A stretch of DNA of 64,000 nucleotides, from contig JARYHS010008074.1 of the NCBI GenBank assembly GCA_031002005.1, forward strand, positions 179,266,494 through 179,330,493, given 5' to 3'. Shown here one piece after another: positions 1-64,000 of this stretch. A model generated the notes under the pieces. The model was not told where the DNA came from, did no database searches, and saw only the letters and a list, made by a program, of their open reading frames with translations. This DNA comes from Vandiemenella viatica. Lineage: Eukaryota > Arthropoda > Insecta > Orthoptera > Morabidae. A program made the translations under genes and the position numbers. Position 1 is the stretch's first letter, and every line of letters starts with the position of its first letter.

Positions 1-180
1 AATCTAGTGAGCTTAATTTATCAATGTAAACTAAATTCCTCGTGTCTTGTGCTGAAACAAAGTATATTATCTTTCATTCTGTTCCAGACTGCAAATCAAT
101 CTAACCGCCTGTGTCTTCCTGATGGTACTTGGAAACACTACTCAAAATTCTATATATCAACCACCATTCTTTGGAGAATG

Positions 181-415
181 GTTCGAATCCCGGTCCGGCC
201 TTACACATTTCAGATTTCTATTATTTATCAAAGAAGTTGCAGGAGAATTCCCGATTCGACTTCATCATTTCCTAATACAAAGAGGATTTAATTTTTTATT
301 GTTAATTGGTTTTATAACTATTTTTATAGCTTTATTTAAAATGCCATGACCGAAATCCATGCCCGCAGTCCTATTCTGACCTAGGAGTTGACGAGGCGTA
401 AACCTATAAGCAAAA
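181..415 (+). repeat. SINE family A, old copy
   Basis: A B-box-like GGTTCGAATCC starts near 181, and the family tail GACGAGGCGTAAA followed by an A-rich end lies near 385-415. The middle is scrambled and carries AT-rich extra sequence around 290-340. Confidence 0.55.
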
Positions 416-574
416 AATAAATTATTAATATGTATTTTGTGGTTTTAAAATACCCATGTTTTAAAATATTACTGCCGAAGGAATGTGTGTACCAAAATCA
501 GACCAACTGGACTATTAATTATCGGTATGCTCTTCTTGTGCCAATAGCAATGTATATTAATACTAGCGATGATT

Positions 575-797
575 ATTGCACGCTCTGGCCTCGCATTAGG
601 GAGGATGCCGGTTCGAATCCCCGTCCGGGCATCTAGATTTGGGTTTTCTATGGTTTCCACAAATCACTTCAGGCGAATGCCGGGACGCTCCCTTCAAAGG
701 GCCATTGCCGAATTCCTTCCCGTTCCTTATCCCAAATCCCATCCCGCCTCTAATGACCTCGATGTCGACGAGGCGAAAAGTCATAAGTAAAAAAAAA
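575..797 (+). repeat. SINE family A (tRNA-derived), head-truncated
   Basis: It starts at the CTCTGGCCTCGCATT part of the head, then the Pol III B box GGTTCGAATCC, the family body (GGTTTTC..ATGGTTTCC, CAGGCGAATGCCGGGA, GGCC..GGCCGAATTCCTTCCC) and the tail GACGAGGCG..AAGTCATAAGT with poly(A). It belongs to the commonest repeat family here, with about 13 copies in the window. No target duplication is obvious. Confidence 0.85.
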
Positions 798-1960
798 TTA
801 TCGTATATTAGTATGACACCTCCACAATTCGAATCATTTTGGAAGGAATTGTTGTTTTAGCATGAAAATTTGTATACACGTTTCTTGGACGATATTATTT
901 AAGGACATTTGCATATTATAGCCTCAAAATATATACCAATCGAGTGAAATTGTTAGAAATATAGGCAGTTATATTGCAATAAATGCTTATTTTTACCGTT
1001 AGTGTTTATTGTAGCTATTTCTCAGGCAGCCTTCTCCAAGGGGAAGGGGAGGATGGGAAACTTAGTTTTACATCCATATGACACGTAGGGGAGAAGCATT
1101 GGCATGTTAACTTTTTTAATGTACAGCATTGAGCGACAGTAGCAGACACGTCGTATCGGTGACAAGTTGTTTAACTGTCTACGACGTTAATAATTTAATG
1201 CATTTCGCATGGTAGCCAATCTGTTACAATGGCACGTTACTATTAGTGGATGTTGTGCTTACATTAAATATTATTTATGCTTATTATATTTGAGAATATT
1301 GAAGAACTAAATAAATCAGAAATCAATTAGTTTTAATCTTTTGCAAGTATTTCTTGAAAGGACTGCTCATCTCAAATACAGTCATCTGAGGCCATATTTA
1401 CCCCATCTCGAAAATATTTTAAATTCTTGTTCCATTCTTCGGCCGAAGTAAACCTCTCTATCAAAAGTAGAATATCAGATATGCATGTCGAGAACCACCA
1501 TTTTTCAAGTTACAAGTGAATCACCGAATTCAAATTTGTACCCTCCATTTAATTAATAGGTTCCAAATCCGAGTTGATGAACTAACAATATCCACATTGA
1601 CTGAGAAATTAACTCGAAGTGTGTGCAATCTTAAAACAAATAACTACAGTAACTTAGTATTAAATGAATTTAACTTTGTTTATCGATGTCCATAAAACAC
1701 GGACATCAGAAATATCAAACTAGAAGACAGATGTGGTACAAAAATTAATAGTTTAATCATTATGTTAGTGAACGAGGAAGTAAACCTAATCTGTTTATGT
1801 ATTTACTTAATTGCGTTTTTTATCTATCTTGTAGAATATTGGATTAAGACCTTAGCTGAAGGGAAGAGTTTCAAGAGAAGGTCAGTAACCGAACTGGAGT
1901 ATGGAAAGATCATTCAAAATTGCTAAACATCTTTTGACCGACCTTAAGAAGGTAACACTG
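798..1960. other. Unannotated AT-rich stretch
   Basis: No gene, repeat or RNA recognised. Confidence 0.5.
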
Positions 1961-1963
1961 TGA

Positions 1964-2093
1964 GATGTGAAGCGTACCTGTCGCTCAAGAAACAATCTCA
2001 CGGTGTCCTGCTCACGGTGCAATGTATCTCTGTCGCTTCACATCATCGCGTGACAACCGAGAACCTGTTTCTGCGGCACTTCTGCAGGTTCTC
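1964..2093. other. Two adjacent inverted repeats in a GC-richer patch
   Basis: GATGTGAAGCG (1964-1974) is exactly complementary to CGCTTCACATC (2034-2044), and GAGAACCTG (2059-2067) to CAGGTTCTC (2085-2093). CTCACGGTG occurs twice inside the first loop. The GC-richer interval continues to about 2340. No coding signature; function unknown. Confidence 0.4.
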
Positions 2094-2339
2094 ATTTTGT
2101 TTAATTTGAGGAGAGTGGCTGACGAATGAAAGCGAGCAGTTTAATAAGCCTGTGGGAGGCATGGCATCAGTCCCCTGTCTCGGCGCAGACTTAACATTCA
2201 GCGCGGGCTGTTTTTCTGCCTGACGACACGCTTTCTTCCTCGGGCGGCCGAGCGAATTACAGGCCCGAAGCCAGCACAAAGGTCGCCTAAGGCAAAGGGC
2301 CGTTGGCCAAAACTCTCTTGTGCAGGGCCCCTTATTCTG

Positions 2340-2930
2340 CTACACTAACCATTCAGCCTAATTTAAGAGTACTGTCGTCTTTACAAAATGTGTAGCTCTT
2401 CAGTGTTTGTAAAGGCTGCTAATGACCCAGCCGTCGACGCGTTCTTAAACCACAATAATAACAACAGCAACAACAACAACAGTGTTTTTAAGCTCAAGAT
2501 TTGTTATTTTTTAAAGTTTTCAAACAATTATTAGACGCAATAGTGTTTCAAAACTGTTTACTATCTAACAATCAGACAATGTATCCATTTTCAAATAACT
2601 CCCATCCATTTTTTCAATTCTACTTGCTGAATCACACTTGGTTGGTTGGTGTGGTAATCCGTGTTTATAGTTCTATGACAGTGGAGCTGAACAGTAAGTA
2701 TCTTGTTCATTATAAATGGAAAATTATCTGCAAGAGCTAGTTACAGGAACAACATTTTTTTAGGACTTCATTTGTTATTTCAACTTCTAAGTCACTTAAA
2801 ATAAAACAAAGGGAAACTATTTATTTGCTACAGTTAACATACAACATTTTTTTAAAACAGAAACTGAAAACTACTTTGTAGTTTGATTGTTAGCCAAAAT
2901 TGTTTGTAAACATAGACGCACACAATACTT
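2340..2930. other. AT-rich stretch with an AAC-type microsatellite
   Basis: It contains an imperfect AAT/AAC trinucleotide tract at about 2453-2482. Nothing else recognised. Confidence 0.5.
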
Positions 2931-3930
2931 CATGATATAATAAGTGAAGCACCCAGAATGGGAGGGGAAAATGAAATGAAACTTCACTGGTTGAGAAGGT
3001 ATGTGGTGATTACAAAATCAAGTCAAATTTACAAAGAACTTGGCAGTATGGGCTTACTTATTGGTATGAAATTTCACTCTCTCTGACCTGGTTGCATGCA
3101 CTGAATCGGTTAGGAAAGGTGTAATAAAGCCTTTTTATCCTATCCTGAGCCAAGGTGGCCCATAACTCTTGTAGTTGGTCATTGGCATCCTGGATACTAG
3201 CACTGGGATGGAGTTGACATCCGATCTGGTTCCACACATGTTACTGAGCGTGGTGGGTAACCGGCCTCGCATTCGGAAGGACGGCGGTTCGAATCCCCGT
3301 CCGGGCTTCCAGATGTTAGTTTTCCATGACTTCCCCAGATCACTCTAGGCGAATGGCCATGGCCGAATTCCTTCCAGTTCCTTGTACCCATTCCCATCCC
3401 GCCTCTACTGACCTCGACGTCGACGAGGCGTAAAGCCATAACTAAAAAATGTCCACACATGTTCTACCGGTGACAGATCTGGGTATCTTGCTGATCACGA
3501 GAGTATCTCAACATCAAGCAGACAGTTCATAGGGACACCTACCGAGAATTGTTTTGTTCAAAAATGGCAACACGATACTGCCACATGAGAGGTGACACAT
3601 GAGAATGCAAGATGTCCATGACGTATCGTTGTGACGACAAAGTTTTCTTAATCATTACCAGCCGTGACCTGAAGTCATACTCGATGGGTCCTTGCATCTT
3701 GACGCCAGCAGTAATACCACTGTGCCTCTCATGAACATTGGAAGAATGAGACGCTATACTCGCCGACGGTCATCCGAGGCATAGCAGAACCGTGATTAAT
3801 CGCTGAACACAATGTGATGCCATTTATTGCATTCATCGGTTCTGCAATACCTCGGATGATCTCTTCTCTCTCCTGATCTCTCGGTTGCCGATCTGGCCAT
3901 AATGGGGCTAGAGTTTAGCCAGCTCTGGTA
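2930..3930 (-). pseudogene. Tc1-like transposase pseudogene, split by a SINE
   Basis: On the minus strand decayed Tc1 transposase blocks appear in order: WHHIVFSD*SRFC, with a stop where the family has Glu after the first catalytic Asp (near 3820), then FEQNNSR, with Asn replacing the second catalytic Asp (near 3560), then YPDLSPVEHV, which keeps the third acidic residue, then WNQIGCQLHPSASIQDA after the SINE. Several stops and frameshifts make it non-functional. The SINE at 3243-3451 interrupts it between EHV and W. The outer ends are approximate. Confidence 0.85.
3243..3451 (+). repeat. SINE family A inserted in the Tc1 remnant, with target duplication
   Basis: Head GAGCGTGGTGGG, B box GGTTCGAATCC, family body and A-rich tail. 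The 12-bp TCCACACATGTT flanks it exactly at 3231-3242 and 3452-3463, a target-site duplication made by LINE-type retrotransposition. Part of the body is deleted relative to other copies. Confidence 0.92.
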
Positions 3931-5270
3931 CCCTGGAAACCGTTTCTCACTTGTCATTAAAGAAACAAAACATTTTCGTTTGTTTCACAACTTACTGGCC
4001 ATTCCAAGCATTCTCTGTCTTTTATTCTCAAACACCTTTTTATTGGCTGGTTGAACTTACATTACTTATTCATTTTTCAGAATAGTACCAACATAGTCAG
4101 ACTTTTCCCCTTACCATTTATCATTGCACTCAGATCTCGCACTCCTTTCTCCCCCCGATCATTCCCTGTGTAATTTATTTAGCAGTTTCTGTAGGAAATT
4201 AAATTAAGCAGCTTTCGTAATCTTGAAAATATACGGCCCGTTTACTTTTGTCCTTTGAAATTCTTTATAAGGACTTCTCGCTCGACTGTTTGTGAATTAG
4301 TCCTTGGGGCGTTAGTGTCCTGCAACCGAAGCAATGCCGTCTCAACTATCCGAAAGGAAATCAGACTGTTGTCCCACACCACTCACTATAGTTCGTGCTA
4401 CACCAGCCTCCCAAGTAGTAGGCGTTCATCCAAAGCAGATTTACCTTTCACTTACCAGTGTAATATTAAATATAAAAATGAATCTCTCAAGTCTGTAACT
4501 CAGAGCACACGATCGAATATTACAGTATGATCCAAATTATTAATGAAATGGAAATTGTCGTATTCACATCATAAAATTTACCTACCAGAACGCTAAAAGG
4601 ACTCGAAGATATGCGCTCTAAAAATTGTAGTTCACTATAGTAACGTACTATCAGCAGATCATGATGTCAACGAAACTAATTATGAATTATTTGCGGCCTC
4701 CGTACTGTAGGGTTTCATTTAACAGATGTCACCAGTTCCAGACCTGACTTGGTGGTTTTATTTAAGATCCGAGTTGCTACTGTGTAATCTTTCGCTTGAA
4801 CACCAATAACTTATTCGTTAAAATAATAGATACTACTTTTTGTATAGATACTCGAACTGTGCCAGCTTGTATGGTTAAAAAGGCGAAATATGATTAGGTT
4901 TATTTTAACTTCTTTGAAATTTGACTAACGTTTGTCTTTTCTACAACCTCAGCTCAATTTTATTCGACACGAAAGACAAATGTTTTGGGAAAAATAGTTA
5001 AAGTTGTATCTTGATATCATCACTTGGAATTCAAAACTAATTACGTTATTGCTATTAGTGTATTGTACTTTGTTTAAAATCTAGGACATTAATAACTGTT
5101 ATAGAAGAAGGTTAATTAAGGTACTTCTCACAATTAAATAACGTTCACCTTATTTGTCAATGATATACTGCTTTCAGTTACTGTGATTTTTTGTTGGTAA
5201 TTTACTGTTGTAATCAGAGGAATAAACAAACAACCAAGAACATTCAGGAAATGTCGGGAACATGCTGTAT
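3931..5270. other. Unannotated AT-rich stretch
   Basis: No gene, repeat or RNA recognised. Confidence 0.5.
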
Positions 5271-5560
5271 GTGCTTGATTAATAGCGATTAGTGCCAACT
5301 GCCAGCTAATCCACAGTTGCAGACCGCTAGGCGGATTCCGTGAGACCGCGCAAGGTGGTGGAAGCTGAGTTTGCTGGAAGAGCAATAAATCAATATTGTT
5401 GGGGGACGAGGCCGTGTCGCCGACGATCTGTCCTGTCCTGTCCTCGACCTCATAACCCCCTCCCCCTCCCAGCCCAGAGTTCCGATAACTGTGTGCACAG
5501 ACTTGATGGCTGGCAGAAAACAAATCCTTCTTCTGCCAAGATGTATCCTCCATGGAAAAA
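5271..5560. other. GC-richer patch with an unassigned open frame
   Basis: Within AT-rich surroundings, 5290-5520 is GC-rich and includes a 153-codon minus-strand frame (5134-5595) with a Gly run and no recognisable domain. The frame extends into AT-rich sequence at both ends with no splice logic that I can see. It could be a decayed exon, a UTR or chance. Confidence 0.2.
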
Positions 5561-5811
5561 TGGATAGGAAATTTATTTAGTTTTATAGCCATCATCTAAA
5601 GTACTGTCTTGTTTCCCAGAACTTATATTGTTACAGTTAATACACTACATTTGTAATTATGGAAATCTCTTTTAAAACATCACGAATCTTTCCGGAAATT
5701 CAAATTTTCACGTAATAATTATTACTTTAACTAATTTGAACACAAAGCATGTATTCTTGAATTGTTATATGAATTCCTCTCTTCCTTCCGATGCCGTGAT
5801 AATGTTCTTAC

Positions 5812-6012
5812 CGAGCGTGTGGGTGAGCGGTATTGTTCTGGTATTGCATTCACTGGACAAGGTTTCGAATCCCCGTCCGGCCATTCACAGTTCAATTTTT
5901 CATGACTTTGTGGAATCACTTCAGGCGAACGACGGCCTTGAAAAAGGCCATGGTCGAGTTCCATCCTGTTCGTTTCAATGACGCCATCGAGGCGTAAAGA
6001 CATAAAAAAAAA
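5812..6012 (+). repeat. SINE family A, diverged
   Basis: Head GAGCGTGTGGGTGAGCGG, B-box region TTTCGAATCCCCGTCC, shortened body (CTTCAGGCGAACG, AAAAAGGCCATGG) and tail ATCGAGGCGTAAAG with poly(A). Confidence 0.8.
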
Positions 6013-6239
6013 CTCTTTTACGTACATATATGCATTTTGACCTGTTTCCCCATTTATCTGCAATACCAAATTAAGCAAAAAAAACTAGCATCCCCTCTCT
6101 CCTTTCTAATGTAATTGTCCATTCATTAAATTTCGAATATGTTCGTTGTCTGATTGATCTATCCATTTAATGCTTATCTTCATTATATAATACCAGATTT
6201 CAAATGGTTTTGTTTGGTGTTCCAGAAGTTCAGAGTAAT

Positions 6240-6548
6240 AATAATAATAACGTGTGGTCGTAATGACCTGGTGATAGTGTTTCTACTGGCTTCAAATTCC
6301 GCCTCTGTTGTAGCCGGCTTAACCTAACCCGGTAGTCCTACTGAGTACAAGAGACCTACAGTTTAACGTGGAATCCGAACAAGGAAATCATTCTTGCGTA
6401 CCTCACATTACACAGCAGGCTATGTTAGAGGTGAAGGTAAGGTTAAGGGACAATGAAAATCCCCGCAAAGACAGGGATACGAACAGCGGACCTTTCGATC
6501 CCCAGTCAGACACCTTAAACACTGAGCAACCAGACCACTCAAATTCAG
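6240..6548 (-). repeat. SINE family B, copy 1
   Basis: Alignable over about 300 bp with 51262-51560. Read on the minus strand, the high-coordinate end is a tRNA-like head (TGGTTGCTCAGTG, then GTTCGTATCCCTG as B box). The body includes the complement of TGTAGCCGGCTTAACCTAA. Distinct from family A. Confidence 0.65.
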
Positions 6549-8029
6549 AGTGAAGTTCCTCAAGAATAATGCTTTAAGCATACAGAGATAAGTTTCAATA
6601 AGATATGTGCTGTAGTTTCAATATTACCAGGAGGAAATCTTTTATTTCTATGAGAAAATAAATAAAGCTCCATCTGTCAATAACTCGCCATTTCTACCCC
6701 ATGCATGATAACTTAAAAATGTTCTTAAGGAAGTGTATGAAAAAATATGAGCTTAGGAAAATTACATCAAAGGTGTTCTACTTTTTATTTTAAACGAATG
6801 CAAAAACAGTACGCAAACAAACCGAGAACAGAATGACTCCGATCATCGCAATAGACTATGTCTGCCAGTATTCTCCATTTCTAACAGAAGTATGTTTCTC
6901 CTTTAGGACATTTATTAGCAGAACCTTATGGACACATAATACGGCGTTTGTGAAACTGGACCTCCGTTTTCGATTTAAAAAAATGATGCCAGATCTCAGT
7001 GGAAATGAACTGTTTCGGGCGGAGGGGTATAGAAAGATCTTTTAAAAAATCATCAAATTTCACTAACACATGTGGGGGTCGCTGGTATATAATTTCAGAA
7101 TTATTGATGATTTGGTGTTGTGGAGTAGCTGAAATAGATGTGACTTTCACGGTGTTACCAAGCGAGTGTTGTAGTCTAGCACTAAGAGCGTTGTATTCAT
7201 TTCGTTTCGATGGAAAAGGTCTGTATCAAACCAAATCAAAATAGGTGACCCACATATCTGGACCTCCGCTTGTAAGTAGACTTTCAAACAAAAATGAATT
7301 TAGTTGATTCACCGAGCATTTTGCTACAAGGCGTTTATCCAGGTTTTTCGGCAATATTTAACTAATCTCACCAAGCAGATTGTACACCTCAGTGTCGGAA
7401 TGAACTAACTGAATTTCTAAATTGCTATTTTTTATTTGTATTCTTGCTCTATATCACACAAGTGTCATACTGGCGTTGTTGCTTATTTCAGCTGCCGAAT
7501 CAGTTATAACGGAAACTTAAGCCTCATACAAAACACAACACTGATCAATAGTCCTCTATTAATTACCATAAAATACAGGGAGATGCTGTACGTTTGCTTC
7601 GAAAAAAAAAGAGGCCACCGTGGAAACGGCGGATTGGAACGAGATGTGACTAATCCACATACTTTCCATTTTTGAAAAGTAAATTATTTTTACTTTGAAT
7701 AATGTATTTTTTGTATACACACTTACTAGCTACTTGTATCAGTTATTTTTTCTTCAGTTGTTTGCTAAACGACGGGCTGCTTCTACCAACAGTGTATTTC
7801 TTTATATCAGTGTAACATTATCGCCTAGTATCCTAAATTTAGAATAAGAATTTTACTCGCATGATCTGTAACTTTCCATTATTTGCCGAAATGATGAGTG
7901 ACTGTTATAATGAGACCGTTAGGGACTATCATCCTGCGGTGGGAAGGAGTAAATGAGAAGAGCGTCTTTATATAAGTAGAAATGAGGAAACTACACATTT
8001 GAAAAAATATCTTCAGGAAATTATAAAGG
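6549..8029. other. Unannotated AT-rich stretch
   Basis: Only short open frames without family signatures; no repeat recognised. Confidence 0.5.
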
Positions 8030-9335
8030 AACTCACAAAGCTAAAAAAAGTGCAATGGGACCGGTGTATATAATATTACTACAGATCTATTGAAGATAGT
8101 GGTACAATATTGTACTTTATCTGGAAATTATATTTAGATTAATCTGGACTCTTGCTGCTTACAAGCGGACTATAAGAGGGTGACAGTAGTACCGGTTCTT
8201 AAAGGAAGGGTGATAAATAGGGTTGAAACCTATGGCTGATTAGTTTGACATCAGTGATAGGCAAAATGATGTATGTAACTACAACAGAAATGTCCGTTAG
8301 GAAAGAGACTGGTTTACAAATCTACAATATGGCTTCAGGCCATTCCCGCGAATCTCAAATGGTGTGCTTCGTGCAAAATATTTCTGGTGTATTGGTGAAG
8401 AAAGCCAAAGCTGATACCGTAATACTAGTCCTTTCCAATGCATTTAACGGAGTGAGCCATAAAATGCTATTAAATAAGTTTTAAATTATTGGAGTGGGTA
8501 AAAAAAGTTACTTTCTGGGTAGAGGAATTCTTAAAATGCAGAAAGCAAAGCGATAGGGTAGGAAATGCAGTATCGAAAGAAGTGAAATTGGCACATGGTA
8601 GTGTATTGGGACCACTGATATTCATCATTCTAATAAATGATTATGTTGATGCTGTAGAGTCGGAATTTATGTTATTTGAAGAAGGCTTAAAGGTATATAA
8701 TAGGATAAAAACGGGTGAAGATTGTTAACAGCTGTAGGGAGACTTGGATATAACATCAACTTGGTAAGTCAACATGGATAGAAGAAAAATGTAAAGAACT
8801 GTAAGCTTATGAGGTAAACAGATAAAAAGCTAAAGGTTGTTTATAGGGTGGGGACAGAAATGTTGATGAATAGAAGTGTAACGTTTGGTAATAAACTCAA
8901 CTGGACAGGACACATTGGACAGTTGGTAGAAAAAGATTACAAAATCTTTCATTTATTACACATAGTGATGGGAGGACATACCAGAGAAGTTAAGGAAATG
9001 GGTTATAAAATTTGGGACCAATATTTTTGGTTCAAATACAGGAGTTTGAGGGTGTGCAAAGGAGAGAGGCTACATTTGTGGAAATCACTGCAGAACCCAA
9101 TCAGTAACTGATATTATGTAGGAGCTGGATTGGGAGTTATTGAAAGACAGGAGGGGGGTCAAGACAGTGCTGGGGGTGTACAAAGCGTATACTGATGATG
9201 GCGCTTGGAAGAATATTGTCCAAAGAATTAGGAGTAGTGCATGGAAGGGAAAAGATGACCTGGCGCATACCCCTCTTATAACGTGTAAGATACCCCTTAA
9301 GTGGAGCATCTTTATCTGGCTTATTCTCAACTGAA
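8030..9335 (+). pseudogene. CR1/Jockey-like LINE reverse-transcriptase fragment
   Basis: Broken frames on the plus strand spell RT blocks in the right order: KSAMGPVY (near 8045), VTVVPVLKG (8180), LTSVIGKMM (8250), SGHSRESQMVCFVQNI (8335), LVLSNAFNGVSHKML (8430), WVEEFLKCRKQSDRVGNAVS (8515), GSVLGPLIFIILINDYVDAV (8600), FEEGLKVYNRIKTGEDC where the catalytic F-A-D-D should be (8670), and SVTDIM*ELDWELLKDRR (9100-9150). Frameshifts, stops and the lost Asp pair show it is dead. The ends are approximate. Confidence 0.85.
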
Positions 9336-9440
9336 TGTCTAAGCCAAGTTAGTAACCGGAAGTCCATGCTTCAGGGATCTGCTACCATGCAGCATCGATA
9401 GCCAATCATAGCTGTCTGATAAGTTCTGAATTAAGGTACG

Positions 9441-9693
9441 GAGCGTGGTGGGTGAACGGTTAACGTTCTGGCCTCGCATTCGGGAGGACGGCGGTTCGAA
9501 TCCCCATCCGACCATCCAGATTTGGGTTTTCCATGGTTTCCGCAAATCATTCCAGGTGAAAGCCGGGATGTTTCCTTCAAAAAGGCCATGGCCGAATTCC
9601 TTCCCGTTCGTTCCTGGTTCCCAGTCCCAACCCACCTCTAATGACCTTAGCCGTCGATGAGGCGTAAAGTTACAGTAAAAAAAAAAAAAAAAT
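9441..9693 (+). repeat. SINE family A, near full length, with target duplication
   Basis: It starts GAGCGTGGTGGGTGAACGG, has B box GGTTCGAATCC, a full body and a 16-A tail. Flanks GAATTAAGGTACG (9428-9440) and GAATTTAGGTAACG (9694-9707) are an imperfect target duplication. One of the best-preserved copies. Confidence 0.9.
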
Positions 9694-10087
9694 GAATTTA
9701 GGTAACGATCCTCTCTATCAATTGTACCACAAACAGACTCCATGTGATTCATGTGTAATGTACAAGGTGAAACAAATCATGTGCTGTACAGAAATGCTTC
9801 TTACAGCAATGGAATATACGAGTAATGTGGATCCGATGACACGGATTATTAATCGTCCTTCAGTTTCTCATTATTAGTCCATTAATAGTCGTTAAGCATC
9901 TGAACATAACGGTTTTCCGTTATAGATTGTTCAATCCCAGTTTAATCATTATAAAACTGCCATCAACTTTCAGAACGCTCATGTGTAGAGTTGGACCTTA
10001 TCCAAACTCGACAATCGGCGCGTACGAAATAGAAACTGTTATGGAGGGCTTCATGAGAGCGTTCACCTTCGTTGGTTGTCCATGGTC

Positions 10088-10155
10088 CAGCACGCTGGGC
10101 TCGCGTTACAAGGATTGCTGGTTCGAGACCGGACTCAGGCTCAGACGATTTCCAT
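10088..10155 (+). repeat. tRNA-like SINE head fragment, unassigned family
   Basis: CACGCTGGGCTCGCGTTACA followed by TGGTTCGAGACCGG resembles a Pol III B box in tRNA-like context. Neither a full cloverleaf nor a family A body follows. Confidence 0.35.
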
Positions 10156-10585
10156 TTTTTCGTTCTGCGTTGTATGTACTTAGCTGAAACATTTTCTATA
10201 CTGCGAAAATGAAATCATGTATATGCTGAGAGAATCATAATATTGTAGCTGGGTGTACGGACTAGTAGCCCAGTGCCAATTATAATTATACGTAAACGCA
10301 CCTATTCGCGAGCTTAGTGGCGTCGCTGACACCGATGTAGTCCCTCGTTCACCGTGACAATTAACACGCTCAGTCATATCGAATGTAGTAATGGGTGCTA
10401 CGTCTTAAATGTTGAAAGTTTCAGTCATTCGTCAATCATGTTGAATCTCTGACTTGAGGGCGTGGGTAGAAATAGGGTCCATCATGTCGGAACATTCTTT
10501 ACATTACGGAACGTAAAACATTAAACACAATCCCTTATAGGTATACAAGTATTTTAAAAAGCTTTAATAGGCTTTAAATCGCGAT

Positions 10586-12103
10586 TAAAGATTACAATCC
10601 CGCAGTGTTTTCAATCCCGCATTTGCAGTTTGCGGGATTGGTCAATGCCGCGGGATCCGGCATGGTTTTCAAGTGTTATCAAATTAAATAATAAACGTCT
10701 GTTTATTGAATTAAAAAATAAAATTTAATTTTAAAGAATAGAAATCAACAGTTAACCATATTTTAATTAACAAAATAACATTAATTTAAAATTTCTAGCC
10801 TGCCTTAAATAGACATTGCACTTCTGTTTTAAATCTAATTCTAATCATTAACTAAATAATCAAGTATGGTAAGTATTGAGATCACATTACCTGCCTTACT
10901 TGAAACCACGTCATATAGAAAAATAGTCTATGTACTATAAGTCAAAATATCACATTGTTTAGAAAGAATTGCGTATAAAGCCAGCGGCCAAGTATACCAT
11001 TTCAGCCTCCTCGCTCATTGATTTGATTGAAATGATCATAATTAAAATACTTTTTGAAAAACGTAACAATTTTTTACACCTTTTTGAGGTCATTATATCT
11101 GGGAACCATTTCAGTAGGGGATGATCCAGTGTTACGGTCACGATTTGTGTTTTGATTGTCCCGTCCAGCTTGTTTGTGTTCAAGCCAGTCATAGTTGTTT
11201 CTGTGCGTTGGACTTTTCTTTTAGTACGGTTTCTTTTTTTGCGTAATACGTCAACAGATAATTGTGTACTGTGTGAAAAAGCACAATTGTAGGTACCAAG
11301 GCAGAAGTTCACCATATTTTGCCATGATTCTTGCCCTGCCAGATTTTAAGCCAATAACATGAATTTAGAGATCAAGACCAAACCATGTCAGCCGTTCTTT
11401 GGCTAAACTGGACGAAACTAATATTTTAAGCAAGCCAAGCTTAAAACCTGTTTCTTTACGGCTAACATAACCGTCCCCATATTAGTGATTTTTTAGGACG
11501 TCAACTCATCAAAACTAAACGAAAATCGTCGTCATTGTTTCTTGAGATATTCAAACTGAACAATCATTATACTTTTACGGTATTTGAAAAACTTATAATT
11601 ATAGGTATTATTATATTAGCTGAATTATAAAGTTGAAATCCACTTTTTGAAAACTGATATCTCAAATCTGATGAATTTATGGGAAAAACATTTTTGCAAA
11701 GCATTCTGGAAACCATTTATTCCGTAGATTTTTCGTTTTTGAAACAGCTGTCAGTAGTTCTAACATTATTTTTGTTTGTATTTCTGCTTCCTTCTCAGAA
11801 AAAAACTTTCATTATACAAATGTATACAACAAAAACAATCTGGAGTTTGAAGTGAACTTATTTATTTACAATCACGAAAGATGTGATTGCCACGAGTCAA
11901 ATGTAAACTTGAAGAATATATATAAACAAGACAATGAAACCGGTAGAGTCCGACCGGAAAGTGACGAAGGGGTGGAAACGCACACTGAAACACGTTTTCG
12001 CCCATTTTACGGAATGAGGATCCGCTTAATTTTGTGCGGTATCCGCCAGACTGCCAAATTCCACGGGATTGTGGGATCCCGCATTGCTGGATTTGAATCC
12101 CTA
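10586..12103. mobile_element. hAT-like non-autonomous DNA transposon (1518 bp)
   Basis: The ends are imperfect inverted repeats: left TAAAGATTACAATCCCGCAG, right complement TAGGGATTCAAATCCAGCAA, 16 of 22 matching over the first 22. They are followed on both sides by subterminal GCGGGAT/ATCCCGC motifs common in hAT ends. Flanks ATCGCGAT (10578-10585) and ATCACGAT (12104-12111) match at 7 of 8, the hAT target length. The inside is AT-rich with a 118-codon minus-strand frame (10959-11315) in which I see no transposase motif. Confidence 0.75.
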
Positions 12104-12111
12104 ATCACGAT

Positions 12112-12855
12112 GCAGTAGAAATATGGAAAGTGATTTTTAAAAAATCTGTTCTGGCTTCACTCCTTGATCACAGCGTGGCCATTATATTGAGGAAAGGAGG
12201 AATTGTTCTCATGGAACGGGCGATCAGACACTGAACGCCCTCTTCAGGTGACCTAATAGCATTACTATGAAGTGATTTCGGAAAACAACGCAAAAACCCT
12301 AGTCGGCGATCTTAACAGATATTTTCCCAAATTACGGGTGTGGAAGATATTGCTATGATATCAGCATCGGCTTGAATTTACAATCGTCGCTCAGAGAATT
12401 TTAGGACGGTTATGAAAATATGTTGTTTTAGATACATACTTTAAGACTCTCTAGCTCTGAATGAAGAATGTAGAAATTAAGAAAACTTTTATTTGATATT
12501 TACAGTGATTTGATTATTTTAGGTTGAAGGAATATTAGATATTCAAAATGCAATAATGATCCTGCTTTCTTTACTATAAGATTAATCACAAATCTATGGA
12601 ACTAACGATAGTGCAATCATTTTATGAGTAATTACTATATGGTAATGGCGCTTACTAACATTAATTGTTATTGAGATGAGTAGCAAACCATTACTCCAAT
12701 TGATTGGTTAATAGTAAGTTTTACTATTATTAACATCCAAGAGAAACAATTTCTTCGTACTTATATAAATTTTATGCCTTCCTACACAATAAATAAAAAT
12801 AGTTCTACAGTGAAAGGTCCCAAGGATATTAAATTACAGTAGGAAGGTTGCTTCT
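12112..12855. other. Unannotated AT-rich stretch
   Basis: Nothing recognised. Confidence 0.5.
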
Positions 12856-12967
12856 CAATTAAATTTTTTTCTTCATTTGAATCACGTATGCGTATGGGTA
12901 AATTTATTCAATTAAAGTGTTTTTTTTTTTTTCATTTGAATCACGTATGCGTATGGGTAAAATTAAA
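12856..12967. repeat. Two-copy tandem duplication, 59-bp period
   Basis: TTCATTTGAATCACGTATGC plus the following 11 bases occurs at 12872-12902 and again at 12931-12961, each preceded by a T-tract. The match is essentially exact, so the duplication is recent. Confidence 0.85.
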
Positions 12968-13337
12968 ATTCAGTAGCCTCACTTGAAATATCAGCCCGTT
13001 TTTGAAAGTTGGTTTCTCTGCCATTTCTGATATATAACGGTCTTTTAATCTCATTTTTTTTGATAGCACATAAAGAAATAACATTTTATTCCCTTCCAAT
13101 GTTGTTTCGATAATTTTTTATATCTTAAATTGTTAAAATCGTTAGTTCTTCTTTGTTATAAGATTCAAAGTAAGTGTTTATTTGTACTAAACTCCCTTGA
13201 AGGAAACATATCTGAAAATTGTGGTTTTCAGGTATTTACTGATTAGAATTTTTCAAGAATGTCTTACTACATTTTTATCAATAATACACATATGTAATGT
13301 ACTGTCTAGAACCTGTATTAATTTCGAACTGCGTGTC

Positions 13338-13378
<41 letters not shown>

Positions 13379-16300
13379 TCGGGAAATATCTAACAGAGCT
13401 AATTTTACCAGCCAGTCTAACAACAGCTAACTGTTTTTTCATACATTTTTCCGACTTCGAAGGGTGGTAGTATTCATTTGCTTCACACTTACACTAAGAC
13501 ATAGGATAGAGTGTCATAAGATATATGTAAACTGAACTGACTACATCTACTAAGTTACTTTATGAAAATGGAAGGATGTGGTACATTAGAGGCTAATTTG
13601 GCGAAACAAAGACAACGCATATTTCATCAACAACCTACACACTTTATTACTTCAGAATCTAACAACAAGCAAAGAAAATAAAGTACACATACGTCACATG
13701 TAAACAACAAAATTTGCAAACTATCACAAAATTTTATTTTCCTCCACTAAGCATTCATCTCCACTGGATCAGTTTTTAATAGTAGCTTAGCTGCTTTTAC
13801 CAGGGAAAGCGTTTTTCATATGATTTTACTGTTCACTCGTATCAATTTACTGCTATGCTTCCTACGAGTGATTTAACATTAGGTTACGGATATGTATTTC
13901 AAGGCAGTTTCAACGTTGTAGTATCCTAAAACACTGTCATTGATAAAATGTTATTCTTACAAACGAGCACACTTTCGAGTTTCATATCCTAATGCTAAGT
14001 TTAAACTCGTCACTTGAAACTCTGCAGAATATCTCACATTGTCTGCCGTAAATATCCCAGTAAAGACGTTTAACAGGCAGCATGAAATAAATTCAAAACA
14101 CAATTTAGTTAAAGCGAAACATTGAAAATATAAATCCCTTAGCATTAGGAATTCATTTTAATTCCATCTCGAGAGAAGTTTTCGACTTTATTTCCCTAAA
14201 CTGCGTTTCGCGAAATGTTAGGCCATGAGAACAGTCTAAGGAAACAATGTCGTTGTTAGCTGGCTTAGAGTTTGTATACGTCGCTAGGAATAACCATTTA
14301 TTTAATATTAAGTAACTAGATTTGGGAAGAAGCTTTTGCGCCTTTAAACTACAGCGGAAAAATTATGACCCAATCTTGGCCTTCTTATTATTTTAAGTCG
14401 TAATAACTCCCAGCTGATTATGAGGAATCCAGTATTAAAAACGTGTCTGCATTTAAAAGCTTTCCTTTGATCTATGTTAAAATTAGTCAAGCATGTTATA
14501 AACATTAGAGCCTTTTATTAGGGAACTCGTAATATACAATATAAACTTCGTATAAAATTTATACAATATTTAAATGATAAATATATGAAGAGTATATTAA
14601 CAACGACTAATTAATATTATCACGTTAAATATTTAAAAATTATGATTCTGACCCTAGCTTAAGGTCACGGAACAACCGTTTTTCATGTAACTATTAAAGC
14701 TGTAAGATTAGAAATGTTGTTTTATCCAATCTTCTTACTTTATTTAATACTCTGTAAATATAAAATAGGTTTAACACGTTGTTCATCATACTTCGCAGGA
14801 GACAAATGGTCACGAAACTTTAAGATCACAGTAATATAGCAATTCCTTTAGTTAGCCTTATTATTTTTGTAATTATTATAGTTACTAGTGGTCTCTTGAA
14901 CACTTAATATTACATTCAATCAAAGTATTATATCACATATTCAAAATAAAGTACAAACGTAGTATTATCATTCAGGGTTTCGAACTTAATGCATTAAAGT
15001 TTATAACATTACAAATATGGTAAAAGTTTTAAGAAATATTTGTCAATTTAAAAATGAAATTTAAACAACACTTATCCTATCTCCAATACATTCTTTTCTC
15101 ATTAAGTCGAGGTATGTATGATTTTTATGTTTACATCAGCCTACTTACTAACTGAAGAGCTTGTTCAGATAGTTTAGTCACTATTGTGCCACAACATTTT
15201 TTCTGTTTCCAACTAAAAATATATCTACAATATGTTTGTATAATTGAACCTTAAAGCACGACACAAGTTATACTGAAAAAAACAACACTTTGCATTCATT
15301 GCATAACACAATTGTTACAGTTCTTGAAACACTTAAGAACACCATACGCTGTTTTTCAGAAATTTCAGTAGGTGAATCCAACCAGAGAAAAGTTGGTAGT
15401 TTAATACTTCTATAGCATCTCTGCTGGTATAATACTTGTTGCATGTTTCACACGTATATTCTCAGTATTTTGTGTACCTAAGGTAAACAGTATATCTATT
15501 CGGAAAATAATATGGAATAAAATCATTAATAGATAAGTAAATATAGACACTATCTAAAGCAAAATTTATTATTCAGTAACAGAGTACAGAATTACGAAAA
15601 ACGAAAAGGATAGAATGTGCATGTACTACACATCTATTTACTATTAAATTAGATATAAAATTTTGAAGAGCCGCTGTAATGGTATGAAATGACACGAAAA
15701 TGTCATGAGCAGCTTTTCGAAATATACAAATATCCATTGATTTCTTACTCCACTCCCCAGAAAAAACAACAACACGATATGCCATGTGTGGTAGATTGTC
15801 CGGGTCTTCTGTTTAACTATAATTTAATGTACTATTCAAGCAGCTTTTCCCCTTAGATATCCGTAGCATATTCGGCGAACAGTGTTACAATAATTTTTAA
15901 GTCACTGCTGAATGTAGTAAATCGAGTAGAACGTACAGATGTTGAAGAAATATTCTCTCAGTCTTCAAGTCAAAATATACTAATTACGTTTAAAATTATG
16001 TCTCGTACATCAACATAGAGTATACACTAAAAAAGTAGACTTAACAAAAGGTTCTTGAAGTTTCCTTTAACTGTTTAAGCGCCTATAGAACTGCGATTCA
16101 TTAGGATGAAATTGCTTGTGGACGTATTTTTCAAAAAGTTCCCAAATCACATATTCGTCCTTCAGAATCTCGTTTGTGTAAATCATGCGATAGAGAACCT
16201 TAAGAGCAAATGCTTTAGTGAATAATAAAAATAATTCTCACACTAATAAGCAACAAATGTTGATTTGTAGAGGATATTTGTTATTGTATGTTTGCTGTTG

Positions 16301-17860
16301 TATAAAGGTTGAATCTCATTGATGGAGAAAAGGGAACGTTTTTGTGAATCGAATTTGCCTAATAAGAGAAAAACAAGTTTCTTTCTTGTCTGAAAAAGCT
16401 TTGAGGCAATTTCTTAGTCTAATGACAATACTGAGAAGCAAACCAATTTATTCCGAGAAAGGAAGCTATAGATCATACAGTAACTATTTACATTAGTAAT
16501 GTTAAATACTGAAAAATATGGTGTAAGTCCACGCCATTACATGTATCAAATTTTTAAAATGTTATAGTGATAGCTATCAATATTTTAAGGAAGTAATATT
16601 TTCATAAACCCTTTTTATTTCATCTGTTTGGTAGTAAACGAAGATTGATATAAGTAATAGAGGGAAAGGTTCAAAATACCTTTGAATAGAAATATTGATA
16701 TTGAATGCCACTTTGTTTCATTGTTTTATATAAATAATTTTGCACTAATATTATTGCAAAAATTAGCAACATCAGTTTAAGTGGAAATTTTACGTTTAGA
16801 ATAATTTGTATAGAAGGTAGAAATGTATTTTTAATTTCGAAAACTTATTTACCTGGATTTTGTGGTTTAATTATGGTTTATTCAACACTAAGAACTGGAT
16901 AATAGTGATGAACATTGTGGTTTGAATTTTTTTCACGATGCAGGCGAGGTTGAACGTACAAGATGCTTTACCATCATGTTAATTACAATTTTTTAAAAAC
17001 GTTAACATCAAATTCATTTATTTATTATGTAGGAATATTACAGACATTCGAATATCAGTTGGAGTTTTCACCGTATGGAAATATTCGTGAACAGATTATT
17101 AACTTTATCTTATGATGGTAAGAATATTATATTAATATTCCATGATGAATGGGTATAAGGATTCGGTGAAAAAAAACATTTTAAACTGAATGGAATCTAA
17201 AAAAACAAGGATAAATGCAAACGAAAACCATAACATTAATATTTTCTGGAACACGAAAGCAACAGTTCTGTCATAAAATAACTTCTCCACGAGCAGACAT
17301 TGACTAATGAAATATATTTCTTGCAATGTATATAGAATGTTACTCAACTGTTGCAGTGTTCTTACCTCACTGTTGGTATAGTATCACGAAGGAAATTACG
17401 TTATAAAATCTCAGTTTATTTTAATTTTACTTACGAGATATTCTGTAAAATAATAGTTATATCATTTAGGAGTACCAATCGCCACTTCCAGTTCAAAAAA
17501 GTTTTTTTTTTTTCGAATAGCAGTAAATATCATTTATAACCATTTCTCGATCTTCAGATTTTTGCTTTTCGATTAAAATATTTTATTTTTACCATTCGAG
17601 ACTGTATTATTTCCATATCAATTGTTACTAGAAGTGTTTTTTCTGTGTTTTGATGATCAGCAACTTCTTCTTTATTAACACAATTTTTCTTCCTTCGTAT
17701 CACTTAAATTCTTGACAGAATTTCACCAGCGCCTTTCACAAATATTGGTACAGCTGTTAAGATGATTAGAAAAAGTTTCTCTTGATTTTAGTTCTGTAAC
17801 CTAACATATCGTATTAATTTTTGACAAATTTAAACATTAAACTGCTGACTGCAGATTATA
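12968..17860. other. Long AT-rich intergenic or 3'-flanking region
   Basis: No gene, transposon or RNA recognised across nearly 5 kb. It includes an uninterrupted run of 32 A at 13344-13375. All open frames are short and of random composition. Confidence 0.5.
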
Positions 17861-17861
17861 A

Positions 17862-17867
17862 TTTATT
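17862..17867 (-). terminator. Possible poly(A) signal of the transporter gene
   Basis: AATAAA on the minus strand, about 615 nt after the TGA, is the first clear hexamer I noticed downstream. AATAAA is common by chance in sequence this AT-rich. Confidence 0.25.
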
Positions 17868-18481
17868 TGCAAGTTGCAAACATAGGCAGGTGACATAACT
17901 ATAATTTTTTTCCGGCACACAATTTAGCCTGTTAAAACACTGAGTCAAGATTTCAGAACCACGTCAGTGCTAGATAGTGGTTTTGATTAGTCCTCTTGCA
18001 GATATCTAGCGGGTAAAAAAACTTAGCATCACTTTAGTATTTGCTGTGAACATTTGTCCACCAAAATTCCCCGTAGTTTAGATAGAAACTGAGTAATGAT
18101 TTCAGGAAGAATCGCGATGTTCATATGGTAAATGAAGCTAACAACAGAATGAACCCATCATATAAAGTGATAACTAAGAAAACCTAGCGTACTTTCTATC
18201 GTATATAGTACTTCCTCTAACTACAACCGTTTATATTCATGCCACAAGAGGGAATTCCAATCATAGAACTGCAGGAATGAGGGGAGTGGTAGTCAACTTC
18301 GGAAGATAACATAATAAGTATTCGCAATTTGCTTTCACTTTGCTGGACCATGTGGTGCCCGATAATCAACTTAGTCGTCCCTAATCTAACAATAGATCTA
18401 TCATACTAATTTATGAAATCATGAAACTTAATCACGCTACTGCTGACGAGCTGAGAGGAACCGAGTTGTCACTGGGGGGTA

Positions 18482-18852
18482 TCAGACCGAGGTGGTGATC
18501 TGCTCGACCACTGTGACGGCAGGCTGGCGGCCGAGGCCCTCAGGCACGCTGCGGCAGGGCCTGACGGGTCGGGAAGGTCGCCAGTAGTCGTCTGCAGGCA
18601 GCGGCAGGTCGAGAGGAGCCGCAAACGAGATGCTCTTGTGGAGGCGAGGCCTGCCGCACACAGTGGCCGGGCCCACTGGCAGAAGGCCAGCTGCCCCCGA
18701 GCCGCCCCCACCGCCGCCGCCGCCCCCCTCCTCCCAGTCGCCGCCACCGCCTCCTCCACTGCCACCCACCAGGAACAGCAGCGCCGCACCAAGAAGCGTG
18801 GCCAGCAGGGAGAAGTAGTAGCCCGCCTTGGGATGGCTCTGGTTGATGTAAC
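18482..18852 (-). CDS. Transporter exon 7 (TM12, Gly-rich C-terminus, stop)
   Basis: The acceptor GGGTTTCAG precedes 18852; the stop is TGA at 18484-18482. It encodes YINQSHPKAGYYFSLLATLL (TM12), then a low-complexity Gly tract (residues 459-482, with a run of nine Gly), a Pro/Arg-rich cytosolic tail and the C-terminus EQITTSV. The last three residues (T-S-V) fit a class I PDZ-ligand pattern. The Gly tract is made of GGC/GGT repeats and may vary in length between individuals. The other open frames across this segment are shadows. Confidence 0.9.
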
Positions 18853-21800
18853 CTGAAACCCGGATAGAGAAGTAATCCCAGTTTAGTCTTCTGGACTTTA
18901 CCTTGGGAAATTTATCAGATAAATTGATTTCAACCCAATACTAATTTTCTTCAGTTTTTCAAGTTAACTCTCCTGTTCTGGCTTCTTTAAAGCTAGCGAT
19001 TAGCTAGAAGATGGTTCTGAATGGCGTATGCTGATGTGGAGAAATTTCCGTTTCTAGAAGTTTGCAAAGTATTAAATATTAAGCTGGATTGTGATGATTT
19101 ATTCACCATATAGTTGGCAATTGTTGGTGGGTTGGAATGATTCTACATGGATTTTTTCGGGTTTAGTAACAATCTAGAAGGGACGGTATATTCTAACGAA
19201 GTGAATGTCGCGTCTCGTCTACATCGAGGTCATTAAAAACGAGAATGTACTAAGGGCATGGAACGGGAAGGAACACGACAACGGCATTTTCGATGAAGCA
19301 AACCGAAATTCGCTTGGAGTGATTTCTTGAAACCATAGAAAGCCGAAATCTGGATAGCCGGAAGGGGATTAATGTGTACACCTTTGTCAATTGTCTAAGA
19401 TTTACAGGATCGAGGTTTTTGTGTACGTATGTGTGCTTTTTTGAAAATAGAGAGTAGTTGCGTATTTACTATCATGTTCACTGTACAGCCCCACGCGCAC
19501 CTTTAATGTGTGGCAAAACGCGCCTTGTTCACCATCTCCGCTGTAAATCGGAATATCTTCTTTCCTGCGGTGGTGGCGGATGCAGGGTGGTGTGTAGTCG
19601 GGGGTAACCGAGAGAGATTTCAAGGGTGATAACCCAGGTGTGCCCATTGGCCGGACCCAACATGCCTGGTAATTTGTTGTACCATAATTAATACGAGACT
19701 AGAGATGTGTCTTCGAATCCACCCAATTGTACCTTCCGTAAGAAAACCAACAAAAAACTGAATCCACATTTCACGGATCTCATTTCGTATAGCTATATAT
19801 ACGCCAAGAAAAAGTTTTTATAGGAAACTGATTTATGAAACAAAACTTTGTTTTCAAAGTGGATGAATATGATAAATCTAATAATTAAACACAGTGCTTC
19901 TTACCCGTTATGGGCACTCCAAGTAGAAGCGGCAGCGCCTCTGCGCCCTGCACGAAGGCCCACGCTCTGGCGAAGTACCTGGAGCGCACGCTCTCCATGG
20001 TGAACACCTTGAGCGAGTAGAAGAAGCCTCCCAGACACACTCCGTACAGCCACACCACCAGCACGTAGCCGTGGTAGCCCTGCACGCTGCCCAGCGCTAG
20101 CAGAGACACTCCTGCAAGACACAAACACACTTAAGTACCTGGAGCGCACGCTCTCCATGGTGAACACCTTGAGCGAGTAGAAGAAGCCTCCCAGACACTC
20201 CGTACAACCACACCACCAGCACGTAGCCGTGGTAGCCCTGCACGCTGCCCAGCGCTAGCAGAGACACTCCTGCAAGACACAAACACACTTAAGTACCTGG
20301 AGCGCACGCTCTCCAAGGTGAACACCTTGAGCGAGTAGAAGAAGCCTCCCAGACACACTCCGTACAGCCACACCACCAGCACCTAGCTGTGGTAGCCCTG
20401 CACGCTGCCCAGCGCTAGCAGAGACACTCCTGCAAGACACAAGCACACTTAAGTACCTGGAGCGCACGCTCTCCATGGTGAACACCTTGAGCGAGTAGAA
20501 GAAGCCTCCCAGACACACTCCGTACAGCCACACCACCAGCACGTAGCCGTGGTAGCCCTGCACGCTGCCCAGCGCTAGCAGAGACACTCCTGCAAGACAC
20601 AAACACACTTAAGTACCTGGAGCGCACGCTCTCCATGGTGAACACCTTGAGCGAGTAGAAGAAGCCTCCCAGACACACTCCGTACAGCCACACCACCAGC
20701 ACCTAGCTGTGGTAGCCCTGCACGCTGCCCAGCGCTAGCAGAGACACTCCTGCAAGACACAAGCACACTTAAGTACCTGGAGCGCACGCTCTCCATGGTG
20801 AACACCTTGAGCGAGTAGAAGAAGCCTCCCAGACACACTCCGTACAGCCACACCACCAGCACGTAGCCGTGGTAGCCCTGCACGCTGCCCAGCGCTAGCA
20901 GAGACACTCCTGCAAGACACAAACACACTTATGTACCTGGAGCGCACGCTCTCCATGGTGAACACCTTGAGCGAGTAGAAGAAGCCCCTCCCAGACACAC
21001 TCCGTACAGCCACACCACCAGCACGTAGCCGTGGTAGCCCTGCACGCTGCCCAGCGCTAGCAGAGACACTCCTGCAAGACACAAACACAATTAAGTACCT
21101 GGAGCGCACGCTCTCCGTGGTGAACACCTTGAGCGAGTAGAAGAAGCCTCCCAGACACACTCCGTACAGCCACACCACCAGCACGTAGCCGTGGTAGCCC
21201 TGCACGCTGCCCAGCGCTAGCAGCGACACTCCTGCAAGACACAAACACACTTAAGTACCTGGAGCGCACGCTCTCCATGGTGAACACCTTGAGCGAGTAA
21301 AAGAAGCCTCCCAGACACACTCCGTACAGCCACACCACCAGCACGTAGCCGTGGTAGCCCTGCACGCTGCCCAGCGCTAGCAGAGACACTCCTGCAAGAC
21401 ACAAACACACTTAAGTACCTGGAGCACACGCTCTCCATGGTGAACACCTTGAGCGAGTAGAAGAAGCCTCCCAGACACACTCCGTACAGCCACACCACCA
21501 GCACGTAGCCGTGGTAGCCCTGCACGCTGCCCAGCGCTAGCAGAGACACTCCTGCAAGACACAAACACACTTAAGTACCTGGAGCGCACGCTCTCCAAGG
21601 TGAACACCTTGAGCGAGTAGAAGAAGCCTCCCAGACACACTCCGTACAGCCACACCACCAGCACCTAGCTGTGGTAGCCCTGCACGCTGCCCAGCGCTAG
21701 CAGAGACACTCCTGCAAGACACAAACACACTTAAGTACCTGGAGCGCACGCTCTCCATGGTGAACACCTTGAGCGAGTAGAAGAAGCCTCCCAGACACAC

Positions 21801-23586
21801 TCCGTACAGCCACACCACCAGCACGTAGCCGTGGTAGCCCTGCACGCTGCCCAGCGCTAGCAGAGACACTCCTGCAAGACATCGACGAGGAATACTGGCA
21901 AATACTTATAGCTTCCTGAGGACACCGTTTAAGAATAAGGGAAAAATAATTAATTTTGATATACAGATTAAAGTTTTAGCAGAACAACGTCTCTATTTTT
22001 CAGCTCATAGGGCACTAATTTTTATTTCTACACAGATTGTAGAGGGTCAATCCGGTAAACAGAAGCAGCTGTAAAGACAAGTAATTTCTCACCCAAATGT
22101 TTCCCGAAAGATCAGTATCTACATAAAATGCCTTCAATTACGTCCATCTGCAAAAAATGGTTTTAGTTTTCGTATGGCTCTCGCCAAGAAAACCAGGTGA
22201 TTCAACATTTACGATTTGGATTAACCAGTGTAACTCCGACAAGTTGTGAAATACATCTGAATGATTTATCAAGGTAAATTTACTTTAATGCCGTATGTAT
22301 AAATTAAGAAATACACCAAAACCTGAGACCTTGACTTGTAGGACGCGATAACCATTTAAATTCCTGTCATCTCGTTATTGTCTTACAAGCAACTAGCGCA
22401 AAATCATTAGTCGAAGTTGATGGCAATAAGTGAAAGGATAATCATAAAATACAATTAGAAACCTGTGAGACAGCAGAGAATAGACTCAGGAGATTACCTT
22501 GTGGAGGATACAATAAGTGAAATCAGATGTTAGAAATTTGACACTTAATATCCACAGATTAACAACCAAGCAGGAACTGAGACAAACACTGGTGTTATGT
22601 TAATAATTTTAAGTCAGGAAACCTATCAAAAAGTTGTTCAATATTAGCAGTAAAAGAATTAGTGATATTACTAACTCTGAACTAGTCAGAATGCGGGCCA
22701 AAACTGGAACAACGGAAGCACAGACTTCAAGAAAGGTATTTTGAATGGAAAATAGTAATGTTGATCAAGGAGTAAGAGAAATAAAATTAACAAAAGGAAG
22801 CTGAACTCGAAATATGATTAGTTGCGTTGCTTCATAGCCTCTTTAGGCTACAGCTTTTCGTAGGGTTCAGGAAAATTAAAGACAAATTAATGAACTGTTA
22901 AAAAAAATGTGTGGAAAGCAAATGTTACAGTAAACTTTCTTATGAATCGTTAGAGAACCACATACGAGTAAGATTGATGCGGTGAAACTGAAACCACCGA
23001 CTACCTTTTTCACTGCTGAAAGGCAAGACAATAGCACGCCCGGCATCGGTAGCTCTGGTCTCGTGCTGATTGAGTGATACGTTGTATTTCCTCTTGTGAT
23101 TACTATTTACACCTTTTACCAAGCGTGGCTCAGGGAACTACTTCGTGACAACGAGGATGAAGAAGAGACGTTGGAGCACAAATGTAGAGAACCGAAATAG
23201 AGTAATGTTTTGATCATCAAGAAACACGAACACAATGAGACCGAATTGCTGAAATCTCATACTCCAATCTGTTAACTAAATTTACTGCGCAAAAATAAGC
23301 AAAGGTGTTTACCAGAGGATATAAGAACATTTAACCAAGCCTGATGGGTGAGCAGTAACGCCAAGGTTAGGCATTCAGCGGGATGTGCGTTCAAATTACC
23401 ATGCGAGCGTCCAGTTTTGTGGTGTCAATCGTTTCCCGAATTTACTCCAGACAAATGCCGGAATGGCTCTTTCAAAAGGCCATGGTGGAATTCTCTCCCG
23501 TGCCTTGTACCCGTCCTCTCTCGCCTAGAATAACTTCACTGTCAGTGAAGTTTAAAAACCACAACTCCCCCCCCCCCCACCCTCAC

Positions 23587-23619
<33 letters not shown>

Positions 23620-26600
23620 GCGCAGCACTTTTACAACTTTGGTGCATCAAGTAATGAAAACGTCATAATTTTTTTTTTAAAGTTATTCAAAAGTTTCGTA
23701 AAAGTTTCGTGCAAGTGTAGTGCAGCCTTCAGTTTATTTACTTACCGATGCCCACCATGGCAGCCTGACAGAGGTACTGCTTGGAGACGAGACATTGTTC
23801 GTTGGCTCGAACCACCATCAGGCCGAAACTGACGCAGCCTAGTGCAGTGGCGAATCCGAGGAACGTCTGCAGCAGTACCAGGGCGCTGTCATCCAGGCCC
23901 TCCTGGTAGCCCTGCAGCGCCTGTTCAATTAAACGCATACTTACTGTCCTGCAATTCGTATCACAGGATCGGCGTGCAGACAACGATAATGATACTGTGC
24001 ACCGTAAAGAAACTGAATGTAATTGTTTGGTTTGTTATATAGCTTTATCTAAAACTATGGCATCGTGGTAGGAATATTTTCACAAAATGAGTGCTGATTT
24101 CACTTATTAGTGATGACCAAAAGAAGGTTTACAGTCCGCACATTGAGGAGGTTGTATATGTCTCGGTTGAAATTCATTGACGTGTGTTTTCAGTTGGCAC
24201 CACACCTCTCCCATTCACAGATCTGGCTCCGACAAACATCTAAATATTTTTAATAGTAAATAGTTTAGATTCAGCAACCATTTCAACTTTATGACGTACT
24301 GTTAGCTGTCACCTCGTACTTTGACATTCTTGATAAGTTTTTAAACTCAGACGACATACTAACATTGCAGCCTAATTGAGAATTGCCGTAATAAACCATA
24401 GTCCCACTTCTGGATAAACTACATTACCTGACGAAGAAAGCTGAGGTAGCTGTCGAAACGTTCTGTTCTGATAAATTGTCATGCTGAACACCTGCGGAGA
24501 CTAAGTCGCATAAGTTCCCCTGGGGAAGATTCCATTGCCACGTTCGTCTAAGTTTAGTGGCAGTTTTACGTTCAACAAAGGATATATTAATATTGGACAC
24601 TATAATCATGTTAAAATTTTCTCACTGAAAGCGTCTTAAAGAATAAATGTATTTGCCATTAAGACGACGAAGATCTGTTTCCTTCCGAATCTTTAATTTA
24701 ATTTATGTGCAAGCGAGCATATGTCCCGCCGGCAATTTCCTGACCGACCAACTTACGCAATTCATGAATTTTTATTGACAGCTGCCACCTTTCTTTACAA
24801 ATTTTATGTTTCAATTGGTTCAATGTTTCTTGTTGACTAACAAGGCTGAGGGTTTTCTATAATAAAAAAATGTAATAGATTTCTCTTATACAGATTTTCG
24901 TAACTGTGCGAGTTAAATCATTCCCCTTAATGGTATGAAAAGTTTCTATTCCAGAAATTATTATTTGCAATTGATGTAACGGATGTCTCAGTTAGTGTGA
25001 TTGAAAGGTGTATTTGTTGAATGGGAAGTTATCACACGGGGGTCGAAAGTTACTGGTTCAAATCTGTGTCTGAGCTAGGATTTTAAAATATCTGCGAGTA
25101 GTTTGTTTCTTTATGGGAAATAAGTGAGAACAGTTAAGTGAAGTTATTCGAACTATACTATGTCCTGCATATACCCTCCACAAGACAGGCTTACCAGATT
25201 GCGTTTCGCCGCTAAGAAAACGGTGGATTGTTCACGCGGTTAGAAAATCCGACACTTGTGCATTTGTATTTGCATTTGTGAATTTTGCACAGCTGACAAG
25301 TGATTCCATGTGATAGCTTTTGTTACTCGTGCGGTAAAAGTTAGAATTTTTGTCAGGAAATGGAGAACTAAGTATTAATCCACGTTTTTTCTGTTCCGAA
25401 ATTAATAATAAAATAAAAATTAAAAAATCTCGGTATTGAATTTTGATGGTCTATTAAAATCAGTTGACACTGTTTTTATCCCTGCTTCAGAAGTCTTCAA
25501 GTCTCTATCTTTTCAGGGCATTATCATTTATTTTGAAATTAACACTATGAGGGATTCAATGAAGCAACTAATTTCTAATGTTATCGTTGTTGTTTGTAAA
25601 AGATTTTGTGGTTTTCACAGCCGTGATGATGTCTTAAAGAACTAGTCGAGATTTACGTTGCGTCTCAGAGACTCCTCCTTTTCCAAACGTTTTGTGCAGC
25701 CTTCTTCATGGGACTTAGTAGACTTAGTCTCCTGCTAAGTCTACTAGAGACTGGAGTTGTGACCGGTTGTTTAGTATTTGTGGGGACTATCGAATCTCTA
25801 GCAACAATCGACTACCCAGAGATATGATGCTTACGATTTAATGTGTTTTTTCACTGTTGTTTATTTGTTAACACACATTTCCATGCTCGGCTTGGACCAT
25901 ATCCAAGATCTTTATTAATGTTGATTGGATAACTCGAAAATCGTAAGCATTGTACCTCTTGGTATCCGATGTTCGCTAAAATCGAAAGCATCATATCTCT
26001 GCAATCGATGTTTACTAGAAATTCGATAGTCTCTATAAATACGAGAACAATCGGTCGCAATGGCAGTATCTAGCAGACTCAGCAGGAGGATAGTTACCTG
26101 AAGATGACCATAGGCTTTGATCGGAAAGTCGAAAAAATGAGGAGTGTTTGTGACACAGCATAAATCTCGCGAAGTTAGTTGTTGTCTGTGGCGTGGGAAA
26201 CAACGTGCATTTTACATAATGAATAGTCTCATCAAGGCCCTTGGTTAGGCTTACCAGGTAGAAGACGGGCGTGTAGATACCGAGAGCACCAACAGCGGAG
26301 GCGAGCATGAGCACCTGCACCGCTCTGATGCGCAGCGGCATCAGGTCGAAGAAGGGCGGCCGCGGCAGCAGGAAGCCCTGGTGCTGCGGCGACTGGGTCG
26401 GCTTGCGAGTCGGCTTGGACTTGTTGCGCTGGCTCTTGAGGAGCGAGATGACTCTGCGCTGTGGGTGGTACATGGAGGCGGACCTGTAGAGCGCGCCCAG
26501 GAAGAAGGACAGGCAGAGCAGCACCGTCACAGCCTGCAGTCCCAGGCGCCAGCCCCACTGCCTGCCGGAAACAACGGGCTACAACCACTGCTTCAGGTAC

Positions 26601-29600
26601 GATCGTAACAGCGAATATTTTTATTTCCCTATGGCTAGCAATATTTATTAGAGACACTTCAACATTCTTTCATAATCTCTGCTATTCCCTTGGGACGACG
26701 CTGTCCATGCAGGTGCGTGATCATAAAAAAGCAAAGACACCAATTAAAGTGTCTCCCAGACAATAACGTAACGTTAATCATTTGTTCTTCGTCGTTACTG
26801 TAACTGACAACATTACAACGTTCGCTGTCGTACTTATATCAAGGCATGGATTTGAACCTAAGATTTCTTTCTTTATGTACGAGGTATAGCTGTAAAATAA
26901 CTTCTACAGAAGTAGTACGCACGTGAGAAGCCTTCTCTTTCGAATGCAGCGCTCCCCATGTATGTAAACAAATCAGTCTGGCCGTAACTTTTATTTGTAT
27001 AAGAGCTATTGTAATAGAGCAACAAATTGTCATGAAATTTCACATGAAACTTAAAAAAAAAACGCTACTGAAACTTATCTTTCATTACATGAAGCGTATG
27101 GTAACTTATGTTTATCACGTGCACGATTTTTGAGCATTTCCAAGATGGCCGAGAAGCAGTTGAAGATGATTCTTGATAGGGTCGTCCTGCAATGTCGAAA
27201 ATGGATAAAATTGTTGAAAAAGTCGGTAATCTGATTCGATTTGACCATCGCTTAGCCAACCCTCAGATTCTTACTCAACTCCGTAAAAAAATAAGAACAA
27301 GAAAACAGCTCGAAATGTTGAAGAGCAATAATGGTTTCTCCATCACGACAACACCCCTACTCATTCTGCAATGTCTGTCAAGAGGTTTCTAATGAATTAC
27401 AACATCCCAGTGTTAGACCATCCACCTCTTTCGCCTGACTTTGCACTATGTGAATTTTATCTGTTTTACAAGGTCAAATATGCACTAAAAGGAACAATAT
27501 TTCAGTCAGTTGAAGCTGTGATAGAAAAAGCGACAAGTGTCAAAAATCAGCTCACAGAAGAAGACTTCCAGCACTGTTTGGAAAATTGAAAATTCGTATG
27601 AAAAATTGTAGGGATAAAGCAGGGATGTATATTGAAGATGATAATAACTAGATACGTGTCAATTCAAAACATTTTTTTTTTTTTTTTTTTACAGCAATAG
27701 TCTTGTTATTTTGTAGCCACACCTCTTATTATGAGAATGATGGACGTCGGCTGGGTATGCTGGTTAAGGAAAACGCGACCCATTATTATGATTCCTTACT
27801 TTGATGACATATAAACTTCGTCTTATCTTGGTTCTCCGGGTGGAGCCCCGTCGATTTATTAAAATCTAACGTTTCAGCCATCATGCATTGGCTATCATCA
27901 GAGGCCTGCCGTATCTGTTGCCGATGTCACTTATATAGCCGAGGGAACGCGCGGTCACTAACCATCCACGATGACGTCACGGACGTTACCGCACCTAGAG
28001 TAAGCCGTCGTCTTGCGTTCTTCTCAGCAGGTATGAACAAATATGATCAAGACTGTCAGCATTCATGTTGTTATGTCTCTTTTGTATTTTTAGTTTCTCG
28101 CCCACTTTTGCCACCATCTGCTCTCTACGGCCTCAATGCTGGTCTGCTTATACCTAACGTTAAAACAACGGTTGATAACTAATTCTACTGTTTTCATGAA
28201 TTTATAAAAGAAAAATAACATTTTAGTGAATCATAAGTTCGCTGGTAAAAATTCCAATGAATGTATGGAGAGAGAGCAGCATACGAGAAGACAGTTTCAC
28301 CATGCACTTTTCCAACATACTTTTATTTATATATCCCTCACGATAATTATTTGAATATTTACGTTGTAAGTTTGCTACTGCGAATAATTCTTGTATTTCA
28401 TAAATACAACACTAACACTAATTTCTGGGAGGACAACTGGGATAAGACGTTAATAATTGATAGGTTTTAATGCGTTGTGAACTTCTTGAAACTAATGTGC
28501 CTTCATTTTTAGCTACCCTTAAACTGATCTTCACCTCTTGAAAGCTTAGCTTTCTTCATGTGAAGCACAGACTCTCTTACTCTGTGACATTAGAAGGTTA
28601 ATTCAGGACAAGGCCTGTGAGCGCGCAAATTGAAGTTGACACCTGGGTAGCCCAACTACTCTTTGGGGTCTCCTGGCTATGACTACCTTTAAGATTTAAA
28701 TTCTATTACTGGCCTCATATTTGAATAACAATATATATATTTTTTTTTTTACTTGTGAACAAACGATTTGAAATCTGCTTTGCTAAATCGAATTGTTTTA
28801 AACTGATTTTTTTTTAATGCTTCTGGCCTCGCATTCGGGAGGACGCTGGTTCGAATGCCCGTGCGGGCATCCAAATTTAGGTTTTCCATGGTTTTCCCAA
28901 ATCACTCCAGGTGAATGCCGGGATGCTTCTTTCAAAGGTAATGGCCAAATTCCTTCCAGTTCCTTGTTCCCAGCCCCATCCCGCCTCTAGTAACCTCGAG
29001 GTCAACGAGGCGTGAAGTCATAAGTAAAAAAAAAGTATAATGTTCTAGTTTGCCCACACCATAACGCATAATATATTTTTGCCTAAATCTAAAATTATTT
29101 ACTATTCAAAACGAGTGGGTTTAATATTTCTTACAATATGATACATATAAAACATTTTCAGTTAAACCACTTTTCGAATAACACCTAGTAGCAAAAAATC
29201 ATAAGAACAATGAACTGCATCCTAGAAATGGAACTAAATTTGTGCTCCACTCCCGGTATAAAATTATTTATTACTCAAAGCGCGTGGGTTTACTATTTCA
29301 TACAAGATGATACAAATAAACCATTTTCAGTTAATCCACTTTTGTGAATAATACCTAGTAGCAAAAAACGGCAAGAACAATGAACTGCATCGTTGAAATG
29401 GAATTCAATTTGTGCACCACTCCCGGTGTCCGCTCATAGGCGGTTACAATAGCAACGTTGCGGGAGATGAAGTGAGGTAATTTTCCGTTGCTTTTATTAG
29501 TGTTCAAGAGCATAGAAGTGTTATTGTAGGCGTGGATTACTGTAACGATAAGTGTGTTCAGTGTACACAGTTGGGGTTTAGAGAGAACAGAACACAGAGA

Positions 29601-32600
29601 GAGTGAAGCGCGACGTCTATCCGTTTAAGATTACTCTTCAGAAAACCATCAAGCGATGTGATAAATTTTGACTGTCCACCTCAAAACGCGTCACTATCAA
29701 CAGGGTGGTAGGATCTCATTACATACGCCCTGCTGGGACTTCGGTAAATAATCTAATGACCAAGAGTGGTGCACCGCCACCTTTGTTTCTCTTCCGGCTA
29801 ACTAACTATGATGTTAATTTCTTACGCCATCTGGACTCGAACACGATAAATGCGTAAACCATCTTAGTACACCATCGACCTAAGAGCTAACGGAGTGGAT
29901 AATCATTAAAATTATGTTGCTGACTGCTGGTGATTGACCCATATCTGCTCTCTACTGGAGACATTTTAAATGACATTATTCCCTTAGAATTCAAGATTTT
30001 CATGATTCCTTCAAGTCCAATTAGGAAAAAAATCTAATAGCCACGATATTCTGAAGACGAATTTTAAGAGGTAATTCCGTGGGTGGAGAGCCTGCTACCT
30101 GAGTCTATGCTGAGAGACTAATCCCCACTTGTATGCTTTGCTGATAAACAACAAAGGCGTTATTTGAAGCTTCTTAGCAGTAGCTAAATTGCTCTCAATA
30201 ACTGCTAAATAGTTAATTGGCTATTCCAAATATCAAATAAAAAGTAAAGATATACTGAACTTCAGTGGCTAAGCGAGGTTAATTTAGGAAAGAGTAATCA
30301 GAAGTATTATTTTTCGTACAATTCTTTTGAGCATATTTTAATAGAAGACTTGCTCCTGCAATTGAATTAGGTATAAATTGACGCCCTGTGACATCACAGG
30401 TTGGCGTCTACTCACCCGACGGCCTCCCTGTAGAGCACGGAGAAGAGGGCGATGCCGACGCCAGCGCCCGCCTGCACAACCATCTCGACGAACTCTCGTC
30501 GGCGTCGAAAGTAGTGGCCGAGCGTCAGCGACGCCGTCTCCCTGACGAGGCCGCTAGACACCCCCAGCAGCACCCCGTAGCTACGACACACACACAGGCA
30601 CATGCGGCAGCTGTCGTCACACAATGCTATACATCTTATCTCCTGCACCACCATCTCGACGAACTCTCGTCGGCGTCGGAAGTAGTTGCCGAGCGTCAGC
30701 GACGCCGTCTCCCTGACGAGGCCGCTAGACACCCCCAGCAGCACCCCGTAGCTACGACACACACACAGGCACATGCGGCAGCTGTCGTCACACAATGCTA
30801 TACATCTTATCTCCTGCACCACCATCTCGACGAACTCTCGTCGGCGTCGGAAGTAGTGGCCGAGCGTCAGCGACGCCGTCTCCCTGACGAGGCCGCTAGA
30901 CACCCCCAGCAGCACCCCGTAGCTACGACACACACACAGGCACATGCGGCAGCTGTCGTCACACAATGCTATACATCTTATCTCCTGCACCACCATCTCG
31001 ACGAACTCTCGTCGGCGTCGGAAGTAGTTGCCGAGCGTCAGCGACGCCGTCTCCCTGACGAGGCCGCTAGACGCCCCCAGCAGCACCCCGTAGCTACGAC
31101 ACACACACAGGCACATGCGGCAGCAGTCGTCACACAATGCTATACATCTTATCTCCTGCACCACCATCTCGACGAACTCTCGTCGGCGTCGGAAGTAGTT
31201 ACCGAGCGTCTGCGACGCCGTCTCCCTGACGAGGCCGCTAGACACCCCCAGCAGCACCCCGTAGCTACGACACATACACAGGCACATGCGGCAGCTGTCG
31301 TCACACAATGCTATACATCTTATCTCCTGCACCACCATCTCGACGAACTCTCGTCGGCGTCGGAAGTAGTTGACGAGCGTCAGCGACGCCGTCTCCCTGA
31401 CGAGGCCGCTAGACACCCCCAGCAGACCCCGTAGCTACGATACACACACAGGCACATGCGGCAGCTGTCGTCACACAATGCTATACATCTTATCTCCTGC
31501 ACCACCATCTCGACGAACTCTCGTCGGCGTCGGAAGTAGTGGCCGAGCGTCAGCGACGCCGTCTCCCTGACGAGGCCGCTAGACACCCCCAGCAGCACCC
31601 CGTAGCTACGACACACACACAGGCACATGCGGCAGCTGTCGTCACACAATGCTATACATCTTATCTCCTGCACCACCATCTCGACGAACTCTCGTCGGCG
31701 TCGGAAGTAGTGGCCGAGCGTCAGCGACGCCGTCTCCCTGACGAGGCCGCTAGACACCCCCAGCAGCACCCCGTAGCTACGACACACACACAGGCACATG
31801 CGGCAGCTGTCGTCACACAATGCTATACATCTTATCTCCTGCACCACCATCTCGACGAACTCTCGTCGGCGTCGGAAGTAGTGGCCGAGCGTCAGCGACG
31901 TCGTCTCCCTGACGAAGCCGCTAGACACCCCCAACAGCACCCCGTAGCTACGACACACAGAAAGGCACATGCGGCAGCTGTCATCACACAATGCTATACA
32001 TCTTATCTCCTGCACCACCATCTCGACGAACTCTCGTCGGCGTCGGAAGTAGTTGCCGAGCGTCAGCGACACCGTCTCCCTGACGAGGCCGCTAGACACC
32101 CCCAGCAGCACCCCGTAGCTACGACACACACACACAGGCACATGCGGCAGCTGTCGTCACACAATGCTATACATCTTTATCTCCTGCACCACCATCTCGA
32201 CGAACTCTCGCCGGCGTCGGAAGTAGTGGCCGAGCGTCAGCGACACCGTCTCCCTGACGAGGCCGCTAGACACCCCCAGCAGCACCCCGTAGCTACGACA
32301 CACACACACGGACACATGCGGCAGCTGTCGTCACACAATGCTATACATCTTTATCTCCTGCACCACCATCTCGACGAACTCTCGTCGGCGTCGGAAGTAG
32401 TTGCCGAGCGTCAGCGACGCCGTCTCCCTGACGAGGCCGCTAGACACCCCCAACAGCACCCCGTAGCTACGACACACGCACACACACAGGCACATGCGGC
32501 AGCTGTCGTCACACAATGCTATACATCTTATCTCCTGCACCACCATCTCGACGAACTCTCGTCGGCGTCGGAAGTATTTGCCGAGCGTCAGCGACACCGT

Positions 32601-35600
32601 CTCCCTGACGAGGCCGCTAGACACCCCCAGCAGCACCCCGTAGCTACGACACACACACAGGCACATGCGGCAGCTGTCGTCACACAATGCTATACATCTT
32701 ATCTCCTGCACCACCATCTCGACGAACTCTCGTCGGCGTCGGAAGTAGTGGCCGAGCGTCAGCGACGCCGTCTCCCTGACGAGGCCGCTAGACACCCCCA
32801 ACAGCACCCCGTAGCTACGACACACACACAGGCACATGCGGCAGCTGTCGTCACACAATGTTATACATCTTATCTCCTGCACCACCATCTCGACGAACTC
32901 TCGTCGGCGTCGGAAGTAGTTGCCGAGCGTCAGCGACACCGTCTCCCTGACGAGGCCGCTAGACACCCCCAGCAGCACCCCGTAGCTACGACACACACAC
33001 AGGCACATGCGGAAGCTGTCGTCACACAATGCTATACATCGTATCTCCTGCACCACCATCTCGACGAACTCTCGTCGGCGTCGGAAGTAGTTGCCGAGCG
33101 TCAGCGACGCCGTCTCCCTGACGAGGCCGCTAGACACCCCCAGCAGCACCCCGTAGCTACGACACACACACAGGCATATGCGGCAGCTGTCGTCACACAA
33201 TGCTATACATCTTATCTCCTGCACCACAATCTCGACGAACTCTCGTCGGCGTCGGAAGTAGTTGCCGAGCGTCAGCGACGCCGTCTCCCTGACGAGGCCG
33301 CTAGACACCCCCAGCAGCACCCCGTAGCTACGACACACACACAGGCACATGCGGCAGCTGTCGTCACACAATGCTATACATCTTATCTCCTGCATCACCA
33401 TCTCGACGAACTCTCGTCGGCGTCGGAAGTAGTGGCCGAGCGTCAGCGACGCCGTCTCCCTGACGAGGCCGCTAGACACCCCCAGCAGCACCCCGTAGCT
33501 ACGACACACACACAGGCATACACATGCGGCAGCAGTCGTCACACAATGCTATACATCTTATCTCCTGCACCACCATCTCGACGAACTCTCGTCGGCGTCG
33601 GAAGTAGTGGCCGAGCGTCAGCGACGTCGTCTCCCTGACGAGGCCGCTAGACACCCCCAACAGCACCCCGTAGCTACGACACACACACACAGGCACATGC
33701 GGCAGCTGTCGTCACACAATGCTATACATCTTATCTCCTGCACCACCATCTCGACGAACTCTGTCGGCGTCGGAAGTAGTGGCCGAGCGTCAGCGACGCC
33801 GTCTCCCTGACGAGGCCGCTAGACACCCCCAACAGCACCCCGTAGCTACGACACACACACAGGCACATGCGGCAGCTGTCGTCACACAATGTTATACATC
33901 TTATCTCCTGCACCACCATCTCGACGAACTCTCGTCGGCGTCGGAAGTAGTTGCCGAGCGTCAGCGACACCGTCTCCCTGACGAGGCCGCTAGACACCCC
34001 CAGCAGCACCCCGTAGCTACGACACACACACAGGCACATGCGGAAGCTGTCGTCACACAATGCTTTACATCGTATCTCCTGCACCACCATCTCGACGAAC
34101 TCTCGTCGGCGTCGGAAGTAGTTGCCGAGCGTCAGCGACGCCGTCTCCCTGACGAGGCCGCTAGACACCCCCAGCAGCACCCCGTAGCTACGACACACAC
34201 ACAGGCATATGCGGCAGCTGTCGTCACACAATGCTATACATCTTATCTCCTGCACCACCATCTCGACGAACTCTCGTCGGCGTCGGAAGTAGTTGCCGAG
34301 CGTCAGCGACGCCGTCTCCCTGACGAGGCCGCTAGACACCCCCAGCAGCACCCCGTAGCTACGACACACACACAGGCACATGCGGCAGCTGTCGTCACAC
34401 AATGCTATAAATCTTATCTCCTGCATCACCATCTCGACGAACTCTCGTCGGCGTCGGAAGTAGTGGCCGAGCGTCAGCGACGCCGTCTCCCTGATCGAGG
34501 CCGCTAGACACCCCCAGCAGCACCCCGTAGCTACGACACACACACAGGCACATGCGGCAGCAGTCGTCACACAATGCTATACATCTTATCTCCTGCACCA
34601 CCATCTCGACGAACTCTCGTCGGCGTCGGAAGTAGTGGCCGAGCGTCAGCGACGTCGTCTCCCTGACGAGGCCGCTAGACACCCCCAACAGCACCCCGTA
34701 GCTACGACACACACACAGGCACATGCGGCAGCTGTCGTCACACAATGCTATACATCGTATCTCCTGCACCACCATCTCGACGAACTCTCGTCGGCGTCGG
34801 AAGTAGTTGCCGAGCGTCAGCGACGCCGTCTCCCTGACGAGGCCGCTAGACACCCCCAGCAGCACCTCGTAGCTACGACACACACACAGGCACATGCGGC
34901 AGCTGTCGTCACACAATGCTATACATCTTATCTCCTGCACCACCATCTCGACGAACTCTCGCCGGCGTCGGAAGTAGTGGCCGAGCGACAGCGACGCCGT
35001 CTCCCTGACGAGGCCGCTAGACACCCCCAGCAGCACCCCGTAGCTACGACACACACACAGGCACATGCGGCAGCTGTCGTCACACAATGTTATACATCTT
35101 ATCTCCTGCACCACCATCTCGACGAACTCTCGTCGGCGTCGGAAGTAGTTGCCGAGCGTCAGCGACACCGTCTCCCTGACGAGGCCGCTAGACACCCCCA
35201 GCAGCACCCCGTAGCTACGACACACACACAGGCACATGCGGCAGTTGTCATCACACAATGCTATACATCGTATCTCCTGCACCACCATCTCGACGAACTC
35301 TCGTCGGCGTCGGAAGTAGTTGCCGAGCGTCAGCGACACCGTCTCCCTGACGAGGCCGCTAGACACCCCCAGCAGCACCCCGTAGCTACGACACACACAC
35401 AGGCACATGCGGCAGCTGTCGTCACACAATGCTATACATCTTATCTCCTGCACCACCATCTCGACGAACTCTCGTCGGCGTCGGAAGTAGTGGCCGAGCG
35501 TCAGCGACGCCGTCTCCCTGACGAGGCCGCTAGACACCCCCAGCAGCACCCCGTAGCTACGACACACACACAGATGCGGCAGCTGTCGTCACACAATGCT

Positions 35601-38600
35601 ATACATCTTATCTCCTGCACCACCATCTCGACGAACTCTCGTCGGCGTCGGAAGTAGTTGCCGAGCGTCAGCGACGCCGTCTCCCTGACGAGGCCGCTAG
35701 ACACCCCCAGCAGCACCCCGTAGCTACGACACACACACAGGCACATGCGGCAGCTGTCGTCACACAATGCTATACATCTTATCTCCTGCATCACCATCTC
35801 GACGAACTCTCGTCGGCGTCGGAAGTAGTGGCCGAGCGTCAGCGACGCCGTCTCCCTGACGAGGCCGCTAGACACCCCCAGCAGCACCCCGTAGCTACGA
35901 CACACACACAGGCACATGCGGCAGCTGTCGTCACACAATGCTATACATCTTATCTCCTGCATCACCATCTCGACGAACTCTCGTCGGCGTCGGAAGTAGT
36001 GGCCGAGCGTCAGCGACGCCGTCTCCCTGACGAGGCCGCTAGACACCCCCAGCAGCACCCCGTAGCTACGACACACACACAGGCACATGCGGCAGCAGTC
36101 GTCACACAATGCTATACATCTTATCTCCTGCACCACCATCTCGACGAACTCTGTCGGCGTCGGAAGTAGTGGCCGAGCGTCAGCGACGCCGTCTCCCTGA
36201 CGAGGCCGCTAGACACCCCCAGCAGCACCCCGTAGCTACGACACACACACAGGCACATGCGGCAGCTGTCATCACACAATGCTATACATCTTATCTCCTG
36301 CACCACCATCTCGACGAACTCTCGTCGGCGTCGGAAGTAGTGGCCGAGCGTCAGCGATGCCGTCTCCCTGACGAGGCCGCTAGACACCCCCAGCAGCACC
36401 CCGTAGCTACGACACACACACAGGCACATGCGGCAGCTGTCATTACTAATTTTACTTGTACTTAGTATTACCTGGGTGTCAGCACAACCGTCCCGGCGTA
36501 ACATATGCTCAGTGCTAGTATCATTTCAAATGTGTAAGTACATAATCCATTACTTATCAAAGAAGGTGCGTGGGGAACTGCAACGACAGATAAAAAACGC
36601 GAATAGTAAATCTAGAATATGGTTCCGGTGGCTCACTCCGTCCACCAGCTATGTCGTGAACACCGAGACAGCTATTTCCTGGAGCTCCGTAGAAACGATG
36701 TTACTGACCGGAGCCGATGAAATAACAAGACGTATATTAATATCGTAACTTCCATTAAGTTTAATTATCTTAGCATTTTGTTTTAGATTAATAACGCTAA
36801 TTTATTAAAAACAGATGGAAAAAACTTTACGGCAAAAAATGCTGAATAAAATTGGTTTTTACAATTAAATGTAGTCCTTCTGTCATTCGTCATTGCCATT
36901 TTTCAGTCACTATTTTCTCGCTTCATGGCAATCTTTAGTTATTTACAATGGTCGTCAGACTTTAGGTTTCTTCAGACTGGAGGTTGAGTGAGAATTTTTA
37001 ATTACGTTTTATTTCATTTTTTCGTTGAATGCCTGTTCACTGTATCTACATTTTCTTGATTGTAATTCTTTACATTTTATGTTTTTGGGGTTCAATAATC
37101 TGTCCATGTTTAATATTTCTGTTAATATTTCTAAGTCCCTTCAAATTCAGGAGATTTTATACACATTTTGCAAAGGGAACCCTTGGAATGAAACACAGTT
37201 CAGATTCGCGTTTCATCCAAATTAAGTCATCCTATCATGATCGTCAACCCTAAAAATGGGAACTAATATTGACCTGTCACCACACCAAAAACACGGTCAC
37301 AATAAATTTAGAATAATCCTTTTTTTTTCATGTGGCAAGATAAATTAACGAAATAGCGAGGTCGACGCTAGCTGAAGCCAGAGAAGGAGTGTCACTGAGA
37401 GATACCTTGGCCATCCAGTAATCTTCCCTCTCCTCAGAGACACATATTTACTTTTTGCTGGGAGGAATCGTGCTAATTTCTTTGAACCGGAAGTCTTCTC
37501 TCCTGGTATAAGCGTGATAAGGACTCTTCTCGAGATTAACCTTCTCTGCTCGCGTACAATTAATCCTTACTTTTCCTACCCTCGTCCATCCGCTTCGGAA
37601 GTGGAAAATCTCGTACTTTGCCAATGAAATTTGTTGTGTTCAGTGAGAGATGAGTTCATGTTGCAGTAAAAAAAGCCGAAACCATGCTTTAGAAATTATA
37701 TACATCCAACGGTTGTTAATACGAGAAATAGCTATAATTAAACAATAGCTTGTTGTACTTCATACAACCATTCTTAGGCATACGTGTTTATCTTTTAAGA
37801 CCAATTACGCTAAAAATTTCCTTTTATAAAACAGGTTATGATTGCTAAGTGTATTCAACCATCATCTATTTCAAGTTAATGCATATTAATTTCAAAGCTC
37901 CACTCATTGGCAGCTAATCAGAACTTTCAACACTCAGCAATAGCACTTTGATTAACAGTACGGAGATTTTAATAATTGCAATGTTTCCTCTTCATAAAAT
38001 ACACTGACATATAGTATGAGTAACCGAGAAGCTCCATTTATATTTGACAGAATGTGAAAACAAACTGGGACACAAAAAAAAGCACCAATTTCGAATGTTT
38101 ATGACAACACTGTACTTATAAAAGAGCATGTTGGTAATTTTTTTCACTTTCCTCTTTATACGTTGGTTTCTTTCCATACTTAACGCTCCAAACATCAGCT
38201 CGTTTTCTTTAATGCTTTAATCCAAGCTTTGTTCACCTTTCTCTCAGTGTTAAATGTCGTCAAGAGCTTATTTCATTAATCCTGGGCGTAATACTGTACC
38301 TTAATAAGCAAACTTTGTTTATTGTTCCCATGATGTTGATGTAACAAAGCGTTACGGGTTTCCAAAATAGACCTGAAGTGTTTGTCTGAGCTATTTAATA
38401 AGCATCCTGCTTTCTGTTTTGTTTGTTACGTAAGCTTTAATTTTATCTCAAAACCTTAATTAGAGTCCCGCATCCCTATTTATGAAGGTATTTTGCCTCT
38501 ATGTGGTAGGTGAATCCAACTGCAGGGTTTCTAAACAAACCCAAAAAATAAGAAAAAACTCAAGTTAGTGCGATATGGCTACTCATTAAAACTGCCATGA

Positions 38601-41600
38601 ATAATACTGGAGTGACAACGGTATGCAACGGTTAAATATAGTAAAAATCGTTTTCCTATTAAATTAAAAGCATATATTGAGTAATCTTAACAACATTGTG
38701 ACATAATGTAGATTTGTTGTGCAATCCGCATCATTAATGATTTGTGGTTTGGGATGTGTAAAATTGAACTGATTATTCTCTTTAAATATAAAGAAAACAC
38801 AGTAAATACAATTTCTCTAATTGATTCACTGTGGTGCATGGATGAAAAATACTAGTTTGTACTTTGAATTAGACTCCGTAAATATAAAGCAAATAACTAT
38901 CGGAATAAGTAGAAATATTGTTTCAGTAATGGTAAAAATGGAATAAACTGACGAATAAAGATTATAATAATGAAGATTACTGTTATTTGAATAATGAATT
39001 TGTTATTATTATAACGAGGATAGTTGGTTAAACCAACCGTGAAAAATTATGTTTCGATAATTTTATCAAATGCACTTCGACCCGGCACAGTTACCAAGCC
39101 GTAAAGTAATGGCTATGAGAAGAATTTATTGCCGGTACACGATTTTTTTTTTTTTTTATCTTGCATTTATCATCTTATTTCATTCTGAAACATGGAACAC
39201 TGAATCATATGGAAGCAATGTAGAGTATTATTTAAGAAGAGAAGTATTCATTTTGCTTTCAATGCTTCCATATGTTTTACTAACACTAAATTCACGCCAA
39301 CCAGAATACAATAGACCCATTATTTTAACTGATTTCAGCTTTAACGACGTAAAAAGAGTAACTGTACACATCAAATGTCAGAGTGAACATCTTCGATGAA
39401 AACCTAAATATATGACGCATAGAATAATCGATTAGAAAGAAAACATGTGGCATATTCCTCTCACAGCTTACCTGTGATACAGCATCAATGCTTGAGACTG
39501 GACTGATAGTTAGAGCACAATTAACTTAAGCATTTTATACCACCTGTGCAGCAGGAAGAACTGAAAATTGAATCCAAGGATGGGAACGACGATAAATTAG
39601 AAATTAGATAATTACCCAAGAGAACAATTAATATATCGATAAATAAATTCAATTTTTCACATTCCTAAAAGGATCTTGTTAAAAAAAAAACCTAAACATT
39701 TACATGTAAACCGTTCAGTGCTTTCAGTTTATAACAATTTACAACTATACATTGTACAGTATTAAAAGCATATAGCATTTCTTCTGCGTGTAGTCAGCTA
39801 GTGAGCATTAATACTAACTTAGCTCTACAAAGTATTGGAATGGGTGCAGCTGAGCCAATGGCGTGCACTTACAAAGGGCAATAACTTAATTCTCATATTG
39901 AAAACTGTTCCTCTTAAGAGTTAATATACTGGTTTATCGTATATCATTTTATATGTCTTTTACATTATCGACCGATAAAGTGGCAAAAATTGCTAGTTTA
40001 TTATGAATCACGTGAGAATTACTTGTAAACACTTACCAACTTGAATAAACCGGGACTTATATTGGCAGTAATGAAGCAAACTACTTTAATGTATAAAAAT
40101 TTATTATGAAACAATGTGTGGGCATAATTATGTGCTGGAATTACCTGAGCAGCAGCTGGTGCAGCTGAAGGGCGAAGGAGGCGAAGAGGCAGGCGAGCGC
40201 CATGACGAGTCCCGCCAGCATGGCGGTGAGGCGCGTCCACTTGCGACGACACAGCGACACCGCCAGCGGCGCCGCCAACAACGACGTCGACGCGCTCAGC
40301 GCGCCCAGCCACGCTGTGCACGACGGACATTATGCTACAGCTGCCTAATACTACAACTGTGGCGAGTTAGCTTCACGACGCTCGCAGTAATATCTGTTCA
40401 TATCAGTCTCTGTAGTACTGGAGATACAAGAAGCGAACCCAGACACAATTATCGACTCACAACGAAAACAGGTCATGACAGATTTCTTGCCATGATTACC
40501 GCTTCTATGACAGAAACGATTCCACAGCAGTGACCCATTGTATTGGCCCAACAATTAAAACACGCTGTGTTACGTGGCATTAAATTGATTTTTCCTCCCG
40601 TCATGGCTTTTCACCTCGTCAACATAGGTCATTACAGACAGGAAGAACGGGAAGGAATTCAGTTATAGTCTTCTGAAGGTAACATACAGGCATTCGCCTG
40701 AATTGATTAGAAGGAACAGTGAAAACCAAAATCTTGATGACTGGACTGGAATTTCATCTTCTTCTTCTTTTTTTTTTTTTTTTTTTTTTTTTCAGCTAGC
40801 CTATTACTTCTGCCCGACAGACATAAACACGCCATGCAGTCAGACATGTTAACTTTGCCACAACAACAGTGATCATTTTATTTTTCTCTACGAGCCATAT
40901 ACGTACACAGTATATTCCTTGTAGAATACGTTAACGGATATGTTAAAACTATGATTCATGTGCATGTTCATAACACGGTTGCCAACCACGTGAAAATTTT
41001 TCAGAGATCATGTCACTCTAATAATTTAAATAGAATGTTTATATAACTAGAATCAGTTGTCAATTTTTTACGGTTACAATAATTGCTGGATGATATTTAA
41101 CCGTTTATTGCTTTATGTTACTGCAATCAGTCCAAAAACTATTTATGGCTGCGTACTTAGATTAATTAATACATCAATCAAGCAATAATATAACAAATTT
41201 AACTTAAGCTTAAATAATTTTTTTGCTTGGTTTCCAGCTGAAATGTCAAAGTGCTAAAGATACACAATTTATTCTGGACACATCTCACCAAACACGCTGC
41301 GAGGAAAATGACTGAAATCTTTTATTTGAAATTGCATGCTCGTGGAATGGCCATAGCTCTGTTAAACAAACGAAGCATTAATACCGACCGCTGTTTCTGA
41401 TTTCTTGAACGATGATCAAACGTATCATCTCCTCTCTCCGCTTCTCGTCTTCCCTTCATCTAGCTCTGTTCCCTTTGATGCAGGCCAATATTCACTCTAC
41501 AGTCTCCGGAAGTAAGTGACAGTTCGACAATCCATCAATGTCTTCGCCGTGGTTTTCTTTTGATCGCTGATGACAGATGCGCCGATCAAAGCAACGACGG

Positions 41601-44600
41601 AGTCAGTCACGTATACCACGTCTACCAGTAAAATGTCATAGTTGACAGCGTATTTATAAATTAATACTAATTTCCTAGGTACCTAAATCTGGTAGCATTA
41701 ACGAGTTAGTTTAGGCAATCCCAAAAGACGTGTGTTGTGAGCCTATTCGAAACTCAGCCAAAGCCCAAAGACCACACGATTCTCTGAAAACGGAAAGCCT
41801 AATAGCCTCGCATAGTGTTGACGTTCCATGAAGGGAGTGAGCAGATGTGAACAGTAATGAGAAAACCGTCACAAATATATCGTTCGCTTTTATAAAACTG
41901 ACATGGGACAAAACGGGTTGAAAATGAGTTTATAGCATGTATCTGGGTGGGATTATTTATGTAGGCTTCAAATTCCAGTTTCAATTTATTTATATATTAA
42001 TATTTTTAAAAATAAGGTATGAACTGTAGAGGATACAGAGATTTGAATATATGAAGCAGACAACTGAGGACGTAGGTTGTGCCTAGAGATGTGCATTATT
42101 TCAAATACATGTATTTCAAATACAAATACAAAATATCTATCTTTATTTTGAATTTAAAGAACGTTGATTTAAACAAGCATTTTTTATTTTATTTGAAGTA
42201 ATTTTTGAAATCATGAATATTGATATTCAGACTATTGGAAACATTAATAAATAAAATTTACATGATAACTTGATTTTACACAATCGACTCGTGTAATGAT
42301 GCCGCCGCCTACTTGCATGTTGTGACGGTTCCGTTAGTCGTTTTTATTCCAGTTTTGTTCACTTATCTGCATTTTGCAAGATATGTAGAAAAACTTTTAT
42401 GGTAAGTGTTAGTGCTAGTACGAACTTCTTTAATCATATAATAGCAATTCAATAGGTTATAGTAATTTGTTATTCTTGTTTTGTAGTACCAGTACTAAAA
42501 GTTATTTTGGTCTCAGAACCAAGTGCCAAACATGTTTAAAAATTTATTTAATTCTTTGTGTTGGTAGTAAAACAAGTGAGGCTAACAAAAAAACACAAAA
42601 ATATGTATTTATTTTCGTTGGAAAAATAATGCTAACATTTCGGAAGAGTATGATGAAATCAGATCTCAACATACAAAGAAGAGAAATTGTTTTGTTGGCA
42701 CTTTGATAAAATGAAACATATAACTCTTGCAACTAACTATCTTACTTAACTCAGTTGATTTTTAAAAGTTAGTTATGAATTTTGTAGTTGATACTTTGTC
42801 ACCATCATGGACTATGGAAATGATTCATTTAGGGCTCTAATTGCAAGTGTTATTCAGCAGTTTTTAAACCCACGAAAATTTAGGTGCCGTTGCACTTGCA
42901 ATAATAAAAAAAAATTGCTGAAGAATCTATGGAATCCAAGTAAAATGCAAAACTAGTTGTAAAAGTAACTGATTTTGTATGCACCTTGGCAGACAGATGC
43001 TATCTGGGTGTGTCCGTTTAATGGATTGATTGTAACATATTTCAAAGAAATGGTTTCTACACTTTCTTGCTGGAGATTTGAAAAGATCTCAAACGTTTAA
43101 TAAAGTAGTGAACTGATTCTTGACATGCATTATGAGTTAGATTTCAAATTATAGAAACTGTGAAATGAAAATACAACAGTTAAAAAGGTCTTCCTCAAAA
43201 AAAATACATGTTTGGTGAGTTCTGCTTCAGTAGAACATGGGGTTATACTGAGGCCTCATAGAATGAACATGAAGGAGAGGTTTTCAAATCTATGAATTAA
43301 GTGAAATAAATTACATACGTATTCAATGAACAAAAAAGTATTTATTTTAATAAAGCATTTTTAAAAATACCTGTTTTGCATTTTGTACTTAAATACTAAC
43401 ATTTCAAACCATTTTATAGTTTGTGTTTGAAATAGAAAAACAAGAAAGTATTTGCATTTTGTATTTAAATGCTTTTTAAAAACTATTTTGAACATCTCTA
43501 AACTTGTGAGGGGTATGTTGAGATTGGATAGGAAGAGATTGAGGATCGCTTCAAACCAGTCCAAAGATTAATGAGAGCAAAAAATAGATAAAATAATTTA
43601 ATAAAAAACTAAAAATTAGATGCTAAATCAATAATTCCACGTAAATATACCTCCAAGTTAGTTTTATAAGAAGGGAACAATATGTTAATTAGAGTTGTCA
43701 TTGATGGTAACATCTGCTAATCCCTTTTATGCTACTTCAACATTATGCGAAACTATTAGGATTTTCATTTTTAGAGAATCGTGTAGTGGGATAGTCTGTG
43801 AGTGAGTATCTAGTAGGATCACCAAACACCTGTCTTCAGCTATCAGATTTAGGAACCTACAGCTTATTGTGAAATCCGAAGCGAGGAGACATGTTAGTGG
43901 AATGCAAGTTACCAAAATAAGCTTTTGCACAGGAGAAGGATGAATTAACGGTCTTTGAAACGCGGCTGATGGAAATGCCAATTTAGAGTAATACATTTTT
44001 CACATCACACTTGCATTTTTTGAAAGCAAAATTTTAAGCAATCAATCAATTATTGACATGTACTTATAATTACGAGACAATGTCAACAAAATAAAAACTG
44101 AATAACCTGGCTTTTATCAAGTTTGCGCTACACTAAATGCCTGTGAGAAAGTTAACTGCTATATGGGCTATCACTAGTGTTGGGTTTCCGTAATCTTGTT
44201 GTTTCATGATAGCTGAGGTGTGCTAAGTTATTCAGAAACTAAAGACCACAAACTTTGGTGAAGACAGCCCCTGCTCACTTAAGACCAACTTATGAAGGGC
44301 GTTTAATAACTGCAATTAGGTGACGTAAGAAATCGGCGACACAAAGTGTCGAGCATGTCCCAGCCGATTAAATATAGGTCAGTATATATCACTAATTTCT
44401 GACTCACTTCCGTTTTAAAACTATCACTCAATTGAAACAAGAAGAGCATTAAAACAACTTACCAGACTATTAAAAACTGATTGTTTTAGTGATCTGGAAT
44501 TCTTAGACCATGCAACTACAATTAAAATAAGAAATGAAGAAATATTAATTCAAGACAATTACTAATCATATGTAAATTGTATCCTGGCAATTACATCCTA

Positions 44601-47600
44601 TATGCCAATTTTGTGTTTTATTTTCTCAAAAAAAAAAATTAAAAAATGATCTGCTGTGTGACCTGTTTGATGATGATGCTGTACAGTTGAAGGAAGGAAT
44701 GTTACGTTTCCCACTTTGTTTGCTGAAAGCATTCTCCGGCTTTCCGCAACAGGTGTGGCGTTCCTCGTACGCCTTTTAATGTCCTCATTAAGGTCTGTAC
44801 CGTATAGCACCTGTTGGATTCCTCCTAACTTAATAAATTACCACGTTAAGGATGGATTAATAGGAGTGAGTGAGCCAATGACGTCAAGTAAAATACGAGT
44901 GCCATTATCTTATAAATAGCGCGCATCAAAATAATTTAATTATCTCCAGTAATAACAACACTGATTACGACTCATTTTGCCACTTATTGATTTTTAATGT
45001 AACGAAAATTGTATTCGAATTTTCATTTCCATACATTAAGATAAAACTCTTCAACAGATGTTGTACTTAACAAAAAAAAATTCTGTTCTGAGGAAATGTG
45101 GTGAATAATTATATTTCTGTTTACTGCTTGAATTATAAAATAATGGAGTACAATAACAAAGTTTGCAACACTATTGAAACTGAATTTAACATGCATAAAA
45201 TACTGAATACACAGAAAACTATATCTTCGTTATATTGTTTCAGTAATTCTTCCCGTAACCTAACGCTGTTTCACTACACACTACACCCAATGTAAAAGGT
45301 ATACACTTATTTAGAGGACCCTTTCAATAAGTTTAAGTCAGATATTACCAGTATATAGTCCGTTTCAGAAATCACGCTTGCTATCCATATCGATATGTCT
45401 AATTCCCAATGCGGTAATGGATGACATGCTCCTATCTACGCGAATACATACATTTCGTATGAGAGGCTAACATTAACTGGGGTGTAGATTTTTTGAATAC
45501 TTAAAGGCCCCTATAAAATTCGCTAATAATAAATGTCAGAAAGACTTCTGACTGATATAGAAATTTGGTTGAGATATCTGAATTGCATTATCTACTGATA
45601 ATTATATTAAATTAGCGTCTATGATATTTGGGTTGTCTGTCGCTATTGGTCGTCTATGTATTTCCTGTAGTCTTTCCAGTTTGGTTTTATTATAGTTTTG
45701 AATATATTTATGGGGTGTGGGGTGGGTGGGTGCGGGGTGTGGGGGGCATTGTACTGGATGGAAAGCATAATGGGAGGTGATCACTGCCGATTGGATCGAG
45801 GACATGAAGGGTGGAGCGGGTTAGTATATTGGGAGAAGCTATAACTATGTACGTCAGGGGTTGTGTTTGATTCGGGACGTGTGGGTAATGGGATGTTAAT
45901 GATGTCACCTCTCATGGCGGTTAGGATGTTATGAAATTGTTGAAGTTCTTGCTGGGTGCGGCTATGGATATTGATATCTGCCATGATGATGCATGAGCTG
46001 TAATGTTTATCTATATATGATATAAAATTTAAAGGGAGGGGAACACCGGGTCGAATGTATATGGTGACAAAGGTGACTGTGAGGGATTTGAGAAAGACTT
46101 CTTACTTTTCAATATATAATAAATTTTAAAAATTCTGACTGCGAGAAGAAATGTTCCGTTGAACAAGATTCTGACTGTTTAGCTGTCTGAAAGAACGGGG
46201 TCACGGAAAAATTGCTACAGGTCTTTTATGGGGTCTCAAATAATGTACAGCTTATGATGCTAGAGGGAAATAGGGTATGTTTCATTTTGATTTGAACTCA
46301 GAAAGCTGAAGATAAAAGTGTCTAAAATTAGTATCCATTTTTCCTTAACCGCTACTCTTGCAACAACTAAATGGCCAGATATTGCTGTGCTTTCGAATAA
46401 TGTATAGCTCATAGTTTTATACTAAAACTGGATATTTTACATTCTGATTTAAAGTCGGAAAGTTAAAATAAAAGTTTCCACAATTTTTCGTTGAACACAT
46501 TCACGCAAAAACTATTGGTAGGGCTTAGTTACTTTATTTTTGGTTTCTCGCTGGTGGTGTGTTAGCTGCGACATGATAAGTTCTAGAGAGATGTCCATAT
46601 TTTAACACTGCTCGTGAAAGAAATTTATGGTAAAAATAATTGTGAATACAGTAGTACGCTAAATTTTCTTATATAGTTTGTTTCAAATCCAATGATAATG
46701 TATGTATGAAGTAACTGTTGTTCTGTGTTATCCTTGCGCGTAATTTTGGTTTCTGAAAAGTAAAGTTCTGTAATTTTTACTAAGATCTGTTTTATAAAAT
46801 TATCATAACAGAGCACAATCATTGCATCCTTTTAAGATCATTACATTTGATTATTCTTAACGAAAGGAATGAAATTGATTAGTTAAGTAATCTTGCAACG
46901 ATAATTATAGTTACTAGGGAAAGACAAAAACTGAACGGTCGAAGTGAAATAGGATACAAGTTTCGTGGCGTAGAGCATAAAACTTTTGTTTAAATCAAAC
47001 ATTTCCTGTAGTAGTAAACATTTGGATTGTATTAAAATCACGTCAAAGGAAGCTAAAACTATATTTACTATATTTTAAATCTTGTAACTATAATAGTTAC
47101 AAATTCATACAGAACAAAATAATTTCATGTGGATTTTGAATAAGCTGTCAGAAGTAATTTTGCAATATGTAGCACATTTTAAACTACGAGGGAAAACTTC
47201 ACACTGGCTTAAATAGAGAAATATATAACCTACGATCAACCACCTGAAAATAATATCAGAATGATTATTGAATTTTTCACAGTATTGCAGTGTATCGTAT
47301 GAGGTTTAAAGTCACCAGTTTTATCCGACTGATCTGCAATTAGATGAATTTTTATAGCAACAATTATTGATAATTCTGATTTAAAGCATGTTTAGATTTG
47401 AATACCAGCAAATAAAACAATCTATCAGTCAAAACACATAATACTCGTGTAGCATTACCAGTAGAGGCTTCTTTCCCATGATAAGTGTTAAGGAAATTAT
47501 AGAACAAGTTTGTCTACATTATGCCTACTACACAAACGTTCAAGTTCTACTGTGTTCGTAGCTTCAACTGGGTAAATCTACACATTTTATGCAGTTTCCT

Positions 47601-50600
47601 TGGTCCCTTTGTCAACAATCAACCTGAAACTGGTTAATTCATTCATTGTACAAATGCTAAATTTTCTTGTTAACAAGGATTTTCAAACCAATAAATTTCA
47701 AACAACACTAAGAATAAATTAAAATTTTTGATTCATATTTACAATTCTGAGGAATAAAAGTAAGGCGATTTCGCAATTTTTAATGTTTCGATAACCCGTC
47801 TCTCAAATGGTTTGATGCAATTCCCGAGATTTTCCTATCCTAAAGAAATTACTTCATCCGCACAAGCAATCGACAACCTTAATTATTTGTTTCGTATATT
47901 CTAATCGTTGTATTTCTCTAGAATTTTAATCTTTAACTGTTACCCCTTTCTATCAAACCAGCCAATCTCACAAGTCTAAAAGCGTGTTTCCAGTCTCCTG
48001 TTTCAAGTGGTCGTATCCAATTTGAGTGTCCACCATGTGAGCTGGATAACTCGTAGACGAGTCGGGCAAGTAGCCGATGGTCGCAGTTCGGAAGGAAGCC
48101 GATGGATCCCTGTGGACACACCGGGTCACCACTTGTGCAAGGCGAAGCAGGTTCCCGAGGTAGACCTTCCCAGGCAGCGACTGGGAACGGCCGTATCGTC
48201 TTCTCTCACGATGGCAAGCTACTTCAGAACGGAGGACGTTTCGCTCCTGGACGGGTTTCAGTGCTGAACGTTATTTCGGTAATGCTGCTGTGGCTAATGC
48301 AGTTGGCCATTCTAAATTATACTGCCAATACCACTAGTTAATTATCTTTAAGTCTGCAGTATTCGTTTTAACTTTCGCTAAATTTAGACCGATTTTTACC
48401 AATAAATATTTTTTCCAAAAACATTGCCAGTAATTCATTTATTCTAAAATCACGATAACTCTTCCTTACAACTGTATTTTTACAAAGTTGACTAAGGCAC
48501 AAATTACTTGAGAAATATTAACATCGTGAAGAGGCTAAAACATACTAATACTGCTCTCGCGGCATACTCGAAGTTTTACAACAACAAATTTTCTGGAGAT
48601 TCGAAATGAGGGCCATAATAAGCTGTCAAAATTATTTTATAAATATAAAAGCGATAGTAATTTTCTCAAAACTGCTATGTAATAATTTTAAACCAGAATG
48701 AAAATAATTTGAAAGCTCAGAATATTAATTTGGAAATAAAACATTGTTTTCAATTACTTAAAATGTAACGCGGTCAACAATAACTTCAAAGTTGATATCT
48801 TATATTTAAGGGGCTTGGTAGTTTTACAATCACTCATACATACAGTTAAAACTATTTTAAAACCAGATCAAATCATATACGATGTCGTTTGTAATTTTAA
48901 TTAATAAAATAATTTACTTAATAAATTGAAGACAAGTTAGAAATATAAGATTTTAAAATTGTTAGAAACTGTGAAAACTGAATATTCTCATGTTTGAAAA
49001 CCGATAGGCTACCTTCGACCCTATCACAATATACTAAGCGCACTTCTCCGTAAACAAAAAATTATCACAGAGTTTTATTATTGTGTTAACTTAACATTGA
49101 AGATACTAAATGTAATGTCCTTCATTCTTTTCTGAATATACGGTGTTACAGAACAAGCGCCATGACTTGTGTCAAACTTCGGTATTGCTGTATTAACTGA
49201 TGCCTAAACTTTCTGTCACCGAAGCAGTTTTTATTTTTGCTAGCAAGATACCAGTTTTTATTCCTCAGAATTTTTACAAATAAAATAACTGATAACCCAG
49301 TCCTTAGGAAATTTATTATTTACCTGCCCAGTTGTAGCTATATCATCTGATAATTTTTAGTATCCATACTTTTGTTCTAAGAGTATATATTTGAGCCAAG
49401 GATCCTAAAACTTTTTCCTACAGGCTAGGGCAAGTACAAATGAGTATTAATTAAAACGTCATCATTTCTCTTTTTTTATAATTTGCAGATAACAATGGCT
49501 CTTTGTGATTTATAAGGACGAAAACAGCATGAGATTCAAATTTGAATTTCAGTTTTATATGAAGTGCTTGAATTAAACGAGGTATCATTTGTTATTAATA
49601 TTTTTATTGCATTTTAGATGTGAATATACATTTACATCTATTCTTCGTGAATATTTGGTATGAATAAATATTGTAATAATAGTATCTTGTCTGACGCCTG
49701 ACATGAATCTGTTGCTACTTACGAACGGCACCGAGTGTGGTGGTGTAACGGCTAGCGTTCTGGCCTCGCATTCGGGAGGATGGTGGTTCGAATCCCCGTC
49801 CGAGCATCCACATTTGGGTTTTCCATGGTTTCCCAAATCACTCCAGGCAAATGCCGGGATGCTTCCTTCAAAAGGCCATGGCCGAATTCCTTCCCATTCC
49901 TTGCCCCCCAACCTTTCCCGTCTCTAAAGACCTCGCTATTAGAAAGACGTTAAGCAGATAAAAAAAAAACAAAAAAAACGAACGGTACATTAAACGTAAA
50001 ATATTGTGTGTACAGTGAAACGGCATTTGGTGGACTAGTAGACACGGTTTGTATGCTGGTTTTAAAGAACATAACCTGCTGTAGACTGACCTAGTGAACT
50101 TCTACGGTAATGCACAGTTTATACTATTTGATGAACAATAACGGGGCTATTAGGTTTATACTCGAAATCTGCATTCTTCGGTGACGAAATCTATTGTGTC
50201 TGGTGGCTTGCTCTTGGATGATGAAGTGCAATGAAACTTCCGTGAACTGTGAATGACGGCACGTGTGTGTATATTTCGATTTCCCTCATGCATGTGTCCT
50301 TTAACTGTGATTGATTTAATTATCCATACAGCACAGTTAACCAGACTGGCGACCTGACGGCCTTAGAATCTTTTACTAGAATTAAGAAGCTTTAGGTGAA
50401 AGAACTGATAGGTGTGGAACGTCACTGTTGCCCAATTACTGCTATAACTTCGTATTTAATAAAGACCCAAAACAACACAAATACGTAACACACTGTTCCT
50501 ACATCCTCACCTTCCTATGACTTTACTTTTTTTCTCCACATACCTAAGGCTGCCCTTTGTGAACTGCAACTTTAAAAATCTTTCAGTGTTTTTGGTAAAT

Positions 50601-53600
50601 TGTCCCTTTTTTCCCATGATAGTTCATTATAAGCCTTGATTCCATTACCTAATAAAGTAGGCCGAAGGCATAAGAAGCATAGCAGTCACCAATAAATCTT
50701 ACAGTAGTACTTAATTCATCCATTTGGATTATTTAAGAAAGAATGAAAAAATGTTTTACCATTGCTGGGTAGGTAAATCTAACAACATTACGATTTTATT
50801 TTTAAGGAGTCTATTGTCAATTTAACATTTCTACCTGTTCGCAAGTATTTTGTTAGTTAAAAATCCAAGTCCTCACTTTGTCTGCCCAAGGTATGCGAAG
50901 GTTAAGATAGAGCTCATTATTACTGTTGCGTAGTAACCCCAGCAGTGAGGCTTCAATTTGGTTGCAATTATGTTGCTAGATCCAACGACTAGAAAAGTAT
51001 TATATATCCTTAGTCATGCACAATATTTTGCGATTTATTTGAGATCAGTTCTCTGAATCGTTCAATTCCTTTCCGAAAATGATATACGGACTGATGCGTT
51101 CATATACATAATAATGGAAGTATTTTTCCATATCACCGCAACTATGCCAGAAAATTTGGAAATAATTTCGAGGTGAATTTGGATATTTGATGTCATAACT
51201 ATAATTTATTAATAGTTTCTTTCTATCTCTTGAAGTCTTGGGAATCTGACAATGTAATAATAATTATTTTGTATGGTCTTAAAGACCTTGTGACAGTATT
51301 TCTTGCCGGATGCTTAATACGGCTCTATCGTAGCCACGTAACCTAATCCTTCAATCCTACCACGGTTATAGTACTTGCCATTTAGCTTGGAATCCTAACT
51401 ACGGGACGTCTTTAAGTAATTCATATTCATAACAAAAGCTTTGGCAGAGGTGAAGATCAATTCTGGAGCCAGAAAAACTTTCATTATAGACCATGATTCG
51501 AATCGGTGACTTTTTCATCCCCAATCAGAGTTCTCAATACGCTAAGACACCACCTAGATTTACTGATATGGTGTATGTAGTTGTAACAGTGCATAGCATC
51601 CATCTGGACCCATACACTAAAAGCACCTACTGCTATGAACAACAGTTAGTCGCCCCTTGTGGGATTGCTCATGTATAACATAATCTGGGACTACATGCCA
51701 TTAGAGAAGCTGTTGTTAAGGTCTGCTACTCCCGGTTATTTCCCTCAATCAATGTCGAGAGTACAATTTACGCATAAATCTCTGATGCAAGAGATGCACT
51801 TTCTCGGGTTTGTATCAGAAAATTCGCAACGGCTTTATTTGTGGGGAGGATTTCTTGTTTATAGCTGTGTCAGTGGCGGCAAAGTTAATTCTGGAACGAT
51901 TCTATAATTTGATGACTGCTATTAACAAATCCGGATATTTGTAGTAACGAGCGAAAGCATTTGTAATCTCCGAGGAACAAGTCAAGTGTATCAAGTAGTA
52001 AGGACAGTTGTGTTTAACAGAAGCAAATGATCCTGGGCAATAAGTTGTGGGGACTTGATGTGAGGTTTTGGAGCGGCAGTATAATTGTTGACGCCATGGT
52101 GATCAAAGACGTCGCACGCTGTTCCATGAGCAGCATTCCATGCCTCGCTCAAATTCTTTCCATTTACCTCATGTAGAATTTATGACTGTTAGTGTAACCG
52201 TTTCCCATTTAATTATTGCTTCTTGTTTCTCGTGGTGTTCATGCACATAATAAAACACCTCGGAAGATACGCAGATGTGATACCTGAATGTACTATTGTT
52301 TTCCTGGCTACTCTGCCCCTGTTATCTCTCTCTTTATACTTTTCGTGTTCTCCTTTGCATTCTGATTCGATCTAGGCGATCTTAATGCCTCCTGAAACGA
52401 TAGACATTCCCTCCACGAAGTGGCGTGTTCTCTCTGGCAACTGCCATGTTTCGCTCGTGTTTGTTCTGTTAGCTTGCCTTCCATTGTGTAGTGAAACTAA
52501 GCGAACTTTATCCATCTATACAGAATTGTACAGTATCTCACTGAATGTCATTTCGTTGGTATCTCATGCATTGAAATGGTCTCAGAGAGCTTTTGTATCG
52601 TTCTACTCGAATCCTAGTCCGCCAGCTATAAATACCATTCGAATCCCTCTCTTCTGTTACAGTAACTTGGTATACCCACAATGATGTGTATGACTTGGTT
52701 AAACTTCGTAACACTTCTGTTTCAACAACTTCTATGTTCACTATTTGCGGTAGTCAGTTTTTAAACACCTAGAATGGTCTCTTTTAACAACCAGTACTTT
52801 TAAAAAGTTATTTCATTTTACATATGTACGTAAAAGCACTTACGTACTCGTAATTGTGACTGCGAGATTTTTCACATTCTACTTCAAGCAGTAAGCTCTA
52901 TACACAACCTTCAAGTTCCTTGGAAACTTGTCACATGGTTCATTCGAATATGATATCTATTCCTCCTAGTGGAAAGATTTTTCTCTGTTGCACCAGCACT
53001 GATTTTTGTGTGTTCGGCGACCAATATCTTGGTTGTCCCTGTTGTCTGGAGCTACTAATGGTGGAGATCGATATTTGATTGGATTTCTGTGACACTTTGA
53101 GCTTATTTCGTTTTTATGCTTCATTAGTTTCCATTCTTACTTTTCCCGTGCTCCTATTTATGCCAGGTCCACACAATATATCACTTGCATTAACCACGTT
53201 TTCTGGGTCTGATATCATATATTACTCTTCACTTTTATAATAGGAACGGGGTACAATATTTCCATTTCTGAGGCGCTTCCCGTTTTACTTTACACTGCCT
53301 ATTCTCGTGTCCATTGTTATACGGAAAAATATCCGTAGCTGAAAATCTTATTCACCACCTTATACTATATGCCAAGTCGTCTATCACTTTGCCAAATTCG
53401 CAGTCTGCAAGCGTAATTCTAAAATAATGTCAGAGGTACTCGCAATGCCAATATCTGTAACCACTTAACCGCTCTTACGAATTCAAAGAACAACGTTGTG
53501 TGGTTCCCCTTCAGTCACAACTAGGCTAACTGTTGACTTGAAAGTGCCTCACCAGAATCGATGACTGCGTTCTCTCCGAGGTGCCTCACAGTGTAGAGGT

Positions 53601-53816
53601 AGAGCAGGCCGAAGGCTAGCTGGAGTCCAGCGGACAGCAGGTGGGCGAGGAAGCCTGCGCCGCAGACTATCCACCCCCAGCCGCCCTCGGGGTAGTAGTG
53701 CTGGCGAGAAGGCCCGCCTCCACCCGCTGTGGTGGCGAACCTGTCGTGGCCCCATGGCTCGTCCTCGTCGTAGGAGGCGCTCAGACCGCTCAGCCGCTGT
53801 TGACTGCCACAACTTT
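18482..53816 (-). CDS. SLC16-type monocarboxylate transporter-like gene, 7 exons (5' end incomplete)
   Basis: Seven exons join in phase into 552 residues plus a stop, counting from the residue split at the first acceptor seen. Twelve membrane segments can be drawn: TM1 about 47-75, TM2-3 89-139, TM4-5 146-195, TM6 208-225, a basic cytosolic loop 226-272, TM7 278-302, TM8 314-338, TM9 351-370, TM10 376-394, TM11 408-428, TM12 438-458. Both SLC16 signatures are present: PEGGWGW at 43-49 before TM1 and GHYFRRRREF at 166-175 before TM5. The family moves monocarboxylates, aromatic amino acids or related solutes across the plasma membrane; the substrate here cannot be read from sequence. TM8 lacks an obvious membrane arginine of the kind used for proton-coupled lactate transport, so an orphan or facilitative member is possible. 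Introns run from about 1 to 13 kb. Exons 3 and 6 sit at the downstream end of tandem arrays of partial copies of themselves. The initiator is not in exon 1; a candidate 5' exon lies at 62125-62329. Confidence 0.93.
18853..19904. other. Intron between exons 6 and 7
   Basis: About 1.05 kb, the shortest intron of the gene. It holds one sense-oriented SINE A remnant (19205-19370); the rest is unremarkable. Confidence 0.7.
19205..19370 (-). repeat. SINE family A, minus strand, old
   Basis: The reverse complement carries the body blocks around GGTTTC and the terminal complement of CATCGAGGTCATTA at low coordinates; GGAACGGGAAGGAA marks the reversed TTCCTTCCCGTTCC motif. The B box is lost. Confidence 0.65.
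19905..20111 (-). CDS. Transporter exon 6, the only complete copy (end of TM9 to TM11)
   Basis: The acceptor TGTCTTGCAG precedes 20111 and the donor ACGG|GTAAGA follows 19905. It encodes GVSLLALGSVQGYHGYVLVV, the end of TM10 with CLGGFFYSLKVFTMESVRSRY, then FARAWAFVQGAEALPLLLGV (TM11). The first 139 bp, ending in the Tyr406 region, are the part repeated upstream; the remaining 68 bp with the donor occur only here. Confidence 0.92.
19973..21880 (-). repeat. Tandem array A: 12 units of 160 bp derived from exon 6
   Basis: Each unit contains 21 bp of intron tail ending TGTCTTGCAG and the first 139 bp of exon 6. Exon 5' ends run from 20111 to 21871, exactly 11 x 160 bp. Copies are almost identical. 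Three of them (near 20381, 20701 and 21663) share changes that turn the Tyr376 codon into TAG. Since 160 is not a multiple of three, read-through would shift frame at every unit. Each unit junction contains CAG|GTACTT followed 27 nt later by TTGCAG, so every intercopy segment has GT-AG ends but is too short for a normal intron. The complete exon lies only at the low-coordinate end. Confidence 0.95.
21881..23341. other. Intron between exons 5 and 6, upstream of array A
   Basis: AT-rich, with no gene or repeat recognised. The original intron tail next to the first acceptor reads CGTCGATGTCTTGCAG on the gene strand and differs from the tail inside the repeat units. Confidence 0.5.
23342..23615 (+). 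repeat. SINE family A, diverged, with palindromic tail, C12 and A29 tracts
   Basis: Body blocks CCAGACAAATGCCGGAATGG and TTTCAAAAGGCCATGG identify the family. The head and B box are degraded. The tail contains a perfect palindrome, AACTTCACTG-T-CAGTGAAGTT (23532-23552), then 12 C (23567-23578) and 29 A (23587-23615). Confidence 0.75.
23746..23920 (-). CDS. Transporter exon 5 (TM8 and start of TM9)
   Basis: The acceptor TTGAACAG precedes 23920 and a consensus donor ATCG|GTAAGT follows 23746. It encodes ALQGYQEGLDDSALVLLQTF, TM8, a loop RANEQCLVSKQYLCQ and the first part of TM9, ending one base into a Gly codon. A SINE tail and A-tract lie immediately downstream in the intron (23342-23615). 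Confidence 0.92.
23921..25670. other. Intron between exons 4 and 5, mostly unannotated
   Basis: AT-rich. A degenerate B-box-like TGGTTCAAATCTGTG lies near 25050, and a CTGACGA...GAAACGTT motif near 24427 of the type seen in Penelope-like element repeats. No gene recognised. Confidence 0.4.
25728..26090. repeat. Long inverted repeat (arms about 113 bp, 135-bp spacer)
   Basis: The left arm 25728-25840 and right arm 25977-26090 are reverse complements at roughly 80-85%. Anchors are CAGAGATATGATGCTT at the inner end, GGGACTATCGAAT in the middle and CTCCTGCTAAGTCT against AGACTCAGCAGGAG at the outer end. Inside the spacer a 43-bp direct duplicate of the right arm start (AAAATCGTAAGCAT / AAAATCGAAAGCAT) is visible. 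Just outside both arms are CTGAAGATG or TGAAGAAGG motifs near CGAAA or AAAACGTTT, resembling Penelope-like repeats. It sits within about 530 bp of the exon 4 donor, on the intron side. Confidence 0.75.
26255..26561 (-). CDS. Transporter exon 4 (TM6, central loop, TM7)
   Basis: The acceptor TTTCCGGCAG precedes 26561 and the donor CTG|GTAAGC follows 26255. It reads QWGWRLGLQAV (TM6), a basic loop containing HPQRR and a Lys/Arg/Pro/Gln-rich stretch, then FFDLMPLRIRAVQV leading into TM7 (ASAVGALGIYTPVFYL). The large loop between TM6 and TM7 is typical of SLC16. The exon ends in phase 0. A long inverted repeat lies about 110-165 bp downstream of the donor. Confidence 0.92.
26880..27726 (+). mobile_element. 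Mariner element with internal deletion (847 bp)
   Basis: The terminal repeats GAGGTATAGCTGTAAAATAA and the complement of the right end GAGGTGTGGCTACAAAATAA match at 16 of 20, with TA on both sides (26878-26879, 27727-27728). Inside are two transposase pieces: an N-terminal DNA-binding part (FEHFQDGREAVEDDS, IVEKVGNLIRFDHR) and a C-terminal catalytic part (WFLHHDNTPTHSAMSVKRF, NIPVLDHPPLSPDFALCEF, TEEDFQHCLEN). The centre with the first catalytic Asp is missing, and the element is about 450 bp shorter than intact mariners. The third acidic residue, normally Asp, is Glu at the correct 34-residue spacing. It lies in the intron between exons 3 and 4. Confidence 0.92.
27780..28200. other. Intronic segment with a Penelope-like repeat motif
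   Basis: On the minus strand CTCTGATGATAGCC then GGCTGAAACGTTAG (about 27905-27865) resembles the conserved motif in the repeats of Penelope-like elements, related to a hammerhead core. The neighbouring sequence to 28160 is GC-richer but has no readable coding frame. Confidence 0.3.
28822..29033 (+). repeat. SINE family A, head-truncated
   Basis: It begins CTGGCCTCGCATTCGGGAGG and keeps B box GGTTCGAATGCC, the body and the tail AACGAGGCGTGAAGTCATAA with poly(A). The left end abuts a T-tract, so a target duplication is not clear. Confidence 0.88.
29091..29432. repeat. Two-copy tandem duplication, about 169-bp period
   Basis: AAAATTATTTACTATTCAAA (29091) and AAAATTATTTATTACTCAAA (29260) start two copies that share CATTTTCAGTTAA, ACCTAGTAGCAAAAAA, GAACAATGAACTGCAT and CACTCCCGGT in order, with scattered substitutions. 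Both lie in the intron between exons 3 and 4, about 1 kb from array B, but the sequence is unrelated to it. Confidence 0.88.
29433..30415. other. Intron downstream of exon 3
   Basis: AT-rich, nothing recognised. Confidence 0.5.
30416..30580 (-). CDS. Transporter exon 3, the only complete copy (TM4-TM5)
   Basis: The acceptor GTCGTAG precedes 30580 and a strong donor GG|GTGAGT follows 30416. It encodes SYGVLLGVSSGL (TM4), GHYFRRRREF, then VVQAGAGVGIALFSVLYREA (TM5). The first 110 bp (through Gln181) are the part repeated in the upstream array; the last 55 bp, including most of TM5 and the donor, are unique. Across the shared 110 bp this copy differs from the array consensus at two bases, both synonymous (GTT for GTG, TTT for TTC), as expected if only this copy is under protein-level selection. 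Confidence 0.92.
30471..36443 (-). repeat. Tandem array B: about 35 units of 171 bp derived from exon 3
   Basis: Each unit, read on the gene strand, holds about 61 bp of intron tail (a TGTG-rich tract ending GTCGTAG) and the first 110 bp of exon 3 through VVQ. Exon 5' ends run from 30580 to 36406, giving 34 intervals averaging 171.4 bp. Most units are 171 bp; a few carry small indels (for example near 31430, 32180, 33520, 33765, 35570 and 36150). Copies are nearly identical, with recurring variants such as GHYF/GNYF. Because 171 is 57 codons, the exon frame stays open through the intron tail into the next copy, giving minus-strand frames of 127 to 403 codons broken only by the indels, and long antisense frames on the plus strand. 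No copy other than the last has a donor. Confidence 0.95.
36444..40144. other. Intron between exons 2 and 3, upstream of array B
   Basis: AT-rich sequence with no recognised gene or repeat. Slightly GC-richer patches at about 36560-36720 and 37360-37600 show no readable motif. The short open frames show no family signature. Confidence 0.5.
40145..40313 (-). CDS. Transporter exon 2 (TM2-TM3)
   Basis: The acceptor GTGCACAG lies before 40313 and the donor CAG|GTAATT after 40145. In the joined frame it reads AWLGALSAST, then TM2, a short basic loop CRRKWTR and TM3, ending QLHQLLL plus two bases of a Ser codon. GC content is far above the flanking intron. The longer open frame in another phase here is a shadow. 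Confidence 0.9.
40607..40755 (-). repeat. SINE family A, minus strand, beside a T25 tract
   Basis: The complement of the tail (CACCTCGTCAACATAGGTCA) is at low coordinates, then GAACGGGAAGGAATTCAG, CAGGCATTCGCCTGAATTGA and a degraded head. A 25-T tract follows at 40768-40792, on the wrong side to be its own tail. Confidence 0.75.
40793..42014. other. Intronic AT-rich stretch
   Basis: Nothing recognised. Confidence 0.5.
42015..43577 (+). pseudogene. LINE 3' end split by a hAT-like insertion
   Basis: The left piece (42015-42083) AACTGTAGAGGATACAGAGA...ATGAAGCAGACAACTGAGGA and the right piece (43501-43577) AGGGGTATGTTGAG...TTCAAACCAGTCCAAAGATT are consecutive segments of the LINE 3' end that is intact on the minus strand at 54050-54220. 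The sequence between them is the element at 42084-43500. Confidence 0.85.
42084..43500. mobile_element. hAT-like non-autonomous element (1417 bp) inside a LINE
   Basis: The ends TAGAGATGTGCA and the complement TAGAGATGTTCA match at 11 of 12, followed by related AT-rich subterminal motifs (CAAATAC, TATTTAAAT). Flanks GGTTGTG and ACTTGTGA are a decayed duplication of the LINE target. No transposase is readable inside; the frame at 42467-42706 has no hAT motif. Confidence 0.7.
43578..45589. other. Intronic AT-rich stretch
   Basis: Nothing recognised beyond short open frames. Confidence 0.5.
45590..46090 (-). pseudogene. LINE endonuclease-domain fragment
   Basis: Minus-strand pieces in shifted frames read TIYIRPGVPLPLNF, IIMADINIHSRTQQELQQF, ITLPTRP-like PLPTRPESNTT, YIVIASPNILTRS, DPIGSDHLPLCF and KLERLQEIHRR. 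This is the order of the C-terminal half of an apurinic-type endonuclease of I/R1/Jockey-group LINEs, with the terminal S-D-H motif kept. Frameshifts make it a pseudogene. Its relation to the reverse transcriptase at 54-55 kb is unknown. Confidence 0.7.
46091..47804. other. Intronic AT-rich stretch
   Basis: Nothing recognised. Confidence 0.5.
47805..48010 (-). pseudogene. Old copy of the LINE 3' end
   Basis: TGGTTTGATGCAATTC, AATTATTTGTTTCGTATATTC and TAACTGTTACCCC...CCAGCCAATCTCAC line up in order with the LINE at 54050-54260, with many substitutions. It is older than the 42-43.6 kb copy. Confidence 0.65.
48011..48280. other. GC-richer patch, unidentified
   Basis: About 250 bp of GC-rich sequence in an AT-rich intron with an 86-codon plus-strand frame (48007-48267). 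No family signature or splice logic was found. It may be part of an unrecognised repeat adjoining the LINE copy. Confidence 0.25.
48281..49720. other. Intronic AT-rich stretch
   Basis: Nothing recognised. Confidence 0.5.
49732..49977 (+). repeat. SINE family A, near full length, with target duplication
   Basis: GAGTGTGGTGGTGTAACGG head, B box GGTTCGAATCC, full body, A-rich tail. ACGAACGGCAC (49721-49731) and ACGAACGGTAC (49978-49988) flank it. Confidence 0.9.
49978..51261. other. Intronic AT-rich stretch
   Basis: Nothing recognised. Confidence 0.5.
51262..51560 (-). repeat. SINE family B, copy 2
   Basis: It matches 6240-6548 in order: GTCTTAAAGACCTTGTGACA, TCGTAGCCACGTAACCTAAT, then on the minus strand a tRNA-like head with GTGTCTTAGCG and B box GATTCGAATC. 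The two copies are strongly diverged. Confidence 0.62.
51561..53552. other. Intron immediately downstream of exon 1
   Basis: AT-rich with pyrimidine-rich patches; no gene or repeat recognised. Confidence 0.5.
53553..53816 (-). CDS. Transporter exon 1 (TM1, PEGGWGW motif)
   Basis: The acceptor TTTGCAG precedes 53816 and the donor G|GTGAGG follows 53553. The exon encodes an acidic, Gly-rich N-terminal stretch (residues 1-42), then PEGGWGWIV and a hydrophobic TM1. It starts with two bases that finish a split codon and ends one base into an Ala codon completed by exon 2. There is no Met in frame between the acceptor and TM1, so at least one upstream coding exon is needed. A decayed LINE begins about 230 bp upstream of the acceptor. 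Confidence 0.9.
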
Positions 53817-54049
53817 CTGCAAACCACCAAACAATCAGGATTCTTGCCAGCAAACTGCTTAGATTTAACGTTTTATATTGGTTACAGTTCAATTTTACTA
53901 AGGTGTCAGTAAAACATATTTTCACAGCATTTCATGAAAATATTACTGTCCACTGAACAATCAATGTATGCATATTACAAATCCTTTGATACAACTCGAC
54001 AAACATTGGCTTTTACCCACTAGATGCTATCTGTTTTGTCTGATGTTTT

Positions 54050-55265
54050 TTGCTGCCATCAGTCTTTAGACTGGTTTGATGCAATTCTCCATCCCTTCCT
54101 ATACTGTGCTAACCTCTTCATTTCTACATACCCCTTACAACCCACGTCCTCAATTATCTGCTTCATATATTCTAATCTCTGTCTTCCTCTACAGTTCTTA
54201 CTTTCGACTGTTCCCTCCACTAACAAATTAATCAATCCAGCATGTCTCAAAATATAACCTGCCAGCCTGTCTCTTCTTCCTGTAAGCTTCTTCCTGTAAG
54301 CTTCTTCCATAAACTTCTTCCATAAACTTCTTTTCTCACCCATCATTTCCAAAACTCGTTCATTTCTTACTTTGTCTGTCCACCTAATTTTCAGCATTAT
54401 TCTGTAGCACCAAATTTCAAATGCTTCAAGTTTCTTTCTTTCCGGTATTCCTAAAGTCCATGTTTCACTACCGTAAAGTGCTGTGCTCCACACATAGTTT
54501 TAAAAAGTTCTTTCTAATTCCTATATCAACATTTGAAACTAAAAGGTTTCTCTTTTCATGAAGGCTCTTTTTGATAGTGCTATTCTGCTTTTAACGTCAT
54601 TCCTGCTTCGGCCATCGGTTGTAATTTTGCTTCCCAAGTAACAGAACTCACTCACTTCTCCTATTGCATCCGATCCTATTTTTATATTTAATCTGCTAGT
54701 ATTGGTATCATTTCTGCTACATTTCATCACTTTTGTCTTACTTTGATTTATATTCAGTCCAAAATCTTCCTTCAGTATTTTGTTCATGCCATTCAATAAC
54801 TTCTCAATATCCTCAGCCCTCTCTGCTAACAAGACAATGTCATTAGCAAATCGCAGCATACTAATTTTTTCTCCCTGAAAACTTATGCCACATGGAAATT
54901 TTTCTTTGACTTTATTCATTGCTTCTTCTACGTACAAGTTGAATATTAACGGTGATAGACTACAACCTTGTCTCACGCCCTTTTTAACTGATGCATGTCT
55001 CTCGTGACTCTCTACTTTTATTACAGCCACTTGATTCTTATATAGTTCATAGAGTATTCTTCTATCTCGATACTTTAGACCTGACTTCTTTAAAATTTTG
55101 AACATCTTGTCCCACCTAACATTATCAAAAGCTTTTTCTAAATCAACAAATGCCCTAAAAGTATTTTTGTTTTTCTTGATCCGCCCTTCAAGTATAAATC
55201 TTAAAGACAGAATTGCTTCCCTTGTACCACGATTTTTCCCATATAATCAAACAATATGGACTTTT
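54050..55265 (-). pseudogene. LINE reverse-transcriptase fragment and 3' end
   Basis: Read on the minus strand: RGTREAILSL, AFVDLEKAFDNVRWDKMF, GVRQGCSLSPLIFNLYVEEA, LRFANDIVLLAE, LNINQSKTKVM, EFCYLGSKITTDG, YGSETWTLGIPERKKLEAFE, LEMMGEKRSLWKK and GRRDRLAGYILRHAG, then a 3' end with CAGTCTTTAGACTGGTTTGA. These are RT blocks followed by the C-terminal region of a common insect non-LTR element. The catalytic pair reads F-A-N-D, with Asn for the first Asp. A frameshift at about 54493-54539 separates two open parts of 144 and 188 codons. A local duplication of CTTCTTCCTGTAAG and CTTCTTCCATAAA lies at about 54270-54335. Confidence 0.9.
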
Positions 55266-55654
55266 CTTAAGTTAAACTTCTTTTATCCCGTTACACGGGG
55301 AATGATTTTATTTACCACTATAACACAAACTTGTGGCAGATCTGACTTCACGTACAGATCTACTTCACGACTGTTATACATATCATTGGATGTAAAGGTG
55401 AAAAAATGGTGAATTGTTTGATATCGGAGCTAATCACCCATTTGAGTTAACGAGGTTCAAAAAAATGACGATTACGTCAGAGACTCCACTTGATTCATCA
55501 GTCGATGGTTTCATCCAGAAATTTCAGTTACCATAAACCGAACATAGAACATGAGAACATGAGAAATATAGTACATGTTTCCTTACCATAAAACTGTCTT
55601 ATTAATTTATTAGTCCTATAGTCATGTTCGTATCTTTTAGAACATTTGCGGCTG

Positions 55655-55900
55655 TGGAGTCTAATAGCTCAATGGTTGAGGAACTGCCTTTCGGCTGTTT
55701 GTGGTCCGGTATCTGGTTCAAATCACGGTACGGCCAGGAAATTTTAATAGTTGTATTTGATTATAGGAGCTATGCTAGGTTGTTCCCTGGATCGGATTTC
55801 ACATTAAACTGTATGTCCCAGAGGAAGGGAAACGACCGTCCTTCCTGTAGCAAATTGGCTAATATCTCCGTCGGGAGGAACCAACCAACTTTTTTTTTTT
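55655..55900 (+). repeat. SINE family C (tRNA-like head), single copy
   Basis: TAGCTCAATGGTTGAGG fits a Pol III A box and GGTTCAAATCACGG a B box at tRNA-like spacing. An unrelated body follows (CCCAGAGGAAGGGAAACGAC, CCGTCGGGAGGAACCAACC), ending at a T-tract. Different from families A and B. Confidence 0.6.
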
Positions 55901-57608
55901 TAATTTTACTTCCGTTAGACCAGGGCAGTAGTTTTTTTTAATGTACTGGTTATTTCAGGATTCGTAAGGGTAGTGCAGACTTGAAATTGCATGACTAGTT
56001 ATTGATAAATATCCACTAAATCTCTAATGTTTTAAATCAGCACTCACCACTCCCAAAGGAGAAATAAACGGTGACGGAGTGAAACTGAGGGAAACACAAT
56101 CATTGTTGTTTGTTTAAAGCACTGTGAGACGGCCTCATAGGATGAGTATGCCATAAGATTGGGTCTGGCACTTGACGTGCAGTTCGCTGCTTCCAGACCC
56201 GGTGGTGGAAAAAATTCCATTGCTTACGACTTGGCCAGCAAGGTAGGAGCGGCGGGGGTACACAATATATAATCATCAAATAGTGTACAAAACGCCTCAG
56301 TGAAGTCCAAAAATTCTAAGTAATGAGTCTGGGATAAGGGCATACACTAAAGTTGATGATGAATCAGTCTTGATCCCGTTCGTGTTGTAATGAACTGGTC
56401 TACCTCGTGTTTTACTTTCTCTCTACCTTCATCGCCATATACACTTCATCTAACAAAAGTTACTATAGTCATCTACACAGAAAAACACTTACAATATTTC
56501 ATGAGCGATTATTAGGAATACACTGAATTTTTCGGTTAGAAGTTTCTTACACTACAGAATTGACATATAATTGTAACGCATAGGAAACATGAAAATATCT
56601 GTTCCGAATCTGTTCAGAATTTCTTACTATAAACTATTACTCCGCGATTCACTAAAAGTGTGTGGCGGAGGGTGCATTGCACCTAACCGGAAAGGTAATG
56701 GTATGGAAGGGATATACGGGAAATGCCAAGAGGCGCCAATGGGCTATTGTGTGTGTTGTGTGTGTTTTTTTAAGGGGTTGGTAATGCTATGTTTATGTAG
56801 AGAGGTGATACAGGAGATTCGCGTTTACATTATGGAAGTGTATAATCATTTATTAACTCTCCAATCATTCGTGTGATCAGAAAACACTGTTATGAAAAAG
56901 ATACCGATCATTTAAAATATATATATATACTTCAGCGGTAAGTGTTACTATAAACACATCCATATCCGAAGTGGGCTGAGTAGTCTCGGTTCATGTTATC
57001 TTGTGTGATAAACTTTTAATGTACAGTGCATCAATGCAGTTGGGGAGTCGTGCACTTCGGCGGATAAAACAACTAGAGGCGTCTGCTGGATAATACAGTT
57101 GCGGATTAAGTGCACCGGTGACGAACATACGACGATCACCTCCAACAAATTGACTGGATCCTGTGAAAGCACAAGCTTTTGTGGCGTTGAGATAGTTATT
57201 TGTTTTTTACCCTCTTTCTGAGTAACTGGCTTTCGAGACAAGTGGAACATGAGAACTCCATCTTATCCGAATATGTTATAAGCACACAATTAATATTTAT
57301 TTAATGTTGTCCTTTGTCGAGCCTATGGAGAAGTGAAAGAAAGGCACCAAGTGATCCAATTGGCGTGGCATCTGCAAGAGTCGATCTACGTCATAGGCCA
57401 CCGGTTATTCTGAAGGCAATAAAAATGAATAATCAACAATGTTCGAGGACTCTTCCGTAGGGTTCAGTTGAATTTTTTGCTATCCGGCGTAAGAGTGACT
57501 TCGAAACAGCACTCAGTTGTAGACGTCCCGTTATCGGAGTGGAGTCGCCATCAGCCATGGTATCAGTGTCACGCCTTACCAGACGCTGCGGTATTCTAGG
57601 CACGCGAT
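55901..57608. other. Upstream region, mostly unannotated
   Basis: AT-rich with a few repeat-like patches: 56110-56260 (GC-richer, unidentified) and 56660-56740, where GTGTGTGGCGGAGGGTGCAT resembles a fragment I recall from other insect interspersed repeats. No gene recognised. Confidence 0.35.
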
Positions 57609-57620
57609 AGCTCTGTTCGG

Positions 57621-57864
57621 ACCGAGCGTGTTGGGTGAGCGGTTAACATTCTGGCCTCGCATTCGGGAGGACGCGGTTTCGAATCCCCGTCCGGGCATCC
57701 AGATTTGGGTTTTCCATGGTTTCCGTAAATCACTCCAGGCGAATGCCGGGATGCTTCGTTCAAAAAGGCCATGGCCAAATTCCTTCCCGTTCCTTGTCCC
57801 CAGTCTCATCCCGCCTCTAATGACCTTAGCCGTCGACGAGGCGTAAAGCAATTAAAAAAGAAAA
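57621..57864 (+). repeat. SINE family A, near full length, with 12-bp target duplication
   Basis: ACCGAGCGTGTTGGGTGAGC head, B box TTTCGAATCC, full body and the tail CGTCGACGAGGCGTAAAGCA. AGCTCTGTTCGG flanks it exactly (57609-57620 and 57865-57876). Confidence 0.93.
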
Positions 57865-58506
57865 AGCTCTGTTCGGCTTTGTGCTGTGACTGCAGTAATA
57901 AGCTAAAAACGCCTGCGTACACGAGAGACTTTTACACGTTCCACTCTGTAACGATCCCTGGTATAAATTCAATTGCTTTAACTGAGTTAGATTTGCATTC
58001 ATTTAAATGTTTATAAATTCAGAGGTGAGAAGATAATTTTGATATTATTGATTAAAAAAAGTTCGGTTCAAAATGAATAAATTCGCTCGGTTGTAAACAC
58101 ATTCTAATTGCCTGGTAGAGACCAAAATATGTCATTTGATTTGTTTGTGAGTTATGAATATTAGTAAGAAAAAAAATATTTCTAACTTTGACACTAACGT
58201 CTGGTAGAGAAGTAACATTAATGCTTACTCACGCAAGTAATTAATTTCACTGCTTATTACACTTAAGGCACAATAGGGGCTGAGGAGAGCATCTAAATTT
58301 TGTATAACTTTACGCCTTTAGTTCCGTAGGGAGATATTGAAAAAGATAAAATGAATGATTTATTTGTGAATTGATTGTTAATCAGGAAAACTTAGTTCTT
58401 TCGCTGTTGAAAGCACTTTATGCAGTGCTCTCTAACTGCTTACGATAGCCACAGACAGGCTTTGAATACGACTCACTGATAAGACCGAATTCAATTTTTC
58501 TTTCCT

Positions 58507-58665
58507 TTTGCTTATAGCTTTACTCCTCGTCAACATAGAGGTAATTAGAGGCGGGAAAGGATTGGAGACAAGGAACGGGAAGGAATACTGCCATGGCCTT
58601 ATCCGAACCCAAGTCCTCCCGAACGCGAGGTCACAGCATTACCCCTCGCCCACCGCGCTTGGTGC
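58507..58665 (-). repeat. SINE family A, minus strand, internally deleted
   Basis: The complement of the tail (CTCGTCAACATAGAGGT) then GGAACGGGAAGGAATACTGC, CCATGGCC, and a jump to the reversed head (CCTCCCGAACGCGAGGTCA, CGCCCACCGCGCT). The central body with the B box is missing. Confidence 0.78.
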
Positions 58666-61049
58666 CGAATTCAAACTCTTCGGTGTAGTTCCTGTGGTAA
58701 TACAGTACCTACATCCAAGTGTTTTTAAGTCGTAGTGTAATGACACAAATCAGTTACCCTCTGCATAGGAAATTAATATCAACGAAACAAAGAGATTAAT
58801 AATTTGCTGCACTACTCGAACAAGAAACTTTCAGATTTTTCTCTCGGCTTCAGTACCCACGACTAGTGACGCTGCTGCTCTTCATAACCGTTTTGAGAAT
58901 CCAGATAGTATGGGGTGTCGCAATACACATCCCCCTCAGTTTTAAGGTGTTCAACCGCAAACAGCAGTAACTTTATCAGGTTTGGACAATCTAACGAGTA
59001 TGGTTATCAAAGTTTTGTGACAATCCCTGTCTATTAAATTGGAAACTGCAGAGTCTTTATTTGCCACAGTTGTAAGAACAAGAACAAATAATAAAAACTA
59101 ATGTAAAAAATGAGGAACATTTTTTTATAAAAAAAGAAAATAAAGTTGAGAAAGTGATAGCGGTCTGAACATTTCTCAACAAAGACAGTAATGCTATCTG
59201 GAATCTACGAAACACGAGATTTCTGAAAACAGATTATGTTCCTTACATTCACTACAAACGACGTCAGAACTCTTGAAATCGCATTCTTATTTCAGTGAAA
59301 TATAACTAAATCGATCCAACATAAGAGAAGTTACTGTTCTATGAACAAAAAAAATAAGAAACTGAAACAGCAATAATGTAAGGAATTTCGTTTGAATAAA
59401 GACGACTTAAGATTTTAAATAATGTGATTCACGCACAGGCAGCAAACAAATGGAAAGTGGAAGCTGGTAATACTGAAAAAAACTTCAGTCACTTTTTTGG
59501 CACTCCGGGACGATTTTCCTGTCTTTTATAACTGGATAACTGCTCCAGAGAGCGCATATCAAATTTAAAGCCATTAAGGCAGTTTACGTAGACAGTCTGA
59601 GAGAAGAGATGCAACGATCGCGAAATTGAATTCTCTCAATGACTTTTCCCTGTGAGGCGTTCAACGCACGGAGTAATTCGTGGCGGATTATATTTACTAC
59701 GTCTACGAGGCTCTATTCCGAACACGTTTAAAACGTTTGATCATCGCCCACACTGATTGTTTCCATATTGCCGGGTGTCAGCTATAATTTCTCCGCGAGT
59801 AAATCTCATTTTATTTTAAATTAATCTGAACTCAATTAAATCCAGTCAGTTTTTTTATCAACATATTTTTAATAATGGTTCCCATAAAATTCCTTCAAAG
59901 CCTTCATTAAAGAGGAATATCATAAATGCAGACTGGACGGAGTAGTGCAGAATTATTGAAAATAAACTGCAGAGTTTTGAAAAATATGAATCATACCTTA
60001 GGCAGTGAAATAATCACGGAATGTTTAAAGCGAAATGAATTAAATGATTAATAACGTATCTTTCACTTAACTCTCTTTATATTTTAGCGTTGCCTCCTAT
60101 TAACATTCCAACTGAGAACTTATGTGAAAAAAGAGATGTCGACAAGCTCAAGCCGAAGGAAGAAATGTCAACAATAAACTAATTTTCTAAAACAACTTCA
60201 ACTCGAAAATGGATCACAGAAAGAAACTCAATTTCTTACGGTGTTTAATTCTAGTGCGTGTGTGATTGTGATTATGTCTAAAGTTAACTCCACTATCAAT
60301 TGAAAAGATGGCAGGTTAAGAGATGTCAGAAAAAAACTTGCTATCATAGAATATACAAAATTTGGCTCTGATAAAACTGATGTTCAAATGTTCTTATGCT
60401 TCAGCAACAAATAAAAAGTTGCCGCAACATCATGTTACCATTAGAGTGAAACATTTTATAACAAGAGGATATCAAGAAGAAAGTAAACGAAAGATAACTG
60501 CTCACAAAATAATTTATGAAAATAAAGTGATGGGTTATAATTGGGGACACCTTATTAATGTACAAGTCTTTGTGCAGATTAAAATATCGCTGAAAGATAA
60601 ATGAAGGAAAACATTAGAGAAAGAAAGTCCCGTAAATTTGTTGTTTACCATTACACTCCGGTGGTTTCGTGTTTACCCTCTAGCGTGGGTAGATGTTGTA
60701 TTTGTCTTTACAGTAATTTAAATTCTTTCAGGATGTAATCTAACACCACTGCCTGTAGTATTAGGAAAGAAAGCAGTTGGCTTATAATAATGACTTTTAA
60801 TTAAAAAATAAAGTGATCTTAAACACCTATTTATAACGCACAACCATTGATAATGATAAGTGATGGTGCTGACTTTCTACTAACTGGCACTGATTTACAC
60901 TTTCGCATAAGTTCTCCTTACCTGAAAAAAAAAAAAAAAAAAAAAAAAAAAATAGGCGGTATTTAGAAATTGCATAAAATCGACTGAAGAAGCATTTTAT
61001 AACAACTATAATTTCCTAAGTGAAAAGCGACCGGTTCAGTACCTTAAAG
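58666..61049. other. Unannotated AT-rich stretch with an A28 tract
   Basis: Nothing recognised. A run of 28 A at 60925-60952. Confidence 0.5.
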
Positions 61050-61059
61050 TGCCACACAC

Positions 61060-61430
61060 TGAATCGAGAGGTTCAATAGGATCAGGTTCCTGCGTACCGG
61101 CTACCTTGATTGTGGTTTTTAAGTGGTTTCCCACAGTATCTAGGCGAATTCTCGGATGGTTCCCAATCTCCGACTCCTAAACTACACATTTCACAAACAA
61201 AAATACACTTATCATACATGACAGGAGCAGTTACACGTTTCACAGAGAGGGCAACACATATATCTCCCCAGTAGGCTAAACACGCGGGGTCTAAGAAACC
61301 CGGACAGGATACAAGTCCTTCCCTGCATTCCACGATTCACACTGGCGACCTGTGTAAAACAGGAGGACGGTGGCACGTGATTCTTAGCAGGACGGATCGA
61401 GGGGAAATACCCCAAGTGCAAGTTTTAATT
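61060..61430. repeat. Degenerate interspersed repeat, family uncertain
   Basis: Blocks such as GTGGTTTCCCACAGTATCTA, GGCGAATTCTCGGATGGTTC and ACTGGCGACCTGTGTAAAAC recall a retroelement I associate with orthopteroid genomes. No second copy in the window confirms its limits. Confidence 0.35.
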
Positions 61431-61849
61431 AAAAAAAATCTCCTCTTACAGTCTAGAACATATCACCTGAGCCAGATTACCTGGGACAATTGATGAGTTT
61501 ATTCAGGGGTACTACAGAGTTGTGGATTACCAAGAATTCCTACAGATAAAGAGATAAATTGATGGCGAATTTCGTGCAGGAGCCCTTAATTAATTGATGT
61601 ATCAACTAAACCGTGATACAGCACGATTCGATTTTCAAGAAGGTTTCCTTTGGGAAATAAGTTAAGAAGCTAAGCCGGCTGTGTTTGGTACCAGAAAAGA
61701 CCTATAGGATTATACAAATAGCTAGAATCATCCAGATGGTTCCGAAGTATAAGAACAAGATTAACTGAGTCAAAACTACTCGTCATATACGTTTAAAAGT
61801 TGCTCGACGGTAGTAAACTGGAAATTTGTCAAATTCGCAAAGAAATGTA

Positions 61850-62035
61850 ACACCGGGAGTCGGTTGAATGCCAGTTACGGAACGGAAATTGACCATGGCC
61901 TTGACGGAAATAAATTCCAGCAATCGCCTGGCTGTTACGGGAAAGCATGGAAAACCGAAATGGCTGGGTGGAAATATGAAGCGCGACCCTCCTAATGCCA
62001 AGCCCGAGCATTAACGCTCGCCCTCCACGTTCTGT
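61850..62035 (-). repeat. SINE family A, minus strand, diverged
   Basis: ACGGAACGGAAATTGACCAT, GGCCTTGACGGAAATAAATT, CAGCAATCGCCTGGCTGTTA, GCATGGAAAACCGAAAT and the reversed head GAGCATTAACGCTCGCCCTC appear in the family order on the minus strand. It ends about 90 bp from the candidate first exon. Confidence 0.7.
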
Positions 62036-62124
62036 AGCATTGTCTACTATCTGCATAATCTAGTCACGTTAATTCTATCGTCACCCATAGATGTGAAATG
62101 CGTATAAGATAAAGCTATATTGAC

Positions 62125-62329
62125 CTCCGAAGTCCCCATTGTCGAAATCCATTACACCGGTATCAGGTTTGGAAGGTAGGAGTGGTGGCGTAGAATTTAT
62201 TGCTGGGGAAGCTTTAGTTGTGCGCTGGCTTTTAGGTGGCATTAGCGCGGCGAGTGAGTGTCTTAAGGCGAGCGCATCGATCGGTAAGCTGGCGCGCTTA
62301 GTGTCCACCTCACGCTGCTCGGCTAGCAT
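62125..62329 (-). CDS. Candidate first coding exon of the transporter
   Basis: A GC-rich open segment starting MLAEQREVD runs through MPPKSQRTTKA and ends MDFDNGDFG before GGAG|GTCAAT. Splicing there leaves one base (G), which joins the AA at the start of exon 1 to give a Glu codon, so the phase fits and continues into ESCGSQQRLSG. Three possible initiators exist: 62329, 62242 and 62152. The last has purine at -3 and G at +4. The acidic residues before the junction match the acidic start of exon 1. The donor is weak (C at +3), and a phase match has a one-in-three chance of being accidental. Confidence 0.4.
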
Positions 62330-62330
62330 A

Positions 62331-62370
62331 CTAACTGCAGGCTCCGCGCTAGATTAAAGCAATAAATATC
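62331..62370 (-). promoter_or_regulatory. Possible TATA/Inr core promoter upstream of the candidate first exon
   Basis: On the minus strand GATATTTATT (62370-62361) is followed 32 nt later by GCAGTTAG, with a candidate start at A62336. That spacing is normal for a TATA box and initiator. The segment lies in a short GC-rich island (about 62200-62460). Starting at 62336 would leave only about 7 nt before the ATG at 62329, which would favour one of the two later ATGs. Inferred from sequence alone. Confidence 0.22.
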
Positions 62371-62459
62371 GCGATATGGCGCTGCGGGAGAGCGTGCAGC
62401 TGCCAAATGCTCCCCACGTCGTCCCGGGCCAGAAATATGGACTGCTGTTGCGTTTAGCG

Positions 62460-63359
62460 TCCTTCAAAAAGAAATTTCCTGCTCCCTGTTAAGTTTTATA
62501 AGGAGCACCACGCAGCTCCGTTCATTTTTCATCATTTAAAACCAAATGGATTAAATCGACTTTACACAGTATATTCAGGAAAGGGAACTACTCATTAAAT
62601 TCTAAAATCGTGGAGGTCAACCTACCTCCCCCTTTTTTGTTTTTGTTATGATGGGATATGTTGTACTCGGTTAAAATATCAAGTCACTTGTTTAAAAGGT
62701 GGAAAAATAATTCTTGAATGTTAAATAGTTCCATAATATTCATGGTATCAAATAACAGTTCGATACTGTTCGTAGAAACAAATAAAAAAACTTCAGAAAA
62801 CAAGCTGAAAATTAGAAACGAAAGAAAAGGAACATACTCGTAACTGAAACTTGTTCGTCTTCGAAGAAATTCAAAGAAAACATAATATCGTCAATATAGC
62901 CACTATTTGTCAGTCAAATATCCTTTATTCTGCAGAAAAGAAATCGTTGACAGATTTTAAATCCCTCATTCCATGCTTGAGAGTTCCAAGGATAGTTTTA
63001 GTCTAATATTTACTTTGCAGTTTATTTTATTTTTAAATTTTTTTTTTTAAAAAAAGCTTATTTTCAAACCTAATTGACAAAAACAACTATGATCCTGTTT
63101 CTTAATTCCATTTACCACCTAACATTAAAGGGATCCAAAACATAGCTTCGTTTGGTTATTTCCGAAAACTATTTTTTTGAAATGAAGAATTCCTTTGGAA
63201 TCTGAAATTAGGGTATGGAAAATATTTTTCATGAATTACAATTTAAAAAGCACAAACTTTTTTCTGGATACTCCAGCTGTCTCTTCTTCGTTCAGCTCTG
63301 GTTATCGCGTTTCAACAATTTTTTACTTTTATTAGCCTCTTTCTATTCACACTATCGGT

Positions 63360-63403
<44 letters not shown>

Positions 63404-64000
63404 CAGAAGCCCAAATTCTAAATTAAAACATATGTGAGAAAGGAGGGAGAAGTATTACGTTCATCTACTAGCAGAACTTAATCACTTTCATTTTATGCTT
63501 AAAGAAAAAAGTTATAAAAAAAAGTAGCCAGCTTCTAACTGTTGTACGTATCAGGCGTGGAATGAAGAATAATCACGTCTTTTGTACGGTATTTCCAGTG
63601 ACATAAGTCCAAACTCATATTTGAACCTGAGGTTTCCTTAGTTTCATTTTGAATCCTATTTTTTATAAATTGCGTATGAGACGAAGAAAATCGAACAACT
63701 CTAGTGACTGTAGCGTATAACAGTTTATCTACTCTTCAGTTTGATTAGATCTTTTTTCAATTTAACCCAGAAAAACTGTCTCACCGCTGTGGTTACCATT
63801 CATTAACAAACGGGCTGTTCTCCGAACGTTATTCGCAGGTAGAAAATTTTTTTTTTTTTTTTACGAAAAGTTTTAACCGTATTTCAATTACGTAGAAAAT
63901 GGTGGCCTTGTTTTGGAACAATCAATTCGTAACAAAATTTCGTATCTAACTGAACCCTAATTTTTTGTTTGATGAACTGGTTTCTTTCAGAGCTACATTT
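62460..64000. other. Distal AT-rich stretch
   Basis: Nothing recognised except a 41-T tract at 63361-63401 and several shorter T-tracts. If the transporter starts near 62.3 kb, this is its upstream flank. Confidence 0.5.

Follow-up and report, generated by a model that had tools for sequence, protein, structure and literature searches.

Two exons of one gene in an orthopteran genome are each preceded by a tandem series of near-identical copies of their own 5' part and acceptor. This raises two questions: how such series arose, and which copies the cell splices. We examined them in a 64-kb window, that is, the whole stretch of DNA analyzed, in which the gene lies on the minus strand and the two series (array 3 and array 6) are associated with its exons 3 and 6. 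In our estimate there is a probability of roughly 0.7 that the arrays represent two neutral amplifications, tolerated since an intact exon lies downstream of each, with the last copies being spliced and a normal protein being made.

Gene model and protein family

The gene is most likely an SLC16-type (monocarboxylate) transporter gene of an orthopteran and, judging from its sequence, is predicted to be functional. When only the last copies of exons 3 and 6 were used, seven exons yielded an uninterrupted frame of 551 codons with consistent phases, and all six introns were bounded by GT and AG. The model begins with the first coding exon found (exon 1; 53553..53816, minus strand, as are all features below), which has homology support and carries the MCT signature PEGGWGW; the start codon and any earlier exons were not located. 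It continues with exon 2 (40145..40313, donor CAG/GTAATT at 40145), the sole complete copy of exon 3 (30416..30580, 165 nt, donor CGG/GTGAGT), exon 4 (26255..26561), exon 5 (23746..23920, donor TCG/GTAAGT), the sole complete copy of exon 6 (19905..20111, 207 nt, donor CGG/GTAAGA), and exon 7 (18482..18852), which includes the stop codon. The junction coordinates 40145, 30580, 23746, and 20111, proposed in a preliminary description of the locus, proved correct in this model.

A PDB sequence search matched the predicted protein to MCT8, MCT2, MCT10, and MCT1 (E 4e-26 to 7e-16, within residues 31-459), and its score for Pfam MFS_1 was 56.3 bits (cut-off 33.4). Schistocerca MCT12-like proteins retrieved in a protein search were 82-83% identical to it. 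In all six aligned relatives, exons 3 and 6 are each present as one copy. Scanning the 64-kb window against Rfam (gathering threshold) and for tRNAs returned no match.

Anatomy of the two arrays

Array 3 (30471..36441) and array 6 (19973..21881) were delimited by TRF and by cutting into units. TRF assigned the former a period of 171 with 34.8 copies over ~ 6.0 kb and the latter a period of 160 with 11.9 copies over 1.9 kb, in both cases with 97% matches. Unit cutting gave 35 copies of a 171-bp unit and 12 copies of a 160-bp unit, in agreement with the numbers proposed earlier; the complete copy of exon 3 is counted as the last of the 35 and that of exon 6 as the last of the 12. Although the motif at which array 6 was cut contains the AG itself, the resulting pieces all measured 158-162 bp, so no unit was overlooked. 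With their near-identical head-to-tail units, which differ pairwise by 2.2% on average in array 3 and by 1.6% in array 6, both arrays are satellites or minisatellites in structure.

Each unit was expected to consist of an intron tail, the 3' splice site, and the 5' two thirds of the exon, and this is what we found. In array 3, an intron tail of 35 nt ending in AG is followed by 109 of the 165 nt of exon 3 and by 27 nt of junction sequence; in array 6, the corresponding parts are a 10-nt tail ending in AG, 139 of the 207 nt of exon 6, and 11 nt of junction sequence. The near-identical acceptors are all present, the AG being retained in 35/35 and 12/12 copies. The same architecture was confirmed to be built on unrelated sequences: only words of chance length align between the arrays (best E 2.4), and a common origin was rejected on this basis.

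Elsewhere in the window, neither unit has a further copy (best E 0.33). We looked for the source of the 27-nt and 11-nt junction sequences by scanning both strands of the rest of the window with 10- to 13-base words and did not find it; each sequence gave a single 10-base match, at 3630 and 29549, which was taken as chance. The edges of the arrays are unlike the junctions between units.

Divergence of the extra copies

The decoy units drift like non-coding DNA, with no detectable coding constraint. Among the variants of the upstream units, 4 of 16 in array 3 (expected fraction 0.30, P 0.79) and 3 of 8 in array 6 (expected fraction 0.29, P 0.70) are synonymous, counts small enough to leave room for weak constraint. 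The exon part and the intron tail of the array 3 decoys have diverged about equally (2.1% and 2.3%), while array 6 shows higher divergence in the junction (4.6%) than in the exon part (1.7%) and none in the 10-nt tail. Three of the 12 exon-6 units contain a stop codon. A histidine invariant across seven aligned proteins is absent from 17 of the 35 exon-3 copies (replaced by Asn in 16 and by Lys in one); the complete exon 3 retains it and differs from the array consensus at two sites of its own, both synonymous.

In mutually exclusive exons, the duplicated units are entire exons, each with its acceptor and donor, and selection maintains them. The present gene likewise contains repeated exon sequence, but its extra copies have neither the exon end nor a true donor and drift without detected constraint, which places them outside the tandem or mutually exclusive coding exons.

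Donor-like sites and predicted splicing

In the neutral reading, the extra copies would in effect be parts of introns 2 and 5, acting as decoys for the acceptor and drifting free of coding constraint. Large introns would favor exon definition, the acceptor nearest the true donor, i.e. that of the last copy, would be chosen, and normal protein would result. The neutral drift seen in the extra units fits this. So does published work on splice-site pairing, in which the sites closest to each other across the exon pair preferentially where the flanking introns are large (PMC9225289).

The preliminary description held that in each array the sole complete exon with a donor is the most downstream copy. 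For array 3 this stands. Not one of the 660 GT in its 5.9 kb scores at least 7/9 as a donor, compared with 14 such sites in 3.7 kb of the neighboring intron, so by that count its decoys have no partner donor. For array 6 the statement has to be amended: all 11 upstream units contain a donor-like site (CAG/GTACTT in 10, CAG/GTACAT in one) with a score of 7 of 9, so some of these decoys may be spliced in.

If an upstream acceptor were used and the array read as one long exon, the full frame would be lost for 30/35 choices in array 3 and for 11/12 in array 6; the last five of the 35 acceptors in array 3 (31 to 35) would keep the frame at full length and add from 4 down to 0 repeats of 57 residues. 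A decoy of array 6 included as a single cassette through its CAG/GTAC donor would add 131-135 nt and break the frame in 10/11 cases. Such losses are what one would expect if the decoys were used, array length setting the extent of mis-splicing and nonsense-mediated decay so that copy number tunes transporter dose. A precedent is the ABCA7 VNTR, whose length goes along with the skipping of exon 19 and with expression (PMC5954066). We nevertheless regard this explanation as unlikely, because selection on the decoys was not seen and array 3 has no good donors. Moreover, one two-unit stretch per array folded no better than its shuffles (z 0.35 and 0.64); no structural device was therefore seen, and concealment of the decoys by RNA structure was dismissed on the same result.

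Origin of the arrays

The neutral reading of the arrays would run as follows. In each of the two exons, a short tandem duplication would by chance have spanned the intron-exon boundary and would have been tolerated, as the gene kept a complete exon downstream with its acceptor and donor. From two copies, unequal exchange or replication slippage could then have built up arrays that resemble satellites, with units of nucleosome length, in two separate events. We infer one initial duplication for each array, expansion by unequal exchange, and splicing of the last copy.

The internal order of array 3 bears on the expansion step. Units 11-16 recur in order as units 17-22 (32679..34736), a run of six at lag six with a permutation P of 0.0002 (shuffled units) in a run test devised after the block had been noticed; our first test, which looked for periodicity at every lag, gave no significant result (P 0.10). 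The recurrence of the block in order favors real unequal exchange. It also speaks against an assembly or library artefact, which would have inflated a small duplication, or else a product of amplification, into arrays. Internal matches of 97% and lengths of 1.9 and 6.0 kb are in the range where copy number can be misassembled, but shared variants recur in the repeated block, the array edges differ from the unit junctions, and 27 of the 34 upstream units of array 3 and 9 of the 11 of array 6 are distinct even with insertions ignored. A misjoin could alter the copy number and would hardly create the units, and we find an artefact rather improbable.

What counts against a neutral double amplification is that two similarly designed arrays in one gene exceed what independent rare events would readily give. 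They might instead be local samples of a genome-wide process of the lineage that turns exon edges into arrays of nucleosome-length units, the gene itself being nothing special. In line with this, TRF reported just one further tandem repeat with a period of >100 bp in the window, a two-copy 169-bp repeat (29090-29427), and it too lies in this gene, in intron 3. A random 165-bp segment in 64 kb would cover one of the seven acceptors with a probability of ~ 0.02, and twice with ~ 0.0003, figures that come from post hoc hand arithmetic and carry the bias of the way in which the finding was chosen. The shared architecture is, however, probably expected in part: a duplication that spans an acceptor still has an intact exon on its downstream side and can therefore pass selection, and the survival of only harmless duplications would account for part of the likeness. 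We give the genome-wide explanation a low probability.

Least credible, and set aside, is the idea that array 3 is a coding repeat from which isoforms with extra copies of a transmembrane segment are made: its 171-bp unit is open over 57 codons and five acceptors keep a full-length frame, but the complementary strand is open too, for up to 741 codons, so the openness follows from composition and from a unit length that is a multiple of three, the remaining acceptors fail, the invariant histidine is missing from nearly half of the copies, and the 33 proteins that matched the repeat frame (7999 candidates scored with length limits, best local alignment only) each aligned with 16-17% of the query, which is one unit.

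Comparison with known systems

A tandem repeat that multiplies a splice site at an exon-intron boundary has reportedly been found in IFI6 (G1P3, 6-16), where Turri et al. are said to have described, in 1995, a minisatellite giving multiple splice donors, alternative ones by the title of their paper; the unit is reportedly short and lies on the donor side.

The potato RdRp gene has the same unit anatomy as arrays 3 and 6. A single duplication there takes in the 3' part of an intron, with branch site, pyrimidine tract, and acceptor, and the 5' part of the exon that follows; a cryptic donor within the exon was recruited afterwards, and a new intron was detected (PMC4974935). The CAG/GTACTT of array 6 is comparable to this recruited donor, whereas array 3 has no such site at 7/9. 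The potato case involves one duplication at one exon, in contrast to 12 and 35 copies at two exons of the present gene, the splicing of which is predicted. In human ABCA7, the intron 18 VNTR is, like our arrays, a high-copy tandem array that includes the splice site of a coding exon. Unlike them, it is located on the donor side, has a 25-bp unit that is intronic from the GT on, contains no exon sequence, and varies in length, with reported alleles up to 9.7 kb (PMC5954066).

The statement that no comparable case had been described thus has to be narrowed. It does not extend to a single duplication, as in potato, or to donor-side arrays, as in ABCA7 and reportedly IFI6; it can be kept for paired high-copy arrays, neither a high-copy acceptor-plus-partial-exon array nor two of them in one gene having been found among the matches listed from the open-licence literature.

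Implications

In a bolder and doubtful generalization, a process in this large-intron orthopteran lineage would repeatedly amplify nucleosome-length, acceptor-side exon edges, many genes would carry series of decoy acceptors, and copy number would tune the correct splicing of array 6 and not that of array 3. If this is true, the gene would amount to a splicing experiment set up by nature, combining an array with no good donors and an array with a pseudo-donor in each decoy. In one natural transcript, 35 near-identical acceptors that lack good decoy donors would occur together with 12 that have pseudo-donors or the true donor, and RNA-seq junction counts from it would show how tightly the choice of acceptor is bound to the nearest donor. 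The arrays could thereby be used to test how cells find the correct splice site in the presence of many near-identical decoys. They also suggest a route by which coding exons may seed satellite arrays while the gene survives and, if frequent, such exon-edge arrays would pose a risk to the annotation of genes in large insect genomes.

Transporter gene and its two exon arrays

The SLC16-type (monocarboxylate, MCT) transporter gene lies on the minus strand, where a splice and frame model places exon 1 at 53816-53553, exon 2 at 40313-40145, the complete copy of exon 3 (165 nt) at 30580-30416, exon 4 at 26561-26255, exon 5 at 23920-23746, the complete copy of exon 6 (207 nt) at 20111-19905 and exon 7, whose stop codon closes the frame, at 18852-18482. 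The seven exons form a single 551-codon frame with a terminal stop, the model being without a start codon or earlier exons (neither was located), and GT and AG are present at all six introns. By sequence comparison, the model protein matches MCT8, MCT2, MCT10 and MCT1 of solved structure; it also matches Pfam MFS_1, and its best protein matches are the MCT12-like proteins of Schistocerca gregaria and S. serialis cubense (82-83% identity over 94%). In an alignment of seven proteins including the query, exons 3 and 6 occur once each in all six relatives. An orthopteran is thus the probable source.

The window contains zero N. On the minus strand, TRF delimits array 3, the row of units at exon 3, at 30471-36441 (period 171 bp, 34.8 copies, 97% matches) and array 6, at exon 6, at 19973-21881 (period 160 bp, 11.9 copies, 97% matches); fixed-point cutting gives 35 and 12 copies, the complete exon counted in each, in agreement with the preliminary description (about 35 and 12). 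Its account of the unit as intron tail, 3' splice site and 5' two thirds of the exon is likewise accurate: the exon-3 unit comprises 35 nt of intron tail ending in TAG, 109 of the 165 exon nucleotides and 27 nt of junction sequence, and the exon-6 unit 10 nt of tail ending in CAG, 139 of 207 exon nucleotides and 11 nt of junction. As also proposed there, the arrays share no sequence beyond chance words. No further copies of either unit were found in the rest of the window.

The acceptor AG is intact in 35/35 copies of array 3 and 12/12 of array 6. In both arrays the unit junction differs from the sequence directly upstream of the array, which means that sequence born in the array now serves the acceptor of the complete exon. 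At exon 6, the array junction (GTACTTAAGTGTG...) precedes the acceptor of the complete copy at 20112-20138, and the branch-site region, which does not match what precedes the first array 6 copy near 21890, is therefore array-born. Among the 34 array 3 decoys (the units upstream of the complete copy) there are 12 length changes, six of them at unit positions 15-24, in or beside the TG-rich run before the acceptor (minus-strand units starting at 35587, 33710, 33537, 32507, 32329 and 32155, by unit comparison); decoy acceptors thus vary partly in tract length. The exon 3 array also produces a 741-codon open frame opposite to the gene (31413-33638), liable to mislead automatic gene finders.

Between the arrays, intron 3 holds two tandem copies of a 169-bp repeat (29090-29427, 86-87% alike); all three tandem repeats in the window whose period exceeds 100 bp (160, 169 and 171 bp) approximate one nucleosome repeat. 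A repeat of SINE-like size (about 200 bp) is dispersed through the window, in five main copies (584-797, 9438-9689, 28821-29038, 49730-49933 and 57621-57865; 81-88% alike) and weaker ones, some in opposite orientation (3263-3449, 5803-5974, 19211-19370, 23334-23534 and 58494-58600). Neither it nor the remainder of the window gave a match in tRNA and Rfam scans.

Donor sites within the arrays

Donors were scored by a crude count of matches, out of 9, to the splice-donor consensus MAG|GTRAGT; the six real donors of the gene reach 7 or 8. The earlier claim that only the most downstream copy carries a donor stands for array 3, where none of the 660 GT upstream of the real exon scored above 6, but not for array 6, where all 11 decoys hold one site scoring 7 (CAG|GTACTT in 10 units, CAG|GTACAT in 1), each without A at +4 and G at +5. 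In control introns (3.7, 1.86 and 3.85 kb), sites scoring at least 7 number 14, 3 and 5, respectively. By these counts, array 3 is a series of acceptors without good donors, and array 6 a row of 131-135-nt pseudo-exons.

Variation among units and array history

Array 3 units show a mean pairwise difference of 2.2%, array 6 units one of 1.6%. Among decoys only, intron tail, exon part and junction differ by 2.3%, 2.1% and 2.5% in array 3, and by 0% (10-nt tail), 1.7% and 4.6% (11-nt junction) in array 6. Of the exon-part variants among decoys, 4/16 are synonymous in array 3 (expected 0.30, P 0.79) and 3/8 in array 6 (expected 0.29, P 0.70). A stop variant is present in units 2, 8 and 10 of the 12 in array 6, and a His invariant in the seven aligned proteins is lost in 17/35 exon 3 copies (16 Asn, 1 Lys). 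The decoys therefore behave like non-coding DNA, the variant counts being small. The complete exon 3 copy retains this His, and its two own differences in the shared part are both synonymous.

Array 3 units 11-16 and 17-22 carry the same shared variants in identical order. A run of equal weight arose in 0/5,000 shuffles (P 0.0002), in a test devised once the block had been noticed, with private variants, gaps and insertions excluded; over all lags, lag 6 was best (P 0.0006 alone, 0.10 corrected for all lags). The repeated six-unit block favours unequal exchange over simple inflation by the assembly; it does not prove the copy number.

Origin and precedents

Each array most probably began with a duplication spanning the acceptor, the complete exon remaining downstream, followed by expansion of the duplicated unit. 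By leaving that exon in place, such a duplication would be of the kind that survives, and the likeness of the two arrays is probably due in part to this filter. Random placement would yield two acceptor-covering arrays with a chance of about 0.0003, by hand arithmetic that is post hoc and biased by the choice of finding.

The IFI6 minisatellite is said to multiply donors (attributed to Turri, 1995). In human ABCA7, a 25-bp VNTR begins with the exon 18 donor, and skipping of exon 19 follows VNTR length (PMC5954066). In a potato RdRp gene, one duplication of a unit built like those here (3' intron side with branch site, pyrimidine tract and acceptor, joined to the 5' side of the following exon) was followed by recruitment of a cryptic donor within the exon, and a new intron was detected (PMC4974935); that paper also refers to a fission-yeast case of multiple 24-bp AGGT duplication. 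Splice sites multiplied through tandem repeats are thus known, and the earlier statement of no described case can hold only for paired high-copy arrays; no acceptor-side arrays of partial exons on this scale, paired within one gene, came up among the open-access papers listed.

Predicted consequences for splicing

Where alternative sites are flanked by large introns, the nearest sites across the exon are preferred (PMC9225289). Since introns 2 and 5 measure 9.6 and 3.6 kb in the model, arrays included, use of the last copy is predicted, a prediction that is firm for array 3 and weaker for array 6. Joining to an upstream acceptor, with the array retained as exon, would leave the full frame intact in 5/35 choices for exon 3 and 1/12 for exon 6, the true acceptor counted in each. 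A single exon-6 decoy included as a cassette would break the frame in 10/11 cases, unit 6 (135 nt) preserving it. For the gene to work, splicing must therefore reach the last exon 6 acceptor almost every time and, at exon 3, any one of the final five; otherwise transcript is lost.
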